This document shows, piece by piece, positions 1 through 64,000 of a stretch of DNA of 64,000 bases (position 1 is its first letter; every line of letters begins with the position of its first letter). The notes below the pieces were generated by a model. It did not search any database and was not told where the DNA came from. It worked only from the letters and a program-made list of their open reading frames with translations. The position numbers were made by a program, and so were the translations under genes. This DNA comes from Alphaproteobacteria bacterium (GTDB lineage: Bacteria > Pseudomonadota > Alphaproteobacteria > SP197). The stretch spans positions 1 to 64,000 of the forward strand of contig VGDP01000012.1 of assembly GCA_016869675.1 (NCBI GenBank), given 5' to 3'.

Positions 1-146
1 AGGTGGGTCTTGCCGGTGCCGCTGTTACCCAGCGCGATCACGTTCTCGCGGCGGTCGATGAACGCGCCACGGGCAAGCTCGAGGACCAGGGTCTTGTTGA
101 GCGAGGGGATGACCTTGAAGTCGAAGGTGATTGGTGACGCCGCCAT
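1..146 (-). CDS. istB: IstB-like ATPase, 5' end only (runs off the window)
   Basis: The visible 48 residues start at an ATG with a good Shine-Dalgarno (GGAGGG) and reach a Walker A loop, GNSGTGKTH, at the window edge. The residues before it (FDFKVIPSLN and RENVIALG) match the IstB/IS21 helper ATPase pattern, a AAA+ protein that assists the IS21-type transposase. In full-length IstB the Walker A loop lies roughly 100 residues in, but here it is at about residue 40. Either the N-terminal domain is missing or this is a shortened relative. The rest of the gene and any istA partner lie outside the window. The family call rests on a short stretch. Confidence 0.6.
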   Translation of the reverse strand, partial: MAASPITFDFKVIPSLNKTLVLELARGAFIDRRENVIALGNSGTGKTH

Positions 147-234
147 GGTCCCTCCACGCCGGGCCGATCGGCCCGAACCACCAGGGCGCGATTGTGCGCC
201 GGCGCGGCCCGCAAGCGAACGACGGTATGGGCTC

Positions 235-1692
235 TCAGGCGCCGGCCCGTCGGCGCAGGACCTTGCCCGCGCGGGCGCCGGTGACTCGACCCTTGCGCCA
301 CGTCGCCACGCCGCCGACGAACACCCAGTCGATGCCGGCGCTTGCCTGAGCCGGCTGCTCGAAGGTTGCCGTGTCCGCGACGGTTCCTGAGTCAAACACC
401 ACAAGGTCGGCGGCGTGGCCCACGCGCAGCTCGCCGCGATCCGCCAGGCCAAACGTGGCGGCCGGCAGGCTGGTCATGCGGCGCACCGCTTCCTCCAACG
501 GAAACAGTCCAGCAACGCGGCAATAGTGGCCCAGCACGCGCGGGAACGTGCCCCACAGCCGGGGGTGGACCAGGCCGTCGCTGAAGATGCCGTCCGATCC
601 GATCATGGTGTGGGGGTACGCCAGAATCGCGCGCACGTCCGCCTCGCTCAGGCTGTAGTAGACCGCGCCGCCGGGCGCGAGCCGCCGTGCCGCGTCCTGC
701 TCGTCCACCCCCCAGTCCCGTGCGACCGCCGCCAGATCACGCCCCGCGCACTCCGGATGGGGTGCGGACCAGGTGATGACGGTGCGTTCCACGGCGGCCA
801 CGAAGTCCGGCAGGATCGCGGTCGAACCGGCGATGTACGGATAGGCGTCGAGACCCACCGCCTGATGCCGGCGCGCCCGGTCGATCAGACCGAGCGTACG
901 CGGCGCGTGGCCGTAGTGCCGCGTGCCGAAGCCCTGATGATGGGACAGCACCACCGGCACGCGCGCTTTTCGGCCGATGTCCAGCGCCTCCTCGATGGCG
1001 GCATCGATGTCGCCCATGTAGTCGCGCGTGTGCGTGACGTAGAGGCCGCCACGTGGCGCCAGCTCCCCGGCCAGGGCGACGACCTCCTCGGTCGGCGCCG
1101 CGGCGTTCGGCGCGTACTCCAGGCCCGTCGAGAAGCCGACCGCGCCGGCGTCCAGGCCCTCGCGCAGGCGCGCGCGCATGGCCGCGATCTCGGGTGCCGT
1201 AGCCGGGCGGCGCCAGTTGTCCACGGCGTCCAGCCGCAGTGTCGAGTGCCCGACCAGCAACGCCGCGTTGGTCGCGGGCGGCGCGGCTTCGAGTGCGTCG
1301 ACGTAGGCCGCCACGGTCGGGAACTTGAACGCCGACTCGTCGCCCAGCAGGCGGAACTCCTGCGGCAGCGCGCCGCGCGGCACCAACGGCGCCATGCTGA
1401 AGCCGCAGTTGCCCACGACGACCGTGGTCACGCCCTGACTCACCTTGGGCGTCATGTCGGGGTGGGCCAGCAAGGCACCGTCGTCGTGGGTATGAACGTC
1501 GATGAAGCCGGGTGCCACCACGCGGCCTGTCGCATCCAGGTCCTGCGTCGCCGCAGTGCGCCCGAGATCGCCGATGGCGACGATCCGGTCGTACGTGACG
1601 GCGATGTCGGCGACGAAGCCCGGCGCGCCGGTGCCATCGACGACCGTGCCACCGCGCAACACCAGGTCGCAGCGGGCCGGCGCCTCGGTCAC
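235..1692 (-). CDS. N-acyl-D-amino-acid deacylase (D-aminoacylase)
   Basis: A 485-residue amidohydrolase-superfamily enzyme that removes the acyl group from N-acyl-D-amino acids. The metal site is intact: HTHDD at residues 67-71, Cys96 in VVGNCGFS, and histidines near 221 (YVTHTRD) and 251 (LSHHQ). Cys96 together with H67/H69 is the hallmark of the D-aminoacylase branch, as in the Alcaligenes enzyme. TMIGSDG supplies the catalytic Asp. No signal peptide, so it is cytoplasmic. It lies downstream of the DUF3830 gene and the solute-binding protein on the same strand, which suggests an uptake-and-deacylation unit for an acylated amino acid or peptide. Confidence 0.93.
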   Translation of the reverse strand: MTEAPARCDLVLRGGTVVDGTGAPGFVADIAVTYDRIVAIGDLGRTAATQDLDATGRVVAPGFIDVHTHDDGALLAHPDMTPKVSQGVTTVVVGNCGFSMAPLVPRGALPQEFRLLGDESAFKFPTVAAYVDALEAAPPATNAALLVGHSTLRLDAVDNWRRPATAPEIAAMRARLREGLDAGAVGFSTGLEYAPNAAAPTEEVVALAGELAPRGGLYVTHTRDYMGDIDAAIEEALDIGRKARVPVVLSHHQGFGTRHYGHAPRTLGLIDRARRHQAVGLDAYPYIAGSTAILPDFVAAVERTVITWSAPHPECAGRDLAAVARDWGVDEQDAARRLAPGGAVYYSLSEADVRAILAYPHTMIGSDGIFSDGLVHPRLWGTFPRVLGHYCRVAGLFPLEEAVRRMTSLPAATFGLADRGELRVGHAADLVVFDSGTVADTATFEQPAQASAGIDWVFVGGVATWRKGRVTGARAGKVLRRRAGA

Positions 1693-1717
1693 GGCCGTCC
1701 TCTCCGAAGGCTGGCTG

Positions 1718-2176
1718 TCATTCCTCTTCGCCGGTCACGATCAGGGCCTGCGGCCCGCCGGTCTGGATCGCGCGGCACGCATCGTAGAACGCCTGAGCAT
1801 CGCCAACGAACTCGCCGAAGATGTTTGGCGTCACTGGCGTCATCATGCCGGGGCTGGTCGGCTTGCAGTACCGGTCGTAGGCCCAATAGATCTCGCTCAC
1901 ACCCTCCAGTTGGCCGTGGCGCGTGCCCGGGTCGTAGTGGGTGAACATCACGTCACCCTTCTGGATCAGGTGCGTCGCGTTCTCGACGGGGACGACGATG
2001 GTCGGGTCTAAGAAGATCACGGTGCACGTGCCCGAATAGAGCGCGTGCAGGCAGGGGCCCTTGGCGGGCAGGACGTTCCATAGGGTCCGGCAGGTTATCG
2101 GCGCCTCGGCCTCCAGCAGCCGCGCTCGCGCGCTGATGCCGAGCCCCGGGAACGCGAATCGCATGAACTTGGCCAC
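1718..2176 (-). CDS. DUF3830 family protein (cyclophilin-like fold)
   Basis: The protein begins VAKFMRFAFPG and contains the DUF3830 pattern: a short beta-rich start, then ARLLEAEAPITCRTLWNVLP, a central HALYSGT and a later PVENATHLIQKGDVM. The family has a cyclophilin-like beta-barrel and often sits beside amidohydrolases or hydantoin-type enzymes; its function is not established. I chose the GTG start at 2176 because AAGGA lies about eight bases upstream and the family homology begins right after it. An ATG at 2164 is the alternative. The stop lies about 25 bases before the D-aminoacylase start, so the two are probably co-transcribed. Confidence 0.8.
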   Translation of the reverse strand: MAKFMRFAFPGLGISARARLLEAEAPITCRTLWNVLPAKGPCLHALYSGTCTVIFLDPTIVVPVENATHLIQKGDVMFTHYDPGTRHGQLEGVSEIYWAYDRYCKPTSPGMMTPVTPNIFGEFVGDAQAFYDACRAIQTGGPQALIVTGEEE

Positions 2177-2215
2177 GGTCCAGATCCTTGCGGGTTGGTG
2201 GCGCTGACGCGGCGA

Positions 2216-2247
2216 CCCCATGGGCGCGCCTCCGCGCGCCCATGGGG
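2216..2247 (-). terminator. 13-bp hairpin downstream of the solute-binding protein gene
   Basis: CCCCATGGGCGCG, a six-base loop (CCTCCG) and CGCGCCCATGGGG form a perfect inverted repeat. It sits 11 bases past the stop of the solute-binding protein gene and upstream of the DUF3830 start. There is no following T-run, so it is not a textbook intrinsic terminator. Hairpins here often protect the mRNA of an abundant binding protein or attenuate read-through. Confidence 0.6.
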
Positions 2248-2258
2248 TGGCTCCCGTC

Positions 2259-3776
2259 CTACTCGCAGTGGAGCTGGCGGAAGTCCGGCGTCGTGCCCGG
2301 CGCGCTCACGTAGCCCGAGCAGTTGCTGCGCATCGCGGCGATCGTGTAGGCGAACACCGGCACGATGACGCCGCCTTCCTCGGCCAGCATGCGCTGGGCC
2401 TGGCTGTAGAGCTCGGCGCGTTTGGTGTCGTCGATCTCCACCCGCGCTTGGTCAAGCAGCGCGTCGAACTCCGGCCGCTGCCAGTGCGTCTCGTTCCACG
2501 GCGCGTCGCTGCGATAGACCAGGTTCAGCGCGTTGCCAATGGGTCGCAGGCTCCAGGCATCCGTGACGAAGGACTTCTGCATCCACGTCTCGGTCCAGAA
2601 GCTGTCGGCGGGCACGCGGTTGACCCGCACCGTGATGCCGGCCAGCGCGGCCATCTGGGCGTACGCCTCGGCCATCACCACCAGGCCCGGCAGCACGTCG
2701 GCGCTGTAGATGTCGATCTCCAGGCCGTCGGCGTAGCCGGCCTCGGCCAGCAGCGCCTTGGCGCCTTTGATGTCCTGCTGGGGCACCTCTGTGGTGTACG
2801 CGCCGGCGACCGAAGGCGGATGCGGGTTGTCGTTGGCCGGCTCGCCGAAGCCGAGCACCGCCACGTCGACCAGCGCCTGGCGGTCCATGACCATCTTCAG
2901 CGCCTTGCGCACGCGCACGTCGGTGAACGGCTCGCGATCGACCATGGCGGAGAGCGTGTAAACGATGCCCGCCTTCGACGTGTAGATCGTGGCGTCCGGA
3001 TTGTCCTTCAGCGTCACGGCGGTGGTCGCGTCGATGTACGGTGCGAAATCGGCTTCGCCGGACAGCAGCGCCGTGGTCAGCGACACCGCCTGGTCGACCG
3101 CCGTGATCCGGATGCAGTCGGCCTTCGGCTCGCCGGCCATCCAGTAGTTCGGGTTTTTCTTGTAGACGGCGACGGGGCCGCCCTGGGTCACCTGATCGGC
3201 CATGAAGGGGCCGGTGCCGTTCATAGTCGTGGCGAGCTGCTCGGACGTGGCGCCTTCGGGCACGATCGCGGCCATCTTGGAGGCGATGGATACCGGCAGC
3301 GCCGCCACCGGCTGCGCCGTGGTGAACCGCACGGTCAACGGATCGACCGCCTCGATGCTGTCCGGTGTCAGAAAGTTAATCTCGGCCGCGCCTGGTGAGG
3401 CCGTGGCCGGGTCGAGCAGGCGGCGATACGTGTAGACGACGTCGGCGGCATCGAACGCGCTGCCGTCGTGGAACGTCACGCCCTCGCGCAGATGAAACGT
3501 CCATTGGGTGCCGTCGGCGCTCGGCTCCCACGACGTCGCGAGCTGCGGAATCGGTTGCAACTGATCATCCAGGCGTACCAACGGCTCGTAGACCGGCCAG
3601 ACGTGGATCGCGTCGTCGCTCCCCTTGCTGAACGCGGGGTCCAGCGACTGCTGCTCCGAAATCGGTTCGTTGCCCACGATGTTGATGCACGTCGCGTCCT
3701 GCGCCCAAGCGGTTGAGCCCGTGGCGACGACGCCCAGTGTCGCAGCGAGCCATGTCGCCGTCCTCATACGTTGCAT
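2259..3776 (-). CDS. ABC transporter substrate-binding protein, peptide/opine family (SBP_bac_5)
   Basis: A periplasmic solute-binding protein of the DppA/OppA type, about 505 residues. The chosen ATG (3776) has GGGGAGG seven bases upstream and gives a clean signal peptide ending TGSTAWA-Q; an earlier in-frame ATG at 3797 would add seven residues ahead of it. Family signatures are ISEQQSLDPAF near the start, TSWEPSADGTQWTFHLREGVTFHDG, and a C-terminal RAELYSQAQRMLAEEGG. No permease or ATPase gene is adjacent, so this is an orphan binding protein in this window. The nearest peptide-type ABC importer is at 28.1-32.0 kb and lacks a canonical binding protein of its own. Confidence 0.92.
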   Translation of the reverse strand: MQRMRTATWLAATLGVVATGSTAWAQDATCINIVGNEPISEQQSLDPAFSKGSDDAIHVWPVYEPLVRLDDQLQPIPQLATSWEPSADGTQWTFHLREGVTFHDGSAFDAADVVYTYRRLLDPATASPGAAEINFLTPDSIEAVDPLTVRFTTAQPVAALPVSIASKMAAIVPEGATSEQLATTMNGTGPFMADQVTQGGPVAVYKKNPNYWMAGEPKADCIRITAVDQAVSLTTALLSGEADFAPYIDATTAVTLKDNPDATIYTSKAGIVYTLSAMVDREPFTDVRVRKALKMVMDRQALVDVAVLGFGEPANDNPHPPSVAGAYTTEVPQQDIKGAKALLAEAGYADGLEIDIYSADVLPGLVVMAEAYAQMAALAGITVRVNRVPADSFWTETWMQKSFVTDAWSLRPIGNALNLVYRSDAPWNETHWQRPEFDALLDQARVEIDDTKRAELYSQAQRMLAEEGGVIVPVFAYTIAAMRSNCSGYVSAPGTTPDFRQLHCE

Positions 3777-3909
3777 AACGACCTCCCCAGATTGCAAAGA
3801 GTTAAGGCGCCCAGCAAACTCGGCTTTTGAGCTGTATACACGTAGCAGATAGCCGGTCGGCCTGCTAGATTAATTTGACATGCATCCTCGTTCCGCTTGG
3901 GGGTGAGCC
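3777..3909. promoter_or_regulatory. Divergent intergenic region with TGTATACA palindrome
   Basis: This 133-base, relatively AT-rich gap separates the leftward binding-protein gene from the rightward dioxygenase gene, so it must hold promoters for at least one of them. A perfect 8-base palindrome TGTATACA lies at 3833-3840; GTATAC cores of this kind occur in GntR-family operators. A TTGACA hexamer at 3875-3880 has no convincing -10 partner at 17 bases. No regulator gene is adjacent. Confidence 0.4.
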
Positions 3910-4980
3910 ATGGGCATCGTTCCACGTCAGCGCGTCAATCATCCGTCCGCCTGGAAGGCGAGCGACTTCACGTCGCCGTCCGACTACGTCCGACCCTTCA
4001 CGCCGCGTCATCTGGCGGCGTTCGACGAGGCGCTCGCGGTCATCCATCGCGATGGCCGGTCACTCTACCAGGTCGACCGCCAACACTTCGCCGTGCCGGC
4101 GCTGGCCGAGGAGATCGCGGGCATCCGGCAGGAGATCGTCGACGGCCGCGGCTTTGTCATGTACCGGGGCTTTCCGGTCGACCGCTACACCCAGGCCGAC
4201 ATCGAGATGATCTTCTGGGGCTTCGGCCTGCACCTGGGCATCGCGCAATCGCAGAGTGTTCTGGGCGAGCGACTCGGCCACATCGTCGACATGACCGCGA
4301 CCGATCCGCACGCCCGCGCCTACCGCAACAAGATGGAGCTGACGCTGCACACGGACCTGTGCGATGCGATCGGCATGTTCAGCCTGCGCAAGGCGCCCAA
4401 GGGCGGCATGAGCCTACTCGCGAGCGCGCTGGCCGTGTACAACGAGATCCTGGAGAAGCACCCCGAGGATCTGGATGTGGTTTTTCGCGGCGCGCCCTAT
4501 CACCGCATGGGCGAGGAGATGCCTGGCGAATCGTCGATCACGCCGCACGATGTGCCGGCGCTGTCGTATTGCGACAGCAAGATCAGCTGCCGTTACGTGC
4601 GCGAGCTCCTGGACGCCGGCGCCGACATGGCGGGCCGGCCATTGACCACGTTCGAGAAGGCGGCGTTCGACTTCTTCGATGCGACGGCGTCGCGCACCGA
4701 CATGTGCCTGCGCTACGTGATGGAGCCGGGCGACATGATGTTCTACAGCAACTGGACCGTGCTGCACGGCCGGACGGCGTTCGAGAACGGCCCGCGCCAC
4801 GACCAGAAGCGCCACATCCTGCGCCTGTGGCTCGACATGCCTGGCAGCCGGCCCGTAGTGCCGGAGACAGCGATCTTCGGCGTTTCCGGCGTCGGCTACC
4901 AGGAAGGCAAGACGCCGAGCGTTGACCTCGACCGCTACAAGCGCACCATACCCATGGCGCCCGAGGACCGCATCGCTTGA
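3910..4980 (+). CDS. TauD/TfdA-family Fe(II)/2-oxoglutarate dioxygenase
   Basis: A 356-residue non-heme iron oxygenase of the TauD/TfdA (taurine and gamma-butyrobetaine dioxygenase-like) superfamily. The facial triad is visible: His147 and Asp149 in LTLHTDLCD, and His286 in WTVLHGRTAFE. An Arg about 14 residues later (HILRLWLD) would bind 2-oxoglutarate. These enzymes hydroxylate small amines, sulfonates or acids, often releasing a leaving group. It is transcribed alone, divergent from the binding protein. The substrate is not predictable, but the neighbourhood suggests a nitrogen-containing compound. Confidence 0.9.
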   Translation: MGIVPRQRVNHPSAWKASDFTSPSDYVRPFTPRHLAAFDEALAVIHRDGRSLYQVDRQHFAVPALAEEIAGIRQEIVDGRGFVMYRGFPVDRYTQADIEMIFWGFGLHLGIAQSQSVLGERLGHIVDMTATDPHARAYRNKMELTLHTDLCDAIGMFSLRKAPKGGMSLLASALAVYNEILEKHPEDLDVVFRGAPYHRMGEEMPGESSITPHDVPALSYCDSKISCRYVRELLDAGADMAGRPLTTFEKAAFDFFDATASRTDMCLRYVMEPGDMMFYSNWTVLHGRTAFENGPRHDQKRHILRLWLDMPGSRPVVPETAIFGVSGVGYQEGKTPSVDLDRYKRTIPMAPEDRIA

Positions 4981-4992
4981 CCGGCTCGCGCG

Positions 4993-5634
4993 TCAGCGGC
5001 GGCGCGCGACCAGCATCACGGTTTCGAGCGGCCCGCCCGGTCGGATAGCCTCCAGCGCGCTCTGGACGATCGTGAATCCGTTGGGATCGAGCGCGGGCTC
5101 GAACGCGGGCCACAGGAGCTGGCCGATCGCGCAGGCGAGCACGCCGCCCGGCGTGAGAAGCGCGGCGAGCGTCGGCACGACAGCGGCGCCGACGTAACCG
5201 CTGGTGAAGGTGCTGGCCGAGACCGCCGCGCCGTAGCGCGCCTCGGCAGTGTACGGTCGCGACAGGTCGACCCCGCACAGGGAGCGGTAGAGGCCCTTGG
5301 CCGCCGCGACCTCCAGCATCGCGGGCGAGATGTCGACGCCGTCCACCGCGGTGTAGCCGTGGTGCCGGAGACCCTCGCCGACCGCGCCCGTGCCGCAGCC
5401 GAGGTCGACCACGGCCGTCGCACGGTCCGCGACGTGGGTCGCCAGCCGGTCCGCGACACGCCGCGAGCCGTTGACGCCCACGCGCTCGAACACGTCGCGG
5501 TCGTAGGTCGGAGCCCAATCCCGGTAGAGCGCAACCGCTTCGGCGGGCGAGGTCAGCGCGCGCGCCCGTTTGATCAGCGCGGCGGCCTCGTCGTCGACCG
5601 CCCACGCGGCGTCAGGTCGTGTATCCGTAGGCAT
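4993..5634 (-). CDS. Class I SAM-dependent methyltransferase
   Basis: 213 residues with a Rossmann-type SAM-binding motif I (VVDLGCGTGAVGEGL, about residues 70-84) and motif II acidic residue in VDGVDISPAML. The front YRDWAPTYDRDVF resembles small Williams-Beuren-type/UbiE-like methyltransferases of unknown substrate. The ATG start at 5634 overlaps the 3' end of the upstream hyuB remnant by 23 bases, so it was probably the last gene of that former operon. Its own reading frame is intact. Confidence 0.85.
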   Translation of the reverse strand: MPTDTRPDAAWAVDDEAAALIKRARALTSPAEAVALYRDWAPTYDRDVFERVGVNGSRRVADRLATHVADRATAVVDLGCGTGAVGEGLRHHGYTAVDGVDISPAMLEVAAAKGLYRSLCGVDLSRPYTAEARYGAAVSASTFTSGYVGAAVVPTLAALLTPGGVLACAIGQLLWPAFEPALDPNGFTIVQSALEAIRPGGPLETVMLVARRR

Positions 5635-6660
5635 CGCGCGCCGTCGCCGCGCTGATCCGCCCCTCGGCCAGGTCGCGCGCCACCTGGTCGCGGGGCCGCG
5701 CGTGCGGGTCGCCATAGCCGCCGGCTCCGGGCGTGATGACGGCGACGCGTTCGCCCGGATGCAAGGTGACGACGCCCTTGTCGGGAACGACGCCCGGCGG
5801 GAGCTCGTAGGCGCAGCGCCCGCCCTCCCGGCCACCGAACAACCCCCACGGCCCCGACAGACGCCGCGTGCCCTGTAGCCCGACGACACAGTCGTGGCCA
5901 TCGACACGGATCTCGCGCACCAGGCCCATGCCGCCGCGCATAGCGCCGGCGCCGCCCGAATCGTCGACCAGCGCGTAGCGCATCACGGTCAACGGATGCT
6001 CGGGCTCCAACGCCTCGATCGACAGGTTCGACGTGTTGGTGACGTGGACCTGTACGCCGTCCAGTCCGTCCTTGGCGGCACGCGCGCCGAAGCCGCCGCC
6101 GATGGTTTCGAGATAGACGTAGAACTGGCCGGTGCGCGGGTCGCGGCCCTAGAAGTCGAACGAAGCGTTGGCGCCGTTGTGGGCGGCCGTGACACGCCCC
6201 GGCACGGCCGGCGCGAGCGAGCCGTGAATCAGGTCGACGCTGCGTTGGCAGGTCTGCGTGCGCCCGTCGACCGCGGCCGGCGTCTCCGAGTTCAGCAGCG
6301 CGCCCGGCTCGGCCTCGACGCGAATGGGGCGGTAGGGCCCGGCGTTCGCGGGGATCGCGGGCCCGACCAGCGTGCGCACGGCGTAGTAGACCTTGGCCAA
6401 CAGCCCGGTCCACACCACGTTCCGGCTGTTGCGCATCTGCGGCGGGCTCGTGAAGCAGAAGCGCAGGTCGCCGCCCTCGACCTCGACCGTGACACCGAGC
6501 TCGAGCTCGCCCAGGAACTCGTCGCAGTCGAAGCGGTCCGTGAAGCGGTAGACGCCCTCGGGAATCGTCGCGATGCCGGCGCGCGTCAGGCGCTCGGCGT
6601 AGTCCATGGTCGCGGCGCACGCGGCCAGCTTCACCTCGGTGCCGAAGCGGCGGCACAGGC
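5612..6660 (-). pseudogene. hyuB: Hydantoinase B (HyuB) remnant: 5' end lost and in-frame amber stop
   Basis: Reading leftward from about 6660, the frame gives the C-terminal part of an N-methylhydantoinase B/acetophenone-carboxylase-type subunit (DYAERLTRAGI, then LIHGSLAPAVPG, then a C-terminal GGAGAMRGGMGLVREI). A TAG at 6151-6149 interrupts the same frame between NASFDF and GRDPRTGQFY; a CAG-to-TAG change would explain it. About the first 200 residues of a normal HyuB are absent. Homology ends where an ABC exporter remnant begins on the opposite strand. HyuB is inactive here by both criteria. Compare the intact copies at 55.1-58.5 kb. Confidence 0.88.
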
Positions 6661-7615
6661 CCTGGCGGGCATCATCACTCTGGGCGGGCTGGTGATGTAC
6701 GTCCAGGCGCTGCAACGCTGCTGGGGCAATTTTAGCCAGCTTGTGCTGCGCGCGGCCGATCTCAGGGAACACGGCCTGTTCATCGACGACGTCTACCAGT
6801 TCCTGGACCTAAAGCCGACCATCCTGCCGCCGGCGCTGCCGAAGCCCACGCCCACCACGATCCGCGAGGGCATCACCATCAAGGACCTCTGCTTCCGCTA
6901 TCCCGGATCCGACGAGGACGTGCTGCACAACGTCACCATGACGATCCGCGCCGGCGAGCATGTGGCGATCGTCGGCCACAACGGTTCCGGCAAGACGACA
7001 CTGATCAAGCTGCTGTGCCGCGTCTACGACCCGCGGGCCGGATCGATCGCCATCGACGGTATTGATCTGCGCGACATGGATCCCGAGGCACTGCGCCGCC
7101 TTTACAGCGTCCATGTCCAGGGCTTCGCCCGCTTCCAGGAGACCGCGCGGCGCAACATCGCGTTGGGCGCCATCGACCAGGACTTCGACGACGAGGCTAT
7201 CGCGCGCGCTGCCAGGCTCTCCGGCGCCGACCGCGTGATCGAGCGTCTGCCCGCGGGCTACGACACCATGCTGGGCCGGACGTTCGCGCGGAGGCATGAG
7301 CTGAGCGCCGGCCAGTGGCAGCGTCTGGCGCCGGCCCGCGCCTTCGTGCGCGACGCGCCCATCGTCGTGCTCGACGAGCCGACGGCGGCGCTGGACGCCA
7401 CGACCGCGCGCGACATGGTCGATCGCCTGCTGGAGGTCGCGGTCGGGCGCACCACCATCGTGATCAGCCATCGCCTGTCGGCGGTGATGCAGACGGACCG
7501 CATCTTCGTGCTGGACCAGGGACGGCTGGTCGAGACCGGCACGCACCAGTCGTTGATGGCGGTCGGCGGGCGCTACGCCCAGCTCTTTCGCATGGAGGAG
7601 GTGCTGGACCCGTGA
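6661..7615 (+). pseudogene. ABC exporter (TMD-NBD) remnant, 5' end lost
   Basis: The visible frame starts inside the last part of a type I exporter membrane domain (GIITLGGLVMYVQALQR) and continues through a complete nucleotide-binding domain: Walker A GHNGSGKTT, signature HELSAGQWQRLAPARAF, Walker B IVVLDEPTAALD, H-loop VISHRLS. The signature has Ala for the usual second Gly, and Pro in the LALARAF position. Most of the transmembrane domain and the start codon are missing: upstream of about 6660 the strand is antisense to the hyuB remnant. The stop overlaps the GTG start of the next gene (GTGA). Exporters of this subtype are common in RiPP and lasso-peptide clusters, but the original substrate is unknown. 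Confidence 0.85.
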
Positions 7616-8861
7616 CCGGAACCGCGGCCGGGCCCGAACTAGACTTCATCCTGGCGTGCGCGCACACACGCCTGGACCCGGCGGCGTTGGAGCGGGCCCG
7701 CGCGGCGGCCGACGCCGTGGATGCTTGACCGTGGGCGTTCAAGCTGGCCAGCCATCACCGCGTCTTCCCGATGGTGCATCGGGTCGTCAAGACCCTGGGC
7801 ATCGCGACGACGCCGGAGTGGGTCGCCCGCCAGCTGGAGGCCCAGGCATCGCGCATCGGCAGCGCGTCGCCACGATCGAGGCCGCCACGCGCGAGGTCGC
7901 CACGGCCTCCGCGGACGCGGGTGTCAACGTCATCGTCTTTAAGGGCATGGTCACGGCGCGCGGCTGCTACGCGGCGCCCGCCTTGCGCGACTATACCGAC
8001 GTTGATCTCCTGGTCCGGCCCGAGGCTATGGAGCGCGTGGACGCCCGGCTCGCCACCCTCGGCTACACCCGCGATTTTCGCGGCGACGGCATTGAGCGCC
8101 GCATGTATCTGGCCAACCATAGTGCCTACACGTACCGGCATGTCGAGACACGCGCCGAACTGGACGTCCACTGGCACCTGATGCCGCCCATGTGGCGCAC
8201 CTCGGTGGACCTGGAGGCGCTGTGGCGGCGGGCGCGGACCGTGACGATCGAGAGTGCGTCGCTGCGCACGTTTTCGATCGACGACGAGCTGCTCATGCTC
8301 GCGCTGCACGGTTCCAAGGAGCGCTGGAATCGCCTGCGCATGGTGTACGGCGTGGCCAAGCACCTTGCCGCGCATGGCGAGGCGGACTGGCCCGCCCGGC
8401 TCGCCTTCGCGCGCGCCCAGGGCAGCGAGCGGAGCCTGCTTCTGGGACTCGCCATGGCCAAGGCCGCGCTCGGCGCCACGCTGCCGCCGCCGGTCGAGCG
8501 AGCCCTGCTGGACGCACGCCTGGGCGGCGCGACCGATATTGCCTTGCGCGTGCTGGGCACATGGCGCAGCGTCGGCGCGCGCCTCGGTAACTTCTCATGG
8601 CAGCGTTTCTCGGCGCTTGATCGACCCGGCGATCGGGCGCGCTACGTGCTGCGCTTTTTCGCCTACCCGCGCATGAAGCACCTGGAGGTCGTGCGGCTGC
8701 CCGCGTGGGCCTACGGGCTCGACTTCCCGATCGCCATGATCCACGAGGTGGTGTTGCTGCCGCTGTGGCGCCTCTGGCATCGCCTGGCCGGCGGCCACGG
8801 CGCCGGTGAGCCGGCTGGCGGCACGCAGGTCTCGGCGACGCCGATCTCGGGGCGGTCCTAG
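7612..8861 (+). pseudogene. NTP_transf_5-type nucleotidyltransferase, broken
   Basis: The gene appears to start at a GTG overlapping the ABC remnant's stop. It meets an in-frame TGA at 7726-7728, continues in the same frame (WAFKLASHHRVFPMV), then needs a one-base shift around 7845-7870 to enter the long downstream frame. That frame holds the nucleotidyltransferase motif: VIVFKGMVTARGCYAA, then YTDVDLLVRPEAMERV with the DxD pair, then HWHLM. This matches the PF14907 (NTP_transf_5) group, which often accompanies lasso-peptide-like biosynthesis genes and ABC exporters. Two independent lesions make it a pseudogene unless the sequence is wrong. Confidence 0.82.
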
Positions 8862-8948
8862 CACGCTCGAGATCGCCCCCACACGGGACCCTCGTTCCTG
8901 GGCGCGACTTGCCCTAACCTCCGCGCGCGCGAGGAGCGGGGTTGGAAC

Positions 8949-10094
8949 ATGCGCATCGAGCAGCCCGTGAACATCGCCGATCTGCGGCGCGCCGCCCTGC
9001 AGCGGTTGCCGTGGATCATCGGCGACTGGCTGGACGGTGGGTCCGAGGACGAACGCGCCGTGCGGCGCAATCTCGCTCAGTTCGAACGCTTCCGGCTGGT
9101 GCCGCGCTACCTGGTCGACATCACCGGGGCCTCGACCGGCACCAGCCTGTTCGGGCGCGGCTACGCCTGCCCCTTTGGCATCGCGCCGACCGGGTACCCG
9201 TGCATCTTCCGGCCGCAGGGCGACCTTCTGCTCGCGCGGGCCGCCGCGGCCGCCGATATCCCGTTCATCATGTCGGGCGCCGCCACGGCGACCGTCGAGG
9301 CGGTCGGCGCCGCCGCGCCGGATCACGCCTGGTTCCAACTCTACGCGGCGAAGGACGAAGGCATCACGCGCGACATGATCGCGCGCGCCGTGGCCGCCGG
9401 CCGGCCGGCGCTGGTGGTGACGGTAGACGTGCCCGCGGATCCGAAGCGCGAACGCGACATCCGCAACGGCTTCGACATGCCGCCGCCCATGGGGCCACGG
9501 CTCGTGCTCGACGGCCTCGTGCATCCGCAGTGGACCTGGCGCTATCTGGCTGCAGGCGGTCTGCCGACCATGGCCAACTGGGCGCCCTACGCGCCGAAGG
9601 GCATGGACGCCGTGGGCGTCGCCCGCTTCGCCAGCGACAAGTTCCACGCCACCCTGAGCTGGCGGCACGTCGAGGCGTTCCGCGCCCAATGGCCGGGCAC
9701 CCTGATCCTCAAGGGCATCATGGACGCAGGCGACGCGCGGCGCGCCGCCGAGGCGGGTGTCGACGGCCTGATCGTCTCAAACCACGGCGGCCGCCAGGGC
9801 GACCGGCTGCCCGCCGCGCTCGAGGTTGTGCCGCGCATCCTCGACGCCGCCCCGAACCTGACCGTCATGATGGACGGCGGCATCCGGCGCGGCGCCGACA
9901 TCGTCACCGCGCTCGCGCTGGGCGCGCGCTTCGTCTTCGTCGGGCGCGCCACGCTGTTCGGGCTGGCCACCGCCGGTCAGGCGGGTGTCGCCCACGCCAT
10001 CGCGATCCTCAAGGACGAAATGCTGGTGACCATGCGCCAGATCGGTCGCCCGACCATCGCGAGCCTCGGGCCCGACGCCGTGCTGACGACCTGA
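8949..10094 (+). CDS. FMN-dependent alpha-hydroxy-acid oxidase/dehydrogenase
   Basis: 381 residues with the glycolate oxidase/L-lactate dehydrogenase (LldD) TIM-barrel signatures: FGIAPTGYPC, WFQLYAAKDEG, LILKGIMDAGDA (FMN-binding Lys) and the active-site SNHGGRQ with the catalytic His and Arg. Two positions deviate. The Tyr that binds the substrate carboxylate in glycolate oxidase (Tyr24) aligns with Trp in IGDWLDGG, and RQLD is RQGD. The substrate may therefore differ from simple lactate or glycolate. It oxidises an L-2-hydroxy acid to a 2-oxo acid with FMN. It lies between the broken cluster and a leftward HyuA gene, with no obvious operon partner. Confidence 0.9.
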   Translation: MRIEQPVNIADLRRAALQRLPWIIGDWLDGGSEDERAVRRNLAQFERFRLVPRYLVDITGASTGTSLFGRGYACPFGIAPTGYPCIFRPQGDLLLARAAAAADIPFIMSGAATATVEAVGAAAPDHAWFQLYAAKDEGITRDMIARAVAAGRPALVVTVDVPADPKRERDIRNGFDMPPPMGPRLVLDGLVHPQWTWRYLAAGGLPTMANWAPYAPKGMDAVGVARFASDKFHATLSWRHVEAFRAQWPGTLILKGIMDAGDARRAAEAGVDGLIVSNHGGRQGDRLPAALEVVPRILDAAPNLTVMMDGGIRRGADIVTALALGARFVFVGRATLFGLATAGQAGVAHAIAILKDEMLVTMRQIGRPTIASLGPDAVLTT

Positions 10095-10106
10095 GACGAC
10101 GCCCGC

Positions 10107-11639
10107 TCAGGCGATGTCGCCGACCACGCGGACGCGGGCGCGGAGGGCGTTGCCGGGCATGTAGGCGAGCGGCAGATCTTCGACCTCCACGACCTTGAGC
10201 GACGCCGGGTCGGCGCCTGCCGCGACCGCCCGGCGCTCGGCGATGCGCGTCGCCTCGGCGATCACGGCCTCGCGCGGCAGGCCCTGGAACACCTGGTCGC
10301 ATTCGCCCGAGACCTGGGCGATGGCGGCGCCGACCGCGTTGGCCACCGCGCCGTGCTCGACGCGGATCACGGCGCTGACGCCGGGCAGGTCGTCCGGCAC
10401 CAGGAAGGCGCCGCCCCCCACCGCGATCACGGGTACGTCGCCGGCCTCGGTCTTCATGCGGTCGATCGCAGACGCGATGGTCTCGCGCACCCGGGCGAGC
10501 GCCTCGTCGACGAACGCGCGCGGCAGACTGGCGACCCGCGCGGGCTCGCCCAGGCGGATCAGCCCGGCCGCCACGGCCAGGTCCGTGGCGGTCAGGTCGG
10601 GGCCGCCGAACACCAGCGCGCGCTCGGTCAGCCGGTAGCCGGTGCTGAGCGGGCCGATGGCGAGCGGTTCGCACCCGATCAGGGTGCCGCCGCCGAACGC
10701 GACCGACAGCAGGTCCGGCATGCGGAACAGCGTGCGCACGCCGCCGATGGCGACCACGTTGTTGGCTTCGCGCGGGAAGCCGTTACGCAGCATGCCCACG
10801 TCGGTGGTCGTGCCGCCCACGTCCACCACCATGGCGTCGGCCCGCCGCGACAGGTAGGCCGCGCCGCGCATGCTGTTGGTCGGGCCCGAGGCGAAGCTGA
10901 ACACGGGGAAACGGCGTGCCACGTCGGCCGGCAGCACGGTGCCGTCGTTCTGGGTCAGGAACAGGCGCGCATCGATGCCGCTCGCCGCGATCGCGCGGGT
11001 GAAAGCTTCCGTCGTTCGGACCGCCAGCACCGAAAGGCTGGCGTTCAGCAGCGTCGCGTTCTCGCGCTCCAGGAGCCCGATGCGCCCCACGGCATGGGAC
11101 TGGGTGACGGCGACGCCGGGGCATTCCTCGGCCAGGATGGCGGCGGCGCGTTCCTCGTGCGCGGCCGTCAGCGGCGAGAAGGCGGCGGTCACGCCGACGG
11201 CCGGGTAGCCGGCGGCGCGGATGCGCCGGGCGATGACGCGCAACGCCTCCTCGTCGAGATCCGCGAACACCCGGCCGTCGAACTCGTGGCCGCCGCGCAG
11301 CAGGAAGATTTCGCCGCGCGCATGCTGGGCGAGATCGACGGGCCAGTCGATGAAGGGTTCGAGCGAGGCGCTGGCCGGCAGGCAGAGGCGGATCGCCGCG
11401 ATCCTGGCCAGGTCGCGGCGCTGCACGACGGCGTTGGTGAAGTGGGTCGTGCCGATCATCACCGCGTCCAGGCTGGTCGGCGCGACGCCGGACGCCGCCA
11501 GCACCTGGCGCAGCGCCTCGGTGATGCCGCCCATGACGTCCTCGGTGGTCGGCGACTTGACCGCGCCGAGGATCGCGTCCCCGTCGATCAGCACGGCATC
11601 CGTGTTGGTGCCGCCGACATCGATGCCGATGCGCCTCAT
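10107..11639 (-). CDS. Hydantoinase/oxoprolinase family protein, short HyuA-like form
   Basis: 510 residues starting [18 protein letters not shown], the actin-like ATP-binding phosphate-1 motif of HyuA/oxoprolinase. [15 protein letters not shown] in the middle is the second ASKHA motif, and [13 protein letters not shown] and [10 protein letters not shown] close the fold. Classical HyuA proteins are about 650-700 residues; this one lacks the extra C-terminal domain and has no HyuB beside it. It belongs to the shorter subgroup that occurs alone or with other amidohydrolase-type partners. It ends shortly after the convergent hydroxy-acid oxidase stop and starts about 100 bases from the divergent luciferase-like gene. 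Confidence 0.87.
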
Positions 11640-11738
11640 GGCCCCTGTCTTAGCCGGTCCGGCGCGCCACGGCGACGGCCTTCGCGCCTGTGCGCGGCGC
11701 GCGCGGGCCGCGTCGTCGTCGGCTATGATGGCCGGGCG

Positions 11739-12743
11739 ATGATCCCCCTCTCGGTCCTCGACCTCGCGCCCATCGCCGAAGGCTTCGACGCGGCCTGGGC
11801 GCTGACCAACGCGCGCGCGCTGGCCCGGCACGTCGAACGTCTCGGCTACCGCCGTTACTGGCTGGCGGAGCACCACAACATGCCGGGCATCGCCAGCGCG
11901 GCCACCGCGGTGGTCATGGCCCACGTGGCCGGCGGTACGTCGACCATTCGCGTCGGCGCCGGCGGCGTCATGCTGCCGAACCACGCGCCGCTGGTGATCG
12001 CCGAGCAGTTCGGCACGCTGGAGTCGCTCTATCCCGGGCGCATCGACCTGGGCATCGGGCGCGCGCCCGGCACCAACCCGGTGACCGCGGACGCGCTGCG
12101 CCGCACGCTGGCCGACGACATCGACCGGTTTCCCGAGGACGTGGTCGAGCTGCTGAACTACTTTCTGCCGCCCCGGCCCGGCCAGCAGGTGCGCGCGGTC
12201 CCTGGCGCCGGGCTCGGCGTGCCGGTCTGGATCCTCGGCTCCAGCCTCTACGGCGCCCAGCTCGCCGCCGCGCTGGGCCTGCCCTACGCCTTTGCCTCGC
12301 ACTTCGCGCCGGCGATGATGGCCGAGGCGGTCGCGTTCTACCGCGGTAACTTCCGCCCCTCGGCGGCGCTGGCGCATTCCTATGTCATGCTGGGTGTCAA
12401 CGTCTTCGCCGCCGACACGGACCGCGAGGCGCGCCGCCTTTTCAGCTCGGTGCAGCAGGCGTTCGTCAACCTGCGAATGGGGCGCCCGGGCAAGCTGCCG
12501 CCGCCGGTCGAGGACTACGAGGCGACGCTCGGCGCGCCGGAACGGCTCATGCTCGAACGCGCGCTCGCCGTCTCGGTCGTTGGCTCGACTGACACGGTGC
12601 GCGACGGTCTGCGCGCCTTGGCCGAGCGTACCGGCGCGGACGAGTTCATGGTCACAGCGCACATCCACGACTTCGAGGCACGGTTGCGATCGTTCGCCCT
12701 GACGGCCGAGGTGGCGATCGACCGTGCCCACGCGGCCGATTGA
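11739..12743 (+). CDS. LLM-class flavin-dependent oxidoreductase (YhbW/MsnO8-like)
   Basis: 334 residues, luciferase-like monooxygenase fold. Characteristic stretches are [57 protein letters not shown] and [19 protein letters not shown], which define the alkanal-monooxygenase-like group using FMNH2 (or F420 in other groups). The ATG at 11739 is placed where family homology begins; no strong Shine-Dalgarno is seen. The physiological substrate is unknown. The next gene, a broken SDR, follows after 28 bases on the same strand and was probably in the same operon. Confidence 0.9.
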
Positions 12744-12771
12744 CGGGACCTATCAGCGGAGGAGGCAGGCG

Positions 12772-13247
12772 ATGGCGCGGGGCGGAATCATGGTGGTGAC
12801 GGGCGGCAGCCGGGGCATCGGCGCCGCCATCGCGCTGCTGAGGGGGAGCGCGGCTGGGACGTGTGCGTCAACTTCACCGCCACGGCCGATCGCGCCGAAG
12901 TCGTGGCCGCCAAGATCAGGGCCCAGGGGCGCCAGGCCATCGCCGTGCGCGCGGACGTGGCAAAGCCGGAGGACGTCGAGCGCCTGTTCGCCGAGACCGA
13001 CCGGCAGCTCGGGTGCGTCGAGGCGCTGGTCAACAACGCGGCGATCTCGATCGAGGCGCCTATCGCCGACCATGACCCGGCGGTCATGCGGCGCATCATC
13101 GACACCAACCTGCTCAACCCGGCGCTCACCTGCCGCCAGGCGATCCGCCGCATGGCGACGCGGCGCGGCGGTGCGGGCGGCGTGATCGTCAACATCTCGG
13201 CGATTTCCGACGTTCCTCGGCGCACGTCCGGCCCGAATGCTCCCTGA
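12772..13247 (+). pseudogene. SDR-family oxidoreductase, frameshifted and C-terminally truncated
   Basis: A strong Shine-Dalgarno (GGAGGAGG) precedes an ATG opening MARGGIMVVTGGSRGIGAA, the Rossmann TGxxxGIG motif. Near 12840, in a run of five Gs, the frame shifts by one base into WDVCVNFTATADRAEVV, then VNNAAIS (NNAG motif) and a serine-strand start VIVNISAIS. It then stops at 13247 before the catalytic YxxxK and the last third of a normal SDR (about 250 residues). No matching C-terminal part follows; the convergent pip gene ends 11 bases later. It is therefore truncated as well as frameshifted. Confidence 0.85.
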
Positions 13248-13257
13248 TACGGTGGGA

Positions 13258-14211
13258 CTACGCCACGTCCCTTAGCCGTTCCATAGCGGCGACCAGCGCC
13301 TCGCGGATGCCGATGTCGAACGAGGAGTGGCCGGCGTCGGGCACGCTGACATAGTAGGCCTCGGGCCATGCCAGATGCAGGTCGTAGGCGTCGCATGGCG
13401 GGCAGTTGAAGTCGTCCTGGCCCTGGACGATGGCGCCGGGCATGCCGCGCAGGCGGTCGGCGCGGGTCAGCAGCGCCTGCTCGCCCGTGAAGCCGTGCCG
13501 GTGCATGTAGACGGCGGCGATGCGCCCCGACGCCCGTTCGACCGCCGGGTCGTCGAACGTCCATGTGATCGCGGGATCGGGGCGCCGGGTGGCGCCGCAC
13601 AGATGCGCGTGTTGGTTCCACGCCCGGATCACCGGCATGTGCACGGCCGGGTCCGGGTCCAGGATCAGGCGCTCCAAGGCGGCCGAGGGGTCGGCGCGCT
13701 CGGCCTCGGGGATCGCCGCCATCAGGAGCGCCCAGGCCTCGGGGCGCACCAGGCGGGAATCGCGGAAGTACCAGCCGTCATCGAGCCCGTGGCCGAGCGA
13801 GACGCCGCGCACCACCAGGGCGCGGCACCGCTCCGGGTGGGTCACCGCGTAAGCGAGCGCGAGCGTCGAGCCCCATGATCCGCCGAACACGATCCAGCGG
13901 TCGATGCCGAACAGGGAACGCAGGTGCTCGATGTCCGCCACCAAGTGGGCCGGCGTGTTGGCGGCGAGTTCGCCGAGCGGCGTCGAGCGCCACGACCCGC
14001 GCTGGTCGAAGGCGATCAGGCGGTAGTGGTCGGGGTCGAAGAAACGGCGCACGTGCGGCGACCAGGCGCTGCCCGGCCCGCCGTGCAAGAAGACCACGGG
14101 GACACCCCTCGGGTTGCCCGACTGTTCCACGTGAAGCGTGTGGATCGGGTCCACCGGCACGCGGCGCACGTCGAACGGCTCGATCGGCGGGTAGAGCGCG
14201 GTGCGAGTCAT
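13258..14211 (-). CDS. pip: Proline iminopeptidase
   Basis: 317-residue alpha/beta-hydrolase of family S33. Visible motifs are the oxyanion-hole FLHGGPGSAW (residues 41-50), nucleophile Ser112 in FGGSWGST, the acid in VQGQDDFNCPP and the His in DAGHSSFD. The length and the opening YPPIEPFDVRRVPVD are typical. It removes N-terminal proline from peptides in the cytoplasm. The usual DQRGCGRS/DQRGSGRS loop reads DQRGSWRS, a small oddity near the active site. The start overlaps the stop of the upstream acyl-CoA synthetase-like gene (ATGA), so the two are translationally coupled. Confidence 0.93.
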   Translation of the reverse strand: MTRTALYPPIEPFDVRRVPVDPIHTLHVEQSGNPRGVPVVFLHGGPGSAWSPHVRRFFDPDHYRLIAFDQRGSWRSTPLGELAANTPAHLVADIEHLRSLFGIDRWIVFGGSWGSTLALAYAVTHPERCRALVVRGVSLGHGLDDGWYFRDSRLVRPEAWALLMAAIPEAERADPSAALERLILDPDPAVHMPVIRAWNQHAHLCGATRRPDPAITWTFDDPAVERASGRIAAVYMHRHGFTGEQALLTRADRLRGMPGAIVQGQDDFNCPPCDAYDLHLAWPEAYYVSVPDAGHSSFDIGIREALVAAMERLRDVA

Positions 14212-16016
14212 GGCCGGACCCCCGCGCCGGGCGCGATCGCGCCGTCGCGGTCCAGATGGAGCGCCACCGCCAGGCGCGACGTGCCCTCGAGCAGCGGCGC
14301 CGCACGGGCCAAGCGGACGATCGCCCCGACCAGCGCCGCGCGGTCCCCAAGGTCCAGGCCCAGTCCTCCAACCAGCCGTTCGGCCTCGGCTTCGTCGCAC
14401 GGCGCCAGCACGGCGCGCTCGGCCGCCACGGGCCAAACGACCCGCATGGTGACCAGCGGGCCGAAATCGGCGTCGCGCGCCGCCTCCAGCACGATCGGCA
14501 CGGACGGACGGGCAACCGTGCCGCCACCCAGGAGCTCGCGCGCCTCGGCATCGTCGAGCGAGCGCCCATCCGCCAAACGCGCGCGCCAGCGCGCGCCTTC
14601 GGCGTCGTCCAGCGGGCCGGGCGGCGCCGGCCGAGGTCGCGCGAGGCCGTTGCGGTACGCGAACAGGTGCCGGATTGCCTTGAGCGCCATGTCGGTGCTG
14701 TCGAGCAGCGGCACGCCGGCGCGCGTCATGGCGACTGCCGTGTCGTTGCCGCCACGCCCCATGTCGTTGACCGCCAGCACCGGCTTGCCGGTGCGCTTGG
14801 CCGCCTCGAGGCACAGCTTGGGGTAGCCGCCGGTCAGATCCTCGGCCCACGCGATGTCGCCGAAGAAGGCGACGAGCGCGGTCGCCGGGTCCTCGGCCAG
14901 GGCGACCATGCAATCGGTGAACACCGCTTCGTAATCGCGCCCCGTGCCCCAGGCGTCGATCGGGTTGACCGGCGCCAGCCCGAACTCCAGCCTCTCGGCC
15001 AGGCGCGCCTGGGTCGCCGGCCCGATCCGCGCGATCGGCACGCCCTCGCCCGCCGCCTGGTCGAGCAGGGCGCCCCGCACGCCCCCGGAATCGAGGATCG
15101 CGCCCAACCCGCCCGGACCGGGGCGGCGCGGACCCGCGAAGGCGATCAGGGTTGCCGCCATCTCATGGGTGCTGGCGACGCGGATGACGCCATGGCGGTC
15201 GAACACGGCCTGGTACGCCGGGTCCGCGCCGACGCGGGCGTTGGAGTGGACGCGCGCCAGCGCCGCCGCCGCCGGGCTGCGGCCGACCTTTAGCGCCACG
15301 ACCGGGATATCCCGTTCCCGCGCCTTGTCCAGCGCGGCGATGAAACGCTCGGGATCGCGTACCTGCTCGAGGAACAGGGCGATCACCCGGGTCGTCGGCT
15401 GGTCGAGCGCGTAGTCCATGTATTCGGCGGTCGTGGTGACCAGCTCCTGGCCCGCCGAGACGGTCAGGTTGTAGCCGAGCCGCCGGTCGATGCCGACAAT
15501 CTCGCCGTAGACCGTGCCGGAATGGGTGATCAGGGTGATGTTGCCGGGTGCCAGCCAGGCCGGCGTCTCGAACGCGCCGACGTTCGCCTTGGCATCAAGG
15601 TTATAGAAGCCCATGCCGTTGCCGCCGCACACGTGCATGCCGGCGTCCCGCGCGATCGCGGCCAGCCGACCGAGCAGGCGCCGGTCGGGATCGTCCTCGA
15701 CATAGCAGCTGGCGAACACCACGGCGGCCCGCGCTCCCAGCTTGGCGGCGGCGACGAACTGCTCCTCCAGCCGGTGGCTGGCGACGCCCAAGCTGACCAG
15801 GTCGACTGGCTCGGGCAGGTCGTCGAGCGACGGGAAGCACGTGACCCCCTCGATCTCGCGGTAGTTCGGGTTGACCGCATAGACGCGACCCTGGAAGCCG
15901 CCCTTGCGCAGCTCGCGCAGCATGCTGTTGCCCTGGGTGCCGGGCTTCTGGGAAGCCCCGACCAGGGCCACGGAGCGCGGCGCGAGCAGAGGATCGAGGC
16001 GGTGGGAGGAGGTCAC
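14208..16016 (-). CDS. ADP-forming acyl-CoA synthetase-like protein (Acd alpha-type, short ATP-grasp tail)
   Basis: 602 residues. The N-terminus is a CoA-binding domain (RSVALVGASQKPGTQGNSML, YAVNPNYREIEGV), followed by two succinyl-CoA-ligase-like domains (NITLITHSGTVYGE, ALKVGRSPAAA). The swinging phosphohistidine position is probably the His in RVHSNARVG, aligning with SHTGALAG of acetyl-CoA synthetases. The C-terminal part (DAEARELLGGG onwards) resembles only a shortened ATP-grasp module. The family makes or cleaves acyl-CoA with ADP/ATP. It starts divergently from the regulator-Rieske fusion, so the shared intergenic palindrome could control it too. Confidence 0.82.
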   Translation of the reverse strand: MTSSHRLDPLLAPRSVALVGASQKPGTQGNSMLRELRKGGFQGRVYAVNPNYREIEGVTCFPSLDDLPEPVDLVSLGVASHRLEEQFVAAAKLGARAAVVFASCYVEDDPDRRLLGRLAAIARDAGMHVCGGNGMGFYNLDAKANVGAFETPAWLAPGNITLITHSGTVYGEIVGIDRRLGYNLTVSAGQELVTTTAEYMDYALDQPTTRVIALFLEQVRDPERFIAALDKARERDIPVVALKVGRSPAAAALARVHSNARVGADPAYQAVFDRHGVIRVASTHEMAATLIAFAGPRRPGPGGLGAILDSGGVRGALLDQAAGEGVPIARIGPATQARLAERLEFGLAPVNPIDAWGTGRDYEAVFTDCMVALAEDPATALVAFFGDIAWAEDLTGGYPKLCLEAAKRTGKPVLAVNDMGRGGNDTAVAMTRAGVPLLDSTDMALKAIRHLFAYRNGLARPRPAPPGPLDDAEGARWRARLADGRSLDDAEARELLGGGTVARPSVPIVLEAARDADFGPLVTMRVVWPVAAERAVLAPCDEAEAERLVGGLGLDLGDRAALVGAIVRLARAAPLLEGTSRLAVALHLDRDGAIAPGAGVRP

Positions 16017-16134
16017 GGCGTCACCTTCGGATTGAGGGTTCGCTCCTGGTCATAGCGGGGCGTGGCGTGAAGGGAAATGGCCCGACGCGCCGCCCGAAAT
16101 TGGCCGTTTACCAAGGTCCGCCTGGGCCGTCCAG

Positions 16135-16158
16135 ATGATTGAATGGACATTCAATCAT
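16135..16158. promoter_or_regulatory. 24-bp palindromic operator candidate (BetI-like)
   Basis: ATGATTGAATG, two bases (GA) and CATTCAATCAT form a perfect inverted repeat with 11-base arms. It lies in an AT-rich stretch (about 16135-16200) that stands out from the GC-rich surroundings, between the divergent starts of the acyl-CoA synthetase-like gene and the regulator-Rieske fusion. The TGATTGAA...TTCAATCA pattern resembles operators described for BetI-type TetR repressors. A possible -10 (TATCAT, 16171-16176) follows the right arm by 12 bases, so a bound repressor could block RNA polymerase. Autoregulation by the fusion protein is an inference. Confidence 0.7.
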
Positions 16159-16201
16159 AAATGCGCTAATTATCATTACAAATAAACCTGTTACGTATCT
16201 C

Positions 16202-18073
16202 ATGAAGGCTCTCACGGTAGCACGGACCGAGCCGCGTAGCGGCGTTGACAAGCGCGAGGATTCGCGGCGTCAGCAGTTGATCGAGGCGACCATAGCTGTG
16301 ATCGGCAAGCGCGGCTACGCGCGCATGACGTTGGCCGACGTGACCGACCAAGCCAAGGTGAGCCGCGGCATCGCCAACTTCTATTTCAAGAGCAAGGAAG
16401 CCTTGCTGCTCGCCACCCTTGAGCACCTGACCGAGGAGTACACTGCGATCTGGCGCAAGGCGATCGCGGATACGGGCAGCGACCCGGCCAGCCGCCTGGA
16501 CGCCCTGATCGAGGCCGAGTTCAGCACCAAGGTTTGCCGGCGCGACCGCGTGGCCGCGTGGTTCGCGTTCTGGGGCGAGGCGCGCACGCGCAAGGCCTAC
16601 GCCCGCGTCTGCACGGTGACCGACGAGGAGTACTTCCGCGCCGTGGTCGGGCTGGTGAGCGAGCTGGCGCGCGAGGACGGCCAGGACGGGTCGAGCGCCG
16701 AGCCCGTGGCCAACGGTCTGTGCGCCATGATGAACGGCTTCCTGCACGACTACCTGCTGGGCGCCGACGGCTTCGACCGCGCCGCCGCGCGGCGCGCCTG
16801 CCGCATCTACCTGGCCAGTCTGTTCCCGGCCGCCTTCCAGGACCGGGTCGAGCGCGACGAAGGCCCACGCCGCGTGGCTAGACCCAAGAGCCCCCGCCCG
16901 GTCGAGGCGGCCGCCGCCGCCACGGCCGAGACCCTGTCCGCCTGGACCTACCAGGACGCTAGGTTCCATGCGCTGGAGCGCGAGCACATCTTCAAGACGA
17001 CATGGCAACTGGTCGGCCACGTCAGCGAGGTGCCGGCGGTGGGCGACTACGCCACCCTGGTCGTGGCCGGCGAGCGCGCCGTGGTGGTGCGCGGCGAGGA
17101 CGGCGTGCCGCGCGCCTTCGTCAACACCTGCCGGCATCGCGCGGCGTGCGTGGCGCCGGCCGAGCGCGGCCACTGCAACCGCGCGATCGTATGCCCGTAC
17201 CACGGCTGGAACTACGGCTTCGACGGTCGCCTGATCGCCGTACCCGACGAGCCGTCGTTCCCCAGCCTGGACCGGACCCGCTTCGGTCTGACGCCCCTGG
17301 AGACCGAGACCTGGCACGGCTTCATCTTCGTGCGCTTCGATGGTGGCGGGCCATCGGTGGCGACCATGATGGCCCCCTACGAGGCGGAGCTCGCGCCCTA
17401 CCGTCTGGCCGACATGGTGCCGGAAGGCGATGGCGTGTGGAGCGACAGCACCAACGCCGACTGGAAGAACGTCATGGACAATTACCTGGAGGGCTACCAC
17501 CTGCCGGTGGGCCATCCGGGTCTGCAGCGGCTGTTCGGCGGCACCTACGAGGTCGCCGTGGCCGACCACGGCGCCTCGCGCGCCACGTCGAACCTGCGGG
17601 AGGCGCCGTCGCGCGTCTGGAGCGAGCGCGCCTATCAACGCCTGCTACCCGAGGCTTTGCACCTGCCGCCCGAGCGCCGGCGCGCCTGGGTCTATTACGC
17701 GCTGTTCCCCAACACCGCGTTCAACGTCTACCCGCACAACGTGAGCTTCTTCCAGGTGCTGCCTGATGGGCCGGGTCGCGCCACCGTGCGGGCACGCGCC
17801 TACAGCCTGCCGGACGAACGTCGTGCCATGCGCGCGGCCCGGTGGCTGGGCCAGCGCATCAACCACCGGGTCTACCTGGAGGACGAAGTGCTGGTGCGCG
17901 CGGTCCAGGGCGGCCTGGCCTCGACCGGCTACGAAGCCGGTGTGCTGTCCGAGCACGAGGCGTGTCTGCGCGCCTTCCACGACATGGTGCGCCGCCATCT
18001 GCCGGTGGCGCGCCTGCGCCAGCGCCCCGCGGATATGCGCCGTGACAACGCCGGCCGCCGAAAGTTCTCATGA
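16202..18073 (+). CDS. Fusion of BetI/TetR-type regulator and Rieske oxygenase alpha subunit
   Basis: One uninterrupted frame of 623 residues. Residues about 20-75 are a TetR helix-turn-helix (MTLADVTDQAKVSRGIANFYF), continuing through a BetI-type ligand domain to CRIYLASLFPAAF (about 205-220). A charged, Ala/Pro-rich linker of some 35 residues leads into a complete Rieske oxygenase starting ETLSAWTYQD. The [2Fe-2S] ligands are Cys310, His312, Cys331 and His334. The mononuclear iron ligands are His433 and His438 (EGYHLPVGH), and probably Asp561 (YLEDEVLV). Both halves look functional. I chose the ATG at 16202; an upstream TTG at 16139 lies inside the operator-like palindrome. The stop overlaps the start of the next Rieske gene (ATGA). 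The separate TetR at 58.45 kb ends where the linker begins here. Confidence 0.88.
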   Translation: MKALTVARTEPRSGVDKREDSRRQQLIEATIAVIGKRGYARMTLADVTDQAKVSRGIANFYFKSKEALLLATLEHLTEEYTAIWRKAIADTGSDPASRLDALIEAEFSTKVCRRDRVAAWFAFWGEARTRKAYARVCTVTDEEYFRAVVGLVSELAREDGQDGSSAEPVANGLCAMMNGFLHDYLLGADGFDRAAARRACRIYLASLFPAAFQDRVERDEGPRRVARPKSPRPVEAAAAATAETLSAWTYQDARFHALEREHIFKTTWQLVGHVSEVPAVGDYATLVVAGERAVVVRGEDGVPRAFVNTCRHRAACVAPAERGHCNRAIVCPYHGWNYGFDGRLIAVPDEPSFPSLDRTRFGLTPLETETWHGFIFVRFDGGGPSVATMMAPYEAELAPYRLADMVPEGDGVWSDSTNADWKNVMDNYLEGYHLPVGHPGLQRLFGGTYEVAVADHGASRATSNLREAPSRVWSERAYQRLLPEALHLPPERRRAWVYYALFPNTAFNVYPHNVSFFQVLPDGPGRATVRARAYSLPDERRAMRAARWLGQRINHRVYLEDEVLVRAVQGGLASTGYEAGVLSEHEACLRAFHDMVRRHLPVARLRQRPADMRRDNAGRRKFS

Positions 18074-19314
18074 TGGGAGTGAAAGCCATGACCAGCGCCG
18101 ATGATCTCGCGGGCACCATGACGCCCGACACCGAGACTGTTTCGCCCGGCGCCATCGCGGACACGGTCGAGACCCTGCCCGCCTGGACCTACGACAACCA
18201 GGAGTTCTTCGCGCTCGAGCGCGAACGGTTGTTCATGCGTAACTGGCAGCTCGTCTGCCACGTCAGCGACGTGGCCAAGCCGGGCGACTACATGACCCTG
18301 GATCTTCTGGGCGAGCGCGCCGCCGTGGTGCGCGGTCGCGACGACAAGCTGCGCGCCTTCGTCAACGTCTGCCGCCACCGGGCGGCCCGGGTCCTGGCCG
18401 GCGACAAGGGGACGTGCCAGGGCCGCATCGTGTGCCCGTACCACGGCTGGAACTACGACCTGGACGGCAAGCTGAAGGCCGTGCCGGCCGAGACCTCGTT
18501 CCCCGGGCTCAACAAGGCCAAGCTCGGCCTGGTGCCGCTGGCGCTCGAGATTGCCCACGGCTTCGTCTTCGTGCGCTTCGACGGCAGCGGCCCGTCCATG
18601 GCTGAAATCCTGGCATCCGTCGCCGACATGCTGCGCCACTACCGCATCGAGGAGATGGTGCCGATCGGCTCGGTCTGGTGGCGCGAGATCGAAGTCGACT
18701 GGAAGAACGTGATGGACAACTACCTTGAAGGCTATCACGTACCCCTCGGGCATCCGGGTCTGTTGCGTCTGTTCGGCCGCGACTACCGCGTCGCCACGCA
18801 CCCGCACGGTGTCTCGCTCGCGCGTGCCGAACTGCGCGACAAGGAGTCGGACAACTGGTCCGAGCGCGCCTACCAGCGCCTGCTGCCCGAGTTCACCCAT
18901 CTGCCCGAGGATCTGCGCTGGTCGTGGCAGTACGTCACCTGGTTCCCCAACGGCTCAATCGAGCTCTACCCCGAGCAGGTTGCGTTCTTCCAGGTGATCC
19001 CCGAACGGCCGGGCAAGTGTTGGGTGCGCGCCGTGTCGTATGGCCTGCCGGACGACCGGCGCGAGGTGAGCGCGGCACGTTTCGCCAACTGGCGGATCAA
19101 CGACAAGGTCCAGGCGGAGGACGAGTTCCTGGTCCAGGACGTCCAGGAAGGGCTGAAATCGCGCAGCTATTCGGTGGGCTATCTGTCGGAGAAGGAAGTC
19201 GCGCTGCGCCTGTTCCACGACACGCTGCGCAGCCATTTGCCGGCTGCCTGGTCGCGCAAGGAGCCGGCGCCCGGTTCGGTCGAAGCCGTCGACCAGGCAA
19301 TGACCGCGAGCTGA
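18070..19314 (+). CDS. Rieske [2Fe-2S] aromatic-ring-hydroxylating-type oxygenase, alpha subunit
   Basis: 414 residues, clearly paralogous to the C-terminal half of the preceding fusion. Rieske ligands are Cys101, His103, Cys122 and His125; catalytic iron ligands are His223 and His228 (EGYHVPLGH), and Asp351 (AEDEFLVQ). The His-to-Asp spacing is the same as in the fusion. This branch includes GbcA-like and carnitine/stachydrine-type oxygenases that demethylate or hydroxylate quaternary amines and N-methyl compounds. No reductase or ferredoxin gene is adjacent, so electrons must come from elsewhere. The start overlaps the upstream stop; ATG 18088, preceded by GGGAG, is an alternative. Confidence 0.93.
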   Translation: MMGVKAMTSADDLAGTMTPDTETVSPGAIADTVETLPAWTYDNQEFFALERERLFMRNWQLVCHVSDVAKPGDYMTLDLLGERAAVVRGRDDKLRAFVNVCRHRAARVLAGDKGTCQGRIVCPYHGWNYDLDGKLKAVPAETSFPGLNKAKLGLVPLALEIAHGFVFVRFDGSGPSMAEILASVADMLRHYRIEEMVPIGSVWWREIEVDWKNVMDNYLEGYHVPLGHPGLLRLFGRDYRVATHPHGVSLARAELRDKESDNWSERAYQRLLPEFTHLPEDLRWSWQYVTWFPNGSIELYPEQVAFFQVIPERPGKCWVRAVSYGLPDDRREVSAARFANWRINDKVQAEDEFLVQDVQEGLKSRSYSVGYLSEKEVALRLFHDTLRSHLPAAWSRKEPAPGSVEAVDQAMTAS

Positions 19315-19345
19315 GAAGGGCTTTCGAATTCGGGGGTTGCGCGCC

Positions 19346-19534
19346 CTATCGGCCGTTCGTGTCGAAGGGGCGGCCGCTCATGCCGGTCAGACGGTCGGCG
19401 CGGGCGCGCTGAAAACCCAGCGCCAGGCGCTGTTCGCCGCGCCATGCCGCCATGCGACGCACGAACGCGCCCGTGGCCAGCACCAGGGCGATGAAGATGG
19501 CGACGACGAGCCAGGCGACGATCAGCGGCGACAT
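19346..19534 (-). CDS. Small single-span membrane protein (62 residues)
   Basis: A short frame starting MSPLIVAWLVVAIFIALVLA has one hydrophobic span (residues 3-24) followed by a basic cytoplasmic-type tail with FVRRMAAWRGEQR. There is no clear Shine-Dalgarno and I do not recognise a family. It is convergent with the Rieske gene and divergent from the DUF4126 gene. Plausible as a gene because the hydrophobic segment is well formed, but it could be chance. Confidence 0.45.
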   Translation of the reverse strand: MSPLIVAWLVVAIFIALVLATGAFVRRMAAWRGEQRLALGFQRARADRLTGMSGRPFDTNGR

Positions 19535-19702
19535 GGCGGCCAAGGAACGCGCGCGCGGCGCGCCTGTCAAGCGTTGGCTGCGGGGCGGCGGCGATTTTCC
19601 GCGCCGGACGTAAGGGCCAGCCCTTATTGATCCCCTATCCCCGCATACCATATGGCTACGGTAGCGAGACTCTGAAGCAGCGGAGCGGCAGGGAGCAGGG
19701 GC

Positions 19703-20383
19703 ATGGAGATCGCCTCGATCATCGCGCTGGGCATGGGTGCGGCATGGGCCAGCGGCATCAACCTCTGCGCGACCATCGCGACGCTCGGCATCCTGGGCGC
19801 CACGGGCAACTTCGCCCTGCCGCCGGATCTGCAGATCCTAGCGCACCCCATGGTGATCGGCGCGGCGGCCGTGATGTACTGCGTCGAGTTCTTCGCCGAC
19901 AAGACGCCCGGCGTGAACACCGCCTGGGACACCGTGCACACCTTCGTGCGCGTCCCGGCAGGCGCGGCGCTGGCCGCGGGAGCGCTGGGCACGGTCAGTC
20001 CCGAGGCGCAGGTCGCGGCGCTGATCGTCGGCGGCGGGCTTTCGGCGACCAGCCACACCCTGAAGGCCGGCACCCGCGTGCTGATCAACACCTCGCCCGA
20101 GCCGTTCTCCAACTGGGCGGCCTCAGTGGCCGAGGACGTGGCGGTGTTCGGCGGCGTGCTGCTGGCAGTCTACGAGCCCGCCGTGTTCCTGGGCCTGCTG
20201 GCCGCGTTCGTCGCCCTGGCCGCATGGGCCATCCTGCGGCTGTGGCGCGTGATCCGCGCGCTCGTCCGCCGCGTCGGCCGCTGGCTGGGCCTGGCCAAGG
20301 CGCCGCCGGCGGGCGCCGACGACGGCCTGATCGAGCTCAGGCTCGGCCAGGGGCCGCTGCCGCGCCTGCTGCGCCTGAAGTAG
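19703..20383 (+). CDS. DUF4126 family membrane protein
   Basis: 226 residues. The opening IIALGMGAAWASGINLCATI and the EFFADKTPGVNTAWDTVHTFVRVPAGA motif region are typical of DUF4126, a small integral membrane family of unknown function. Hydrophobic spans occur around residues 3-30, 48-65, 85-115 and 145-185, followed by a basic C-terminal tail. GGGAG lies upstream of the ATG. It is convergent with the FAD oxidoreductase gene. No functional inference beyond membrane location is possible. Confidence 0.87.
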   Translation: MEIASIIALGMGAAWASGINLCATIATLGILGATGNFALPPDLQILAHPMVIGAAAVMYCVEFFADKTPGVNTAWDTVHTFVRVPAGAALAAGALGTVSPEAQVAALIVGGGLSATSHTLKAGTRVLINTSPEPFSNWAASVAEDVAVFGGVLLAVYEPAVFLGLLAAFVALAAWAILRLWRVIRALVRRVGRWLGLAKAPPAGADDGLIELRLGQGPLPRLLRLK

Positions 20384-20390
20384 CCCAGCC

Positions 20391-21707
20391 TCAATGCTCG
20401 GCGCCGGCGTGCCAGCGGGCCATGGCGAGTTCGGCGCGCACGCCGACGTCGAGGAACGGACGGTTGGGCAGCAGCTCGGGTTCCGGGAACAGCATCATGT
20501 CCGCGACGTGCTGGGAATCCAGGCCGGTGGCGTACTCGGCCACCGCGCGGCCCGCGATCGTGCCCTTGGTCACGCCCACGCCGTTCTGGCACAGCGCCGC
20601 GAACACGTTGTCGGCCAGCTTGCCGAACACCGTGCCCCGGTTCTTCGAGATGCACAGCGAACCGCCCCACGTGTAGTCGAAGCCCACGTCGGGCAGCATG
20701 GGGAAGCGCGCGCGGAAAGCGTGGACGTGGTCCTCGCGGATGCGCGCAAGTGCGGCGTCGCCAACATGAAGACCAGGTACGTAGCGCACCACGTTGCGCA
20801 CCAAGATGCGGCGGTCCTGGGTGTAGCGCAGCGTCGTGCCGCCGCGCGAAGCCGGGATGATGCCCCAGTCGCCTTCGCCGCCCAGCGCCTTGACCTCGGC
20901 GTCATCCAACGGCCGGGTCAGGCTGCCGAACGTGTAGAGCGTGAACAGTTTGTCGCCCAGGAAACCGAAGGCGGGCGTGAACGCCTCGGAACACAGCACC
21001 ATGCGCGGCGCCGTGATCGCGCCCTTCGGCGTCTCGGCGCGCACGCTCGTGCCGTAGTCGACCGCGACGACCGGCGAGTCCTCGTAGAGATCGACGTTCA
21101 TGGGCAGCGCGCGCGCGAGCCCGCGCACCAGCGCCGCCGGCTGCATCAGCGCGCAGCCCGCCGTGTAGACGCCGCCCTTGTAGTAGGACGTGCCCAGGTA
21201 GCGGCGGGTCGCCTCGGCGTCCATCAGGGTCGCGGGCTCGTCGATCAGGGACAGCCCCTGGGCGAACGCCTCGATTTGGCGCATGCCCGCGTCGGTCGCC
21301 GCGGCGTGGATCTTGCCACGCCGGCTCCACTGGCAGGCGATCTGATGGGTCGTGACCATGGTATCCAAGTGCTCGAGCGCCGAGCGGACGAGCCGGAGCT
21401 GGGCGCGGTTGCGCTCGATCTGGTTCATGTCGACGCCGTGCGGCAGGTCGATGGCGAAGCCCGAGTTGCGCCCCGCCGCGCCGAGCCCGACCCGTTGCGC
21501 CTCGACCAGCGCGACGCGGTCGTTCGGGCGCAGTTCGGCCAGTCGGCGCGCGGCGCCGAGCCCGGCGAAACCCGCGCCGACAACGAGCCAGTCGGCCGTC
21601 TGCTCGCCCTCCAGCACGCGTGCCGGCGGCGGCGGCAGCAGCGTGTAGTACCAACCGTTGGTGCGGTCGTCGCGCGGCAGGCGATCGAGCGTGATGCGGC
21701 GGCTCAT
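20391..21707 (-). CDS. FAD-dependent oxidoreductase, DAO family (PuuB-like)
   Basis: 438 residues beginning MSRRITLDRLPRDDRTNGWYY. A DAO-type FAD motif ADWLVVGAGFAGLGAARRLAE (about 37-57) is followed by GLGAAGRNSGFAIDLPHG, a signature of gamma-glutamylputrescine oxidase and related amine oxidases. C-terminal GVTKGTIAGRAVAEYATG fits the family. The ATG at 21707 has GAGGA seven bases upstream. It probably oxidises an amine or N-methyl amino acid. It is divergent from a DadA-like gene across a gap containing a palindrome, so the two may be co-regulated. Confidence 0.88.
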   Translation of the reverse strand: MSRRITLDRLPRDDRTNGWYYTLLPPPPARVLEGEQTADWLVVGAGFAGLGAARRLAELRPNDRVALVEAQRVGLGAAGRNSGFAIDLPHGVDMNQIERNRAQLRLVRSALEHLDTMVTTHQIACQWSRRGKIHAAATDAGMRQIEAFAQGLSLIDEPATLMDAEATRRYLGTSYYKGGVYTAGCALMQPAALVRGLARALPMNVDLYEDSPVVAVDYGTSVRAETPKGAITAPRMVLCSEAFTPAFGFLGDKLFTLYTFGSLTRPLDDAEVKALGGEGDWGIIPASRGGTTLRYTQDRRILVRNVVRYVPGLHVGDAALARIREDHVHAFRARFPMLPDVGFDYTWGGSLCISKNRGTVFGKLADNVFAALCQNGVGVTKGTIAGRAVAEYATGLDSQHVADMMLFPEPELLPNRPFLDVGVRAELAMARWHAGAEH

Positions 21708-21726
21708 GGCTTGTCCTCGGTATACG

Positions 21727-21738
21727 GTTCCGCGGAAC
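21727..21738. promoter_or_regulatory. 12-bp palindrome GTTCCGCGGAAC between divergent oxidase genes
   Basis: A perfect 12-base palindrome lies about 20 bases upstream of the PuuB-like start and about 85 bases upstream of the DadA-like start, within the only non-coding gap between them. It is placed where an operator would act on the leftward promoter. No adjacent regulator gene identifies a binding protein, and a 12-base palindrome can arise by chance in GC-rich DNA. Confidence 0.35.
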
Positions 21739-21824
21739 GTATGCCGCCGGTGCGCGTGCCGCAAGCGGCCGACCTTGCGGGTTGCCGCAGCCGGGCGCAG
21801 GGTCGCGAGCGGAAGGGATGGATC

Positions 21825-23078
21825 ATGCGTGTGCTGGTGCTGGGCGGCGGGGTGATCGGCGTGGCGACCGCGTACTACTTGGAGCGCGCGGGCGCGACGG
21901 TCACCGTGATCGACCGTCAGGCCGAGCCGGCGGGCGAGACCAGCTTCGCCAACGCCGGCCTAATCGCGCCGACCCACGCCTACGCCTGGGCCAGCCCGCG
22001 CGCGCCCGGCACGTTGCTGCGTTCACTATGGCGCGACGATACGGCGTTGCGCCTGAAACCGAGGCTGGACCCGGGACTGATGCGCTGGGGCCTGCGCTTC
22101 CTGGCTGAGTGCTCGGCCGCGCGCAACCGCGCCAACACGCTCAACAAGCTGCGGCTCTGCCTCTACAGCCTGGCGTGTCTGGAACGGCTGCGCGGCGACG
22201 AAGGCCTGGCCTACGAGCAGACGACGAAGGGAGCGCTCTACCTCTACCGCGACGCCGGGCACATGGCGGTGGCGCTGGAGAACGCGCGGCTGCTGCGCGA
22301 GCACGGCGCCGACATCGACGTCGTCGACGCGGCGCGCTGCGTCGCCATCGAGCCCGCGCTGGCCGGCATCGCCGGCCGGCTGGCCGGCGCGCTCTACGCG
22401 CCGAAGGACGAGAGCGGCGACTGCCGGCTGTTCACGAAGAAACTGGCGGCGCGCTGCGCCGGCCTGGGTACGTCGTTCCGATGGGGCACGACGGTGCGCG
22501 GGTTCGAAGCCTCGGGCGACCGTGTCATCGCCGCGATCACCGATCTGGGCCGCGTCGAGGCCGACGCCTTCGTCCTGGCGCTGGGCAGCTACAGCCCGCT
22601 CGTCGCTCGATCGGTCGGGCTGCGCCTGCCGATCCATCCGGTGAAGGGCTACTCGCTGACCTTCCCGATCGTCGACGCGGCGCGTGCGCCGACCGTGCCG
22701 GGCGTCGACGAGCACGCGCTGGTCGCCTTCTCGCGCCTGGGCGACCGCCTGCGCCTGACCGCCACAGCCGAGTTCACCGGCTACGACACGACCCATCGGC
22801 CGCGCGACTTCGCGGTCATGCTGCGCGCGGTGCGCGAGCTGTTCCCCGGCGCCGCCGACTACGACCGGCCGGAGCGCTGGGCATGCCTGCGCCCCATGAC
22901 ACCCGACGGCCCGCCGATCATGGGTCGCGCCGGCAAGGCGAACCTGTGGCTTAACACCGGGCACGGCCACATCGGTTGGACCATGGCGGCCGGGTCGGGT
23001 CGCGTGGTGGCGGACCAGGTGATGGGGCGCGAGCCCGAGATCGACCTGACCGGGCTGGTACCCGACGGGCGGTTGTGA
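21825..23078 (+). CDS. dadA: D-amino-acid dehydrogenase (DadA-like), FAD-dependent
   Basis: 417 residues with N-terminal [19 protein letters not shown] (FAD GxGxxG), [21 protein letters not shown] and [14 protein letters not shown], all typical of the small-subunit DadA/D-amino acid dehydrogenase group. The end contains [16 protein letters not shown] and [12 protein letters not shown]. It deaminates D-amino acids to 2-oxo acids, passing electrons to quinone. The ATG has GGAAGG upstream. The stop lies five bases before the pyrD ATG; a GTG overlapping the stop is an alternative pyrD start. D-aminoacylase at 0.2-1.7 kb could provide substrate, though it is 20 kb away. Confidence 0.9.
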
Positions 23079-23083
23079 TTCCC

Positions 23084-24073
23084 ATGACGCTCGCCACGCT
23101 GGCTTGGCGTCTGGCGCGCCGGCTGCCGGCCGAGACGGCGCACCGCGCGACCATCCGCGCGCTGGCCCTGAGCTTGGGGCCGCGCGCGGCGCCCGACCCG
23201 CCGGGGCGCGCGGTCACGGCGCTGGGCCTGACGTTCCCCAACCCGATCGGGCTCGCCGCCGGCTTCGACAAGAATGCCGAGGCGTTTGATGCCGCGCTTG
23301 CCGTGGGCTTCGGCTTCGTCGAGGTCGGCACGGTGACGCCGCGTCCGCAGGCCGGCAACCCGCGCCCGCGCCTGTTCCGTCTGGCCGAGGACCGGGCGGT
23401 GATCAACCGCATGGGCTTCAACAACGACGGCCTGGACGCGGTGGCCGCGCGGCTTGCCCGGCGCACGCGCCCCGGTATCGTCGGCGCCAACGTCGGCGCC
23501 AACAAGGACAGCGAGGACCGCATCGCCGACTACGCGGCGGGTATCGCCCGGCTGCACGGGCTGGTGGACTACCTGACGGTCAACGTATCGTCGCCGAACA
23601 CGCCGGGCCTGCGCGATCTGCAGGCCGTCGAGAAGTTTGTCCCATTGCTGGACGTCGTGGCGGGTGCACGGGCGCGCTGCCCACCGCCGGCACGACCCAT
23701 CCTGGTCAAACTGGCGCCTGACCTGGCGGCGGAGGACGCCTGCGCCATGGCCGACCTGGCCGTCGCGCACGGCATCGAGGGCCTCGTGATCGGCAATACA
23801 ACCATTTCACGAGCTGATTCGTTGCAATCCTCTAACAAAAATGAAGTCGGAGGATTGAGCGGCCGACCGCTTTTCGCACCTTCCACGAGCCTACTCGAGG
23901 CCGTGCATCGCCACGTCGGCGACCGGCTGGTGCTGGTCGGTGTCGGCGGCATCGGATCGGTGGATGAGGTGCGCGAGAAACGGCGGGCCGGCGCCCGTCT
24001 GGTCCAGCTTTACACGGCCCTGGTCTACGGAGGTCCGGCGCTGATCGGCCGGCTCAAGGACGGGTTGGACTGA
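23084..24073 (+). CDS. pyrD: Dihydroorotate dehydrogenase (quinone), class 2
   Basis: 329 residues. Class 2 features: an N-terminal amphipathic membrane-associating segment ([17 protein letters not shown]), [30 protein letters not shown], and [12 protein letters not shown] with the catalytic Ser. It carries out the fourth step of pyrimidine synthesis at the inner membrane. A stretch at about 23795-23858, encoding the conserved NTTISR to GGLSG region, is strikingly AT-rich compared with the rest of the gene, although the protein is well conserved there. Start ATG 23084; GTG 23075 would overlap the dadA-like stop. Confidence 0.95.
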
Positions 24074-24223
24074 TCAGAACAGCCAGTTCGTGACCGCAGC
24101 CGCTCCCTGGGCCAGGACCACCAGCCACGTGATCTGCAGCGCCACGCCGAACACCGCGACCGAGGCGAGGGCGAAACCGCGCGGGGTCGGACGGGTCAGG
24201 GCCTTGGCGCGGGATCGGTTCAT
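24074..24223 (-). CDS. Small membrane protein (49 residues), unknown
   Basis: MNRSRAKALTRPTPRGFA precedes one hydrophobic span (about residues 17-45, rich in Val, Ala and Leu) and a short end, TNWLF. GGAGAT lies six bases before the ATG, a reasonable ribosome-binding site. The stop codon abuts the pyrD stop (TGATCA), giving tightly convergent ends. I do not recognise a family. The basic N-terminus and single span fit a small inner-membrane protein. Confidence 0.55.
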   Translation of the reverse strand: MNRSRAKALTRPTPRGFALASVAVFGVALQITWLVVLAQGAAAVTNWLF

Positions 24224-24353
24224 GGCGGATCTCCGGTGGTACAATGACATCAGTTGAACCGTAGGATCGCAAGAGCCGTGCCGCCCCGCTGGCCGTGTAG
24301 GGTTAACGCAATGGCAAGGCTTGCGGGGCCAAAGTCGCCATAACCTTAACGGC

Positions 24354-25613
24354 ATGGCGCCGATGTCGCTTCTGACCCACGCCTTCATCGCGACGTTCTA
24401 CCTGGGTGTCGCCGCGCTCCTGGGCATCGGACTGCCGCAGGTTGTGCCGAGCCTGGACCCGGCGGTGGGGGTCGCCATCGGCGCCTTGATCACCCTGTGC
24501 GGCCTGTTCGTCCATCACGTCTACATCCGTTCCGACAACGATCAGTCGGTGCACGAGGAGCTCGCGCGGATCCGGCGCAGTCACGCCGAGGTCATGGCCG
24601 AAGTCGAGACGTCGCTCGCCCAGATGCGTCGGCTCGACGAGGAACTGGCCGAGCTGCGCACCAAGGCGGCGACGAGCCCCAACATGGTCGCCGAGATGAA
24701 GGTGCTGCAGACCCTTCTGAAGTAGCTTTCCGCCTCGGGTAGCCGGCCGCGCGCCACGACACCCGAGGCCGCGCCGGGTGCCACGGACGCTTCTGTCCCG
24801 GCGCCGGCTGGAACCCTGCCGACTGGCCGCCGCGCCTGGGCGCCGCCACCCACCTTCGCCGGCGCCAGCGAGGCCGAGGTGCTGGACACGATCCGCGATG
24901 CCGTCGCGTCGAACCGCATCGACATCTATCTGCAGCCGGTGGTGCGTCTGCCCCAGCGCAAGGTCGTCTACTACGAGGCGCTGTCGCGCCTGCGCTCGGC
25001 GGACGGCCGCCTGATCGAACCGCAGACCTACCTGGACCCGGCCGAGCGCCATGGCCTGATCGGGGCCATCGACAACAGCCTGCTGTTCCGTTGCGTGCAG
25101 CTGCTGCGCCGCGCCGAGAAGCGGCGCCCCGACCTGGCGTTCTTCTGCAACGTGTCGAGCCATACCCTGGCGGATACCGCGTTCTTCCCGCAGTTCGTCG
25201 AGTTCCTGGAGCAGAACGCTCAGCTCGCCGACCGCCTGGTGCTGGAATTCCCGTGCGACGCGTTCCTGGCGCACGATCCGGCGACCGAGCGCGCGCTGGG
25301 TTCGCTCATCGAATTCGGCTACCGCTTCTCGGTCGACCACGTTACCACGCTCAAGCTGCCGGGGCGCATCCTGGCCCGGCGCGGTGTCGCCTTCGTCAAG
25401 CTCGACGACGACGCCATGCTGGAACGCCTGTGCCAGCCCGGCGGCAGCGCCGAGGCCCGCCGCCTGCGCACCACGCTGGGCGTCGCCGGGGTCAGCCTGA
25501 TCGTCGACAAGATCGAGCAGGAAAACGACGTGATCGAACTGCTCGACCTGTCGGTCGAGTTGGGCCAGGGGTTCCGCTTCGGCGAACCTCGGCTCGCGCA
25601 CAAAGCGGCCTAG
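24354..25613 (+). pseudogene. TipF-like EAL-domain protein interrupted by an in-frame amber stop
   Basis: The first part (123 residues) has two membrane spans and a coiled coil (EELARIRRSHAEVMAEVET) and stops at TAG 24723-24725. The same frame continues through a Pro/Ala-rich linker into an EAL-type domain (YLQPVVRLPQRKVVYYEALSRL) ending at 25613. Together this is about 419 residues with the architecture of Caulobacter TipF, an inner-membrane c-di-GMP-binding flagellar-positioning protein. EAL residues are partly degenerate: the usual DDFG reads SVDH, so phosphodiesterase activity is unlikely, as in TipF. CAG-to-TAG would explain the stop. A GTG at 24879 could start the EAL part alone. It is either a true break, two proteins, or a base error. 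Confidence 0.8.
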
Positions 25614-25669
25614 ACGCGTTGCCCAGCCCGTGTGCTAGGGTCGCCGCCCCGCGACCACGACCTGTCCCG

Positions 25670-26545
25670 ATGTCCGTTCCCGTCATCGACGGCCTTGCCG
25701 CCATCGCCGAGCGTTTCGACGCCTTCCTGCTTGACCAGTGGGGCGTCGTGCACGACGGCACGCACCCTTTCCCCGGCGTGGCCGACGCCTTGAAGCGCTT
25801 GCGCGTCCGCGGCAAGCGGGTCCTGCTGCTGTCGAACGCGCCGCGCCGCGCCGCCGAATCGATCACGCGCCTGACCGGCATGGGCCTGCCGCCCGGCCTG
25901 GTCGAGGCGGCCGTGACCTCGGGCGAGGCGGTCCACCAGGCGCTGGCGGCGCGCGACGACCCGGCCTTCGCGGCGCTGGGCACGCGCTACCTGCACCTGG
26001 GCCGCGCCGACGGCACCGACGACGTGCTGGCCGGCCTGCACCTGACCCGCGTGGACGACGTCGCCCACGCGGAGTTCCTGGTCGTCGCCAACCTGCCGAA
26101 CCGTTCGGATATCCTGGCCGTCTACGACCCGGTGCTCGACACGGCGGCGCGGCGCGGGCTGCCCATGGTGTGCGCCAACCCGGACCGCTTCGTCGTGCAC
26201 GCCGGGCGTACCGAGCCGTGCGCCGGGTCGGTGGCCGAACGCTTTCGGGCGCGCGGCGGCGCCGTGATCTATCGCGGCAAGCCTTTCCGCGAGGTGTTCG
26301 ATCTGGCGCTCGTGCGCCTCCCGGGCATCCGACGCGCCCGCGTGCTGATGGTCGGTGATGGCCTGGAGACCGACATCCTGGGCGCGCGCAACGCCGGAGT
26401 TTCGGCGCTGCTGATCACCGGCGGTCTGCTGGCCGGACGCTGGGGTTGCGCGCCGACCGCGCGGCCCGACGCATCGCGCATCGCCGAGGCGTGCGCCGAG
26501 GCTGGGGTCGCGCCCGACTGGGCCACCGCGACGCTGACGTGGTAG
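25670..26545 (+). CDS. TIGR01459-family HAD hydrolase (class IIA)
   Basis: 291 residues with HAD motif I FLLDQWGVVHDG (nucleophile Asp about residue 22), motif II VLLLSNAPRR, and motif III/IV VLMVGDGLETDILGARNAG. The NagD/p-nitrophenylphosphatase-like class IIA cap lies between. The DQWGVVHDG form is characteristic of TIGR01459, common in Alphaproteobacteria with unknown physiological substrate. The stop codon overlaps the probable GTG start of the phytochelatin-synthase-like gene, so the two are likely coupled. Confidence 0.9.
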   Translation: MSVPVIDGLAAIAERFDAFLLDQWGVVHDGTHPFPGVADALKRLRVRGKRVLLLSNAPRRAAESITRLTGMGLPPGLVEAAVTSGEAVHQALAARDDPAFAALGTRYLHLGRADGTDDVLAGLHLTRVDDVAHAEFLVVANLPNRSDILAVYDPVLDTAARRGLPMVCANPDRFVVHAGRTEPCAGSVAERFRARGGAVIYRGKPFREVFDLALVRLPGIRRARVLMVGDGLETDILGARNAGVSALLITGGLLAGRWGCAPTARPDASRIAEACAEAGVAPDWATATLTW

Positions 26546-27219
26546 CCTACGCCATCGACGCGATCGCACCGCCGCCGAAGTACGCCGACTGGGTCAGCCT
26601 GCTGGCCGAGGACAATAAACATTTCCGCCGCTCCCCCGCCGCCGCGTACTGGCGCCTGGCGCCGCACTACGTGGGCCAAGGGACCGAAACGGCGTGCGGC
26701 CTGGCCTCGACCACGATCCTGGTGAACGCCCTGCGTGGCGGCCGCGCCGAGGAGTCGATGTTGACCCAGAAGGCCGTGCCGGACGCGGTGGACGACGCGG
26801 CGTGGCGCGAGGGCGTCGGCACCGACGAGGGCAACGGGCTGTCGGGCCGCATGGTGGCCGAGGCCTTGGCGCGCCTGCTGCTCCGCTACGGCGTCGCGGG
26901 CGCGGTGCACCACGAGAAGGTCACGGCCGCCGACGCGGCCACGGCCGGGCGGCTGCGCGCGGCGCTGGCCGGCGCCGAGACGGGCGATCACCTGATCACC
27001 GGGCACTACTACATGGCCGAGGTGCTGGGCGCCGGCGACTACGGCCACTTCTCGCCGCTCGGCGCCTACGACGCCGGATCCGACCGCGTGCTCGTGCTGG
27101 ACGTCTACCGCGTCACCTTCGAGCCCTACTGGGTGCCGCTGGAGCGGCTGCTCGCCGGCATGGCGGTGCTGGGCAAGGTCGAGAGCGCGCCGCGCGGTTG
27201 GATCGAGGTCAGGGCGTAA
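26539..27219 (+). CDS. Phytochelatin synthase-like cysteine peptidase
   Basis: 226 residues with the PF05023 (phytochelatin synthase) catalytic triad: Cys53 in GTETACGLASTTILVNAL, His170 in YGHFSPLGAYD and Asp188 in VLVLDVYRVTFEPYWVP. His-Asp spacing matches the plant enzyme. Bacterial members lack the C-terminal metal-sensing domain and usually act as glutathione gamma-Glu-Cys peptidases (removing Gly) or on glutathione conjugates. The start is a GTG overlapping the HAD gene's stop; upstream ATGs would put the gene deep inside the HAD frame. The end overlaps the convergent epimerase gene by 11 bases. Confidence 0.85.
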   Translation: MVAYAIDAIAPPPKYADWVSLLAEDNKHFRRSPAAAYWRLAPHYVGQGTETACGLASTTILVNALRGGRAEESMLTQKAVPDAVDDAAWREGVGTDEGNGLSGRMVAEALARLLLRYGVAGAVHHEKVTAADAATAGRLRAALAGAETGDHLITGHYYMAEVLGAGDYGHFSPLGAYDAGSDRVLVLDVYRVTFEPYWVPLERLLAGMAVLGKVESAPRGWIEVRA

Positions 27220-28135
27220 CTAGGCCGCGCGCGACCAGATCGGCGAAGGCCGTCATGGCACGGCCGACCCCTTCCTCGAGCGGGACCGCGCCCCAGTCGC
27301 CGACCAAGCGGCGCAGGGCACGGTCGTCGAACGCCGCCGGCACGGGCAGGCTGGGCCCATCGATGGCGAGCTTGGCATCGGGGCGGTGGCGGCGGATGGC
27401 GGCGACGATCGCCTCGACGTCGGTCGCCTCGCCCTGGAGGTCGTGGACGTGGGCACCCGCCACGTCGGCGCGGGCGCAGCGCACGAACGCCTCGGCCACC
27501 TCGTCGACGAACTGGAACGCGAGCGGGCCGGAGAACGGGATCGTGAACGGCACGCCGGCCACGGCCGCGACCATGGCCTTGGTCGGGGCCGAGGTCAGGC
27601 CCTGGTCGCGCCCCGGGCCATAGACCGTGTGCGGACGCAGGCCGATGCTGGGCACCTGCCAATCCTGCCAGTAGACGTGGGCGATGCCTTCGTCGGCGCG
27701 TTTGAACACACCGTAGAGCGTCGTGGGGTGAGCCGCCGGATCCTTGATGCCGAGCGCCGCGACCGACGAGGCGTAGACGACGTGGAGCAGGCTGGCGCGG
27801 CGCGCCGCCTCGAACACCGCCGTCTGGCCGACCACGTTGACCCGCGCGCCCGCCAGCGGATCGGCCTTGCAGAACGGGATCTGCAGCGCCGCCAGGTGGA
27901 TGATCGCCTCGACGCCGTGGGCCGCGATGGCCGCCTCGAGCGCCGCCACGTCGGTGACGTCGCCTTTGATCCACGACACCGCGGCGACGGCGCGATCGTC
28001 GAGCGCGAGGCGCAGCCGCCGCCGATCGTCGGTCAGGTCGAAGGCGACGACGCCAGCGCCCTCGCGCGCCAGCCGCGCGACGACCCACGCGCCGATGCAC
28101 CCGCCGGCGCCGGTGACCAGGATCGCGCCGGTCAT
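27209..28135 (-). CDS. NAD-dependent epimerase/dehydratase (extended SDR)
   Basis: 308 residues beginning MTGAILVTGAGGCIGAW (TGxxGxxG). YASSVAALG supplies the catalytic Ser strand and LYGVFKRADEG the YxxxK pair. These proteins act on nucleotide sugars or as sugar/uronate dehydrogenases. The start overlaps the stop of the double-ATPase gene by four bases (ATGA), making it the last gene of the ABC transporter operon, so it probably acts on the imported compound. Substrate unknown. Confidence 0.88.
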   Translation of the reverse strand: MTGAILVTGAGGCIGAWVVARLAREGAGVVAFDLTDDRRRLRLALDDRAVAAVSWIKGDVTDVAALEAAIAAHGVEAIIHLAALQIPFCKADPLAGARVNVVGQTAVFEAARRASLLHVVYASSVAALGIKDPAAHPTTLYGVFKRADEGIAHVYWQDWQVPSIGLRPHTVYGPGRDQGLTSAPTKAMVAAVAGVPFTIPFSGPLAFQFVDEVAEAFVRCARADVAGAHVHDLQGEATDVEAIVAAIRRHRPDAKLAIDGPSLPVPAAFDDRALRRLVGDWGAVPLEEGVGRAMTAFADLVARGLVTP

Positions 28136-30156
28136 GCCGCCGCCCCTTCGGCGCGCCAGACCGCCTTGGCCGTCAGTTCGTCCAAGGTCAGGTGGCAGCG
28201 GATGCGCAGGCCGTTGCCGGCCTCGCGCCACGGCGGCGGCGCGGTCACGCACGTCTCGCCCTTCTGCCACGGGCAGCGCCCGGCGTAGGAGCAGGCGGCG
28301 CCCTGGAGCGCGACGGAGTCGCGCCGAGGCACCCGGCGGCGCTTCAGGTGCGCGCTCGGTACCGCCATGAGAAGCTCGTGGGTGTAGGGATGGAACGGCG
28401 GGGTGAACACGTCGGCGTTGCGGCCGATCTCGAACAGGGTGCCACGGAACAGCACGCCGACGCGATCAGCCAGCTCGCGCACCACCGCGAGATCGTGCGA
28501 GATGAACAGCATGGCGACGCCGGTCTCGCGCTTGAGTGCGCGCAGCAGGTCGAGCACGTTGGCCTGCACCGACACGTCGAGGGACGAGAGCACTTCGTCG
28601 CACAGCAGCAGCGTCGGTTGCGCCACCAGGGCGCGGGCGATAGCCACGCGCTGGCGCTCGCCGCCCGAAAGCTGATCCGGAAAGCGACGGGCGTAGCCGG
28701 CGTCAAGCCGTACCTCGCGCAGCGCGTCCTCGATACGCGGACGTGCCGTGGCCTCGTCGAGCCCCAGGTACTTGGCGATCGGGCGGCCGAGGATGCTGGC
28801 TACGCGCGCACGCGGGTTGAGCGAGGCGTCCGGGTTCTGGAACACGTACTGGATGCGGCGCATCTGGTCGGGCGTGCGCGCCGCAAGGGCCGGCGCCAGG
28901 GCTTGGCCCTGGAACGCGATCGAGCCCGCAACCAGTGGCAGCAGCCCGCTGATGGCGCGCGCGATGGTCGACTTGCCGCTGCCCGATTCACCAACCAGCG
29001 CGAAGGTTTCGCCCGCCTTGATCGAGAAGCTCACGTCGCGCACGACCACCGGCGGCACCTGGCCGGCCAGACGCGCGAGCACGCCCTGCCGGCCGTAACG
29101 AAGCGTCAGGCCCGTGACGTCGAGCACCGAGGCACCGTCCGTCGCCGCGACCTCGGCTCCGTCGCCCGCGCCCGCCGTGTCGATCGCGCCGAGCGCGCGC
29201 CAGCGCTGGCACGCGACTGCACGGCCCGGCCCGACCGCCTCCAGAGTCTGGCGGCGCTGGGCGCAGCTCGGCTCGGCCTCGTCGCAGCGCGGCGCGAACG
29301 CGCAGCCCTCGGGCAACTCCAGGCGGCGCAAATAGCCGCGCAGGCGGTGGGGTGACCGCGGCCCGCCGTCCAGCCGGGGGATCGCCGCGATCAGGCCGCG
29401 CGTGTAGGGGTGCCGTGGCGAGGAGAACAGTTCCTCGGTCGGCGCGACCTCGACCATGTGGCCGGCGTACATGACACCGACGCGATCCGCGATCTGCGCG
29501 AGCACGCCCAGGTCGTGGGTCACATAGAGCATCGACATGCCGAGCCGGCCGCGCAGCTCGATCAGCAAATCGATGATCTGTTCCTGGGTGGTCACGTCGA
29601 GCCCGGTGGTCGGCTCGTCGAGCACGACCAGATCGGGTTCGCACGCCAGCGCGATGGCGATGCACACGCGCTGCTGCTGACCGCCCGACAGCTCGTGCGG
29701 GTAGCGCCGGCCGATGGTGCGCGGGGTGGGCAGGCCGACGCGCTCGAACAGCTCGGCGGCGCGAGTCGCGGCGGCCTCGACCGAAGCGGCGCGGCCGTGG
29801 ACGTGCAGCACCTCGGCGAGCTGCGTGCCGACGCGGATCGCCGGGTTGAGCGCCGTCGTCGGGTTCTGGGGCACCAGCGCGACGCGATCGCCGCGCAGCC
29901 GTTGCAGCGCCGGCGCCGCCAGGGCCAGGAGGTCGGTGCCCTTGAACAGCACGCGCCCCGTGGCGCGCGCCGCCGGATGCCGGTAGCCCATGAGCTGGTA
30001 GGCGAGCGTCGACTTGCCGCAGCCCGATTCGCCGACCAGGCCGAACGCCTCGCCCTTGCCGATGGTGAAGCCGACGCTCTGCACCGCGGCCAGGGCCTCG
30101 ACGCCCTGGCCGTAAGTAATGGCCAGATCCTCGACCGCGACCAGGGGTTCGGTCAT
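28132..30156 (-). CDS. Peptide-type ABC importer, fused double ATPase (DppD-DppF)
   Basis: 674 residues containing two complete nucleotide-binding domains. Domain 1 has Walker A GLVGESGCGKST, signature HELSGGQQQR and Walker B LVVLDEPTTGLD; domain 2 has LVGESGSGKST, DQLSGGERQR and LLCDEVLSSLD. Each is followed by an oligopeptide-transporter C-terminal cysteine region (CAFAPRCDEAEPSC; CSYAGRCPWQKGETC), which in this family can bind an Fe-S cluster. Fused ATPases of this sort (GsiA-like) power dipeptide, glutathione or opine importers. Both ends overlap neighbours by four bases, showing tight coupling within a four-gene operon. Confidence 0.94.
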   Translation of the reverse strand: MTEPLVAVEDLAITYGQGVEALAAVQSVGFTIGKGEAFGLVGESGCGKSTLAYQLMGYRHPAARATGRVLFKGTDLLALAAPALQRLRGDRVALVPQNPTTALNPAIRVGTQLAEVLHVHGRAASVEAAATRAAELFERVGLPTPRTIGRRYPHELSGGQQQRVCIAIALACEPDLVVLDEPTTGLDVTTQEQIIDLLIELRGRLGMSMLYVTHDLGVLAQIADRVGVMYAGHMVEVAPTEELFSSPRHPYTRGLIAAIPRLDGGPRSPHRLRGYLRRLELPEGCAFAPRCDEAEPSCAQRRQTLEAVGPGRAVACQRWRALGAIDTAGAGDGAEVAATDGASVLDVTGLTLRYGRQGVLARLAGQVPPVVVRDVSFSIKAGETFALVGESGSGKSTIARAISGLLPLVAGSIAFQGQALAPALAARTPDQMRRIQYVFQNPDASLNPRARVASILGRPIAKYLGLDEATARPRIEDALREVRLDAGYARRFPDQLSGGERQRVAIARALVAQPTLLLCDEVLSSLDVSVQANVLDLLRALKRETGVAMLFISHDLAVVRELADRVGVLFRGTLFEIGRNADVFTPPFHPYTHELLMAVPSAHLKRRRVPRRDSVALQGAACSYAGRCPWQKGETCVTAPPPWREAGNGLRIRCHLTLDELTAKAVWRAEGAAA

Positions 30157-31046
30157 CGCTGGCCGATCTGCACGGTCCGACCCAGGATGCGGGCGAGGCC
30201 CTCGGTAAAGAGGTTGAGGCCGACCACGAGCGAGGCCAGCATCAGCCCCGGGCCGAGCACCGTGACCGGCGAAGCGAGCAGAAGCGTGCGGTTCTCGCTG
30301 ATCATCAACCCCCATTCGGGCGTCGGCGGCCGCATGCCGAAGCCGAGGAACCCGAGCGAGCCCACGAGGACCGGCGCGTAGCCGGTACGCACGGCGAACT
30401 CAACCAGCAGCACGCTGGTGGTGTTGGGCAGCAGCTCGCGCCGCACCACCGACCACGGGCTTTCGCCGCGCAGCCGTGCGATCGTCACGAAGTCCTTGGT
30501 CACGATCTCGAGCGCGGCCGAGCGCGCCAGCCGGGCGATGCGCGGCGCGTACAAGAACGCCACGACCATGATGACCAGGAGCGGCGAGCCCGAGAGTTCG
30601 GGCCCCGCGGCCGAGACGGCGAGCAGGCCGAGCACCAGGAACGGGATGCTGATCATCGCCTCGACCAAGCGCATGATCACCTCGTCGATCCAGCCGCGCA
30701 GGTAGCCGCTCAGGAGACCGATCACCGCGCCGATCACCAGCCCGAGCAGGGTGCCCGAGAGGGCCAGGAGCATTACGATGTGCCCGCCGTGCACGACCCG
30801 GCTGAACACGTCGCGCCCCAGCTGGTCGATGCCGAAGGGGTGCGCAAGGCTGGCGCCCGACAGCGGGATGCCGGCGCCCATCTGGGCGACGCCGTAGGGC
30901 GCCCACAGCGGTCCCGTGACCGCCACGACCACGTGGATCGCCAGGATGATCGCGCCGACCCGCAGGCTGCTGGGCGCGCGCCGCCAGAACCGCGCGAGGC
31001 CGGACGGCGGCGTGACGGGGGCCTGGCTTGGCGTGACGGTGGTCAT
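30153..31046 (-). CDS. ABC transporter permease, DppC type
   Basis: 297 residues with a proline-rich cytoplasmic N-terminus, a first span (VGAIILAIHVVVAVTG), HPFGIDQLGRDVFSRVVHG typical of DppC, further spans, and an EAA-like coupling loop (TIARLRGESPWSVVRREL). It forms the membrane channel with the DppB-type permease whose gene ends two bases upstream of this start. Its stop overlaps the ATPase start. Confidence 0.94.
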   Translation of the reverse strand: MTTVTPSQAPVTPPSGLARFWRRAPSSLRVGAIILAIHVVVAVTGPLWAPYGVAQMGAGIPLSGASLAHPFGIDQLGRDVFSRVVHGGHIVMLLALSGTLLGLVIGAVIGLLSGYLRGWIDEVIMRLVEAMISIPFLVLGLLAVSAAGPELSGSPLLVIMVVAFLYAPRIARLARSAALEIVTKDFVTIARLRGESPWSVVRRELLPNTTSVLLVEFAVRTGYAPVLVGSLGFLGFGMRPPTPEWGLMISENRTLLLASPVTVLGPGLMLASLVVGLNLFTEGLARILGRTVQIGQR

Positions 31047-31048
31047 GG

Positions 31049-31999
31049 TCAGCCCGTGCGCAGCCGCGGGTTGAGCAGCACGGCACCCACGTCGGCCACC
31101 AGGTTGGCGCCGATGTAGACCGTGGCGGTGATCAGGACGGTCGATTCGATCAGCGGCGCGTCGCGCAGCTGCAGTGCGTCGATCAACAGGCTGCCGAAGC
31201 CGGGGAACGCGAACACCTTCTCGACCACGACGACGCCGCCCACCAGATAGGCCAGGTTGAGCGCGGTGACGTTGAGCGTCGGCACCAGGGCGTTGGGCAG
31301 GGCGTGGCGGATCATTACGCGCCAGCGCGACAGGCCCTTGAACTCCGCCATGCGGATGTAATCCGCGTCGAGCACCTCGATCAGGTTGTCGCGCAGCATG
31401 CGCACGGCGTAGACCGCCATGACGACGCCGAGCGTGGTGCCCGGCAAGGCGATCGCCCGCAGGTAGTCCCAGAACGACGTGGTGTCGTCGACCACCGACA
31501 TGGCCGGGAACAGCCCGGCCCACGCGACGAACACCACCATCAACAAAGTCGCCAGCAGGAATTCGGGCAGCGACACGATGATCAGCGTGACCACCGAGAG
31601 CGCGTGGTCGAGCGACCGGTCGCGGTTGAGCGCCTGCAGCGCCGCCGGGATCAGGCACAGCGGGAAATAGATCGCTAAGGCGAAGGCCGAAAGCAGCAGC
31701 GTATTGGTGATGCGCGGCGCCAGGATCTCGTTGATCGGGCGCGCGCTGGTCAAAGCCGTGCCGAGGTCGCCGGTCAGCAGCGTGCCCAGCCAGCGCACGT
31801 AGCGTTCGGGCGCCGGGTCGTTCAGGTGCAGGCGCTCGCGCAACACCGCGAGGCTCGCCTCGGTCGCGTCGCGGCCCAGGATGCGCGATGCGACGTCGCC
31901 CGGCAGGATCTCGACGAACGCGAAGATCAGCATCGAGACCAGCAGCAGCGTCAGCAGCGAGACCAGGACGCGGCCGGCAATCAGGCGCAGGACAGTCAT
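31049..31999 (-). CDS. ABC transporter permease, DppB type
   Basis: 316 residues. The opening first span (VLVSLLTLLLVSMLIFAFVEILPGD) is typical of DppB/OppB, followed by the large periplasmic loop, four or five more spans and the EAA loop RMAEFKGLSRWRVMIRHALPNAL. First gene of the leftward importer operon (permease-permease-double ATPase-epimerase). No binding protein with a signal peptide is attached; the divergent neighbour at 32.2 kb is binding-protein-like but lacks one. Confidence 0.94.
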   Translation of the reverse strand: MTVLRLIAGRVLVSLLTLLLVSMLIFAFVEILPGDVASRILGRDATEASLAVLRERLHLNDPAPERYVRWLGTLLTGDLGTALTSARPINEILAPRITNTLLLSAFALAIYFPLCLIPAALQALNRDRSLDHALSVVTLIIVSLPEFLLATLLMVVFVAWAGLFPAMSVVDDTTSFWDYLRAIALPGTTLGVVMAVYAVRMLRDNLIEVLDADYIRMAEFKGLSRWRVMIRHALPNALVPTLNVTALNLAYLVGGVVVVEKVFAFPGFGSLLIDALQLRDAPLIESTVLITATVYIGANLVADVGAVLLNPRLRTG

Positions 32000-32214
32000 G
32001 CCGCCCAGGCCCCTGAGCGACGGAGCACGCAACGGCCGCCCGTCCTTCGCCGCGCGCCCGGCGAACGAGCCGTCTCCATGGAGCCTCCCGCGCCGTGTTG
32101 CGTCCGGAAGTTGACAGTCGGGCAAACTAATGACGCACTATCGGCCGTGTCAATCGAGCATCCTGCTGCATACAGATCGGACGGGGTGTCGGGATCGTCC
32201 GTGGCGAGACCTTC
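32000..32214. promoter_or_regulatory. Divergent promoter region between importer and catabolic operons
   Basis: A 215-base non-coding gap separates two divergent operons. A TTGACA hexamer at 32111-32116 lies in a locally AT-richer stretch and could be a -35 for the rightward operon, but the best -10-like hexamer (CACTAT, 32136-32141) is at 19-base spacing and weak. I see no clear palindrome. Confidence 0.3.
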
Positions 32215-33315
32215 ATGACCCTGCGCGGGCTCACCTGGGACCACCGGCGCGCGGTCGACCCGCTGCTCGGCGCGTTGGCCGGCCTCGACGTCCAGTGGGA
32301 CCGTCAACCCCTGTCCGGCTTCGAGCACGCGTCGATCGAGGCGCTCGCACGGCGCTACGATCTGATCGTGTTCGACCACCCGCACGTCGGCGACATTGTG
32401 GCCGCCGGGTGCTTCGCGCCGGTCGAGGCGGCCGCCGGCGCCGAGGCGGACTACATCGGTCCATCGCTCGCCTCCTACCGGATGGCTGGCCACGTGTGGG
32501 GCGTGCCCATCGACGCCGCGTGCCAGGTGGCGGTGTACCAGCCCGCTGCGCTGGCCCGCCTCGAGGCCGACGTGCCCAGGCGCTGGGACGAGGTCGTGGC
32601 GCTGGGCCGGAGGGCGCGGGCGCGCGGCCATTGGCTGGCCATGGCGCTGCGCGACATCCACGGCCTGATGACCCTGTTCACCCTGTGCGCGAATCTGGGC
32701 CGGCCGTGCGCCACGGACCCCGCCCTACCGTTCGCCGACCGCGCCACGGCGCAAGCGGCGCTGGAGGCGCTGGCGGTCGTCGCGGTGCTGTGCCCGCCCG
32801 AGGCGTTCGCGTGGAACTCGATCGCGGTGCAGGACGCCATGGCGGCGCGCGACGATCTGGTTTACTGCCCTGCGGTCTACGGCTTCGCCACCTATGCGGA
32901 AGGCGACAGGGGCCTGCGCTTCGCCGACCTGCCGGGGCCCGAGGGGCCGGCCGGCTCGACCATCGGCGGCGCCGGGCTCGGCGTGTCGGCGCACGCGCGC
33001 GATCCGGCGGCCGCGTTGGACTTCGCGCGGCGTTGTGCCGCGGCGAGCACGCAGCATGCCTTCGCGCTGCATCACGGCCAGCCAGCGCATGCCGCCGCCT
33101 GGGCCGACGTCGCGCTCGACGCGCGCTTCGACGGATTCTTCGGCGCCACCCGGGCGACCCAGGCGGCGGCGTGGATCCGGCCGCGCTATGCTGGCTATCC
33201 GGCGTTCCAGCGCCAAGCCGGACCACTGGTCGAGCGGCACCTGCGCGGTGCGCTCGACGCCACGACGCTGATCGACCGTCTGCAGGCCCTGCACGAAAGG
33301 GGAGCACGTCCATGA
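32215..33315 (+). CDS. Solute-binding-protein-like protein without signal peptide (SBP family 1 fold)
   Basis: 366 residues starting MTLRGLTWDHRRAVDPLLGAL, with YDLIVFDHPHVGDIV, VWGVPIDAACQVAVYQP and a C-terminal PRYAGYPAFQRQAGPLV. This matches extracellular solute-binding proteins of the sugar-type family 1, but there is no hydrophobic leader or lipobox, so as read it stays in the cytoplasm. It is the first gene of a catabolic operon and overlaps the next gene by four bases. A cytoplasmic ligand-binding or sensor role is possible; a missed upstream signal peptide was not found in frame. Confidence 0.75.
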   Translation: MTLRGLTWDHRRAVDPLLGALAGLDVQWDRQPLSGFEHASIEALARRYDLIVFDHPHVGDIVAAGCFAPVEAAAGAEADYIGPSLASYRMAGHVWGVPIDAACQVAVYQPAALARLEADVPRRWDEVVALGRRARARGHWLAMALRDIHGLMTLFTLCANLGRPCATDPALPFADRATAQAALEALAVVAVLCPPEAFAWNSIAVQDAMAARDDLVYCPAVYGFATYAEGDRGLRFADLPGPEGPAGSTIGGAGLGVSAHARDPAAALDFARRCAAASTQHAFALHHGQPAHAAAWADVALDARFDGFFGATRATQAAAWIRPRYAGYPAFQRQAGPLVERHLRGALDATTLIDRLQALHERGARP

Positions 33316-34055
33316 CCCTTAAGGACCGCCGTATCCTGGTGACCGGCGCCGGCGCAGGCATCGGCGCGGCGATCGCGCGCGAGGCGGCGGTGCGCGGCGC
33401 GCGCCTCGCCGTGCTGGACAAGGACGCCGCGCGCGCCCGCGCCAGCGCCGAAGCGGTGGGCGGCCTGGCGATCGACGGCGACGTCACGCGTGCGGCCGAT
33501 TGCGAGCGGGCTTTGGCAACGGTGGTCACGGCGTGGTGCGGGCTCGACGGCCTGGTCAACAACGCGGGCTGGGGCTACGTGACGCCGACGCTCGAGACCC
33601 CCGAGCACGACTGGGACGCCACGCTCGCCCTGAATCTGACGGCGCCATGGCGCCTGGCGCGGCTGGCGGTGCCGCACCTGCCGCGGGGTGGTGCCATCGT
33701 CAACATCGTCTCGATCTACGGCGTCGTCGCAGCGCCGGACCGCGCCGGCTACTGCGCGTCCAAGGCGGGGCTGGCCATGCTGACGCGCGTGCAGGCGCTG
33801 GAGTGGGCGGCACGCGGCGTTCGCGCCAACGCGGTGGCGCCGGGCTATGTGGATAGCGACGAGGTGCGTGGCCTGGCCGCCGCCGGCAAGATCGCGATGG
33901 ACGCGATCGTGCGCCGCACGCCCATGGGCCGCCTGGCCGACGCCGACGACGTGGCGCGCGCGGTCGCCTTCCTGCTCGACCCCGTCGAGGCGGCGCACAT
34001 CACCGGCCAGGTGCTGGGCGTCGACGGCGGCTGGGCCGCCTACGGCTACGTCTAG
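33312..34055 (+). CDS. SDR-family oxidoreductase
   Basis: 247 residues. TGAGAGIG cofactor motif near residue 11, LVNNAGWG, catalytic Ser in NIVSIYG, and YCASK (YxxxK) with standard spacing; ends IGQ-like HITGQVLGVDGGW. An NAD(P)-dependent dehydrogenase, plausibly acting on a sugar or sugar acid given the lactonase and enolase-superfamily dehydratase downstream. The start overlaps the upstream stop (ATGA). Confidence 0.93.
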   Translation: MTLKDRRILVTGAGAGIGAAIAREAAVRGARLAVLDKDAARARASAEAVGGLAIDGDVTRAADCERALATVVTAWCGLDGLVNNAGWGYVTPTLETPEHDWDATLALNLTAPWRLARLAVPHLPRGGAIVNIVSIYGVVAAPDRAGYCASKAGLAMLTRVQALEWAARGVRANAVAPGYVDSDEVRGLAAAGKIAMDAIVRRTPMGRLADADDVARAVAFLLDPVEAAHITGQVLGVDGGWAAYGYV

Positions 34056-34070
34056 ATCCCGGGAGCAACT

Positions 34071-34514
34071 ATGATCCGAGCGTTCGACCACACCAGCTTC
34101 ACCGTGCCGAGCATCGATGCGGCGGTCGCCTTCTGGCGCGACGCCATGGGCTTTACAGTCGCCTCCGACAGCCCGCGCGAGGGCCCCTTCCTCGGCGCCG
34201 TAGTCGGCCTGCCGGGCGCGCGGGCGCGCATCGCGCACCTGCACGGCCACGGCCAGCACCTGGAGTTCGTCCAGTACCTGGACCCGCCGGGCGCGCGCGC
34301 CCTGCCCGCGCCCAACGACCGCTGCGCCGGCCACGTGGCGTTCGTCTCGGACGACATCGCCGCCGACACGGCGCGCCTGATCGCTGCCGGGGCGACCCAC
34401 CAGGGCGCGGTGACCGCCGTGACCGGCGGGCCGTACGCCGGCGCTTCGGCGGTCTACCTGCGCGACCCCAACGGTGTCATCCTCGAGCTCTATCAACCGG
34501 CGGCGAAGCCATGA
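34071..34514 (+). CDS. VOC-family (glyoxalase/bleomycin-resistance fold) protein
   Basis: 147 residues with two beta-alpha-beta-beta-beta modules. Likely metal ligands are His in FDHTSFTVPSID, Glu in HLEFVQYL, His in GHVAFVSDD and Glu in VILELYQP. The family includes lactoylglutathione lyases, methylmalonyl-CoA epimerases and dioxygenases; this one may isomerise a pathway intermediate. It is preceded by GGGAGC and overlaps the next gene by four bases, so it is inside the catabolic operon. Confidence 0.9.
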   Translation: MIRAFDHTSFTVPSIDAAVAFWRDAMGFTVASDSPREGPFLGAVVGLPGARARIAHLHGHGQHLEFVQYLDPPGARALPAPNDRCAGHVAFVSDDIAADTARLIAAGATHQGAVTAVTGGPYAGASAVYLRDPNGVILELYQPAAKP

Positions 34515-35638
34515 AGATCATCGACATTGAGGTCATCGAGCTGAAGGTTCCGGCGGACGAGGTGCAGTTCGACGGGTCCTATGTCGGCTGCGTCGCGCGC
34601 GTCACGACCGACGCCGGCCTTGTGGGCATCGCCGAAAGCGACGGCCTGCCCTCGGTGGTGCGCGCCATTGTCGAGGCGCCACGCATCCACTCGGCGGCCA
34701 CGGGGCTGAAGGCGCTGCTGGTCGGGCGCGACGTCGGCGACGTCGAGGAAATGTGGGACTTGATGTACGAGCGCACATGCTACGTCGGGCGGCGCGGCGC
34801 CATGATCCACGCGATCAGCCTGATCGACATGGCGCTGTGGGACCTGAAGGGCAAGGCCGCGGGCCGATCCGTGGCCGACCTGCTGGGCCCGCGCCGGCGC
34901 GACCGCGTCAAGGCCTACGGTACCATCTATCCCACGGGCCTGACCCGCGACGAGGTGCGCCGCAACGTCGATCGCGGGCTGAACGCCGGCCTGCGCGCGA
35001 TCAAGGTGTGCGGTGACGTGGCGTGGCGCCATGATCCCGATCTGGCGAGCCTGGTGCTACGCGCGGCGCGCGACCATGTGGGGCCAGGGATCGACCTGAT
35101 GCTCGACGCATGGACCGCGTGGACGTCGGTCGACCAGGTGCTGCCCGTGATGCCGGTGCTGGCGGAGTGCCGCTACGGTTGGCTGGAGGGTGCGTTGCCC
35201 GCCGACGACCTGGACGGGCGAGCCCGGCTGCACGGCATGGGCGTGCCCATCGCCGACGGCGAGATGCTGACCACGCGCCACGAGCTGGGCCACATGATCG
35301 AGCGCGGCCGGCTCAACATCGTGCAGCCGGACGTGACGCTGGCCGGCGGCCTGACCGAGTGCGTGCGCCTGCGCCCAATCGCGGCCGCGCACGGCTGCCG
35401 CATCGTGCTGCACGGCTACAAGAGCAACCTGCTCATCGCGACCAACCTGGCCTACTACGCCAGCCACGACGACGGCGGGCCGCTCGAGTACTCCATGAGC
35501 GAGTCGCCCCTGCGCTGGGGCCTGACGCGCGAACGCTTCCCGATCGACGGCGACGGCATGGTGGCGATCCCGGTCGACCGGCCCGGCCTGGGTGTCACGC
35601 TCGACGACGCGGTCGTCGAGCGCTACCGGGTGCGCTGA
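34511..35638 (+). CDS. Mandelate racemase/muconate lactonizing enzyme family protein (acid-sugar dehydratase-like)
   Basis: 375-residue enolase-superfamily enzyme. Metal ligands Asp199, Glu226 and Glu251 are spaced about 25 residues apart as expected. The His-Asp dyad of the mandelate racemase subgroup is His301 and Asp274. On the other face Lys165 is present, but the second Lys of the usual KxK is Cys167 (IKVCGD). Most members with this architecture dehydrate acid sugars such as fuconate, rhamnonate or galactarate. The adjacent SMP-30 lactonase and SDR support a sugar-acid role; exact substrate unknown. Confidence 0.9.
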   Translation: MKIIDIEVIELKVPADEVQFDGSYVGCVARVTTDAGLVGIAESDGLPSVVRAIVEAPRIHSAATGLKALLVGRDVGDVEEMWDLMYERTCYVGRRGAMIHAISLIDMALWDLKGKAAGRSVADLLGPRRRDRVKAYGTIYPTGLTRDEVRRNVDRGLNAGLRAIKVCGDVAWRHDPDLASLVLRAARDHVGPGIDLMLDAWTAWTSVDQVLPVMPVLAECRYGWLEGALPADDLDGRARLHGMGVPIADGEMLTTRHELGHMIERGRLNIVQPDVTLAGGLTECVRLRPIAAAHGCRIVLHGYKSNLLIATNLAYYASHDDGGPLEYSMSESPLRWGLTRERFPIDGDGMVAIPVDRPGLGVTLDDAVVERYRVR

Positions 35639-35643
35639 CCGCC

Positions 35644-36477
35644 ATGGACCGCGTCGTCGACCACCTGGTGTTTCCCGAAGGCCCGTTTTGGCATGATGGT
35701 CGGAACTACTATGTCGAGGTCTACGGCCATCGGGTCGGCTGCTGGGACGGCACGCCCGCCGCCCCGGTCTGGCACCACCCAGGATCGGGGCCGTGCGCCA
35801 TCGAACGTGCGGCGGACGGCGGGTTCCTGGTGCCCTGCTTCGACGCCGGCGCGCTGGCCCGCCTGGCGCCCGACGGGAGCCTGACCGCCTGGCGCACCCA
35901 CGGCGATGACGGGCATCCGCTGACCGGCGCCAACGACGTGGTGATGGACGGTCAGGGCGGCGCGTGGATCACCGCCTCGGGCCGCTGGGATGTGAACGCC
36001 CCGCCCGAGGGCGCGGTGTTCCGCCTGGGCGCGGACGGCCGCCTGACGCGCGTCGTGGCGGGGTTGCACTTCAGCAACGGCATCGCGCTGGTGGACGAGG
36101 GCCGCACGCTCGTCGTCGCTGAAACGCTGGCGCGACGCCTGACCGCCTTTGCGATCCACGACGATGGCACGCTCGGGCTCGGCCGGGTCTATCTGAACCT
36201 CGACGACCAGGGGCCGTTGCCGGACGGAGCCGACGCCACCGCCGGGCCCGACGGGCTCGAGCGGCACCCTTCGGGCGATCTCTGGGTGTGCGACTATGGC
36301 GCCGGGCGCGTCCACGTGCTGGACGCCACGGGACGTGCGAAGCGCACCATTGGCACGTCCGCGCTCTACGTCACCAACGTCGCGTTCGGACGCGACGGCC
36401 GCCACGCCTACCTGAAGGTGGTCGACCAGCCGACCGAGGCGCCGTTCCGCGGCGGCATCTGGCGCGTCGAGGTGTAA
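35644..36477 (+). CDS. SMP-30/gluconolactonase family lactonase
   Basis: 277 residues forming the six-bladed propeller of the SMP-30 family. Divalent-metal ligands are visible as Glu in VFPEGPFW, Asn in TGANDVVMD, Asn in HFSNGIAL and Asp in AGPDGLERH. It would hydrolyse a sugar-acid lactone made by the SDR, feeding the enolase-superfamily dehydratase. It starts five bases after the upstream stop and is the last gene of the rightward operon, converging with an alpha/beta hydrolase. Confidence 0.92.
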   Translation: MDRVVDHLVFPEGPFWHDGRNYYVEVYGHRVGCWDGTPAAPVWHHPGSGPCAIERAADGGFLVPCFDAGALARLAPDGSLTAWRTHGDDGHPLTGANDVVMDGQGGAWITASGRWDVNAPPEGAVFRLGADGRLTRVVAGLHFSNGIALVDEGRTLVVAETLARRLTAFAIHDDGTLGLGRVYLNLDDQGPLPDGADATAGPDGLERHPSGDLWVCDYGAGRVHVLDATGRAKRTIGTSALYVTNVAFGRDGRHAYLKVVDQPTEAPFRGGIWRVEV

Positions 36478-36483
36478 GCGGCG

Positions 36484-37296
36484 TCAGCGGTAGCGTTCGA
36501 CGATCGCGCGGATCGTGCTGTTCACCAGGTCGGGCCGGTGGCCCACCATGGACAGGTGCCCGAGCCCCTCGAGCAGGTGGAAATGGCCGTCCGGCGCCGC
36601 CTCGGCCACCTTGCGGCCGTGCGCCGGCGGCGCCTGCACGTCGTGGCTGAAGCCGATGACGTGAAGCGGCACGCGGCATGACGGCAGCCGGTCAAGCGTG
36701 TCGAAGTCGATGCACGCCTGCCACTGCGCCGCCAGCATCGCCCCGTCGCGCTCGCCGTAAGACGCCGCGACGAAGGGCCGGAGCCGCGCCCACAGCGCGT
36801 CGTCGCCCAGCACTTCGGGCGGGTACATCAGGACACCGTAGTGGGCCACCGCCATCGCCTTCGGCAGCGTGCCGCCGGCGCAGCGGAACGCCACCTCGGC
36901 CTCCATCCATTCGCGCAGGTACCCGCTGATGCGCGCCGCGGTGCCCATGGTGACGGCGCAGCGCACCAACTCGGGATAACGGAGCGCGACTTCCTGGACG
37001 ATCAACGAGCCCATGGACAGCCCGACGATCGCCACGGGCGGTCGGCAGACGGCGCGGATCAGGCTCGCGCAATCGGCCGCGAAGTCGGCGATGGTCCAAG
37101 GCAACGGCGCCGTGGTGCGCGTATCCCCCGCGCCGCGCGGATCGTAAGCCGTGTTGCGGTGGTCGGCGCGGAACGCCGCGATCTGGTCGCCCCAATCGCG
37201 GCCCACGTTGTCGCCGCCTGGGATCCAGACGATGTCCAGGCCGCTGCCTTCCTGGAAGTAAGCCAGTTCGACGCCGGGCAGGCTCAGGACTGGCAT
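36484..37296 (-). CDS. Alpha/beta-hydrolase fold protein
   Basis: 270 residues. Nucleophile Ser in VGLSMGSLIVQ, acid Asp probably in GFSHDVQAPP, His in LEGLGHLSMVGH; the YDPRGAGDT loop is also typical. Related to 3-oxoadipate enol-lactonase and similar small hydrolases. Its gene follows the FAH-family hydrolase by ten bases, so the pair may hydrolyse lactone, ester or diketo intermediates. Confidence 0.9.
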   Translation of the reverse strand: MPVLSLPGVELAYFQEGSGLDIVWIPGGDNVGRDWGDQIAAFRADHRNTAYDPRGAGDTRTTAPLPWTIADFAADCASLIRAVCRPPVAIVGLSMGSLIVQEVALRYPELVRCAVTMGTAARISGYLREWMEAEVAFRCAGGTLPKAMAVAHYGVLMYPPEVLGDDALWARLRPFVAASYGERDGAMLAAQWQACIDFDTLDRLPSCRVPLHVIGFSHDVQAPPAHGRKVAEAAPDGHFHLLEGLGHLSMVGHRPDLVNSTIRAIVERYR

Positions 37297-37306
37297 CAGC
37301 GTCGCG

Positions 37307-38161
37307 TCACGTCGAGGGCGACCAGGCGACGCACTCCTGGCGCTGCTGGCCGAGCCCGCTAACGCCGAGCGTGACCACGTCGCCCGTCTTCAGGAACCGG
37401 GGCGGCTTCTTGCCGAGCCCCACGCCCGCCGGGGTCCCCGTGCTGATCACGTCACACGGGTAGAGCGTGATGAAGCGGCTGACGTAGCTGATTATCGTGC
37501 GCACCGAGAAGATCATGTTGGCGGTGGAGCCGGTCTGCATGCGCTCGCCGTTGACATCGAGCCAGAGCTCCAACACCTGAGGGTCGGGCACATCGTCGCG
37601 CGTCACCAGCCACGGGCCCAGGGGACCGAAGTTGTCGCAGCTCTTGCCCTTGACCCACTGGCCGCCGCGCTCGATCTGGAACTCGCGCTCCGAGACGTCG
37701 TTCATGATGGCGTAGCCCGCGACGCAGTCGAGCGCCTCGTCCTCGCTGACATGCCGCGTCTTGCGCCCGATGATGACCGCGAGTTCAACCTCCCAGTCGG
37801 TCTTGACCGAATCCTTGGGGACGATGATCGGATCGTTGGGACCGCACAGGCTGCTGGTCGCCTTCATGAAGATGATCGGTTCCTTGGGCGGCTTGGAGTT
37901 CGTCTCGGCCGCATGGTCCGTATAGTTCAGCCCTATGCACACGCACTTGCCGACGCGGCGCAGCGGCACGCCGAAGCGATGCGTGCCCTCGACCTTGCCC
38001 AGGATGCCGGGGTCGATGCTGCAAAACTTGTGCAGGCTCTCCTCGGACAGCGCCAAGTGGTCGGTGTCGTAGAGATGGCGCGACAGATCGCGCAGTTTCC
38101 CGTCGGGGTCGACCAGGCCCGGCTTCTCGCGACCCTTGGGCCCGTAACGAACCAGCTTCAT
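37307..38161 (-). CDS. Fumarylacetoacetate hydrolase-family protein (diketo-sugar-acid hydrolase-like)
   Basis: 284 residues beginning MKLVRYGPKGREKPGLVD. Core motifs are CIGLNYTDHAAE, then EPIIFMKATSS, then TDWEVELAVIIGR carrying the Mg-binding Glu residues, and STGTPAGVGLG near the end. The N-terminal form is shared with 2,4-diketo-3-deoxy-L-fuconate/rhamnonate hydrolases and proteins annotated as ureidoglycolate lyase. With the nearby SDRs, lactonase and dehydratase it suggests a non-phosphorylative sugar pathway ending in C-C cleavage. The start overlaps the DMT transporter stop (ATGA). Confidence 0.9.
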   Translation of the reverse strand: MKLVRYGPKGREKPGLVDPDGKLRDLSRHLYDTDHLALSEESLHKFCSIDPGILGKVEGTHRFGVPLRRVGKCVCIGLNYTDHAAETNSKPPKEPIIFMKATSSLCGPNDPIIVPKDSVKTDWEVELAVIIGRKTRHVSEDEALDCVAGYAIMNDVSEREFQIERGGQWVKGKSCDNFGPLGPWLVTRDDVPDPQVLELWLDVNGERMQTGSTANMIFSVRTIISYVSRFITLYPCDVISTGTPAGVGLGKKPPRFLKTGDVVTLGVSGLGQQRQECVAWSPST

Positions 38162-39117
38162 GACGCCTCCTCGCCATCCGCGCCCGCACCACGGCTAGCC
38201 TTAGGGCGCGGCCCCTGTCGGGTCAAGCGAGCACGCCAAGGTACGGTCGCCAGGGCGATGCCGATGGCGATGGCGACGGCGCCAACCGCGTGATGGGCGC
38301 GCAGCGGCTCGCCCAGGACCAGCATCGCCAGCACCAGGGTGAACACCGGGATCAGGTAGAGAAAGAACCCGGCGCGCGTCGGCCCCAGCACGCGCGCTCC
38401 GAAGTTCCAGCAGGCGAACGACAGGGCCGCCCCGCCGATCGCGCTGTAGGCCACCAGGGCGGCCGCCGTCCGCGAGAACCGCGGCGGATCGACCAAGGCC
38501 TCGACCACCGCGAAGGGCGCGCTGAACGCGATGCCCCAGGCGAACACGGCCGCCAGCACGACCCGCGCCGAGAGCGCCGGCGCGACGCGCTGCACCAGCA
38601 CCGTGTAGACCGCCCAGACGTAGAGCGACCCCACGGCGATGGCGTCGCCCGGCCCGATCTTCAGGCCACCGAGGCGCGCGACGTCGCCTTCGCTGACGAT
38701 CACGGCGACGCCCGCGGCGCCGACCACGAAGCCCAGGATCTGGCCCAGACCCAGGCGGTGGCCCAGGGCGATCCACGCGACCAGGGCGATGACCAGGGGC
38801 TCGGAGGCGCTGATCAGGCCGACGTTGATCGCCTGGGTCTGGTGGATCGCGATGAACAGTGCCACCGGGAACGCGGCGACGCCAATCAGCCCGGCGGCGG
38901 CCAGCCGGCCAAGCTCGGCGCGCAACAAGGGCGCCTGGGACCGAGCCTGGCTCCAGGCGAACGGCAACACCACCAGGAAGGCCAGCACGGCGCGCAAGAA
39001 CGAAAGGTTCATGGGCGGCAGGCTTTCGCGCAGGGCGCGCACCAGCACGGTGCCGCCCGACCACAGCAGTGTCGCCGTGATCAGGGCCGCGGCGGCCAGC
39101 AGGGTCGTGCGGGGCAC
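38158..39117 (-). CDS. DMT-superfamily (EamA) transporter
   Basis: 319 residues with ten hydrophobic spans in two EamA repeats (first LRAVLAFLVVLPFAW..., second starting VYTVLVQRVAPAL). The family exports amino acids, nucleosides or other metabolites across the inner membrane. It is coupled by a four-base overlap to the FAH-family gene, suggesting export or exchange of a pathway compound. Confidence 0.92.
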   Translation of the reverse strand: MPRTTLLAAAALITATLLWSGGTVLVRALRESLPPMNLSFLRAVLAFLVVLPFAWSQARSQAPLLRAELGRLAAAGLIGVAAFPVALFIAIHQTQAINVGLISASEPLVIALVAWIALGHRLGLGQILGFVVGAAGVAVIVSEGDVARLGGLKIGPGDAIAVGSLYVWAVYTVLVQRVAPALSARVVLAAVFAWGIAFSAPFAVVEALVDPPRFSRTAAALVAYSAIGGAALSFACWNFGARVLGPTRAGFFLYLIPVFTLVLAMLVLGEPLRAHHAVGAVAIAIGIALATVPWRARLTRQGPRPKASRGAGADGEEAS

Positions 39118-39135
39118 GGGCGATCGCTCGGAGCG

Positions 39136-39891
39136 TCAATAGGTCGCGCGGCCACCCGAGAGATCGAAGGTGAAGCCGGTGGTGAAGCTGCACGCCGGCG
39201 ACACGATCCAGGCGATCAGCGCCGCGACCTCGTCGAGCGTGCCGCAGCGCCGCATGGGGATCTTGTCGGTCATGTAGGTCACCTGCGCCTCGGGCAGGGC
39301 GGCGACCATGGGCGTGCGGATCACCGCCGGGGCCAGGCCGTTGATGGTGACGCCGGTGGTCGCGTAGTCCTTGGCCATGGACTTGACCAGGCCGATCAGG
39401 CCGGCCTTGGTCGCCGAATAGGCCGCCATGCCGGCGTTGCCTTCCTTGCCCGCGATCGAGGCGACGTGGAGCAGCCGGCCGTAGTTACGCGCCAGCAGGC
39501 GGGGCAGCACCGCGACCGAGAGCGCCATGGCGCCGCGCAGGTTGATGCGGTAGACGCGGTCGAAATCGTCCAGGTCCACCTCGTGGGCCTTGCGGTTGGT
39601 GATGCCGGTGATGCCGGCGCAGTTGACCAGTCCGTCGAGCCGGCCGAACGCGCGCTCCACCGCGTCGAGCGCCGGGGCGATGGTCGAGGCGTCGGTCACG
39701 TCCACGGCGTGGGCGATGGCGCGCCCGGCGGGCAGAGACGCGGCCGTCGCCGCGTTGCCCTTGGCGTCCGCGTCCAGGCAGCCGACGTGCACGCCCTGGT
39801 CCGCCAGGAAGCGGGCCGCGGCGTGGCCGATGCCGCTGGCGGCGCCGACGACGGCAATGGCGTAGGGCGTATCCGGGAAATAGCTGACCAC
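39136..39891 (-). CDS. SDR-family oxidoreductase
   Basis: 251 residues. VVGAASGIG replaces the more usual TGAASGIG, followed by LVNCAGITG (NNAG variant), Ser in HVASIAG and YSATK for YxxxK; it ends FTTGFTFDLSGGRATY. Similar to 2-dehydro-3-deoxy-L-fuconate dehydrogenase-type and other sugar-acid dehydrogenases, but not diagnostic. It lies 18 bases upstream of the DMT transporter in the same direction. Confidence 0.92.
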   Translation of the reverse strand: MVSYFPDTPYAIAVVGAASGIGHAAARFLADQGVHVGCLDADAKGNAATAASLPAGRAIAHAVDVTDASTIAPALDAVERAFGRLDGLVNCAGITGITNRKAHEVDLDDFDRVYRINLRGAMALSVAVLPRLLARNYGRLLHVASIAGKEGNAGMAAYSATKAGLIGLVKSMAKDYATTGVTINGLAPAVIRTPMVAALPEAQVTYMTDKIPMRRCGTLDEVAALIAWIVSPACSFTTGFTFDLSGGRATY

Positions 39892-39916
39892 GGCGGCGGC
39901 TCCTGGTTCGAGGGGT

Positions 39917-41473
39917 TCAAGCGCGTTCGGCGACGCCGCCCTCGCCGACCGCCAGCGCGGTCAGGGTGCGTTCGTCGTTGGCCATGCGCCACGAGATCAT
40001 GCGCTGGGCGTAGCCCAGAACGTCGGCGGCGCGCGACGGATCGCCGGCCAGGTCGTGGAACTGGCCGGGATCGGCCTCAAGATCAAAGAACAGCGGCGGC
40101 AGCGCCGTGAAGTGCACGTACTTGCCGCGCCGGTCGCGCAGCACGTTGAGCGTGCACTGGTCGAGCCCGATGCCGAGCGCCTGTTCGATCGCCGGATCGC
40201 GCACGTCGCGGTAGTCGTACTCCCAGTGCACGTCCTGGCGCCAATCGGCCGGCGGCGCGCCGTGCAGGAAGGGAACGAGCGAGCGCCCGTCGCACTGGCG
40301 CGGCGCCGGCAGGCCGAGCGCGTCAAGGATTGTCGGCATGGTGTCGATGGTCTCGGTGAACGCCTCGACCACCTGGCCGCGCGTCGCGTCCGCCGTCGCG
40401 CGCGGATCGCGCACGATCATGGGGATGTGGAACGCCGGGTCGAAGTACGCGGTCTTGCCGCACAGGAAGTGGTCGCCCAGGTTCTCGCCGTGGTCGCAGG
40501 TGAAGATCACCAGTGTGTCGTCCCAGCGCCCCAGCGCCTTCAGGTGCGCGACCAGCCGGCCGACATGGTGATCGAGTTCCGTCATCAGGGCGAAGTAAGT
40601 CGCCATGAGTTGGCGGTGATGGTGGTCGGTCACGGCCGAGCCCGAGGTGTAGTCGGGGATGTAGAAGCGGCCCTCGGCGCGGGCGTAGTTCTCGATCAGG
40701 TACGCGAGCAGCGGGTGCTGGCGCGCCTCGGCCGCCGCGCTGGCGGCGCGCACCGGCGCCGGCACCGCGTCGGGGTGGTAGAGCGCGTTGTAGGGCTCGG
40801 GCGCCGTGAACGGCCAATGGGGCCGCAGGTACGCCTGGTGCACCAGCCAAGGCCGGTCGCCCTGCAACGCCAGGAAGCCGATCGCCGCGTCGGTCTGGAA
40901 CGCGGTGTCGCTGTGCTCGGCCGTGTAGCGCGGCGGCGCGAAGGTCCAGCCGCGTTCCGCCGCGCCGGGGTAACCGGGCCGGGGCGTGTAGATGCCGTAG
41001 GGTTCGGCCGGCACGTCGTAGCCCTTGGCGGCGAGCCACGCGCGCCACGGCCCGAACGACGGCCCCATGACCAGCGTCGGCACGAAGCCAGGCATCGCCC
41101 GCTCGTAGGTGCCGAGCTCGGGGTCGTCAGGGGCGCGGCCGCGCGGATCGGAGCTGGTATCGGTGTAGCCGAACAGGTGCGGCTCGAGCCCCGCCTTGCG
41201 CACCTCCTTGGCGACGTTGGTGAAACGCGCGTCGAGCGGCGTGCCGTTGCGCACCGACCGGTGGTTCTGCAGGTACATGCCGGTCAGCAGCGAACAACGC
41301 GCCGGGCCGCACGGGCTGGCCTGAGTGTAGTGGTTGCGGAACAGCACGCCCTCGGCCGCCAGGGCGTCGAGGTTGGGCGTGCGCACCACCGGATGGCCTA
41401 ACACCGACAGGGCATCGCCGCGCCATTGGTCGGCGGCGATCAGCAGAACGTTGCGGATGCGGTCCCTGGCCAT
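39917..41473 (-). CDS. Type I sulfatase / phosphonate monoester hydrolase-like enzyme
   Basis: 518-residue alkaline-phosphatase-superfamily enzyme. The formylglycine site is Cys55 in SPCGPARCSLLTG (CxPxR), the metal Asp15 in LIAADQWRGD, and the second metal pair in FTCDHGENLGDH. MYLQNHRSVRNGTPLD is characteristic of the phosphonate monoester hydrolase/arylsulfatase branch, which hydrolyses phosphate and sulfate mono- and diesters. Activity would need a formylglycine-generating system elsewhere. No signal peptide is visible, so it is cytoplasmic. Confidence 0.92.
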   Translation of the reverse strand: MARDRIRNVLLIAADQWRGDALSVLGHPVVRTPNLDALAAEGVLFRNHYTQASPCGPARCSLLTGMYLQNHRSVRNGTPLDARFTNVAKEVRKAGLEPHLFGYTDTSSDPRGRAPDDPELGTYERAMPGFVPTLVMGPSFGPWRAWLAAKGYDVPAEPYGIYTPRPGYPGAAERGWTFAPPRYTAEHSDTAFQTDAAIGFLALQGDRPWLVHQAYLRPHWPFTAPEPYNALYHPDAVPAPVRAASAAAEARQHPLLAYLIENYARAEGRFYIPDYTSGSAVTDHHHRQLMATYFALMTELDHHVGRLVAHLKALGRWDDTLVIFTCDHGENLGDHFLCGKTAYFDPAFHIPMIVRDPRATADATRGQVVEAFTETIDTMPTILDALGLPAPRQCDGRSLVPFLHGAPPADWRQDVHWEYDYRDVRDPAIEQALGIGLDQCTLNVLRDRRGKYVHFTALPPLFFDLEADPGQFHDLAGDPSRAADVLGYAQRMISWRMANDERTLTALAVGEGGVAERA

Positions 41474-41502
41474 AACGGCGGACTATGCCGGCGGGCGCAC
41501 CG

Positions 41503-42560
41503 TTACGCCAGCGCGGCGCGCACCAGGTCGTGGAAGTGGCGCACGCCGTGCTCGCTCCAGCCCGAGCGGGCCTCGGGCTGCTCGATGAGCACGCCGCCGC
41601 GGTAGCCCGGCGAGGCCAGGCCGCGTTGCACCGCCTCGACCATGCCCACGTCCTCGGCGAACACGCGGTCGAACAATTCGTTGAAGCGGCCCATGGCGTC
41701 GGTCGCGGCGCCCATGGCGTAAACCGTGCGCACCTGACGCGTGCGGTCGGGCGCCAGCGGCTCATGGCTGACAGCCACGAAGGAATCCGCGTCCAGCGCG
41801 GCGCTGCCCTGTCGGCGTTGGGCGACTGCCACCACGCCGACAGCCCGATCATCGTGGCGTGGTTTACGTCGCGGTCGGCGGTGCCGGGCGGCACGCGGCC
41901 CTGGCGGCTCCAGCCTTCACCGACCACATGCTTCCACGTCGAGAGGTCGAAGTTGCCGAACGACGGATGAGCCACGTCGCAGTGGTAGCATTCCAGGTAG
42001 TTATCGATGATCGCCTTCCAGTTCGCGGCGATCGTCGCCTCGCGCCGGTAGATCGGCATCATGACGTCGAGGTTCGGATGGTCGCGCCGCAGCATCGCCT
42101 CGAGCGCGCCCAGCAGGGACTGCGCAGGCATGGGGGTCGCGGCGTCGAGGCAGACCATCACGAAGCCCGCGAAAATGACCGAGCGCACCGGTTCGAGCAC
42201 GAAGCAGCGGTGGTCGAATCCCGCCAGATCGTCGGCGTCGGGTGCGGTCCGCAGGCTGCCATCCAGGCCGTAGGTCCGGGCGTGGTAGGGACAGGTCAAC
42301 GACACCTTGAACCGGCCGCGGCCATCGAGCAAGCGATGGGCCCGGTGCTGGCACACATTGTGGAACGCGCGCACCGCGCCATCGGTGCCGTGGACGACGA
42401 AGACGTCGCGGCCGCCGACGTCGAGGGTCACGTAGTCCCCAGGCGTGGCCACGTCCGAGCGGTGGCAGGCGATCAGCCACGACCGGCCGAACACGGCGGA
42501 ACGTTCGCGCTCGAACACCTGAGCGTCCGTGTACCAGGACGCGGGCAACGGAACGTTCAT
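41503..42560 (-). pseudogene. GbcA-like Rieske oxygenase alpha subunit, frameshifted
   Basis: The upstream part (from MNVPLPASWYTDAQ) has intact Rieske ligands Cys70, His72, Cys90 and His93 and the catalytic-iron His pair in LECYHCDVAHPSF. Around 41805-41815 the frame shifts by one base: past WWQSPNADR the original frame turns into nonsense, and the true C-terminal part (SAALDADSFVAVSHEPL, then EDVGMVEAVQRGLASPGY) lies in another frame, ending at 41503. All the expected protein is otherwise present, so this is a single lesion or a base-call error. The start has AAGGAGG upstream. The group includes glycine-betaine, choline and related quaternary-amine oxygenases. Confidence 0.85.
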
Positions 42561-42602
42561 TGCAGCCTCCTTGTCCGGCGCCTCAAGTCTAGTCCGTCCG
42601 CC

Positions 42603-42956
42603 TCACGGCGTCGGAACGCCCGTGAACAACGCCGCCGCGTCGGCACCCTCGGTGCGGCACCAGCCGCGGTAGCCGCCGAGCCCACGGTTCGCCCATTCCC
42701 GATCAACGGCGATCAAAGCGGCGGCGCGGGTGTGGCGGCGCGCGGCATCGCTCAGGCCCAGCCGTGCGACGATCGCCGCGGTACGCGCCGTGTAGCCCTC
42801 GATCACCGCCGTGTCGACCAGCACGCACTCCAGCGCGATGCCGAACAGATAGTCGAGCCGGCGCAGGTCGTCGGTCGGCCGGGGGACCGGCGCCGCGCCC
42901 ACGTCGTGTGTCGGCGCCGCGAGGACGAGGAGCGCCGCGACCGCGTACGCCCTCAC
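42603..42956 (-). CDS. Small secreted protein of unknown function
   Basis: 117 residues from a GTG start. The opening VRAYAVAALLVLAAPTHDVGAAP looks like a signal peptide cleaved near VGA-AP. The mature part has two or three helices and four Cys or paired positions (LECVLVDTA, GYRGWCRTEG), with no recognised domain. The start overlaps the glycerophosphodiesterase stop by four bases (GTGA), making it the last gene of the dimethylformamidase-like operon. Confidence 0.72.
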   Translation of the reverse strand: MRAYAVAALLVLAAPTHDVGAAPVPRPTDDLRRLDYLFGIALECVLVDTAVIEGYTARTAAIVARLGLSDAARRHTRAAALIAVDREWANRGLGGYRGWCRTEGADAAALFTGVPTP

Positions 42957-43693
42957 GCCGTCCCGACCCAGCCCGGCACGTCGGAAAACACCCCGGCGAC
43001 ACCGAGCGCGAACAGCCGGCGCGCCTCGGCCACGTCGTTGACCGTGTAGGCGCGCAAGGCGTAGCCGGCCGCGAGCACGTCGCGCGCCAGTTCGGCGGTG
43101 ATGAACCCCCACCAGGTATGCACCGCGACCGCGCCCACGCGCGCCGCGAGTGCCTCCCACTCAGCGCACCGGTCGTTCACCAGCACGGCGCGGTCAAGCG
43201 CGGGGGCCTGTAGGCGCGCGGCCTCAAGCGCCTCGGGGCTGAAGCTGGAGAGCAGCGGCGGCGGCAGCGACGCGGGCCAGGCGCGCGCGAGCCGCGCCCC
43301 CACGACGCGCCCGGTCTCGGCCTCGCACCCCGGGCATGGCTTGAGCTCGACGTTGGCACCCAGCCCCAGCGCGGCCAGCGTGTCCAGCGCCGCGTCGAGC
43401 GTCGGGATGGGTTCGCCGGCGAACGCCGGCCCCCACCAGGAGCCGGCGTCGAGCCGCGTCAGCTCGGCGAGTGTGCGCATCCGCACCGGGCCAGATCCGT
43501 TGGTCGTGCGCTCCAGCGTGTCGTCGTGCATCACGATCGGCACGTCGTCGGCCGAAAGCTTGATGTCGAACTCGACCCACGTGGCCCCTTCGGCCTTGGC
43601 CTTGCGCAGCCCGGCCAGCGTGTTCTCGGGCGCCAGCCGCGCCGCGCCGCGATGACCGATGACGCGCGGCGGTTGAACACTGCCAATCGTCAC
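42953..43693 (-). CDS. Glycerophosphodiester phosphodiesterase (UgpQ-like)
   Basis: 246 residues from a GTG start. RVIGHRGAARLAPENTL carries the first catalytic His and Arg, EFDIKLSADDVPIVMHDDTL the metal Glu/Asp and the second His, and NVELKPCPG the third acidic position. It hydrolyses glycerophosphodiesters to glycerol-3-phosphate and an alcohol such as choline or ethanolamine; no signal peptide, so cytoplasmic. GTGA overlaps at both ends tie it to the nitronate monooxygenase and the small secreted protein. Confidence 0.93.
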   Translation of the reverse strand: MTIGSVQPPRVIGHRGAARLAPENTLAGLRKAKAEGATWVEFDIKLSADDVPIVMHDDTLERTTNGSGPVRMRTLAELTRLDAGSWWGPAFAGEPIPTLDAALDTLAALGLGANVELKPCPGCEAETGRVVGARLARAWPASLPPPLLSSFSPEALEAARLQAPALDRAVLVNDRCAEWEALAARVGAVAVHTWWGFITAELARDVLAAGYALRAYTVNDVAEARRLFALGVAGVFSDVPGWVGTA

Positions 43694-44685
43694 GTGGGCC
43701 CCAGCTTCGCGAGAGTCGCTTCCGCCTGGGCCAGCATGCGCGCCATGATGACGCGCGCCGGTACCACCTTGGTGATGAGCCCGACGCCCTGGCCGGCATA
43801 GAGGCACATGGCGTCCAGATCGCCCGTCATGTCGAAGCTCGGCGAATCGAAGTCGTAGCGCAGCACGGACGAGCCGTCGCCGCGCTGCCCGACCACGTCG
43901 CCCTCGCCGGGTCTCTGTCCCGGATCAGGCCGACCGGCCGCTTCCCAGGCCGCGACGGTGGCGTTGCGCAGGGCGCGATGGGGCGCGCGCGGCCATCCGA
44001 TATCGAACAGCTCGGTGTGCACCGTTTCGGTCTCGTCCGCCGCGATCAGCCGTTCGCGGTAGCGCGGGTGCGCCAAGGATTCCTCGGCCACGAGGAACGC
44101 CGTGCCGATCCAGGCAGCCTGGGCGCCCAACGCCAGCACGGCGGCGAGCCCGCGACCATCCGCGATGCCGCCGGCGGCGATCACGGGTGCCGCCGACGCC
44201 GCGTCGACCACGCGCGGCACGAGTGCCAGCGTCGCGACCTGGCCCCAGACATGGCCGCCGGCCTCCCAGCCCTGGGCGACGATCACGTCGACGCCGGCCG
44301 CGACGGACCGCCTTGCCTCGGCGGCGCTGGCGACGGTGTGCAGGACCAGCGCGCCGCGCCGGTGGCATGCCGACACATAGGGTGCCGGGTCGCCCCAGAA
44401 GAACGAGACGATGCGCACGTCTTCGTCGAGGGCAACGGCCAGCCGCTCGCTCTGGTCGGTGTCGAGCACGAGGTTGACCCCGACGGGGCGATCCGTCAGC
44501 GCCTTGGTGGCACGCAGGTCGGCGCGCATGCCGTCCAACGAGGTCCACGACAAACCCAGCATGCCGAGCCCGCCGGCCTCGGCGACCGCAGCCGCGGTGG
44601 CGGGGCCGATCGCGCCACCCATGGGCGCCAGCACGATGGGTACGTCGATACCCAGTCGATTGCACAGAGGCGTGCGCAGGGCCAT
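43690..44685 (-). CDS. Nitronate monooxygenase
   Basis: 331 residues. FMN-binding TIM-barrel of the 2-nitropropane dioxygenase family: PIVLAPMGGAIGPATAAAVAEAGGLGMLG at the start (in pieces PIVLAPMGG and EAGGLGMLG), then QGWEAGGHVWG with the catalytic His region, and VIAAGGIADGRGLAAVLALGA. It oxidises alkyl nitronates with O2 using FMN; some relatives act as enoyl reductases. It starts two bases after the large-subunit gene stop, so it belongs to the amidase-like operon. Confidence 0.92.
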   Translation of the reverse strand: MALRTPLCNRLGIDVPIVLAPMGGAIGPATAAAVAEAGGLGMLGLSWTSLDGMRADLRATKALTDRPVGVNLVLDTDQSERLAVALDEDVRIVSFFWGDPAPYVSACHRRGALVLHTVASAAEARRSVAAGVDVIVAQGWEAGGHVWGQVATLALVPRVVDAASAAPVIAAGGIADGRGLAAVLALGAQAAWIGTAFLVAEESLAHPRYRERLIAADETETVHTELFDIGWPRAPHRALRNATVAAWEAAGRPDPGQRPGEGDVVGQRGDGSSVLRYDFDSPSFDMTGDLDAMCLYAGQGVGLITKVVPARVIMARMLAQAEATLAKLGPT

Positions 44686-44687
44686 GG

Positions 44688-46928
44688 TCAGGCGCCGGCG
44701 AACGGCTTCGGATCGAGGAACCGGCGCACCACGTTCTCGGTGATGCGGCTGACGTTGTTCGCGTGACCTTTGTGCGCGAGCGAGCCGGCCCAGGCGATCG
44801 ACGAGGTCGAGAACACCGCGCCGCCGCCGGCCATCTCGAAGAACACCATGTCGGCGCGCGCGTTCGGGTGATCGCGCCCGAGCGTGGTGGGGTAGTTGTG
44901 GCCTATCTCCTCGTTGACGATCATGAATGAGTCCGTGTGGTTCTCGGACGAGGCGAGCAGCAGCGTATGTGGCGGCGTGCCGTGCTTGCGGTCGACATAG
45001 TCGAGCTCGAGCCCCGCGGCGGCGCCGCCGATCAACCCGAAGTCGCCGATCCGCTCGTCCTTGCCCACACCCTCGAAGATCCAGGCGGCGCGCGGATCGA
45101 AACTGCCCGGCTTGCGTACGTAGTACGAGCTCATGTCGAAGCCCTGGGCGATGAAGCCGGTGCCAACCAGCTTCTGCGGCGCGCGGCCCGAACGCTGCCA
45201 CAGGCCGCCGAGTTCGCCGGTGAAGCTCATGTGGTATTCGCCCGGTTCGGCGATCCACGAGCGCGAGCCATCCTCGGCGCGGCGCATCTCCATGATGCCC
45301 GGCCGGTCCGGGTGGAACGCCACGCGCCAGTAAAAGCCGTTGGCGCCGGTGTAGATGAACCGGCCGCCGCGGTGGATGTACGCCTCGACCGCGTCGAGCA
45401 TGGGTGTCGAGTAGTATTCAGGGTGCGTGCCGGTCATGACGCACGTGTAGCGTTGCAGCAGGTCAACGCCTTCGGCGTGCAGGTCCTCGTCGGTGACCAC
45501 GTCGTAGGCGATGCCCTTGGCCTCCAGCCATTCGGTGACGTGAGTGTCGGCGGCGTACTGCCAGAGCGGCCCCTTCAGACGCATGTTGAGGATTGGGCGC
45601 AGGCGCGAGGAGTAGGCGACGCCCGAACGATCGGTGTGCAGGTCGTACATGCTGAGCCCGACCTCGGGATGATCGTTCAGGTACATCATGTCCGCACCGA
45701 TGATGGACAGCGCGTTGGTCATGACCTCGGCGTTCTCAGAATCGAGCGCCTCGCGGAAGTTGGCGTAGGCCAGATAGCTGGCGGTCGGCACCAGGAACAA
45801 GAGCTTGGCCGTCGCCTGCCCGCGCGGCGGACGAACGAAGAAGGGGATGGAATCCTCGGCCCCCTCGGTCTCGACCAGGGCGGCGTAGAAGCCGCTGCGC
45901 AGGCCCTGGGGCGCGGTGAAGGTGAAGTCGGTGGCCCAGCCGGCGTCGTCTAGGTCGTCGTCGTGGAAATGGATGGCGCCGTAATGGTCGGGTCGCTGGC
46001 GCCAATCGCCCGACGCGCCGGTCCAGGCCCAGCCGCGCATGGCGCGCGTGGGCGTGTTCACCACCGTGCCGTGCAGCCGGTTGGTCGAGGTGTCGACGAT
46101 GCGGTCGCCCGCCATGTCGCGCGCGAAATCCCACGCGGCGACCACCGCGGCGCGCAAGGAGGGCGCGGCCGGATCGTCGCGCAGCCGCTCGATCTCGGCG
46201 CGGTCGAGCGCGCGGTTGGCCACGCGCGCCGCGTCGATCTTGCCGTTGAACATGGCGCCGGCGGTCACCGCCCCGCCGCCCTGCTCGGTCAGGATCGTCG
46301 CGAACGAGAACGGCGCGTCGGGGCGCCCGACGTAGTTCTTGGCGACGGTCGCGCACACGGTGGCGGCGTCGTCCACGTGCGGGAAGCATTCCACCGGCTC
46401 CTGGATCAGCGTCGTCTGGCCGGTCGCCGCGTCGTAGCTGCCGGCGACCAGGTACCAGGCGCGATCGACCAGCTTCTTGCCCGAGACGAGCAGCGCGGGC
46501 TTGCCCTTGCCGTCGCCGATGGCAAACAGGAGCTGGCCCTTGTCGTCGATGAACAGGCCGAAGCCGCACTCGCGCGGCTCCGACCACCAGCCGAGCAGGC
46601 CCTGCCAGCCCTTGGCCACCGTAGTCGGCCAGATCATGGCCTGGACCGTCACGCTCTCGAGCCGCGCGAGCGCCGGGCCGGCGCGGACGCTGATCCACGA
46701 GCCGGTGCGGATCGGCTGGTGCCGGGCCTTGTGGGTGTCCTCGGCCGGTGCCGGGAAGGGTTCCAGCTTCAGCCCCGGTCCGGCCGGTTGGTCGTCGCCA
46801 CACACCACGCGCACGATGCGCGCCCGATAGTCCGCGACCCCCGGTTCGCAGCTCACCTTGAACGCGATCGTCTCGCCCGGCGCGATGACGATCTGGTCGG
46901 CGTAGCCGACGATGGTCTTGGTCTGCAT
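44688..46928 (-). CDS. N,N-dimethylformamidase large-subunit homologue (copy A)
   Basis: 746 residues. The N-terminal third has a lectin/LamG-like beta-sandwich (TVQAMIWPTTV to VAAWDFARDM), then the catalytic domain with ASYLAYANF (Tyr385/388), LSMYDLHTD (Tyr428) and MTGTHPEYYS (His502, Glu504). Paracoccus dimethylformamidase uses a two-tyrosine, one-carboxylate iron centre, and these residues are the likely equivalents. It would hydrolyse an N,N-dialkyl amide. The ATG at 46928 has CAGGAG upstream. It is the third large-subunit gene of the operon and is separated from copy B by a palindromic repeat. Confidence 0.9.
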   Translation of the reverse strand: MQTKTIVGYADQIVIAPGETIAFKVSCEPGVADYRARIVRVVCGDDQPAGPGLKLEPFPAPAEDTHKARHQPIRTGSWISVRAGPALARLESVTVQAMIWPTTVAKGWQGLLGWWSEPRECGFGLFIDDKGQLLFAIGDGKGKPALLVSGKKLVDRAWYLVAGSYDAATGQTTLIQEPVECFPHVDDAATVCATVAKNYVGRPDAPFSFATILTEQGGGAVTAGAMFNGKIDAARVANRALDRAEIERLRDDPAAPSLRAAVVAAWDFARDMAGDRIVDTSTNRLHGTVVNTPTRAMRGWAWTGASGDWRQRPDHYGAIHFHDDDLDDAGWATDFTFTAPQGLRSGFYAALVETEGAEDSIPFFVRPPRGQATAKLLFLVPTASYLAYANFREALDSENAEVMTNALSIIGADMMYLNDHPEVGLSMYDLHTDRSGVAYSSRLRPILNMRLKGPLWQYAADTHVTEWLEAKGIAYDVVTDEDLHAEGVDLLQRYTCVMTGTHPEYYSTPMLDAVEAYIHRGGRFIYTGANGFYWRVAFHPDRPGIMEMRRAEDGSRSWIAEPGEYHMSFTGELGGLWQRSGRAPQKLVGTGFIAQGFDMSSYYVRKPGSFDPRAAWIFEGVGKDERIGDFGLIGGAAAGLELDYVDRKHGTPPHTLLLASSENHTDSFMIVNEEIGHNYPTTLGRDHPNARADMVFFEMAGGGAVFSTSSIAWAGSLAHKGHANNVSRITENVVRRFLDPKPFAGA

Positions 46929-46971
46929 GGTGGGCTCCTGGAACAATTGGAGTCTCATTGGAGTCATGGGC

Positions 46972-47079
46972 TGTCATCCCCGGACGCCGCGTCAGCGGCG
47001 AACCGGGGATCCAGGGCAGGTGAAGCACTGGCCGCCCCTGGATCCCCGGTTCTGGCCTGCGGCCGGCCCGGGGATGACA
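46972..47079. repeat. 108-bp intergenic palindromic repeat element
   Basis: The gap between two large-subunit genes contains nested inverted repeats. The outer pair is TGTCATCCCCGG and CCGGGGATGACA; the inner pair is CCGGGGATCCAGGG (47003-47016) and CCCTGGATCCCCGG (47036-47049). The whole is an imperfect self-complementary element that could fold into a long hairpin. Elements with TGTCATCCCCGG ends are frequent interspersed repeats in Alphaproteobacteria. It may stabilise or attenuate the transcript between copies B and A. I found no second copy in the window. Confidence 0.85.
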
Positions 47080-47110
47080 CGAGATCGGCAACGACCATGA
47101 TGACCTTGCC

Positions 47111-49342
47111 CTAGCGGGGCGGCGGGAACGGCGTCGGGTCGCAGAACCGCCGCACGACGTTCTCGGTGATGCAGCTGACGTTGTTGTCGTAGCGGTTGTG
47201 GAACAGGGCTCCGCCCCAGGCGATCGACGAGGTTGAGAACACGGCGCCGCCCTTCGAGGTTTCGTAGAACACCATGTCGGCGCGCACCATGTCGTTGGCG
47301 TCGCCGCCCAGGAACGGGTAGTTGAACAGCACCTCCTCGTTGACCACCTGGTAGTTCGCGGTGTGACCTTCCGAGCGCGCGACCACCAGGGCGTGCGGCG
47401 GCGAGCCGTTCGTCACGTCGTACCAGTCGAGCTCCCAGCCGGCGGCGCCACCACCCAGGATGCCGAAGTCGCCGATCCTTTCGTCGGCGCCGACGCCGTC
47501 GAAGATCCACGCGGCGCGCGGATCGTGGCTGGCGGGCAGGCGCCGGTAGTAGCTGGACAGGTCGAACCCCTGAGCGACGAAGCCGGTGCCCGCCATGCGC
47601 TGGGGCGGCCGGCCGCTGCGCCTCCACATGCCGCCGTACTCGCCTGTGAAGCTCATGTAGTACTCGCCCGGCTCGGCGGCCCAGGCGCGGCTGCCGTCCT
47701 CGGCGCGTCGCAACTCCATGACTCCCGGCAGTTCGCGATGGTACGCGACACGCCAGTAGAAGCCGTTGGCGCCGAGGTAGATGAACCGCCCGCCCCGTTC
47801 CTTGTAGGCGTCGAGCGCGTCGAGCATCTCCTTGGTGTCGTACTCCGGGTGTGTGCCGGTCATGACGCACGCGTAGGGCGCGATGGCCGCGACGCCTTCG
47901 GTGTGCAGGTCCTCGTCGGTCAGCACGTCGTAGGCGATGCCCCTGGCCTCGAGCCAGTCGGTCACGTGGGTGTCGGCGTTGTACTCCCACAGCGGCCCGC
48001 GCGGGCGCATGTTCAGGATGGGGCGCAGGCGCGAGGTGATGCTGACGCCGCTGCCGTCCGAGTGCATGTCGTAGCAGGACAGGCCGTATTCCGGATGGTT
48101 GTTGAGGAACACATCGGCGCGCGTCAGCACGGAGAACGCGCCGCCGATCAGCTCGCTGTAGCGCCCGGTGCCGAAGTGCGGGTTGGCGTACGCCATGTAG
48201 CTGGCAGTCGACACCAGGAAACAGAGCTTGGCCGTCGTCGTGCCCGCCGGTGGCCGGATCCAAAACGGGATGTGCTCCTCGATGCCGTCGGCGAACAGCC
48301 GCGCGGCGTAGAAGCCGCTGCGCGCGCCGGCCGGTACGGTCAAGGTGAAATCCGCCTGCCAGCCGCAGTCGTAGAGGTCGCTGTCGTGGAAGTGGATGGC
48401 GCCGTAGTGACCGGGCGCCTGCTTCCAGTCCAGCGCCTCGCCGGTCCACAGCGAATCGCGCACGGCGCGCGTGGGCAGGTTGACGAGCCGGCCATCGAGC
48501 CGGTTGGGCGAGGCATCGCGGATGCGGTCCGACATCATATCGGCGGCGAAGTCCCACGCGGCCACCACGTCAGGCGCGATGGTCCGCGGCAACGGCCCGT
48601 GGCGCAGCGCCAGGATGCCGGCGCGATCGAGCGCGCGACGGCTGAGGATCGGGTCGTCGATACGGCCGTTGAAGTGGGCGCCGACCGTGCCGCCGTCGGC
48701 GCGCCCGTCCTCGGACCAGGCGCCGATCAGGAACGGCAGGTCGGCGCGCGCGCCGACGCGCACCTTGGTCGTCGTCTCGACCGCGACCGCGTCGTGGCCG
48801 GGATAGACATCCTGGGGCTCCTGCCACAGGCGGAGCGTGCCCGAGGCCACGTCGAACGCCGCGGCCACCAGGTACCAGCGCCCCGCGTGCACCGGCCGGC
48901 CGCTGCGCAGGAAGCACGTGCCGCCCTTGCCGTCGCCGATGCCCGTGCAGAACTGGCCCTTGTCGTCGATGTAGACGACGAAGCCGCATTCAGAAGGCTC
49001 GACCCACTTGCCCATGACCACCTGCCAGGGCTTGGCCGGCAGGGTCGGCATGACCATGGCCTGTGCCGTGAAGCTGGTCAGGCCGTCGATCAGCGGGCTC
49101 GGCGGCATGATGGCGTAGGACCCGGCGTGGATCGACTGGAACCGCGCCTTGTAACGCCCATCGACCGAGGTCTTGAGCGGCTCGACCTTGTAGCCGGGGC
49201 TCTGCGGCCCATCGTCGCCGCAGATCACGCGCACGATGGTTGCGTCGTAGGACTCGACGCCTTGGGTGCTGACCATGAACTTGATCGTTTCGCCCGGCCG
49301 CACGCTGATGCGGTCGGAATAGCCGGTGATGAACCCCGCCAC
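47111..49342 (-). CDS. N,N-dimethylformamidase large-subunit homologue (copy B)
   Basis: 743 residues from a GTG start with GAAGGAGG five bases upstream; an earlier in-frame start would run into copy C and is unlikely. The architecture matches copy A: beta-sandwich N-terminal third, then ASYMAYANP, LSCYDMHSD and MTGTHPEYDT (His498, Glu500). Iron-site residues are retained, while surrounding positions differ from copies A and C, so substrate range may differ. It lies 11 bases after copy C. Confidence 0.9.
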   Translation of the reverse strand: MAGFITGYSDRISVRPGETIKFMVSTQGVESYDATIVRVICGDDGPQSPGYKVEPLKTSVDGRYKARFQSIHAGSYAIMPPSPLIDGLTSFTAQAMVMPTLPAKPWQVVMGKWVEPSECGFVVYIDDKGQFCTGIGDGKGGTCFLRSGRPVHAGRWYLVAAAFDVASGTLRLWQEPQDVYPGHDAVAVETTTKVRVGARADLPFLIGAWSEDGRADGGTVGAHFNGRIDDPILSRRALDRAGILALRHGPLPRTIAPDVVAAWDFAADMMSDRIRDASPNRLDGRLVNLPTRAVRDSLWTGEALDWKQAPGHYGAIHFHDSDLYDCGWQADFTLTVPAGARSGFYAARLFADGIEEHIPFWIRPPAGTTTAKLCFLVSTASYMAYANPHFGTGRYSELIGGAFSVLTRADVFLNNHPEYGLSCYDMHSDGSGVSITSRLRPILNMRPRGPLWEYNADTHVTDWLEARGIAYDVLTDEDLHTEGVAAIAPYACVMTGTHPEYDTKEMLDALDAYKERGGRFIYLGANGFYWRVAYHRELPGVMELRRAEDGSRAWAAEPGEYYMSFTGEYGGMWRRSGRPPQRMAGTGFVAQGFDLSSYYRRLPASHDPRAAWIFDGVGADERIGDFGILGGGAAGWELDWYDVTNGSPPHALVVARSEGHTANYQVVNEEVLFNYPFLGGDANDMVRADMVFYETSKGGAVFSTSSIAWGGALFHNRYDNNVSCITENVVRRFCDPTPFPPPR

Positions 49343-49353
49343 CTTCGCCTCCT

Positions 49354-51576
49354 TCAGAACGACGCCGGGTCGGTGAACCGGCGCAGCACGTTGTCGGTAA
49401 CGCGGCTGACGTTGTTGTCGTAGCCGGCGTGGGCGAGGCTGGCGGCCCAGATGATCGAGCCCGTCGAGAACACGGCGCCGCCGTTGGGGCCCTCGAAGAA
49501 CACCATCTCGGCGCGCACGCCATCGTCCTCCAACCCGTTGATCGCCGGGTGGTGGAACAGGGTCTCCTCGGGCACCAGCAGGTAGTAGTACGAGTGCGCC
49601 TCGGAACGCGCGACGACGAGCGCATGCGGCGGCGTACCCAGCGCCGGATCGGCGGCGTCGAGTTCGAAGCCCGCAGCGCCGCCGCCCAGGATGCCGAAAT
49701 CGCCGATCCGCTCGTCCTCGGCCAAGCCGTCGAAGATCCAGGCGGCGCGGGCGCCCCGGCTCGCGGGCGTGCGGCGGTAGTAGGACGAGCGGTCGAAGCC
49801 GGTCACCACCGTGCCGATGCCGACCAGCCGGTTGGGCGGGCACCCCACCCGGCGCCACAGGCCGCCGAGTTCGCCGGTGAAGGCGTGGTGGTAGGCACCG
49901 GGCTCGGCCGCCCAGTAGCGCGCGCCGGTCTCGGCCCGGCGCACCTCGATCACGTCCGGCAGGTCGCGGTGGAACGCGATGCGCCAGTAGAAGCCGTTGC
50001 CGCCTAGGTACATCAGCCGGCCGCCGCCGCGCAGATACGCGGTCATGGCGTCCCACATGGGCGTCGACCAGTATTCCGGGTGGGCGCCGGTCACCACCAC
50101 GCGGTAGGGCGCCAGCCGATCGACGCCATCGGCGTGGAGGTCGTCGTCGGTCACCACGTCGTAGGCGTGGCCCTTGGCCTCGAGCCAGTCGGTCACGTGG
50201 GTGTCGGCGTTGAACGACCACAGCCCAGTGCGGGGCGCCCAGTTCAGGCACGGGCGCCGGCGCGTGGCGTAGTAGACCGGGCTGCCGTCCACGTGCAGGT
50301 CATAGGCCGAGAGCCCGAGTTCGGGCCGCTCGTAGATCGTCACATCGTCGGCGTCGAGCACGGTCAGGCCACCCATGCGCATCTCGGACGCCTGGTTGAG
50401 CATCGACCACTGGATGTTGACGTAGGCGGTGTAGGTGGCGGTGGAGGCCAGGAAGGCGATGGGCGCGCTCGCCCGGCCCCTGGGTGGGCGGACGACGAAG
50501 GTGGCGAAACTCTCGTCCGCGTCGTTCCAGACGCGGGCGGCGTAGAGCCCGCCGCGCAGGTCCTCGGGCACCGTGAAGGCGAACGACGGCGTCCAGCCGG
50601 CGTCGTAGAGATCGTCCTCGTGGAAGTGGATGGCGCCGTAGTGCGTCGGGTCCTGGCGCCAGTCGTGCACCGCACCGGTCCAGGCGCGACCGGGCACCGC
50701 ACGGGTCGGCAGGTTGACGAGCTCGCCGTGGCGCCGATGCGCCGAACGGTCGTGGATGCCCGTGCCGGGAATATCGTGGCCGAAGTCCCACGCGGCCAGC
50801 ACGCGCGGTTCGAGCGCCGCCGGCACCGGCCAGCCGGCCAGCGCCTGGATCGCGGCGCGGTCGAGTGCTGTATCGTCCAGGCGCGGCGCCTCGATCCGGC
50901 CGTTGAAGAAGGCACCCGCGTTCCAGGCGCCGTCCGTCTCGGTCACGATGGTCGCCATGGTCAGCGGCACGCTGGGGCGGCCGAGTTCCCGCACCGTGGG
51001 TGCCATGGCGACGTCGGCGTCGAGGTCGAGCCGCTTGTGTTCGCTCTGGACCTCCTGGATCAGGCGGAGCGCGCGCGCGTCACGGTCGTAAGTCGCGGCG
51101 ATCAGGTACCACAGGCCGGCGACCAGCGGCTTGCCGGCGCGCAGCACGTCGACCTCGCCCTTGCCGTCGCCGATGGCGACCAGAACCTGGGCCTTGTCGT
51201 CGATGAACAGGCCGAAGCCGCACTCGGTCGGCTCGGACCACCAGCCGATCAGCCCCTGCCAGCCGCGCGCGGGCGTGGTTGGCATGACGTAGGCCTGCAG
51301 CGTGAAGGCGCCATCGACCGCCCAGGTTCCCGGCACCACGGCGTAGGACCCGGCGGCGACCGGCTGGCGCCGGGCGTCGGCCACGCGGCCGCGCCCGCCC
51401 GCGACCGCGTCCACCTTGTAGCCGGCGCCCCCGGGCGCGGCATCGCCGCAGCGGACGCGGATGATTTCGTAGTCGAAGGGTGAGCCGGTCTCACTGCTGG
51501 CCATGAAGCGCACGGTCTCGCCGGGTGCGGCGGCGACCCGGTCGGCGTAGACCAGCAGCGACTTGCGCGGCGCCAT
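49354..51576 (-). CDS. N,N-dimethylformamidase large-subunit homologue (copy C)
   Basis: 740 residues. Same fold and motifs: ATYTAYVNIQ, LSAYDLHVD and VTGAHPEYWS (His499, Glu501). It begins four bases after the stop of the small-subunit gene, so copy C is the partner most directly co-translated with it. Divergence from A and B is substantial across the N-terminal sandwich, while the stretch ERIGDFGILGGGAAG is nearly shared with B. Confidence 0.9.
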   Translation of the reverse strand: MAPRKSLLVYADRVAAAPGETVRFMASSETGSPFDYEIIRVRCGDAAPGGAGYKVDAVAGGRGRVADARRQPVAAGSYAVVPGTWAVDGAFTLQAYVMPTTPARGWQGLIGWWSEPTECGFGLFIDDKAQVLVAIGDGKGEVDVLRAGKPLVAGLWYLIAATYDRDARALRLIQEVQSEHKRLDLDADVAMAPTVRELGRPSVPLTMATIVTETDGAWNAGAFFNGRIEAPRLDDTALDRAAIQALAGWPVPAALEPRVLAAWDFGHDIPGTGIHDRSAHRRHGELVNLPTRAVPGRAWTGAVHDWRQDPTHYGAIHFHEDDLYDAGWTPSFAFTVPEDLRGGLYAARVWNDADESFATFVVRPPRGRASAPIAFLASTATYTAYVNIQWSMLNQASEMRMGGLTVLDADDVTIYERPELGLSAYDLHVDGSPVYYATRRRPCLNWAPRTGLWSFNADTHVTDWLEAKGHAYDVVTDDDLHADGVDRLAPYRVVVTGAHPEYWSTPMWDAMTAYLRGGGRLMYLGGNGFYWRIAFHRDLPDVIEVRRAETGARYWAAEPGAYHHAFTGELGGLWRRVGCPPNRLVGIGTVVTGFDRSSYYRRTPASRGARAAWIFDGLAEDERIGDFGILGGGAAGFELDAADPALGTPPHALVVARSEAHSYYYLLVPEETLFHHPAINGLEDDGVRAEMVFFEGPNGGAVFSTGSIIWAASLAHAGYDNNVSRVTDNVLRRFTDPASF

Positions 51577-51579
51577 CGT

Positions 51580-51885
51580 TCAGTCGACGGCCAGCTCCTG
51601 CCCGGTGATGCGCTTCCAGCGCCTCTTGAACACCACCCACTCGGCGTCCGCCAGGCTGGTGAATACCTGATCGTGGTGCATGGTGATCGGCTTGCCGCGC
51701 TCACCCGGCAGCTCGGCCAGGATCCACTCCTTGTGCGGCTTGGTGCAGACCAGGACGAACTTGCCCTTCAACGGCTCCCAGCGCATGCGGTTCAGGATGC
51801 GCTGCAGCTCGGCGCTGTGCGGCCCGAACGGGTTCTTCTTGAACTCGCGGGCCAAGTCCGTGCGGCTGGTGTCGATGGGATACAT
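51580..51885 (-). CDS. N,N-dimethylformamidase small-subunit homologue
   Basis: 101 residues starting MYPIDTSRTDLAREFKKNP, with WEPLKGKFVLVCTKPHKEWIL and WVVFKRRWKRITG. This matches the small (alpha) subunit of dimethylformamidase, which pairs with the large subunit and is somewhat longer (about 130 residues) in characterised enzymes. GAGAGGG precedes the ATG. It is the first gene of a leftward operon with three large-subunit genes but only this one small-subunit gene. Confidence 0.85.
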   Translation of the reverse strand: MYPIDTSRTDLAREFKKNPFGPHSAELQRILNRMRWEPLKGKFVLVCTKPHKEWILAELPGERGKPITMHHDQVFTSLADAEWVVFKRRWKRITGQELAVD

Positions 51886-52006
51886 GGACCCTCTCCGTCG
51901 GCGGCTCTGGATACAGTCTGCGACAGTAGAGCAACGCCCCACCGGAGGGAACCACCGGGCGTCTCGGCACTGGCGGCCGGCGCGGGCGCGACCGTAGGAT
52001 CGCGCC

Positions 52007-53051
52007 ATGGCCGAGGATCAGGCGCCCAGCATCGAGATCGGCACGTTGCGGCATCTGGCCGCGTGGCTGGCCGGCGCGCGCGAGCCTCGCCTTCACCAAC
52101 TACCAGACGGGCAAGCTGTTCCTGATCGGCACCGGGCCCGATGGGCGGCTCAGCGTGTTCGAGCGCACGTTCAACCGCTGCATGGGCCTGGTGGCGGCGG
52201 ACCGCGTGCTGTGGATGAGCTCGCTCTACCAGCTCTGGCGCTTCCAAGACGCGCTGGAGCCCGGTGCTCTGCACAACGGCTACGACCGGCTCTACGTGCC
52301 GCAGGTCGGGTACATCACGGGCGATCTGGACATCCACGACATCGCCATCGTGCCCGACGGCCGCCCGGTGTTCGTCAACACCCTGTTCAGTTGCCTGGCG
52401 ACCGTCAGCGACGCCGCCAGCTTCGTGCCGCTGTGACGGTCGCCGTTCGTCACGCGGCTGGCCGCCGAGGACCGCTGCCACCTGAACGGCCTGGCGCAGC
52501 GAAATGGCCAGCCGGCGTTCGTCACCCTGGCGGGGCGCTCGAACGTGGCCGACGGCTGGCGCGAGAATCGGCGCGATGGCGGCCTGGTGCTGGACGTGGC
52601 GAGCGGCGAGCCGGTGGCGACGGGCCTCTCGATGCCTCATTCGCCGCGCTGGCACGACGACCGGCTGTGGCTGCTCGATTCGGGCAACGGCTGGTTCGGC
52701 CACGTCGATGTGTCGTCCGGCCGGTTCGCGCGCGTCGCCTTCTGCCCCGGCAACGCGCGCGGGCTTGCCTTCGCGGGCGGCTTCGCGGTGATCGGCCTTT
52801 CCTAGCCGCGGGACAACCGTACCTTCAGCGGCCTGGCCCTGGACGACGCGCTCGCCCGCCACGGCGCCGAGGCGCGCTGCGGGCTGCTGGTCGTCAACCT
52901 GGCGACCGGCGATGCCGAGCATTGGCTGCGCCTCGACGGCCTGATCAGCGAACTCTACGACGTGGCGGCGCTGGCCGGGGCGGCGCGGCCCATGGCGTTC
53001 GAATTCCGCTCCGACGAGATCAAACGGACGGTCACCATCGGCACAACCTGA
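52007..53051 (+). pseudogene. TIGR03032-family protein, broken by a frameshift and two stops
   Basis: Pieces of one protein lie in order. An N-terminal start (MAEDQAPSIEIGTLRHLAAW) shifts frame near 52080. It is followed by SLAFTNYQTGKLFLIG to FVPL, a TGA at 52434-52436 where relatives have Trp, then RSPFVTRLAAEDRCHLNGLA to VIGLS, a TAG at 52803-52805, and the tail PRDNRTFSGLALDDALARHG to about 53051. The whole matches TIGR03032, a conserved protein of unknown function with a propeller-like fold. Three lesions make inactivation certain unless the sequence is poor. Confidence 0.85.
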
Positions 53052-53116
53052 TGGTCATTGTTCGCGCGGTGGTGCGCCGTTAGGTTCGGGCCCCGAACAG
53101 CAGGCAGGATGACATC

Positions 53117-55129
53117 ATGCGCGTCGGCGTCGAGGTGGGTGGCACGTTCACGGACCTGGTGGCGATCGACGGCGGCACGGTACGCGTGGCCAAGGTGCCG
53201 AGCGTGCCGCGCCGCCCGGACGAAGGGGCGTTCCAGGCGTTGCAGGCCGGCAAGCTGGACCTGGGCGCCATCAAGGACCTCGTCCACGGCTCGACGGTGG
53301 GCACCAACGCGGTGCTCGAGCGCAAGGGCGCGCGGGTCGCGTTCCTGACCACGGCGGGCTTCCGCGATCTGCTGTTCCTGCAGCGCCACGACCGGCGCAA
53401 CATCTACGACCTGGCGTACAGGAAGCCGACACCGGTGGTGCGGCGGCGCGACTGCTACGAGGTGCCCGAGCGCATGCTGGCGGACGGCACGGCGGAGCGA
53501 CCCTTCGACGCGGCGGCCTTCGAGCGCGATGTGATCCCGCGCCTGAAGGCAGCGGGTTACGAGGCCGTGTCCGTGTGCCTGCTGAACGCCTACGCCAACC
53601 CGGCCCACGAGGAGGCGGTGCGCGACCTGGTGCGGCGCCACCTGCCGGGCGCCTCTATCACCATCTCGTCGGACGTGACGCGCGAATTCCGCGAGTACGA
53701 GCGCGCCTCGACCACCACGCTCGCCGCATACCTCCAGCCGGTCATCGCCGGCTATCTGGCGCGCTTCGAGGACACGCTCGGCCGCCACGGCTTCAAGGGT
53801 CGCTTCAGCGTCATGCAGTCCAACGGCGGCCGCCTGCCCGCCGAGGGCATGCGGCGCAACGCCATCACCTCGCTGTTCTCGGGCCCGGCCGCCGGCGTGA
53901 TGGGCGCGGCGCGCCAGGCGGGGCTCAGCGGCTATGCCAATCTCATTACCTTCGACATGGGCGGCACCTCGACCGACGTGTGCCTGGTCGAGAACGGCCG
54001 GCCGTCGCTGGCCGCCGAGACCGATATCGATGGCCTGCCGGTGCGCCTGCCGGTGCTCGATATCGTGACCGTCGGCGCCGGCGGCGGCAGCATCATCTGG
54101 TGCGATGAGGGCGGCATGCTGCGCGTCGGGCCCGAAAGCGCGGGCGCCGACCCGGGCCCAGCCTGCTACGGGCGCGGCGGGCGTCGGCCCACCATCACCG
54201 ACGCCCACGTGGCGCGTGGCACCATCCGGCCCGATGCGCTGCTGGGCGGCAACTTGCGGATCGACGCGGCCGCCGCGGCGTCGGCGCTGGCCCCCATCGC
54301 CGAGGCCTTCGGTCTTTCGCCCGAGGACATGGCGGACAGCGCGCTGCGCGTCGCCGAGGCCAACATCGTGCGCGCGATCCAGCTCGTGACCACCGAACGC
54401 GCCCGCGACCCGCGCGATTTCGTGCTGGTGCCGTTCGGCGGCGCCGGGCCGCTGCACGCCGCCAAGGTGGCGGCGGACCTGGGCGTGGGCACCATCGTGG
54501 TGCCGCCCAACGCCGGTGTCATCTCGGCCTACGGGCTGATCGCGTCGGACTTCGTGCACTACGACACCATGACCCGACGCATCGCGCTCGACGACGGGGC
54601 ACCCGCGGCAGTGGCCGAGGTGTTCCGCGCCATGCGCGACGGCGCGCGCGCACGCTTCGAGGCGCTCGGCCTGGCCAGGAGCGCGTGCTACACCTTCGCC
54701 TTGCAGATGCGCTTCGTCGGCCAGGCGTTCGAACTGCCGGTCGAGGTCGACGCCGAACGCGCCGAGCGCCTGACCGTGGCCGAGCTGGCGGAACTGTTCG
54801 GCAAGGTGCACGAGAGCATCTTCTTCCATGGCGCCGGCACCGGCCGGCCCATCGAGATCGTCGCCTACCGCCTGGGCATCGTGGCGCCGCAGACCGACGT
54901 GCCGGCCCTGACCGAGGGCGGTGGCGACGCCGGGCGCACCGGCGACTTCGCGCTCTACGACAATCGGGAACGGCAGACCGGCCGGCTGATGGCGCGCGGA
55001 GCGTTGGCCCACGGCGTCGCGCTGGCGGGCCCCGCCCTGCTGGAGGACCCGACCGCCACGGTCTACGTACCGCGGGGCTGGACGGCGCGGCACGACAGCC
55101 ACGACAATCTCGTCATGACACGGGGGTAG
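53117..55129 (+). CDS. hyuA: N-methylhydantoinase A / acetone-carboxylase-type subunit HyuA
   Basis: 670 residues, full length. RVGVEVGGTFTDLVAI and LITFDMGGTSTDVCLV are the two actin-like ATP-binding motifs; GAGGGSIIW and VPFGGAGPLHAAKVA follow in the typical order. With HyuB it hydrolyses hydantoins, oxoproline-like lactams or related amides with ATP. The ATG start shows no strong Shine-Dalgarno. The stop lies six bases before the first HyuB gene. Confidence 0.94.
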   Translation: MRVGVEVGGTFTDLVAIDGGTVRVAKVPSVPRRPDEGAFQALQAGKLDLGAIKDLVHGSTVGTNAVLERKGARVAFLTTAGFRDLLFLQRHDRRNIYDLAYRKPTPVVRRRDCYEVPERMLADGTAERPFDAAAFERDVIPRLKAAGYEAVSVCLLNAYANPAHEEAVRDLVRRHLPGASITISSDVTREFREYERASTTTLAAYLQPVIAGYLARFEDTLGRHGFKGRFSVMQSNGGRLPAEGMRRNAITSLFSGPAAGVMGAARQAGLSGYANLITFDMGGTSTDVCLVENGRPSLAAETDIDGLPVRLPVLDIVTVGAGGGSIIWCDEGGMLRVGPESAGADPGPACYGRGGRRPTITDAHVARGTIRPDALLGGNLRIDAAAAASALAPIAEAFGLSPEDMADSALRVAEANIVRAIQLVTTERARDPRDFVLVPFGGAGPLHAAKVAADLGVGTIVVPPNAGVISAYGLIASDFVHYDTMTRRIALDDGAPAAVAEVFRAMRDGARARFEALGLARSACYTFALQMRFVGQAFELPVEVDAERAERLTVAELAELFGKVHESIFFHGAGTGRPIEIVAYRLGIVAPQTDVPALTEGGGDAGRTGDFALYDNRERQTGRLMARGALAHGVALAGPALLEDPTATVYVPRGWTARHDSHDNLVMTRG

Positions 55130-55135
55130 CTTGCC

Positions 55136-56818
55136 ATGGCCATGACCCGCAACCTCGACCCGGCGGATTACGCCGTCATCAGCCAGGCACTCCAGGCGAT
55201 CGGGCGCGAAATGGGCGCCAAGCTGGTGCGCAGCGCCTATTCCACCGTGGTGCGCGAAGCGCGCGACGCCTCGGCCGCCCTGACCGACCGCCACGGCCAC
55301 GTCATCGCCCAGGCCGAACTGATCCCCATGCAGCTCGGCTCGATTGGCGCGACGATCCAGCCCTGCCTGGAGCGATTCCCGGTCGAGACGCTGGAGCCGG
55401 GCGACTTCCTGATCACCAACGACCCCTACCACGGCGGTCAGCACCTGCAGGACGTGTTCATCTTCACACCGATCTTCGTCGACGGCCGGGTCGTCGGGTT
55501 CAGCGCCTCGATCGCGCACCACCTGGACCTCGGCGGCGGCAACCCGGGGCTGAACGCCTCGTCGCGCGACGTCTATCAGGAAGGCATCATCATTCCACCG
55601 TCAAAATACAGCGAGCGGCGCGATTGGAACGGCGGCGGCCTGGAGCGGCTGATCGCCGCCAACGTGCGCGTGCCCGGCCAGACCATCGGCGACTTCTACG
55701 CCCAGTTTGCCGCCAACCACATCGGCGCGGCGCGCGGCGCGCAGTTGTGCGCGCGTTACGGCACCGACACGGTCGAGGCGACCATGGCCGAACTGCAGGA
55801 CTACGCCGAGCGGCGCGTGCGCGCGGCGATCGCCGCCCTGCCCGACGGCACCTACGTGGGCGAGGACGCGCTGGATGACCGCTGGGGCGATGGCGGCACC
55901 CTGACGGTGCGCGCGACGATCACGGTCAAGGGCGACACGCTGGCGGTCGATTTCAAGGGCACGGCCGGACAGGTAGCGTGCCACGTCAACGCGCCCTTCG
56001 CCTCCACGGTCTCGGCGACGCTGTCGTGCCTCAAGGCGGTGCTGACCGGGCCGGACGTGCCGTTCAACGAAGGCGCCAAGCGGCCAATCACCGTGACCGC
56101 GCCCTACGGCTCGATCCTAAACCCGCGGCCGCCGGCGCCGGTGCGCGCGCGCATGAATTCGGCCTACCGGGCCTATGGCGCGGTGATGCGCGCGCTGGGC
56201 CAGGCGGCACCAGACCGCGTCGTCGCCCAGGGCTACGACACCACCTGGGCCGCGGCGCTCAGCTACCTGACGCCGGACGGCTACAAGGTGCACCTGGACA
56301 TCCTGGGCGGTGGACTGGGCGCCGGCAGCCGGTCCGACGGCTGCGACGCGGTCGACGGACCGCTCAGCAACTGCTCGAACACGCCGATCGAGGTTCTGGA
56401 CATGGACTTCGACGCCTACCGCGCCACGGCCTACGAGCTGGTCGCCGACAGCGGCGGGGCCGGGGTGCACCGCGGCGGCGCTGGCTATCGCCGCGCCTAC
56501 GCGGTCGTCACCGACGGCGTCAATTTCGCCACCTACGCCGACCGCTTCCAGCGCGCGCCCCAAGGCTTGGCGGGCGGACGGCCGGGCGCCAGCGCGCTCT
56601 GCCGGGTGCGGCGCGACGGGCAGGTGATCGACGCGGCGATCAACACCGGCATGATCCTGGCGAAGGGCGACACGGTGGAGTTCATCACCGGCGGCGGCGG
56701 CGGTCACGGCGACGGGCGCGCCCGGCCACGCGGTCAGCTGGCCGAGGACATCGCCGATGGCTTGGTCAGCGAGGCGGCGGCCCGGCGCGACTACGGCCTC
56801 GCGCTCGGCGCGGACTGA
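55136..56818 (+). CDS. hyuB: N-methylhydantoinase B subunit HyuB (first copy)
   Basis: 560 residues with all HyuB hallmarks: REMGAKLVRSAYSTVVREARD, then LITNDPYHGGQHLQDVFIF, SIAHHLDLGG and NAPFASTVSATLS, ending GGGGHGDG. It forms the ATP-dependent hydantoinase/oxoprolinase complex with HyuA. It retains the region missing from the remnant at 5.6-6.7 kb. The second copy starts five bases after this stop. Confidence 0.94.
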   Translation: MAMTRNLDPADYAVISQALQAIGREMGAKLVRSAYSTVVREARDASAALTDRHGHVIAQAELIPMQLGSIGATIQPCLERFPVETLEPGDFLITNDPYHGGQHLQDVFIFTPIFVDGRVVGFSASIAHHLDLGGGNPGLNASSRDVYQEGIIIPPSKYSERRDWNGGGLERLIAANVRVPGQTIGDFYAQFAANHIGAARGAQLCARYGTDTVEATMAELQDYAERRVRAAIAALPDGTYVGEDALDDRWGDGGTLTVRATITVKGDTLAVDFKGTAGQVACHVNAPFASTVSATLSCLKAVLTGPDVPFNEGAKRPITVTAPYGSILNPRPPAPVRARMNSAYRAYGAVMRALGQAAPDRVVAQGYDTTWAAALSYLTPDGYKVHLDILGGGLGAGSRSDGCDAVDGPLSNCSNTPIEVLDMDFDAYRATAYELVADSGGAGVHRGGAGYRRAYAVVTDGVNFATYADRFQRAPQGLAGGRPGASALCRVRRDGQVIDAAINTGMILAKGDTVEFITGGGGGHGDGRARPRGQLAEDIADGLVSEAAARRDYGLALGAD

Positions 56819-56823
56819 CCGCG

Positions 56824-58458
56824 TTGCGCAACCTCGATCCGGTCGACGTCGCGGTCGTCGGCCAGTCGCTGACCGCGGCAGCGCGCGAGATGGGCGCCAA
56901 GCTGGTGCGCAGCGCCTATTCCACGGTCGTGCGCGAGGCGCGCGACGCCTCGGCCGCCATCGTGGACGCGCGCGGCAACACCGTCGCCCAGGCCGAACTG
57001 ATCCCGATCCAGCTCGGCTCGATCGGCGAGACGCTGCGCCCGTGCCTGGCCCGCTTCCCGGCCGAGACGCTCGAGGACGGTGACATCCTGGTCAACAACG
57101 ACCCGTACCAGGGCGGCCAGCACCTGCAGGACGTGTTCATCTTCTCGCCGATCTTCGTGGAAGGCCGTGTCATCGCGTTCGCCGCCTCGGTCGCCCACCA
57201 CCTGGACCTGGGCGGCGGCGCGGCCGGCCTGAACAACAGCGCGAGCGACCTCTACCAGGAAGGCATCGTCATCCCGCCGTCGCGCTTCAACCTGCCGCGC
57301 GACTGGAACGGCGGGCCGTTCGAGCGCTTCCTGGCCGCCAACGTGCGCGTCCCCGCCCAGACCATCGGCGATTTCAACGCCCAGCTCGCGGCCAACCGGG
57401 TGGGTGCCGCGCGCGTCGCCGAACTGGCGCGACGCCACGGCGCGGCGACGGTCACGGCCGTGATGGATGCCATGCTCGACTACGCCGAGCGGCGCGTGCG
57501 CGCGGCGATTGCCGCCCTGCCCGACGGCCGCTACGAGGGCGAGGACTGGCTCGACGACGACGGCGTCGGCGAGGAACCGGTGCGCGTCCACGTCGCCATC
57601 ACCAAGGCGGGCGAGACGCTGGACATCGACTACGCCGGCACGGCGCCGCAGGTCGCGCGCAACATCAACGCTCCGTTCGCCTCGACCGTGTCGGCGACCC
57701 TGAGCTGCCTGAAGCTGGTGCTGACCGGGCCCGACGTGCCGTTCAACGAGGGCGCCAAGCGCCCGATCACGATCCGCGCGCCGCTGGGCTCGCTGCTCAA
57801 CCCGCGCCACCCGGCGCCGGTGCGCGCGCGCATGGAGCCGTGCTACCGCGCGTTCGGCGCGCTGATGCAGGCGCTGGGCAAGGCCGCGCCCGAGCGAGTC
57901 ATGGCGGCGGGCTACGACACCACCACGGCGATCGCGCTGAGCCGCCTGGGCCCAGCCGGTTGGCAGGTCCACCTGGACATCCATGGCGGCGGCTGGGGCG
58001 CGCGCGCCGACGGCGACGGCGAGGACGGCATCGCCGGACCGCTGGGAAACTGCGCCAACACGCCGGCCGAGGTGGTCGACGCCGAATACGGCTACTTCCG
58101 CATCGCCGAGTACGGGCTGCGGCCGGGCAGCGCCGGCGCCGGGTGCCATCGCGGCGGCACCGGGCTGCGCCGCGTCTTTCAGATGACCGAGGACAACGTC
58201 GGCTTCGCGCTCTACGCCGACCGCTTCAAGTTGGCGCCGCGCGGGCTGGCGGGCGGCGTCGACGGCTGGCCGGCCCGCTGCTTCGTCGAGCGTGACGGTA
58301 CCACCATCCCGTTCCGCTCCAAGGCCGCCATGACGTTGCGGCGTGGCGACCGCCTGGTGCTGGAGACCGCCGGCGGCGCCGGCCACGGCCCCGCCACGGC
58401 GCGCTCGAACGAGGCGATCTTCCACGATGTCGAGGAAGGTCTCGTCGGCGATGGCTGA
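56824..58458 (+). CDS. hyuB: N-methylhydantoinase B subunit HyuB (second copy)
   Basis: 544 residues from a probable TTG start giving LRNLDPVDVAVVG, aligned with the first copy's TRNLDPADYAVIS. Large stretches are nearly identical to copy one, including REMGAKLVRSAYSTVVREARD and NAPFASTVSATLSCLK. It differs in the middle (NNSASDLYQEGIVIPPSRF) and near the C-terminus. Tandem HyuB copies after one HyuA suggest duplication and either alternative or mixed complexes. The end overlaps the TetR gene by eight bases. Confidence 0.92.
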   Translation: MRNLDPVDVAVVGQSLTAAAREMGAKLVRSAYSTVVREARDASAAIVDARGNTVAQAELIPIQLGSIGETLRPCLARFPAETLEDGDILVNNDPYQGGQHLQDVFIFSPIFVEGRVIAFAASVAHHLDLGGGAAGLNNSASDLYQEGIVIPPSRFNLPRDWNGGPFERFLAANVRVPAQTIGDFNAQLAANRVGAARVAELARRHGAATVTAVMDAMLDYAERRVRAAIAALPDGRYEGEDWLDDDGVGEEPVRVHVAITKAGETLDIDYAGTAPQVARNINAPFASTVSATLSCLKLVLTGPDVPFNEGAKRPITIRAPLGSLLNPRHPAPVRARMEPCYRAFGALMQALGKAAPERVMAAGYDTTTAIALSRLGPAGWQVHLDIHGGGWGARADGDGEDGIAGPLGNCANTPAEVVDAEYGYFRIAEYGLRPGSAGAGCHRGGTGLRRVFQMTEDNVGFALYADRFKLAPRGLAGGVDGWPARCFVERDGTTIPFRSKAAMTLRRGDRLVLETAGGAGHGPATARSNEAIFHDVEEGLVGDG

Positions 58459-59092
58459 GCCGACGGCGCGCCGGCCGAGCCGCGCCCAGGTCAAGGCCGG
58501 CACCCGCGCGCGCCTGATCCGCTCGACCATCGACGTCATCGCCGAGAAGGGCTTCGCCGGAACCACGCTGGCCGATGTGGCGCACCGCACGGGCATGTCG
58601 CGCGGCATCGTCAACTTCCACTTCGCCAGCAAGGAACAGCTCCTGGCGGCGACCCTGGCCTACATGGCGGACGAGTATCAGCAGGTGTTCGAGCGCGTGA
58701 TGCGACGCGCCGGGCGCGCGCCGGCCGCGCGGCTGGCTGCGCTGCTGAAGGTCGACTTCCACCCGACCCTGTGCACCGGGCGCAAGATCATGGCGTGGCG
58801 CGCCTTCTGGGCCGAGTCGCGCGCCCGGCCAGCGTTCCGGCGCCAGCGCGACACGCTGGACGCGCGCTACTTCCGCGAGGCCGAGGCGCTGTGCGCGCGG
58901 CTGATCGATCACGGCGACTACACGGGGCTGGATGCGGCCATCGTCGCGCGCGGGTTGAACGCTATGATCGACGGCCTGTTGGACGAGATCATGATGCACC
59001 CCGAAGCGGTCAGCCGTGCCGCAGCGCGGCGGGTCTGCCTGACCTTCCTGGCCGGCCTGTTCCCCAAGGACTTCACCGCCCCCGGCCGCTGA
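58451..59092 (+). CDS. TetR-family transcriptional regulator, BetI type
   Basis: 213 residues. Helix-turn-helix in TTLADVAHRTGMSRGIVNFHF, then a BetI-type C-terminal ligand domain (KIMAWRAFWAESRARPAF, ending LTFLAGLFPKDF). Closely parallels the regulator half of the fusion at 16.2 kb but stops right after the ligand domain. It is co-transcribed with, and overlaps, the second hyuB, so it probably controls the hyuA-hyuB-hyuB operon in response to its substrate. No operator palindrome was found upstream of hyuA. Confidence 0.92.
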   Translation: MAEPTARRPSRAQVKAGTRARLIRSTIDVIAEKGFAGTTLADVAHRTGMSRGIVNFHFASKEQLLAATLAYMADEYQQVFERVMRRAGRAPAARLAALLKVDFHPTLCTGRKIMAWRAFWAESRARPAFRRQRDTLDARYFREAEALCARLIDHGDYTGLDAAIVARGLNAMIDGLLDEIMMHPEAVSRAAARRVCLTFLAGLFPKDFTAPGR

Positions 59093-59103
59093 GCCCGCAC
59101 CGA

Positions 59104-60444
59104 TCAGCGCTGGTCGAGCTTCAGCTCGATGCGGCGGTTGCGGCGGTGCGCGATCTCGTCGAGGCGCATATCAAGCGGGTGGAACTCGCCGAAGCCGGTC
59201 GCCGCGAGCCGCTCGGGCGGCACACCCTGGGCGGCCAGGTACTTCACCACCGACACGGCGCGCGCGGTCGAAAGCTCCCAGTTCGAGGCGAACTGCGGCG
59301 TGTTGATGGGCACGCTGTCGGTATGGCCGTCGACGCGCAGGATCCACGGCAGGTCGGTGGGGATGTCCCGCGCTATCGTCAGCAGGGTCGCCGCGAGTTG
59401 GCCGAGTTGGGCCTTGCCGCCGTCCTCCAGGTCCGCCGAGCCTGAGGCGAACAGCACCTCGGACTGGAACACGAAGCGGTCGCCCTCGATACGCATGTCG
59501 GGGCGCTCGCCCAGCACCTCGCGCAGGCGCCCGAAGAACTCGGAGCGGTAGCGCTCCAGCTCCTGCACACGGTTGGCGAGCGCGACGTTGAGCTTGCGGC
59601 CCAGGTCGGCGATCTGCACGTCCTTGTCGCGCGCTTCCTGCTCCTTCAGGTCCAGCGCGGCCGCGAGCGCGGCCATCTGATCGCGCAGCGCGGCGATCTG
59701 CTGGTTGAGCAGGGCGACCTGCGCCTGGGCCTCGGCCGAGAGGTTTTCGGCCGCCGCGAGTTCGCGCTCGTTCAGCGCGAGCAGGCTGGTCAGCTCGGAG
59801 AGCCGGATATCGCGTTCCTCGATGGTCTTCTGCCCCAGAAGCGTGCGCTCGGCCTCGTCGGCCAGCGTCGCCTCCAGCTCGCGGCTGCGGTCGCGCAGTG
59901 CACCGATCTCGGCGTCGCGCTCCTCGATCGTGCCGGCGAGCCGCGCGATGTCCGCCTCGAGGCTCGCGCGCAGCGCTTCCAACGCGGCGATGTCGCGCCG
60001 GAGCGATTCGATCTCGGCCAAGCGCAGCTTGAGCGCGTCCTCGCCGATCTTGACTTCCTCGTCGAGCGCGTCGCGCACCGCCGCCGCGTCGGCCGCGTCG
60101 CGCAGGGCGCGGTCGCGTTCCGCCAACACCGCCGAAAGCTGCGCCGCCGCGTCGTCGCGTGCTTCGACCGAGCGTTGCAGCTCGGCCGAAAGCTGCGCCG
60201 CGTTGAGCCGCAGGTCCGCGTTGGCCTGGCGTTCCAGCGCCAGCAGGTCGGCCAACTCGTCGATCTGCGATTGCAGGCGCGCCAGCGCCTGATCGCGGCC
60301 GCTGAGCGCGTGGGTCAGCACCGTCTGCGCCAGCGAGAAGGCGACCAGCAGGAAGATGAAGACCAGCAGCAGGGTCGACAGCGCGTCGACCCAGCCCGCC
60401 CAGGGGTCGATCGCCCGTGCCGCGCGTCGGCCGCGCAAGGCCAT
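59104..60444 (-). CDS. MotB/OmpA-like envelope protein with long coiled coil
   Basis: 446 residues. A single N-terminal span contains WVDALSTLLLVFIFLLVAF, with an Asp in the position of the proton-binding Asp of MotB. Then comes a coiled coil of some 250 residues, and a C-terminal OmpA/MotB peptidoglycan-binding domain (LFASGSADLEDGGKAQL, LRVDGHTDSVPINTP, ATGFGEFHPL, HRRNRRIELKL). Together with the MotA-like gene just upstream it would form an ion-driven inner-membrane motor or energiser reaching the cell wall. The pair is widespread outside flagellar loci in Alphaproteobacteria. Confidence 0.88.
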   Translation of the reverse strand: MALRGRRAARAIDPWAGWVDALSTLLLVFIFLLVAFSLAQTVLTHALSGRDQALARLQSQIDELADLLALERQANADLRLNAAQLSAELQRSVEARDDAAAQLSAVLAERDRALRDAADAAAVRDALDEEVKIGEDALKLRLAEIESLRRDIAALEALRASLEADIARLAGTIEERDAEIGALRDRSRELEATLADEAERTLLGQKTIEERDIRLSELTSLLALNERELAAAENLSAEAQAQVALLNQQIAALRDQMAALAAALDLKEQEARDKDVQIADLGRKLNVALANRVQELERYRSEFFGRLREVLGERPDMRIEGDRFVFQSEVLFASGSADLEDGGKAQLGQLAATLLTIARDIPTDLPWILRVDGHTDSVPINTPQFASNWELSTARAVSVVKYLAAQGVPPERLAATGFGEFHPLDMRLDEIAHRRNRRIELKLDQR

Positions 60445-60453
60445 GGCGGCGGC

Positions 60454-61599
60454 CTAGCCCTGGCCGCGCCGCTGTACGCTGGCCGCGGCGACCGTGCGGG
60501 CGAGCAGCTTGATCTCCCTGCGCAACTCCTCCACCAGCTGGTTGCGGCCGCGCACCGTTTCCTCGACCAGCCGGTTCATAGCCACGTCCATGTTGCGCAC
60601 GTGGCCGCGGCTGGCCTCGTCGAGCCCGCCGCCGACCGTCGCGGCGTCGACCAGCCGCTGCAACAGCGGCCGCATGTCCATCTGGCCCTCGGCGAGCTTG
60701 AGCATCACCGACTGGCCGACGCGCATCTGATCGGTCAGCGCCGCCAGGCGTTCAGCCAGCTGCGCCAGGTTGGCGTCGGCCGCGCGGCGGCTGTCCTCGC
60801 CGCGCTGCATGATGCGTTGCAGGCCTTCCAGGCTTTCCGCCGTCTGTTCCAGGAGCGCCGCCACGTACGCGGGCACCGACTGGTCACCGTCGCTGCCGCC
60901 GACGCCCGAGGGCAGCCGGGTCAGGCTCGACAGCCACTCCTCGAGCTCGTTGTAGAACCGGTTCATGGCCTGGTCGGCCTGCAGGCCCAGGAATCCCAGC
61001 ACCAGCGAACCGGCCAGGCCGAACAGCGAGGTGGAGAACGCCGTGCCCATGCCGGTGAGCGGCGCCTCAAGGCCCGCCTTGAGGTCCTCGAACGCGGTGA
61101 CCAGGTCGCCCGTGCCGATGTCCAGGCCCTGGATCACGTCGCGCACCGAGCCCATGGTAGTCAAGAGGCCCCAGAACGTGCCGAGCAGGCCGAGGAAGAT
61201 GAGCAGCCCGATCATGTAGCGCGAGGTCTCGCGCGCCTCGTCGAGACGCGAGCCAATGCCGTCCAGCAGCGTGCTCATGGCCGTGGCCGACAGCACCACG
61301 CGGCCCTTCTTCTCGCCCAGCATGGTGGCCATGGGCGCCAGCAGCGTGGGCGGCGCGGCGATCGACAGGCCGGGCTGGTTGCGCCGGAACGACTCGATCC
61401 ACTGCACCTCGGGTTCGAGCCGCGTGACCTGGCGGAACACGTAGCCGATGCCCAGCAGAAACACGCCGGCGATCAGGCCGTTCAGCCACGGGCTGGCCTT
61501 GAACGCCGTGATCACCGTCTGGTTCAGCACCACCACCACGATGCCGACCAGGACCAGGAACACGACCATGCGGATGATGTAGGTCTGTGGTCGGCTCAT
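60454..61599 (-). CDS. MotA/TolQ/ExbB-like proton-channel protein
   Basis: 381 residues. Two N-terminal hydrophobic spans (YIIRMVVFLVLVGIVVVVL; GLIAGVFLLGIGYVF), then GLLIFLGLLGTFWGLLTTMGSV and GMGTAFSTSLFGLAGSLVLGFLGL, the paired pore helices of the MotA/ExbB superfamily, and a long C-terminal coiled-coil tail. I chose the ATG at 61599 because GGAG lies seven bases upstream; ATG 61605 adds two residues. Its gene ends ten bases before the MotB-like start, so the two form an operon with the upstream OmpA-like gene. Confidence 0.88.
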   Translation of the reverse strand: MSRPQTYIIRMVVFLVLVGIVVVVLNQTVITAFKASPWLNGLIAGVFLLGIGYVFRQVTRLEPEVQWIESFRRNQPGLSIAAPPTLLAPMATMLGEKKGRVVLSATAMSTLLDGIGSRLDEARETSRYMIGLLIFLGLLGTFWGLLTTMGSVRDVIQGLDIGTGDLVTAFEDLKAGLEAPLTGMGTAFSTSLFGLAGSLVLGFLGLQADQAMNRFYNELEEWLSSLTRLPSGVGGSDGDQSVPAYVAALLEQTAESLEGLQRIMQRGEDSRRAADANLAQLAERLAALTDQMRVGQSVMLKLAEGQMDMRPLLQRLVDAATVGGGLDEASRGHVRNMDVAMNRLVEETVRGRNQLVEELRREIKLLARTVAAASVQRRGQG

Positions 61600-61617
61600 G
61601 GACATGCTCCGGTCCGA

Positions 61618-62538
61618 TCAGCGTGGCAGGCCGACGACGTCCACCCGGTCCGGCGGTCCCTGCTCGACCGCGTCGCCCAGCGCGCGCACGTCGATGCGGG
61701 TTGAGCGGACCCCGTTCTCGATCAGGTAGTCGCGCACCGCCTGCCCGCGTCTGAGCGACAGGAGGCGGGGGGCGCTGGCGCCGTCGCCCTGGGAACCGGC
61801 GTAGGCCATGAGCTGGATGCGCGCGGTCTCGTCGCGCAGCATGGCCGCGAGCAACGTGTCCAGGCTGGCCGCCGCCTCGGGCCGCAGGTCCATCTCGTCG
61901 GCGGCGAAGCCGATGGTCAGGACCGGACCGGGCTGGGTCAGGTCGAGCGGCCCGTCGGGCGCGAGTGCGGCGACCTGAGGTTCGGGCTCGGGCTCGGGTT
62001 GAGCCACGGTCTCGGGCTCGGTCGCCGGCAGCGGTTCTGCCGCCGCTGGCTCGCTCTGCAAGGGTTCTGGCTCGGCCGCCGGCTCGAGCGGCGCGGCCGG
62101 CATGGGCTCGGCAGGTTCCAGGGCGGCGACCGTCGCGGGCTCCACCGGCGCCGGTTCGAGGTCCGGTTCGGGTTCCGGCGCCACCTCGGCCATGGCCGCG
62201 CTGGTCAGCGCCGGCAGCGCCGGCGCGGGTTCGGGAGGCGGCGGCACGGCGGCTACGGCCGATGGCGCCGGGTCGATGCACTCGGCGATCGGACCGGCAT
62301 CCGCCGACTCCAGCACCACGGCGGATGCGATCGGCATGACCAGGACCGGCGCCGCGGCGCCGTCGCTCGTGTCCGGACCGAGGCTATCGAGGACGCCCAG
62401 ATCGACCTCGACCGCCGCGCGGCCCGAGGTGACGACGAGCGGTGCGGCTTGGATCGTCCCACCCGCCATCAGGGCCGCGACCAGGGCCACGGCGGCCATG
62501 GCGCGGCGACGATCCGGCGGGCGGCGTAGCAGCGTCAT
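61618..62538 (-). CDS. Secreted OmpA-like protein with Pro/Glu/Ala-rich linker
   Basis: 306 residues. The N-terminus (RRRAMAAVALVAALMAGGTIQAA) is a signal peptide. A low-complexity Pro/Glu/Ala region follows (roughly residues 90-195, many EPEP and EPA repeats), then a C-terminal OmpA-like fold (LTIGFAADEMDLRPEAAASL, RLLSLRRGQAVRDYLIENGV). AGGACA lies before the ATG at 62538. It is probably a periplasmic partner of the MotA/MotB-like pair. The repeats are low-complexity coding DNA, so similarity searches there need masking. Confidence 0.83.
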   Translation of the reverse strand: MTLLRRPPDRRRAMAAVALVAALMAGGTIQAAPLVVTSGRAAVEVDLGVLDSLGPDTSDGAAAPVLVMPIASAVVLESADAGPIAECIDPAPSAVAAVPPPPEPAPALPALTSAAMAEVAPEPEPDLEPAPVEPATVAALEPAEPMPAAPLEPAAEPEPLQSEPAAAEPLPATEPETVAQPEPEPEPQVAALAPDGPLDLTQPGPVLTIGFAADEMDLRPEAAASLDTLLAAMLRDETARIQLMAYAGSQGDGASAPRLLSLRRGQAVRDYLIENGVRSTRIDVRALGDAVEQGPPDRVDVVGLPR

Positions 62539-62610
62539 GGTGTTTGTCCTGTCGTCCGCGAGGCGCGGGGCCACCATAGACCACGGTCCCAACGCCGACA
62601 ACGACGGTGC

Positions 62611-63429
62611 TTAGCGCGGCAATGTGGCCGTGGTGTGGCGCACGGACGCGAGAGCGCGGATCAGGCCGTCGTGCACGTGGGGGTTGGCAGCGGCCACGTC
62701 CCCCTGCGCCAGGCCGTCCACGCCTCCCGCCAGATCGGTGACCAGGCCGCCGGCCTCGCGCACGATCAGCACCCCGGCCGCCAGGTCCCAAGGCTTGAGC
62801 CCGGCTTCCCAGTAGCCGTCGAGCCGGCCCGCCGCGACATAGGCCAGGTCGAGCGCGGCCGCGCCGAACCGGCGCACCGCGGCACCCGCCGCCAGCACCG
62901 CGTCGATCTCGGCCAGGAACGGCGCGAGGTCTGCATCGCCCGGATCGGGCCGACCGTGGGCGATCACCGCGTCCTCGAGCCGGCGCCGGGCCGAGACGCG
63001 CAGGCGCCGGTCATTGACATAGGCGCCCCGCCCCTTCTCGGCCCAGTAGGTCTCGTCCTTGATGGGATCGAACACCAGGCCCGCCACCACCTCGCCGCCG
63101 GTCTCGTAGGCGATCGAGATGGCGAAGTGTGGGATGCCGTGCAGGAAATTGAGCGTGCCGTCGAGCGGATCGACGATCCAGCGCGCGGACGCATCGCGCC
63201 CGTCCTCGGCGCCGTTCTCCTCGGCCAGGATGCCAGCGGCGGGGCGAGCGCGCTTGAGTTCGGCCTTGATCGTGCGCTCGGCCGCCAGATCGGCAGCGCT
63301 GACGAAATCGGCCGGCCCCTTGCGGCTGACCTGGAGCTGTTCGACCTCGTTGAAGTCGCGGATCAGACGCCGCGCGGCCTTGTCGGCCGCCGCGGCCATG
63401 ACCGTGACGAGAGGCGGGCGGGCGACCAA
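62611..63429 (-). CDS. suhB: Inositol monophosphatase family protein SuhB
   Basis: 272 residues. Motif ILAEENG, metal motif WIVDPLDGTLNFLHG and C-terminal KPWDLAAGVLIVREAGG define the IMPase fold; the opening LVTVMAAAADKAARRLIRDFNEVEQLQVSRKGPADFVSAAD (in parts) is the SuhB form, and starts at a TTG (63429) where relatives begin MxRSPLINVM. It hydrolyses inositol or nucleotide monophosphates and has an RNA-related role in some bacteria. It follows efp with a six-base gap, a frequent alphaproteobacterial arrangement. Confidence 0.94.
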   Translation of the reverse strand: MVARPPLVTVMAAAADKAARRLIRDFNEVEQLQVSRKGPADFVSAADLAAERTIKAELKRARPAAGILAEENGAEDGRDASARWIVDPLDGTLNFLHGIPHFAISIAYETGGEVVAGLVFDPIKDETYWAEKGRGAYVNDRRLRVSARRRLEDAVIAHGRPDPGDADLAPFLAEIDAVLAAGAAVRRFGAAALDLAYVAAGRLDGYWEAGLKPWDLAAGVLIVREAGGLVTDLAGGVDGLAQGDVAAANPHVHDGLIRALASVRHTTATLPR

Positions 63430-63435
63430 CGAAGC

Positions 63436-64000
63436 CTAGTCCTTGGCCCGTTCGAGGTACTCGGAATCGGCCGTGCCGACCACGATGCGCTCACCGGCAC
63501 CGATGTGCGGCGGCACCATGACGCGCACGCCGTTGTCCAGCCGCGCCGGCTTGTAGCTGGCGGCGGCGGTCTGGCCCTTCACGACCGCGTCGGTCTGCTC
63601 GACCGTGCAGACGACGGTCTCGGGCAGTTCGACGGACAAGGGCTTGCCCTCGTAGCTCGACACGGTGACGACCATGCCGTCCTGCAGGAACACCGCGGCG
63701 TCGCCGACCAGGTCGCGCGGGATGGTGATCTGCTCGAACGTCTCGCCGTCCATGAAGGTGAGCGTCTCGCCCTCGGCGAACAGGAACTGGTAGTCGTGGT
63801 CGTCCAGCCGCACGCGTTCCACCGTCTCGGCCGAACGGAACCGCTCGTTCAGCTTGGTGCCGTCCTGAACGCCCTTGAGCTCGACCTGCATGTACGCGCC
63901 GCCCTTGCCGGGCTTCGTGTGCATGGTCTTGACCGCGACCCACAGCCGATCCTTGTGCTCCAGGATCATGCCGGGCCGAATTTCGACGCCTGAGATCTTC
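63436..64000 (-). CDS. efp: Elongation factor P (5' end beyond window)
   Basis: The visible 188 residues cover almost all of [20 protein letters not shown] at the window edge, [16 protein letters not shown] with the modifiable Lys of the PGKG loop, then the OB domains ([21 protein letters not shown]) to ERAKD. Only the start codon and perhaps one residue lie past position 64000. It relieves ribosome stalling at polyproline stretches. Confidence 0.95.

Follow-up and report, generated by a model that had tools for sequence, protein, structure and literature searches.

A conserved family of TetR–Rieske oxygenase fusion proteins: candidate autoregulated repressor-enzymes for methylated amines

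Gene organization of the locus

The DNA analysed is a 64,000-nucleotide stretch from an alphaproteobacterium (hereafter the window), in which a single open frame joins a TetR-type regulator to a Rieske oxygenase; a stand-alone Rieske oxygenase gene follows the fused gene, and an acyl-CoA synthetase gene is divergently transcribed on its other side. The features are listed below.

14208..16016, minus strand: divergent acyl-CoA synthetase, ADP-forming type (CoA-binding and ligase-like domains)
16135..16158, no strand assigned: perfect inverted repeat ATGATTGAATG-GA-CATTCAATCAT (= ATGATTGAATGGACATTCAATCAT), candidate operator; 0 expected in shuffles
16202..18073, plus strand: fused TetR-Rieske oxygenase gene, open frame of 623 aa (Pfam; AlphaFold model)
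16277..16414, plus strand: TetR_N helix-turn-helix, residues 26-71 (Pfam E 1.7e-11)
16484..16825, plus strand: TetR_C_6, BetI-type ligand domain, residues 95-208 (Pfam E 8.9e-22; NCBIfam BetI models)
16838..16930, plus strand: linker, residues 213-243 (31 aa), disordered and unconserved
17000..17266, plus strand: Rieske [2Fe-2S] domain, residues 267-355, with C310, H312, C331 and H334
17450..18001, plus strand: catalytic domain, residues 417-600, with H433, H438, D561, bridging E430, and Y428
18070..19314, plus strand: stand-alone Rieske oxygenase paralogue, 56% identical to the fused Rieske half, its start overlapping the fused stop codon (ATGA)

An earlier note on this DNA had placed the paralogous Rieske gene at 18.07 kb, where its start was located at 18070, and the stand-alone TetR gene that it used for comparison is present near 58.5 kb. 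The divergent acyl-CoA synthetase arrangement is repeated in loci L021 and L103; next to the fused gene of the window no gene for a reductase was recognised. Neighbouring genes across the loci encode a crotonobetainyl-CoA-dehydrogenase-like acyl-CoA dehydrogenase, a GcvT protein resembling DMSP/TMAO demethylases, a weak MTHFR match, an MtgC-like corrinoid protein and a PotF-like binding protein; these models were matched below equivalog cut-offs and therefore give the enzyme class only, not the exact substrate. Judged by these matches the neighbourhoods fit methylated-amine catabolism, with some of the genes adjoining unfused relatives and not fused ones (L141).

Elsewhere in the window, a short-chain dehydrogenase-like gene at 12790-13247 is split over two frames and ends early, and is possibly a frameshifted remnant. 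Genome G000 (3.5 Mb) holds many Rieske oxygenases: it gave 29 matches to the fused protein, the majority of them lying in the Rieske half.

Domain architecture and predicted structure

The frame at 16202-18073(+) has no internal stop across its 623 residues, and its four Pfam domains, the last being Ring_hydroxyl_A, all exceed gathering cut-offs; the domain order confirms the single TetR-Rieske frame described in the earlier note, and all seven of the iron ligands it listed (C310, H312, C331, H334, H433, H438, D561) are present. The protein is a member of the TetR family, having TetR_N and an all-helical ligand domain, and of the Rieske non-heme iron oxygenases, having the CxH/CxxH cluster ligands and a 2-His-1-carboxylate site. 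An AlphaFold model built with 25 fused sequences in the alignment (mean pLDDT 86.8) features two folded halves, with pLDDT mostly above 90 in both and below 50 at linker residues 222-239; the pTM of 0.62 would fit TetR and Rieske halves without a fixed mutual orientation. A linker of about 35 residues had been proposed; the linker is there, with a measured length of 31 residues.

Residue 225, within the linker, is encoded by a GTG codon. Separate production of the Rieske half from a start in the linker was considered and rejected, as 13 of 25 relatives have no linker start codon at all; a single chain is therefore expected.

Relationship to BetI and the quaternary-ammonium oxygenases

The TetR half matches the folds of 3e7q (Z 21.9) and of 4kwa, a TetR protein crystallised with choline (Z 20.3). 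The window protein passes the BetI model NF001978 (121.4 bits against a cut-off of 118) and fails the stricter TIGR03384 (122 against 201.3 bits), so that under the stricter model it does not count as BetI. Seven loci (L031, L032, L033, L034, L038, L049 and L096) encode BetI-type TetR proteins with about 100 extra C-terminal residues; this stretch has no Pfam match (L031 tested) and appears helix-turn-helix-like by eye.

The nearest solved folds to the Rieske half are Stc2 (stachydrine demethylase) and CntA (carnitine monooxygenase), at Z of about 35, and CntA is also the nearest by sequence; identity to glycine betaine monooxygenase GbcA was rejected (NF058607, 129 against 670 bits). Residues 426-433 of the window protein (DNYLEGYH) align with DNYMECYH of CntA, in which Y203 binds the quaternary ammonium group and E205 is the counterpart of the bridging glutamate (PMC7948474); Y428 and E430 of the window protein match these two residues. 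With the bridging glutamate, the cation-binding tyrosine and the fold in place, the window Rieske half is classed, by these features, with the quaternary-ammonium (Group V) oxygenases. Fused proteins from Myxococcota have Asp or another residue at the tyrosine position; since the tyrosine is not kept there, their substrate may be different from that of the window protein.

Distribution of the fusion

Fused TetR-Rieske frames were found 26 times in 23 genomes, the window's included, plus one frame ended by a contig end; by record titles and taxonomy the carriers are Alphaproteobacteria, Gammaproteobacteria and Myxococcota. The fused relatives in the 22 other genomes have 29-59% identity to the window protein. 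A scan of the genome collection, followed by frame analysis, gave fusions in L021-L025; a further one, in L029, is decayed. In the window's own family 5 of 16 genomes hold an entire fused frame, L101-L103 having been added by whole-genome searches, and in a sixth (G003) the fused frame L104 is interrupted by the contig end inside the TetR half. L127 is a second fused copy in G400, and further fusions came from whole-genome searches of the classes of G400 and G398. Among 385 sampled genomes of the window's class fusions were seen only in the window's own family; 379 genomes from the phylum to which G400 belongs yielded fusions in the class of G400 and nowhere else. Both counts are lower bounds owing to strict E-value limits. 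A search of a plasmid collection returned Rieske matches only, with no fused record.

The same two-domain frame repeated in 22 other genomes places the join far beyond chance, and rules out an artefact or a fusion private to one genome. The earlier note had suggested looking for both domains on one chain elsewhere, and would have abandoned its reading had this genome alone been fused among split relatives; fused relatives in three bacterial groups are what was found. The linker, whose conservation it had also named as a check, is not conserved: the linkers of the fused proteins share no motif and span roughly 15 to 54 residues. No published description of the TetR-Rieske architecture was found in a literature search confined to papers, mostly open-access ones; as far as that literature shows, the family is undescribed.

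Selection and origin

Both halves are under purifying selection, with dN/dS of 0.07-0.36 overall; close pairs give 0.07-0.19 for the TetR half and 0.12-0.18 for the Rieske half, and the comparison of the window with L021 gives 0.36 in both, a rough estimate due to divergence. Linkers have higher values (0.2-0.9). In trees of each half the fused proteins do not group as one clade; a single origin is rejected with p 0.0002 by the Rieske half and, weakly, with p 0.039 by the TetR half. This implies either repeated fusion or fusion followed by fission, between which the single-clade test does not separate. TetR and Rieske genes adjoin, unfused, in L027 and L028, and are plausible precursors; G399 carries a fused version (L024) and a split version (L027) in one genome. 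The existence of such split neighbours means that loss of a stop codon between adjacent genes may have begun each fusion, which is the part that stands of the earlier note's alternative of a recent stop-codon loss; as the whole story it is rejected by the conservation and by the dN/dS values of both halves.

The TetR half of L025 differs from those of L148 and L149 by a synonymous divergence of 0.32-0.35, against about 1.0 in the Rieske half, as if one half had been swapped by recombination or gene conversion.

Candidate operator and DNA recognition

The inverted repeat at 16135-16158 ends 43 bp ahead of the start codon of the fused gene, between it and the divergent acyl-CoA synthetase gene; given this position, both genes could be controlled by the palindrome, and the synthetase gene is a probable second target. 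With up to 2 mismatches allowed, the core of the candidate operator occurs nowhere else in the genome; the central 18 bp of the operator are unchanged in L021, and the TetR recognition helix is conserved across fused and unfused relatives. Across 26 upstream regions a 20-bp operator consensus reached a score of 280, where 200 shuffles gave no more than 242; it was drawn from sites before the unfused L030 and L132 and loosened on fused ones, and so is partly fitted to the tested sequences. For this reason a consensus-free palindrome test was run, whose sum of 212.5 compares with no more than 169 in any of 60 shuffles; both statistics include close relatives that have common sites by descent. 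Several fused genes have no clear upstream palindrome. A fixed 20-bp consensus for all members was rejected, as it fails in most Myxococcota members, where other palindrome forms occur (L146, L151, L127, L152): a long perfect inverted repeat, TATATGACCGTTCAA-TCAGAC-TTGAACGGTCATATA, lies upstream of the fused gene of L146, and other inverted-repeat forms precede those of L127, L151 and L152. The footprinted alphaproteobacterial BetI box, ATTGACG*CGTCAAT (PMC12442346), is similar in form to the window palindrome, which is a candidate site by sequence.

Fusions lacking catalytic iron ligands

The full catalytic set is present in 20 of the 26 fusions, the window's among them, and mononuclear iron ligands are lost in the other six: H433E in L024, H433F in L150, H433Y with H438L in L127, L151 and L152, and all of them in L029. 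Five of the six (L024, L150, L127, L151 and L152) retain the four Rieske cluster ligands. In the L127 group the catalytically dead Rieske half is still under purifying selection (dN/dS 0.14-0.18), which suggests a sensing or scaffolding role for some of the fused Rieske halves. Six fused relatives lack catalytic ligands, a sign that the fusion may not serve catalysis in every case. That an oxygenase half can be worth keeping on a repressor without catalysis is considered the most surprising part of this analysis. Genomes G400, G409, G410, G399 and G401 also carry an intact relative, which in the first three is a fused paralogue in addition to the ligand-loss fusion; a search of G404 at E 1e-60 gave none. 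An intact stand-alone paralogue adjoins the fused gene in the window and in L021, and is present within loci L158 and L159.

The decayed fusion at L029:9927-11654(-) has a recognisable TetR half and lies 4 kb from an intact stand-alone relative; its Rieske half has neither the cluster His pattern nor the iron site.

Proposed function and alternatives

The window protein is considered, with somewhat better than even confidence, to be a bifunctional autoregulated repressor-enzyme, comparable to PutA, for a methylated and probably quaternary amine. The BetI-type half would bind the palindrome and repress its own operon, made up of the fused gene and the Rieske paralogue behind it; the divergent acyl-CoA synthetase gene would probably be repressed as well. 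The amine substrate or a relative, held in the BetI-type pocket, would lift repression, and the carnitine/stachydrine-type Rieske half, acting by itself or together with that paralogue in mixed trimers, would then oxidise or demethylate the amine until its consumption brought repression back. The DNA binding, ligand, catalysis and autoregulation in this scheme are what we infer from the fused frames of 23 genomes in three groups, with selection on both halves; from the kept recognition helix, the upstream palindromes beyond shuffles and their likeness to the BetI box; from the CntA/Stc2-like Rieske half with Y428/E430, the 4kwa fit and the methylated-amine neighbours; and from seven intact ligands on an expected single chain. 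The earlier idea of a repressor carrying its catabolic enzyme gains support, as does the architecture; turnover or redox state may, as the earlier note also suggested, feed back on DNA binding. The linkers, variable and predicted to be disordered, give no sign that the halves are tightly coupled. Against this repressor-enzyme stand the unmatched symmetries of TetR dimers and Rieske trimers, the ligand loss in 6 of 26, the tyrosine absent in Myxococcota, the failure to identify an adjoining reductase gene, and palindromes that are not clear in every relative.

In a rival sensor model the fused Rieske half mainly senses: redox state, oxygen or substrate would be registered at the [2Fe-2S] cluster or in the substrate pocket and signalled to the TetR half, and the chemistry would fall to the downstream or another paralogous oxygenase. 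The five proteins that keep the cluster ligands but lose mononuclear iron ligands, the selection on the dead L127-group half, and the intact relatives and adjoining or same-locus paralogues all point this way. As an account of the window protein such a sensor is considered unlikely, as the whole catalytic set is kept in most fusions including the window's, no intact relative was found in G404 at the limit used, and a flexible, unconserved linker does not favour signal transfer. The broader idea that the state of the Rieske cluster or substrate controls the TetR half, with the dead L127, L151 and L152 proteins as dedicated Rieske-cluster transcription factors, is tentative and rather doubtful. 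Spacer-like linkers, the adjoining unfused pairs of L027 and L028 and the scattering of fused proteins over the trees would also suit passive fusion, in which repeated stop-codon loss leaves two independent halves whose sole benefit is equal amounts; the survival of the fusion through deep divergence in three groups, its recurrence, selection on both halves and the keeping of enzyme-dead halves make this quite improbable. Sequencing error or a chimeric assembly joining two genes can practically be dismissed, as independent assemblies agree (e.g., L024 in the genome of strain SYSU D60014) and nothing was found in its favour.

Comparison with known systems

PutA is a proline dehydrogenase that represses the put operon, combining a ribbon-helix-helix domain with a flavoenzyme and redox-driven membrane binding. 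SoxR, IscR and RsrR are iron-sulphur regulators, with which the fused proteins would have the use of a [2Fe-2S] cluster in common should the sensor model hold; to our knowledge none of them has a Rieske oxygenase domain, and we know of no example of Rieske clusters used in transcription factors. If the cluster or substrate pocket does control DNA binding, these proteins would be a new type of iron-sulphur sensor, and possibly a biosensor module for betaine- or carnitine-like compounds.

The window protein has TetR_N and TetR_C_6 in common with BetI, the choline-responsive TetR repressor; it differs in being fused to an oxygenase and in having no betAB genes beside its gene. Its Rieske half has only about 25% identity to CntA, Stc2 and GbcA, lacks the Cys206-Cys209 pair of CntA (a Cys pair found in some group members), and alone among them is joined to a DNA-binding half. 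By test the protein belongs to the TetR family and the quaternary-ammonium-type Rieske oxygenases, and it would work in the manner of PutA, in which a DNA-binding repressor and a catabolic enzyme on one chain control their own gene (PMC6978683). The two are not homologous, the present protein being a BetI-type TetR with a Rieske oxygenase known from sequence; the functional class of a conserved repressor and enzyme on one chain is nonetheless what the 26 frames in 23 genomes represent. Repressor-enzymes such as PutA are few, and a conserved TetR-oxygenase family, with its intact, catalytically dead, split and duplicated natural variants, would be a new way for a catabolic enzyme to report directly on the gene that encodes it.

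Follow-up and report, generated by a model that had tools for sequence, protein, structure and literature searches.

A dimethylformamidase-like operon with one small-subunit gene and three old, divergent large-subunit genes in an alphaproteobacterium

The closest described system to the locus studied here is the N,N-dimethylformamidase (DMFase) of Paracoccus, with one small and one large subunit gene (DmfA1/DmfA2, PDB 6LVB). The available parts of the structural study (PMC7686228) report that Tyr399, Tyr440 and Glu521 hold the iron. Mutating Tyr440, Glu521 or His519 abolished the activity. The same parts describe the large subunit alone as inactive and the alpha2beta2 assembly as dependent on the small subunit. 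The entrance sits between the large and the small subunit, and the pocket is lined by Phe693 of the adjacent large subunit. In the portion available of another study (PMC4543880), a LuxR-type activator (DmfR) is linked to the DMFase genes of pAMI2, and a second dmfA1-dmfA2 locus of Paracoccus aminophilus is not linked to the use of dimethylformamide (DMF). The second relative is N-acetyl-(R)-beta-phenylalanine acylase (PDB 8HUY, 8I59, 8I5A), whose entries list just two chains, A and B, both of them large. DMFase-like enzymes have a rare 2-Tyr-1-Glu iron site, and the role of their small subunit is poorly understood.

We analysed a stretch of 64,000 nucleotides (the window) from the assembly of an uncultured alphaproteobacterium (3.49 Mb, 97 contigs, completeness 100). 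It carries a DMFase-like operon that departs from the gene set of N,N-dimethylformamidase sensu stricto, with one small-subunit gene (S) and three large-subunit genes (L) instead of one and one. In a literature search conducted mostly outside subscription journals, and including the accessible parts of PMC7686228, PMC4543880 and PMC10308929, we found no description of an operon with one small and several large subunits.

The operon and its products

The operon has the order S-A-B-C, with every gene on the minus strand. S is the first gene and encodes 101 amino acids (51580-51885). It is followed by the large subunits A (740 amino acids, 49354-51576), B (743 amino acids, GTG start, 47111-49342) and C (746 amino acids, 44688-46928). 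All four are intact open reading frames, located where the preliminary description had placed them. At the junction of S and A, the TGA stop of S, an ACG and the ATG of A lie in one reading frame. The GTG start of B comes directly after the stop of A and is preceded by AAGGAGG. The gap between B and C has 185 bases, and C has an AGGAG of its own ahead. Its start is most likely the ATG of MQTKT (746 amino acids) and not that of a longer frame of 759 amino acids. Within this gap lies an inverted pair (46973-47078) of a dispersed palindromic repeat, GTCATCCCCGG...CCGGGGATCC. This exact pattern has 10 matches in the genome, including this pair, and its reversed control has 0.

A gene for a nitronate monooxygenase-like FMN enzyme (43690-44685, minus strand; PF03060, E 4.3e-56) has its ATG 2 bases past the stop of C and is likely on the same transcript. 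On the plus strand, divergent from the operon, are hydantoinase A (53117-55129; PF01968, E 2.9e-95) and two hydantoinase B genes (55136-56818 and about 56809-58458; PF02538, E 6.6e-158 and 1.3e-160). Further neighbours encode a Rieske oxygenase, a sulfatase, a phosphodiesterase and an enzyme of the fumarylacetoacetate-hydrolase family. From these neighbour genes, a role of the operon in the breakdown of N-substituted or cyclic amides is plausible. The Rieske oxygenase gene (41127-42560) and the gene divergent from S (52007-52800) look frameshifted, since in both the similarity to their families ends early and fitting frames resume nearby. Either an assembly error or decay could account for this. 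No structural RNAs at Rfam gathering scores and no tRNAs were found within the window.

Each of A, B and C consists of a Pfam DMFA2_C domain (PF20254; E 3e-88, 6.5e-95 and 5.2e-96, respectively) and a pentraxin-like Laminin_G_3 domain (PF13385). No NCBIfam model matches them. They are 53-58% identical to each other in protein and 69-70% in DNA, in agreement with their earlier characterization as divergent. Their identity to the Paracoccus DMFase is about 40%, and they are nearly as similar to the N-acetyl-beta-phenylalanine acylase (E 1.4e-139, TMt 0.89), with which they share the fold and family of the large subunit. The label 'dimethylformamidase' first given to the operon was thus too specific.

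With DMFase, the large subunits share the fold and domains, the 2-Tyr-1-Glu ligands, and the catalytic His and Asn. A, B and C each retain the residues that correspond to Tyr399, Tyr440, Glu521, His519 and Asn547 of DMFase, the first three of which would make up the iron site. By residue mapping, the putative ligands are Y385, Y425 and E501 in A; Y385, Y424 and E500 in B; and Y388, Y428 and E504 in C. The catalytic histidine is H499, H498 and H502, respectively. The residue numbers of the HPE motif had been given correctly before (H499/E501, H498/E500 and H502/E504), along with a probable Tyr/Tyr/Glu site. The position of DMFase Phe693 is occupied by F674 in A, F673 in B and H677 in C. The conservation extends beyond the window: the five residues are kept in 33/33 large subunits of the multi-gene arrays (A, B, C and their orthologues) and in 76/76 large subunits of loci outside them. 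In the family set, Gln stands in place of His519 in two of the 48 large subunits outside the arrays. These counts, like the trees below, were restricted to large subunits with a coverage of at least 520 profile positions in the family set or at least 600 in the other loci.

S has no Pfam or NCBIfam match. A family profile made from 15 sequences matches the DMFase small subunit (6lvb_B) with E 9.9e-6; the single S sequence reaches only E 0.12. A homologous small-subunit gene within the same operon is therefore shared with the DMFase system. The DMFase small subunit has 132 residues against 101 in S, and the match starts at its residue 40. An AF2 model of the S-A read-through has a mean pLDDT of 89.4 and a pTM of 0.87. 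It matches 6lvb_A with TMt 0.93 and 38% identity and, being built as one chain, supports the folds only and not the docking of S on A.

The rest of the genome was searched for other partners. It has 10 DMFA2_C matches, three of which are A, B and C. Another three belong to S+L pairs found elsewhere (contigs 44, 45 and 46), where each S lies immediately ahead of its own L. The remaining matches are one large gene with an internal TAA, one distant member and two fragments. Thus, the count of one small and three large genes stands for the operon, and does not stand genome-wide, given the three further pairs. The genome profile search gave only four S genes and one non-significant match (E 0.24), and a hidden second S for A, B or C was rejected on this result. 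The other three S genes each adjoin their own L, so no other S is obviously free for A, B or C.

Arrays in related genomes and age of the copies

The comparison drew on a set of 61 genomes, 16 of which, including the window genome, belong to the same family. Eleven loci of this family have several large genes after S on a single contig: six with three (the window among them) and five with two. The related family MAGs carry S-L1-L2-L3 or S-L1-L3 operons, and one carries S-B-C. L2 is missing from four arrays. Other arrays are interrupted. A frameshift divides the third large gene of G009. Contig ends fall within L1 in G003 and G007, with pieces that fit S-L1-L3. In G013, L2-L3 are at a contig start, and in G010, S-L1 are at a contig end. 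G002 gave no S match.

The S-B-C operon belongs to G004, the nearest relative carrying B and C (locus L061). Its two large genes are orthologues of B (76% identical) and C (68% identical), and A has no orthologue in this genome. Where the window has A, a short gene pair (L061:5438-6170) lies between S and B, which by eye we take to be antitoxin-like and PIN-toxin-like. The neighbourhood in common with the window includes hydantoinase A/B, GDPD, sulfatase and the nitronate monooxygenase region. Hydantoinase genes adjoin not only L061 but also L070.

The genes groEL and S are close in several genomes. groEL is just upstream of S-L-L(-L) arrays of related genera in six loci (L052-L057), and near another S-L pair in six more (L082, L101, L102, L107, L108, L109). 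The window genome has one groEL, located elsewhere. Either the chaperonin is tied to these enzymes or the linkage is due to chance.

The phylogeny of the large subunits was estimated with a careful tree of 49 of the 82 rows, leaving out redundant and some very long-branched rows. L1, L2 and L3 each form a clade (support 100/100) that matches the position in the operon. B and C each pair with one gene of G004 (100/100 each). A groups with L1/L2 on a long branch (95/95). B, C and L3 are in a larger group that includes other genes (99/96). Forcing A, B and C into one clade cost 257 log-likelihood units (AU p 1.2e-61), and such a clade with the two G004 genes added was also disfavoured (AU p 0.012). 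A recent, species-specific triplication is ruled out by the AU test and by the DNA identity of 69-70% among the three copies. They are old paralogues that co-occur in other genomes of the family, one of the two outcomes that the preliminary description had considered.

The array in the window and those of its relatives seem to be built from two old lineages that they have in common. A lineage alpha (A, L1, L2) would come first and a lineage beta (B, C, L3) last, each with separate later duplications. This two-lineage reading is an inference from the tree, in which the root and the placement of A are not certain.

The gene content of the arrays bears on the possibility that just one of the large subunits is the partner of S, probably A, its closely coupled neighbour. 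In that case B and C would work without S, like the acylase 8huy. Indeed, 8huy and its relatives were deposited with large chains alone. Moreover, some large-subunit clades have no recognisable S nearby (L014, L072, L073, L078, L085, L087, L090, L091, L099 and L105), and a search for a divergent S near such genes in 11 loci at maximum sensitivity found none (best E 2.2). These genes are conserved in the family, with a dN/dS of 0.075 for L072/L073. Together, the clades and the acylase imply that some large subunits may not need S. Nevertheless, G004 keeps S with B and C though A is absent, and S is slow exactly where several large genes follow (see below). We consider an exclusive partnership with one large subunit unlikely.

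S and L are fused in nature. Two family genomes encode both in a single frame (L097:651-3185 and L098:5520-8033), and four more S matches lie inside open frames of 859-911 amino acids in other genomes. The fusion proteins of the family indicate that the two subunits do function together as a unit.

Divergence of S, selection and distribution

We compared the protein divergence of S and L at orthologous loci in pairs of genomes, with 39/50 S rows, those in clear orthologue groups. In the arrays, the S/L divergence ratio is 0.58 (sd 0.14; 56 of the 78 possible pairs, those sharing a large orthologue). The single-partner S-L pairs of Alphaproteobacteria, three of them in the window genome, have homologous S and L genes in the same order, with one L per S. 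In the two main groups of such pairs within the family, the divergence of S equals or exceeds that of L: the ratio is 1.07 in group X (36 pairs) and 1.30 in group Y (28 pairs). Relative to its large subunits, the shared S has changed at roughly half the pace of these single-partner S genes. Four small groups had values of 0.73, 0.81, 1.28 and 1.42. When the same genome pair was compared, the array ratio was lower in 47/47 cases, which are not independent. Five disjoint genome pairs all agree (G000-G004, G001-G005, G003-G007, G008-G014 and G012-G015). Slow change would be expected of an S that has to suit more than one partner. Stronger expression could also cause it, and the large subunits of the arrays are also somewhat slower.

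The dN/dS values of L1, L2, L3, B and C, which unlike A have orthologues to compare with, range from 0.04 to 0.37. All the array copies that could be tested are subject to purifying selection. The kept catalytic residues and these values rule out degenerate copies. The same observations touch a dosage reading, in which the three copies would supply one activity with the same specificity and assembly. Every copy does keep all the catalytic residues. But identity among the copies is no higher than 53-58%, the lineages are conserved each in its own right, and the residues of the pocket loop differ by type, making mere dosage very improbable.

To estimate how rare such operons are, 84,980 genomes of named species were scanned with the array-type S, a scan in which records very close to the window genome may be missing. 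Of 205 confirmed loci, 80 were kept. Two or three large genes follow S in ten of them, and a single typical large gene in the other 70. All of the ten are MAGs from the family of the window genome, and they match family genomes already in the set of relatives. Some of the 70 are cut by contig ends or frameshifted; L161 and L162 are cut arrays of the family. In a class-wide sample, the 20 loci fetched have one S per L throughout, with L151 consisting of two separate S-L pairs. There are weaker exceptions: G237, from another family, has two tandem large genes on a contig of 3.6 kb and an S-L on a different contig, and further loci are described below. At most four candidates were scored per genome in the two wider genome searches, where absences are no proof; 10 genomes were rescored in full. 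A single S followed by several typical large subunits is thus almost, though perhaps not strictly, limited to the family of the window genome.

A divergent large-like gene follows S-L in G532 and in six named loci (five Bradyrhizobium, one Enhydrobacter). It was observed at L241:9240-10766 and at L226, L232, L233, L234, L238 and L239. The matches downstream of S-L in these last six reach 52-57 bits and were not counted as partners. Neither was an extra large-like match of L182, on the opposite strand. The divergent gene after S-L may represent another route to two large subunits per S.

One small subunit and several large subunits

The residue at the position of DMFase Phe693 differs between array types. 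It is readable in 32 of the 33 array sequences and is only F (18) or H (14). L1 and L2 have F and L3 has H (12/12); likewise, A and B have F and C has H. Each array complete on one contig contains one H-type and one or two F-types. Of the arrays of the L1/L3 type that could be read on a single contig, 9/9 have both L1 and L3. Large subunits of other loci (76 sequences) mostly carry T, V, I or A at this position (F in 2, H in 1).

Such a pattern would fit mixed oligomers. In them, an L2S2 unit would be formed by two different large subunits, each lending a loop to the pocket of the other. S would bring one F-type and one H-type large subunit together in an asymmetric hetero-oligomer with swapped pocket residues, and with three paralogues to choose from, four genes would give a combinatorial set of amidohydrolases. 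The pattern fits diversified pockets too. Among 48 large subunits of the family outside the arrays, 14 have F and 7 have H, and those with H are on the L3/C side of the tree. The F/H pattern tracks the tree, so it need not mean pairing. In addition, S-B-C without A, and the four arrays without L2, indicate that no fixed trio is required. Mixed enzymes are a tentative reading, and we regard them as rather doubtful. An enrichment of type-specific sites around the pocket was considered and rejected: the pocket windows have 10/63 such columns and domain III has 61/371 (both 0.16), with no excess over domain III, a result that weighs against the explanation preferred below.

Our preferred explanation, towards which we lean by a little, is a DMFase-like amidohydrolase with a common small subunit that works with several catalytic large subunits, each differing in specificity. 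Each large subunit would form a catalytic L2S2 unit, as in DMFase, with Fe3+ held by Tyr/Tyr/Glu and with the His and Asn adjacent. These units would be mainly homodimeric in L. S, physically shared among them, would stabilise domain III and shape the entrance for the substrate in any large subunit that it binds. As the large subunits drifted apart, one S could have come to support several enzymes for different N-substituted amides. DMF need not be the substrate, because the second dmfA1-dmfA2 locus of Paracoccus aminophilus is not linked to DMF use, and the operon does not imply DMF activity.

In this family, S has stayed together with two or three catalytic partners of old origin, and its own evolution is slowed, which makes these operons a natural set to probe what S recognises. 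The arrays also let one ask whether the dimer of large subunits can be mixed. Finally, they offer a ready panel of amidohydrolases for N-substituted amides, a class of pollutants.
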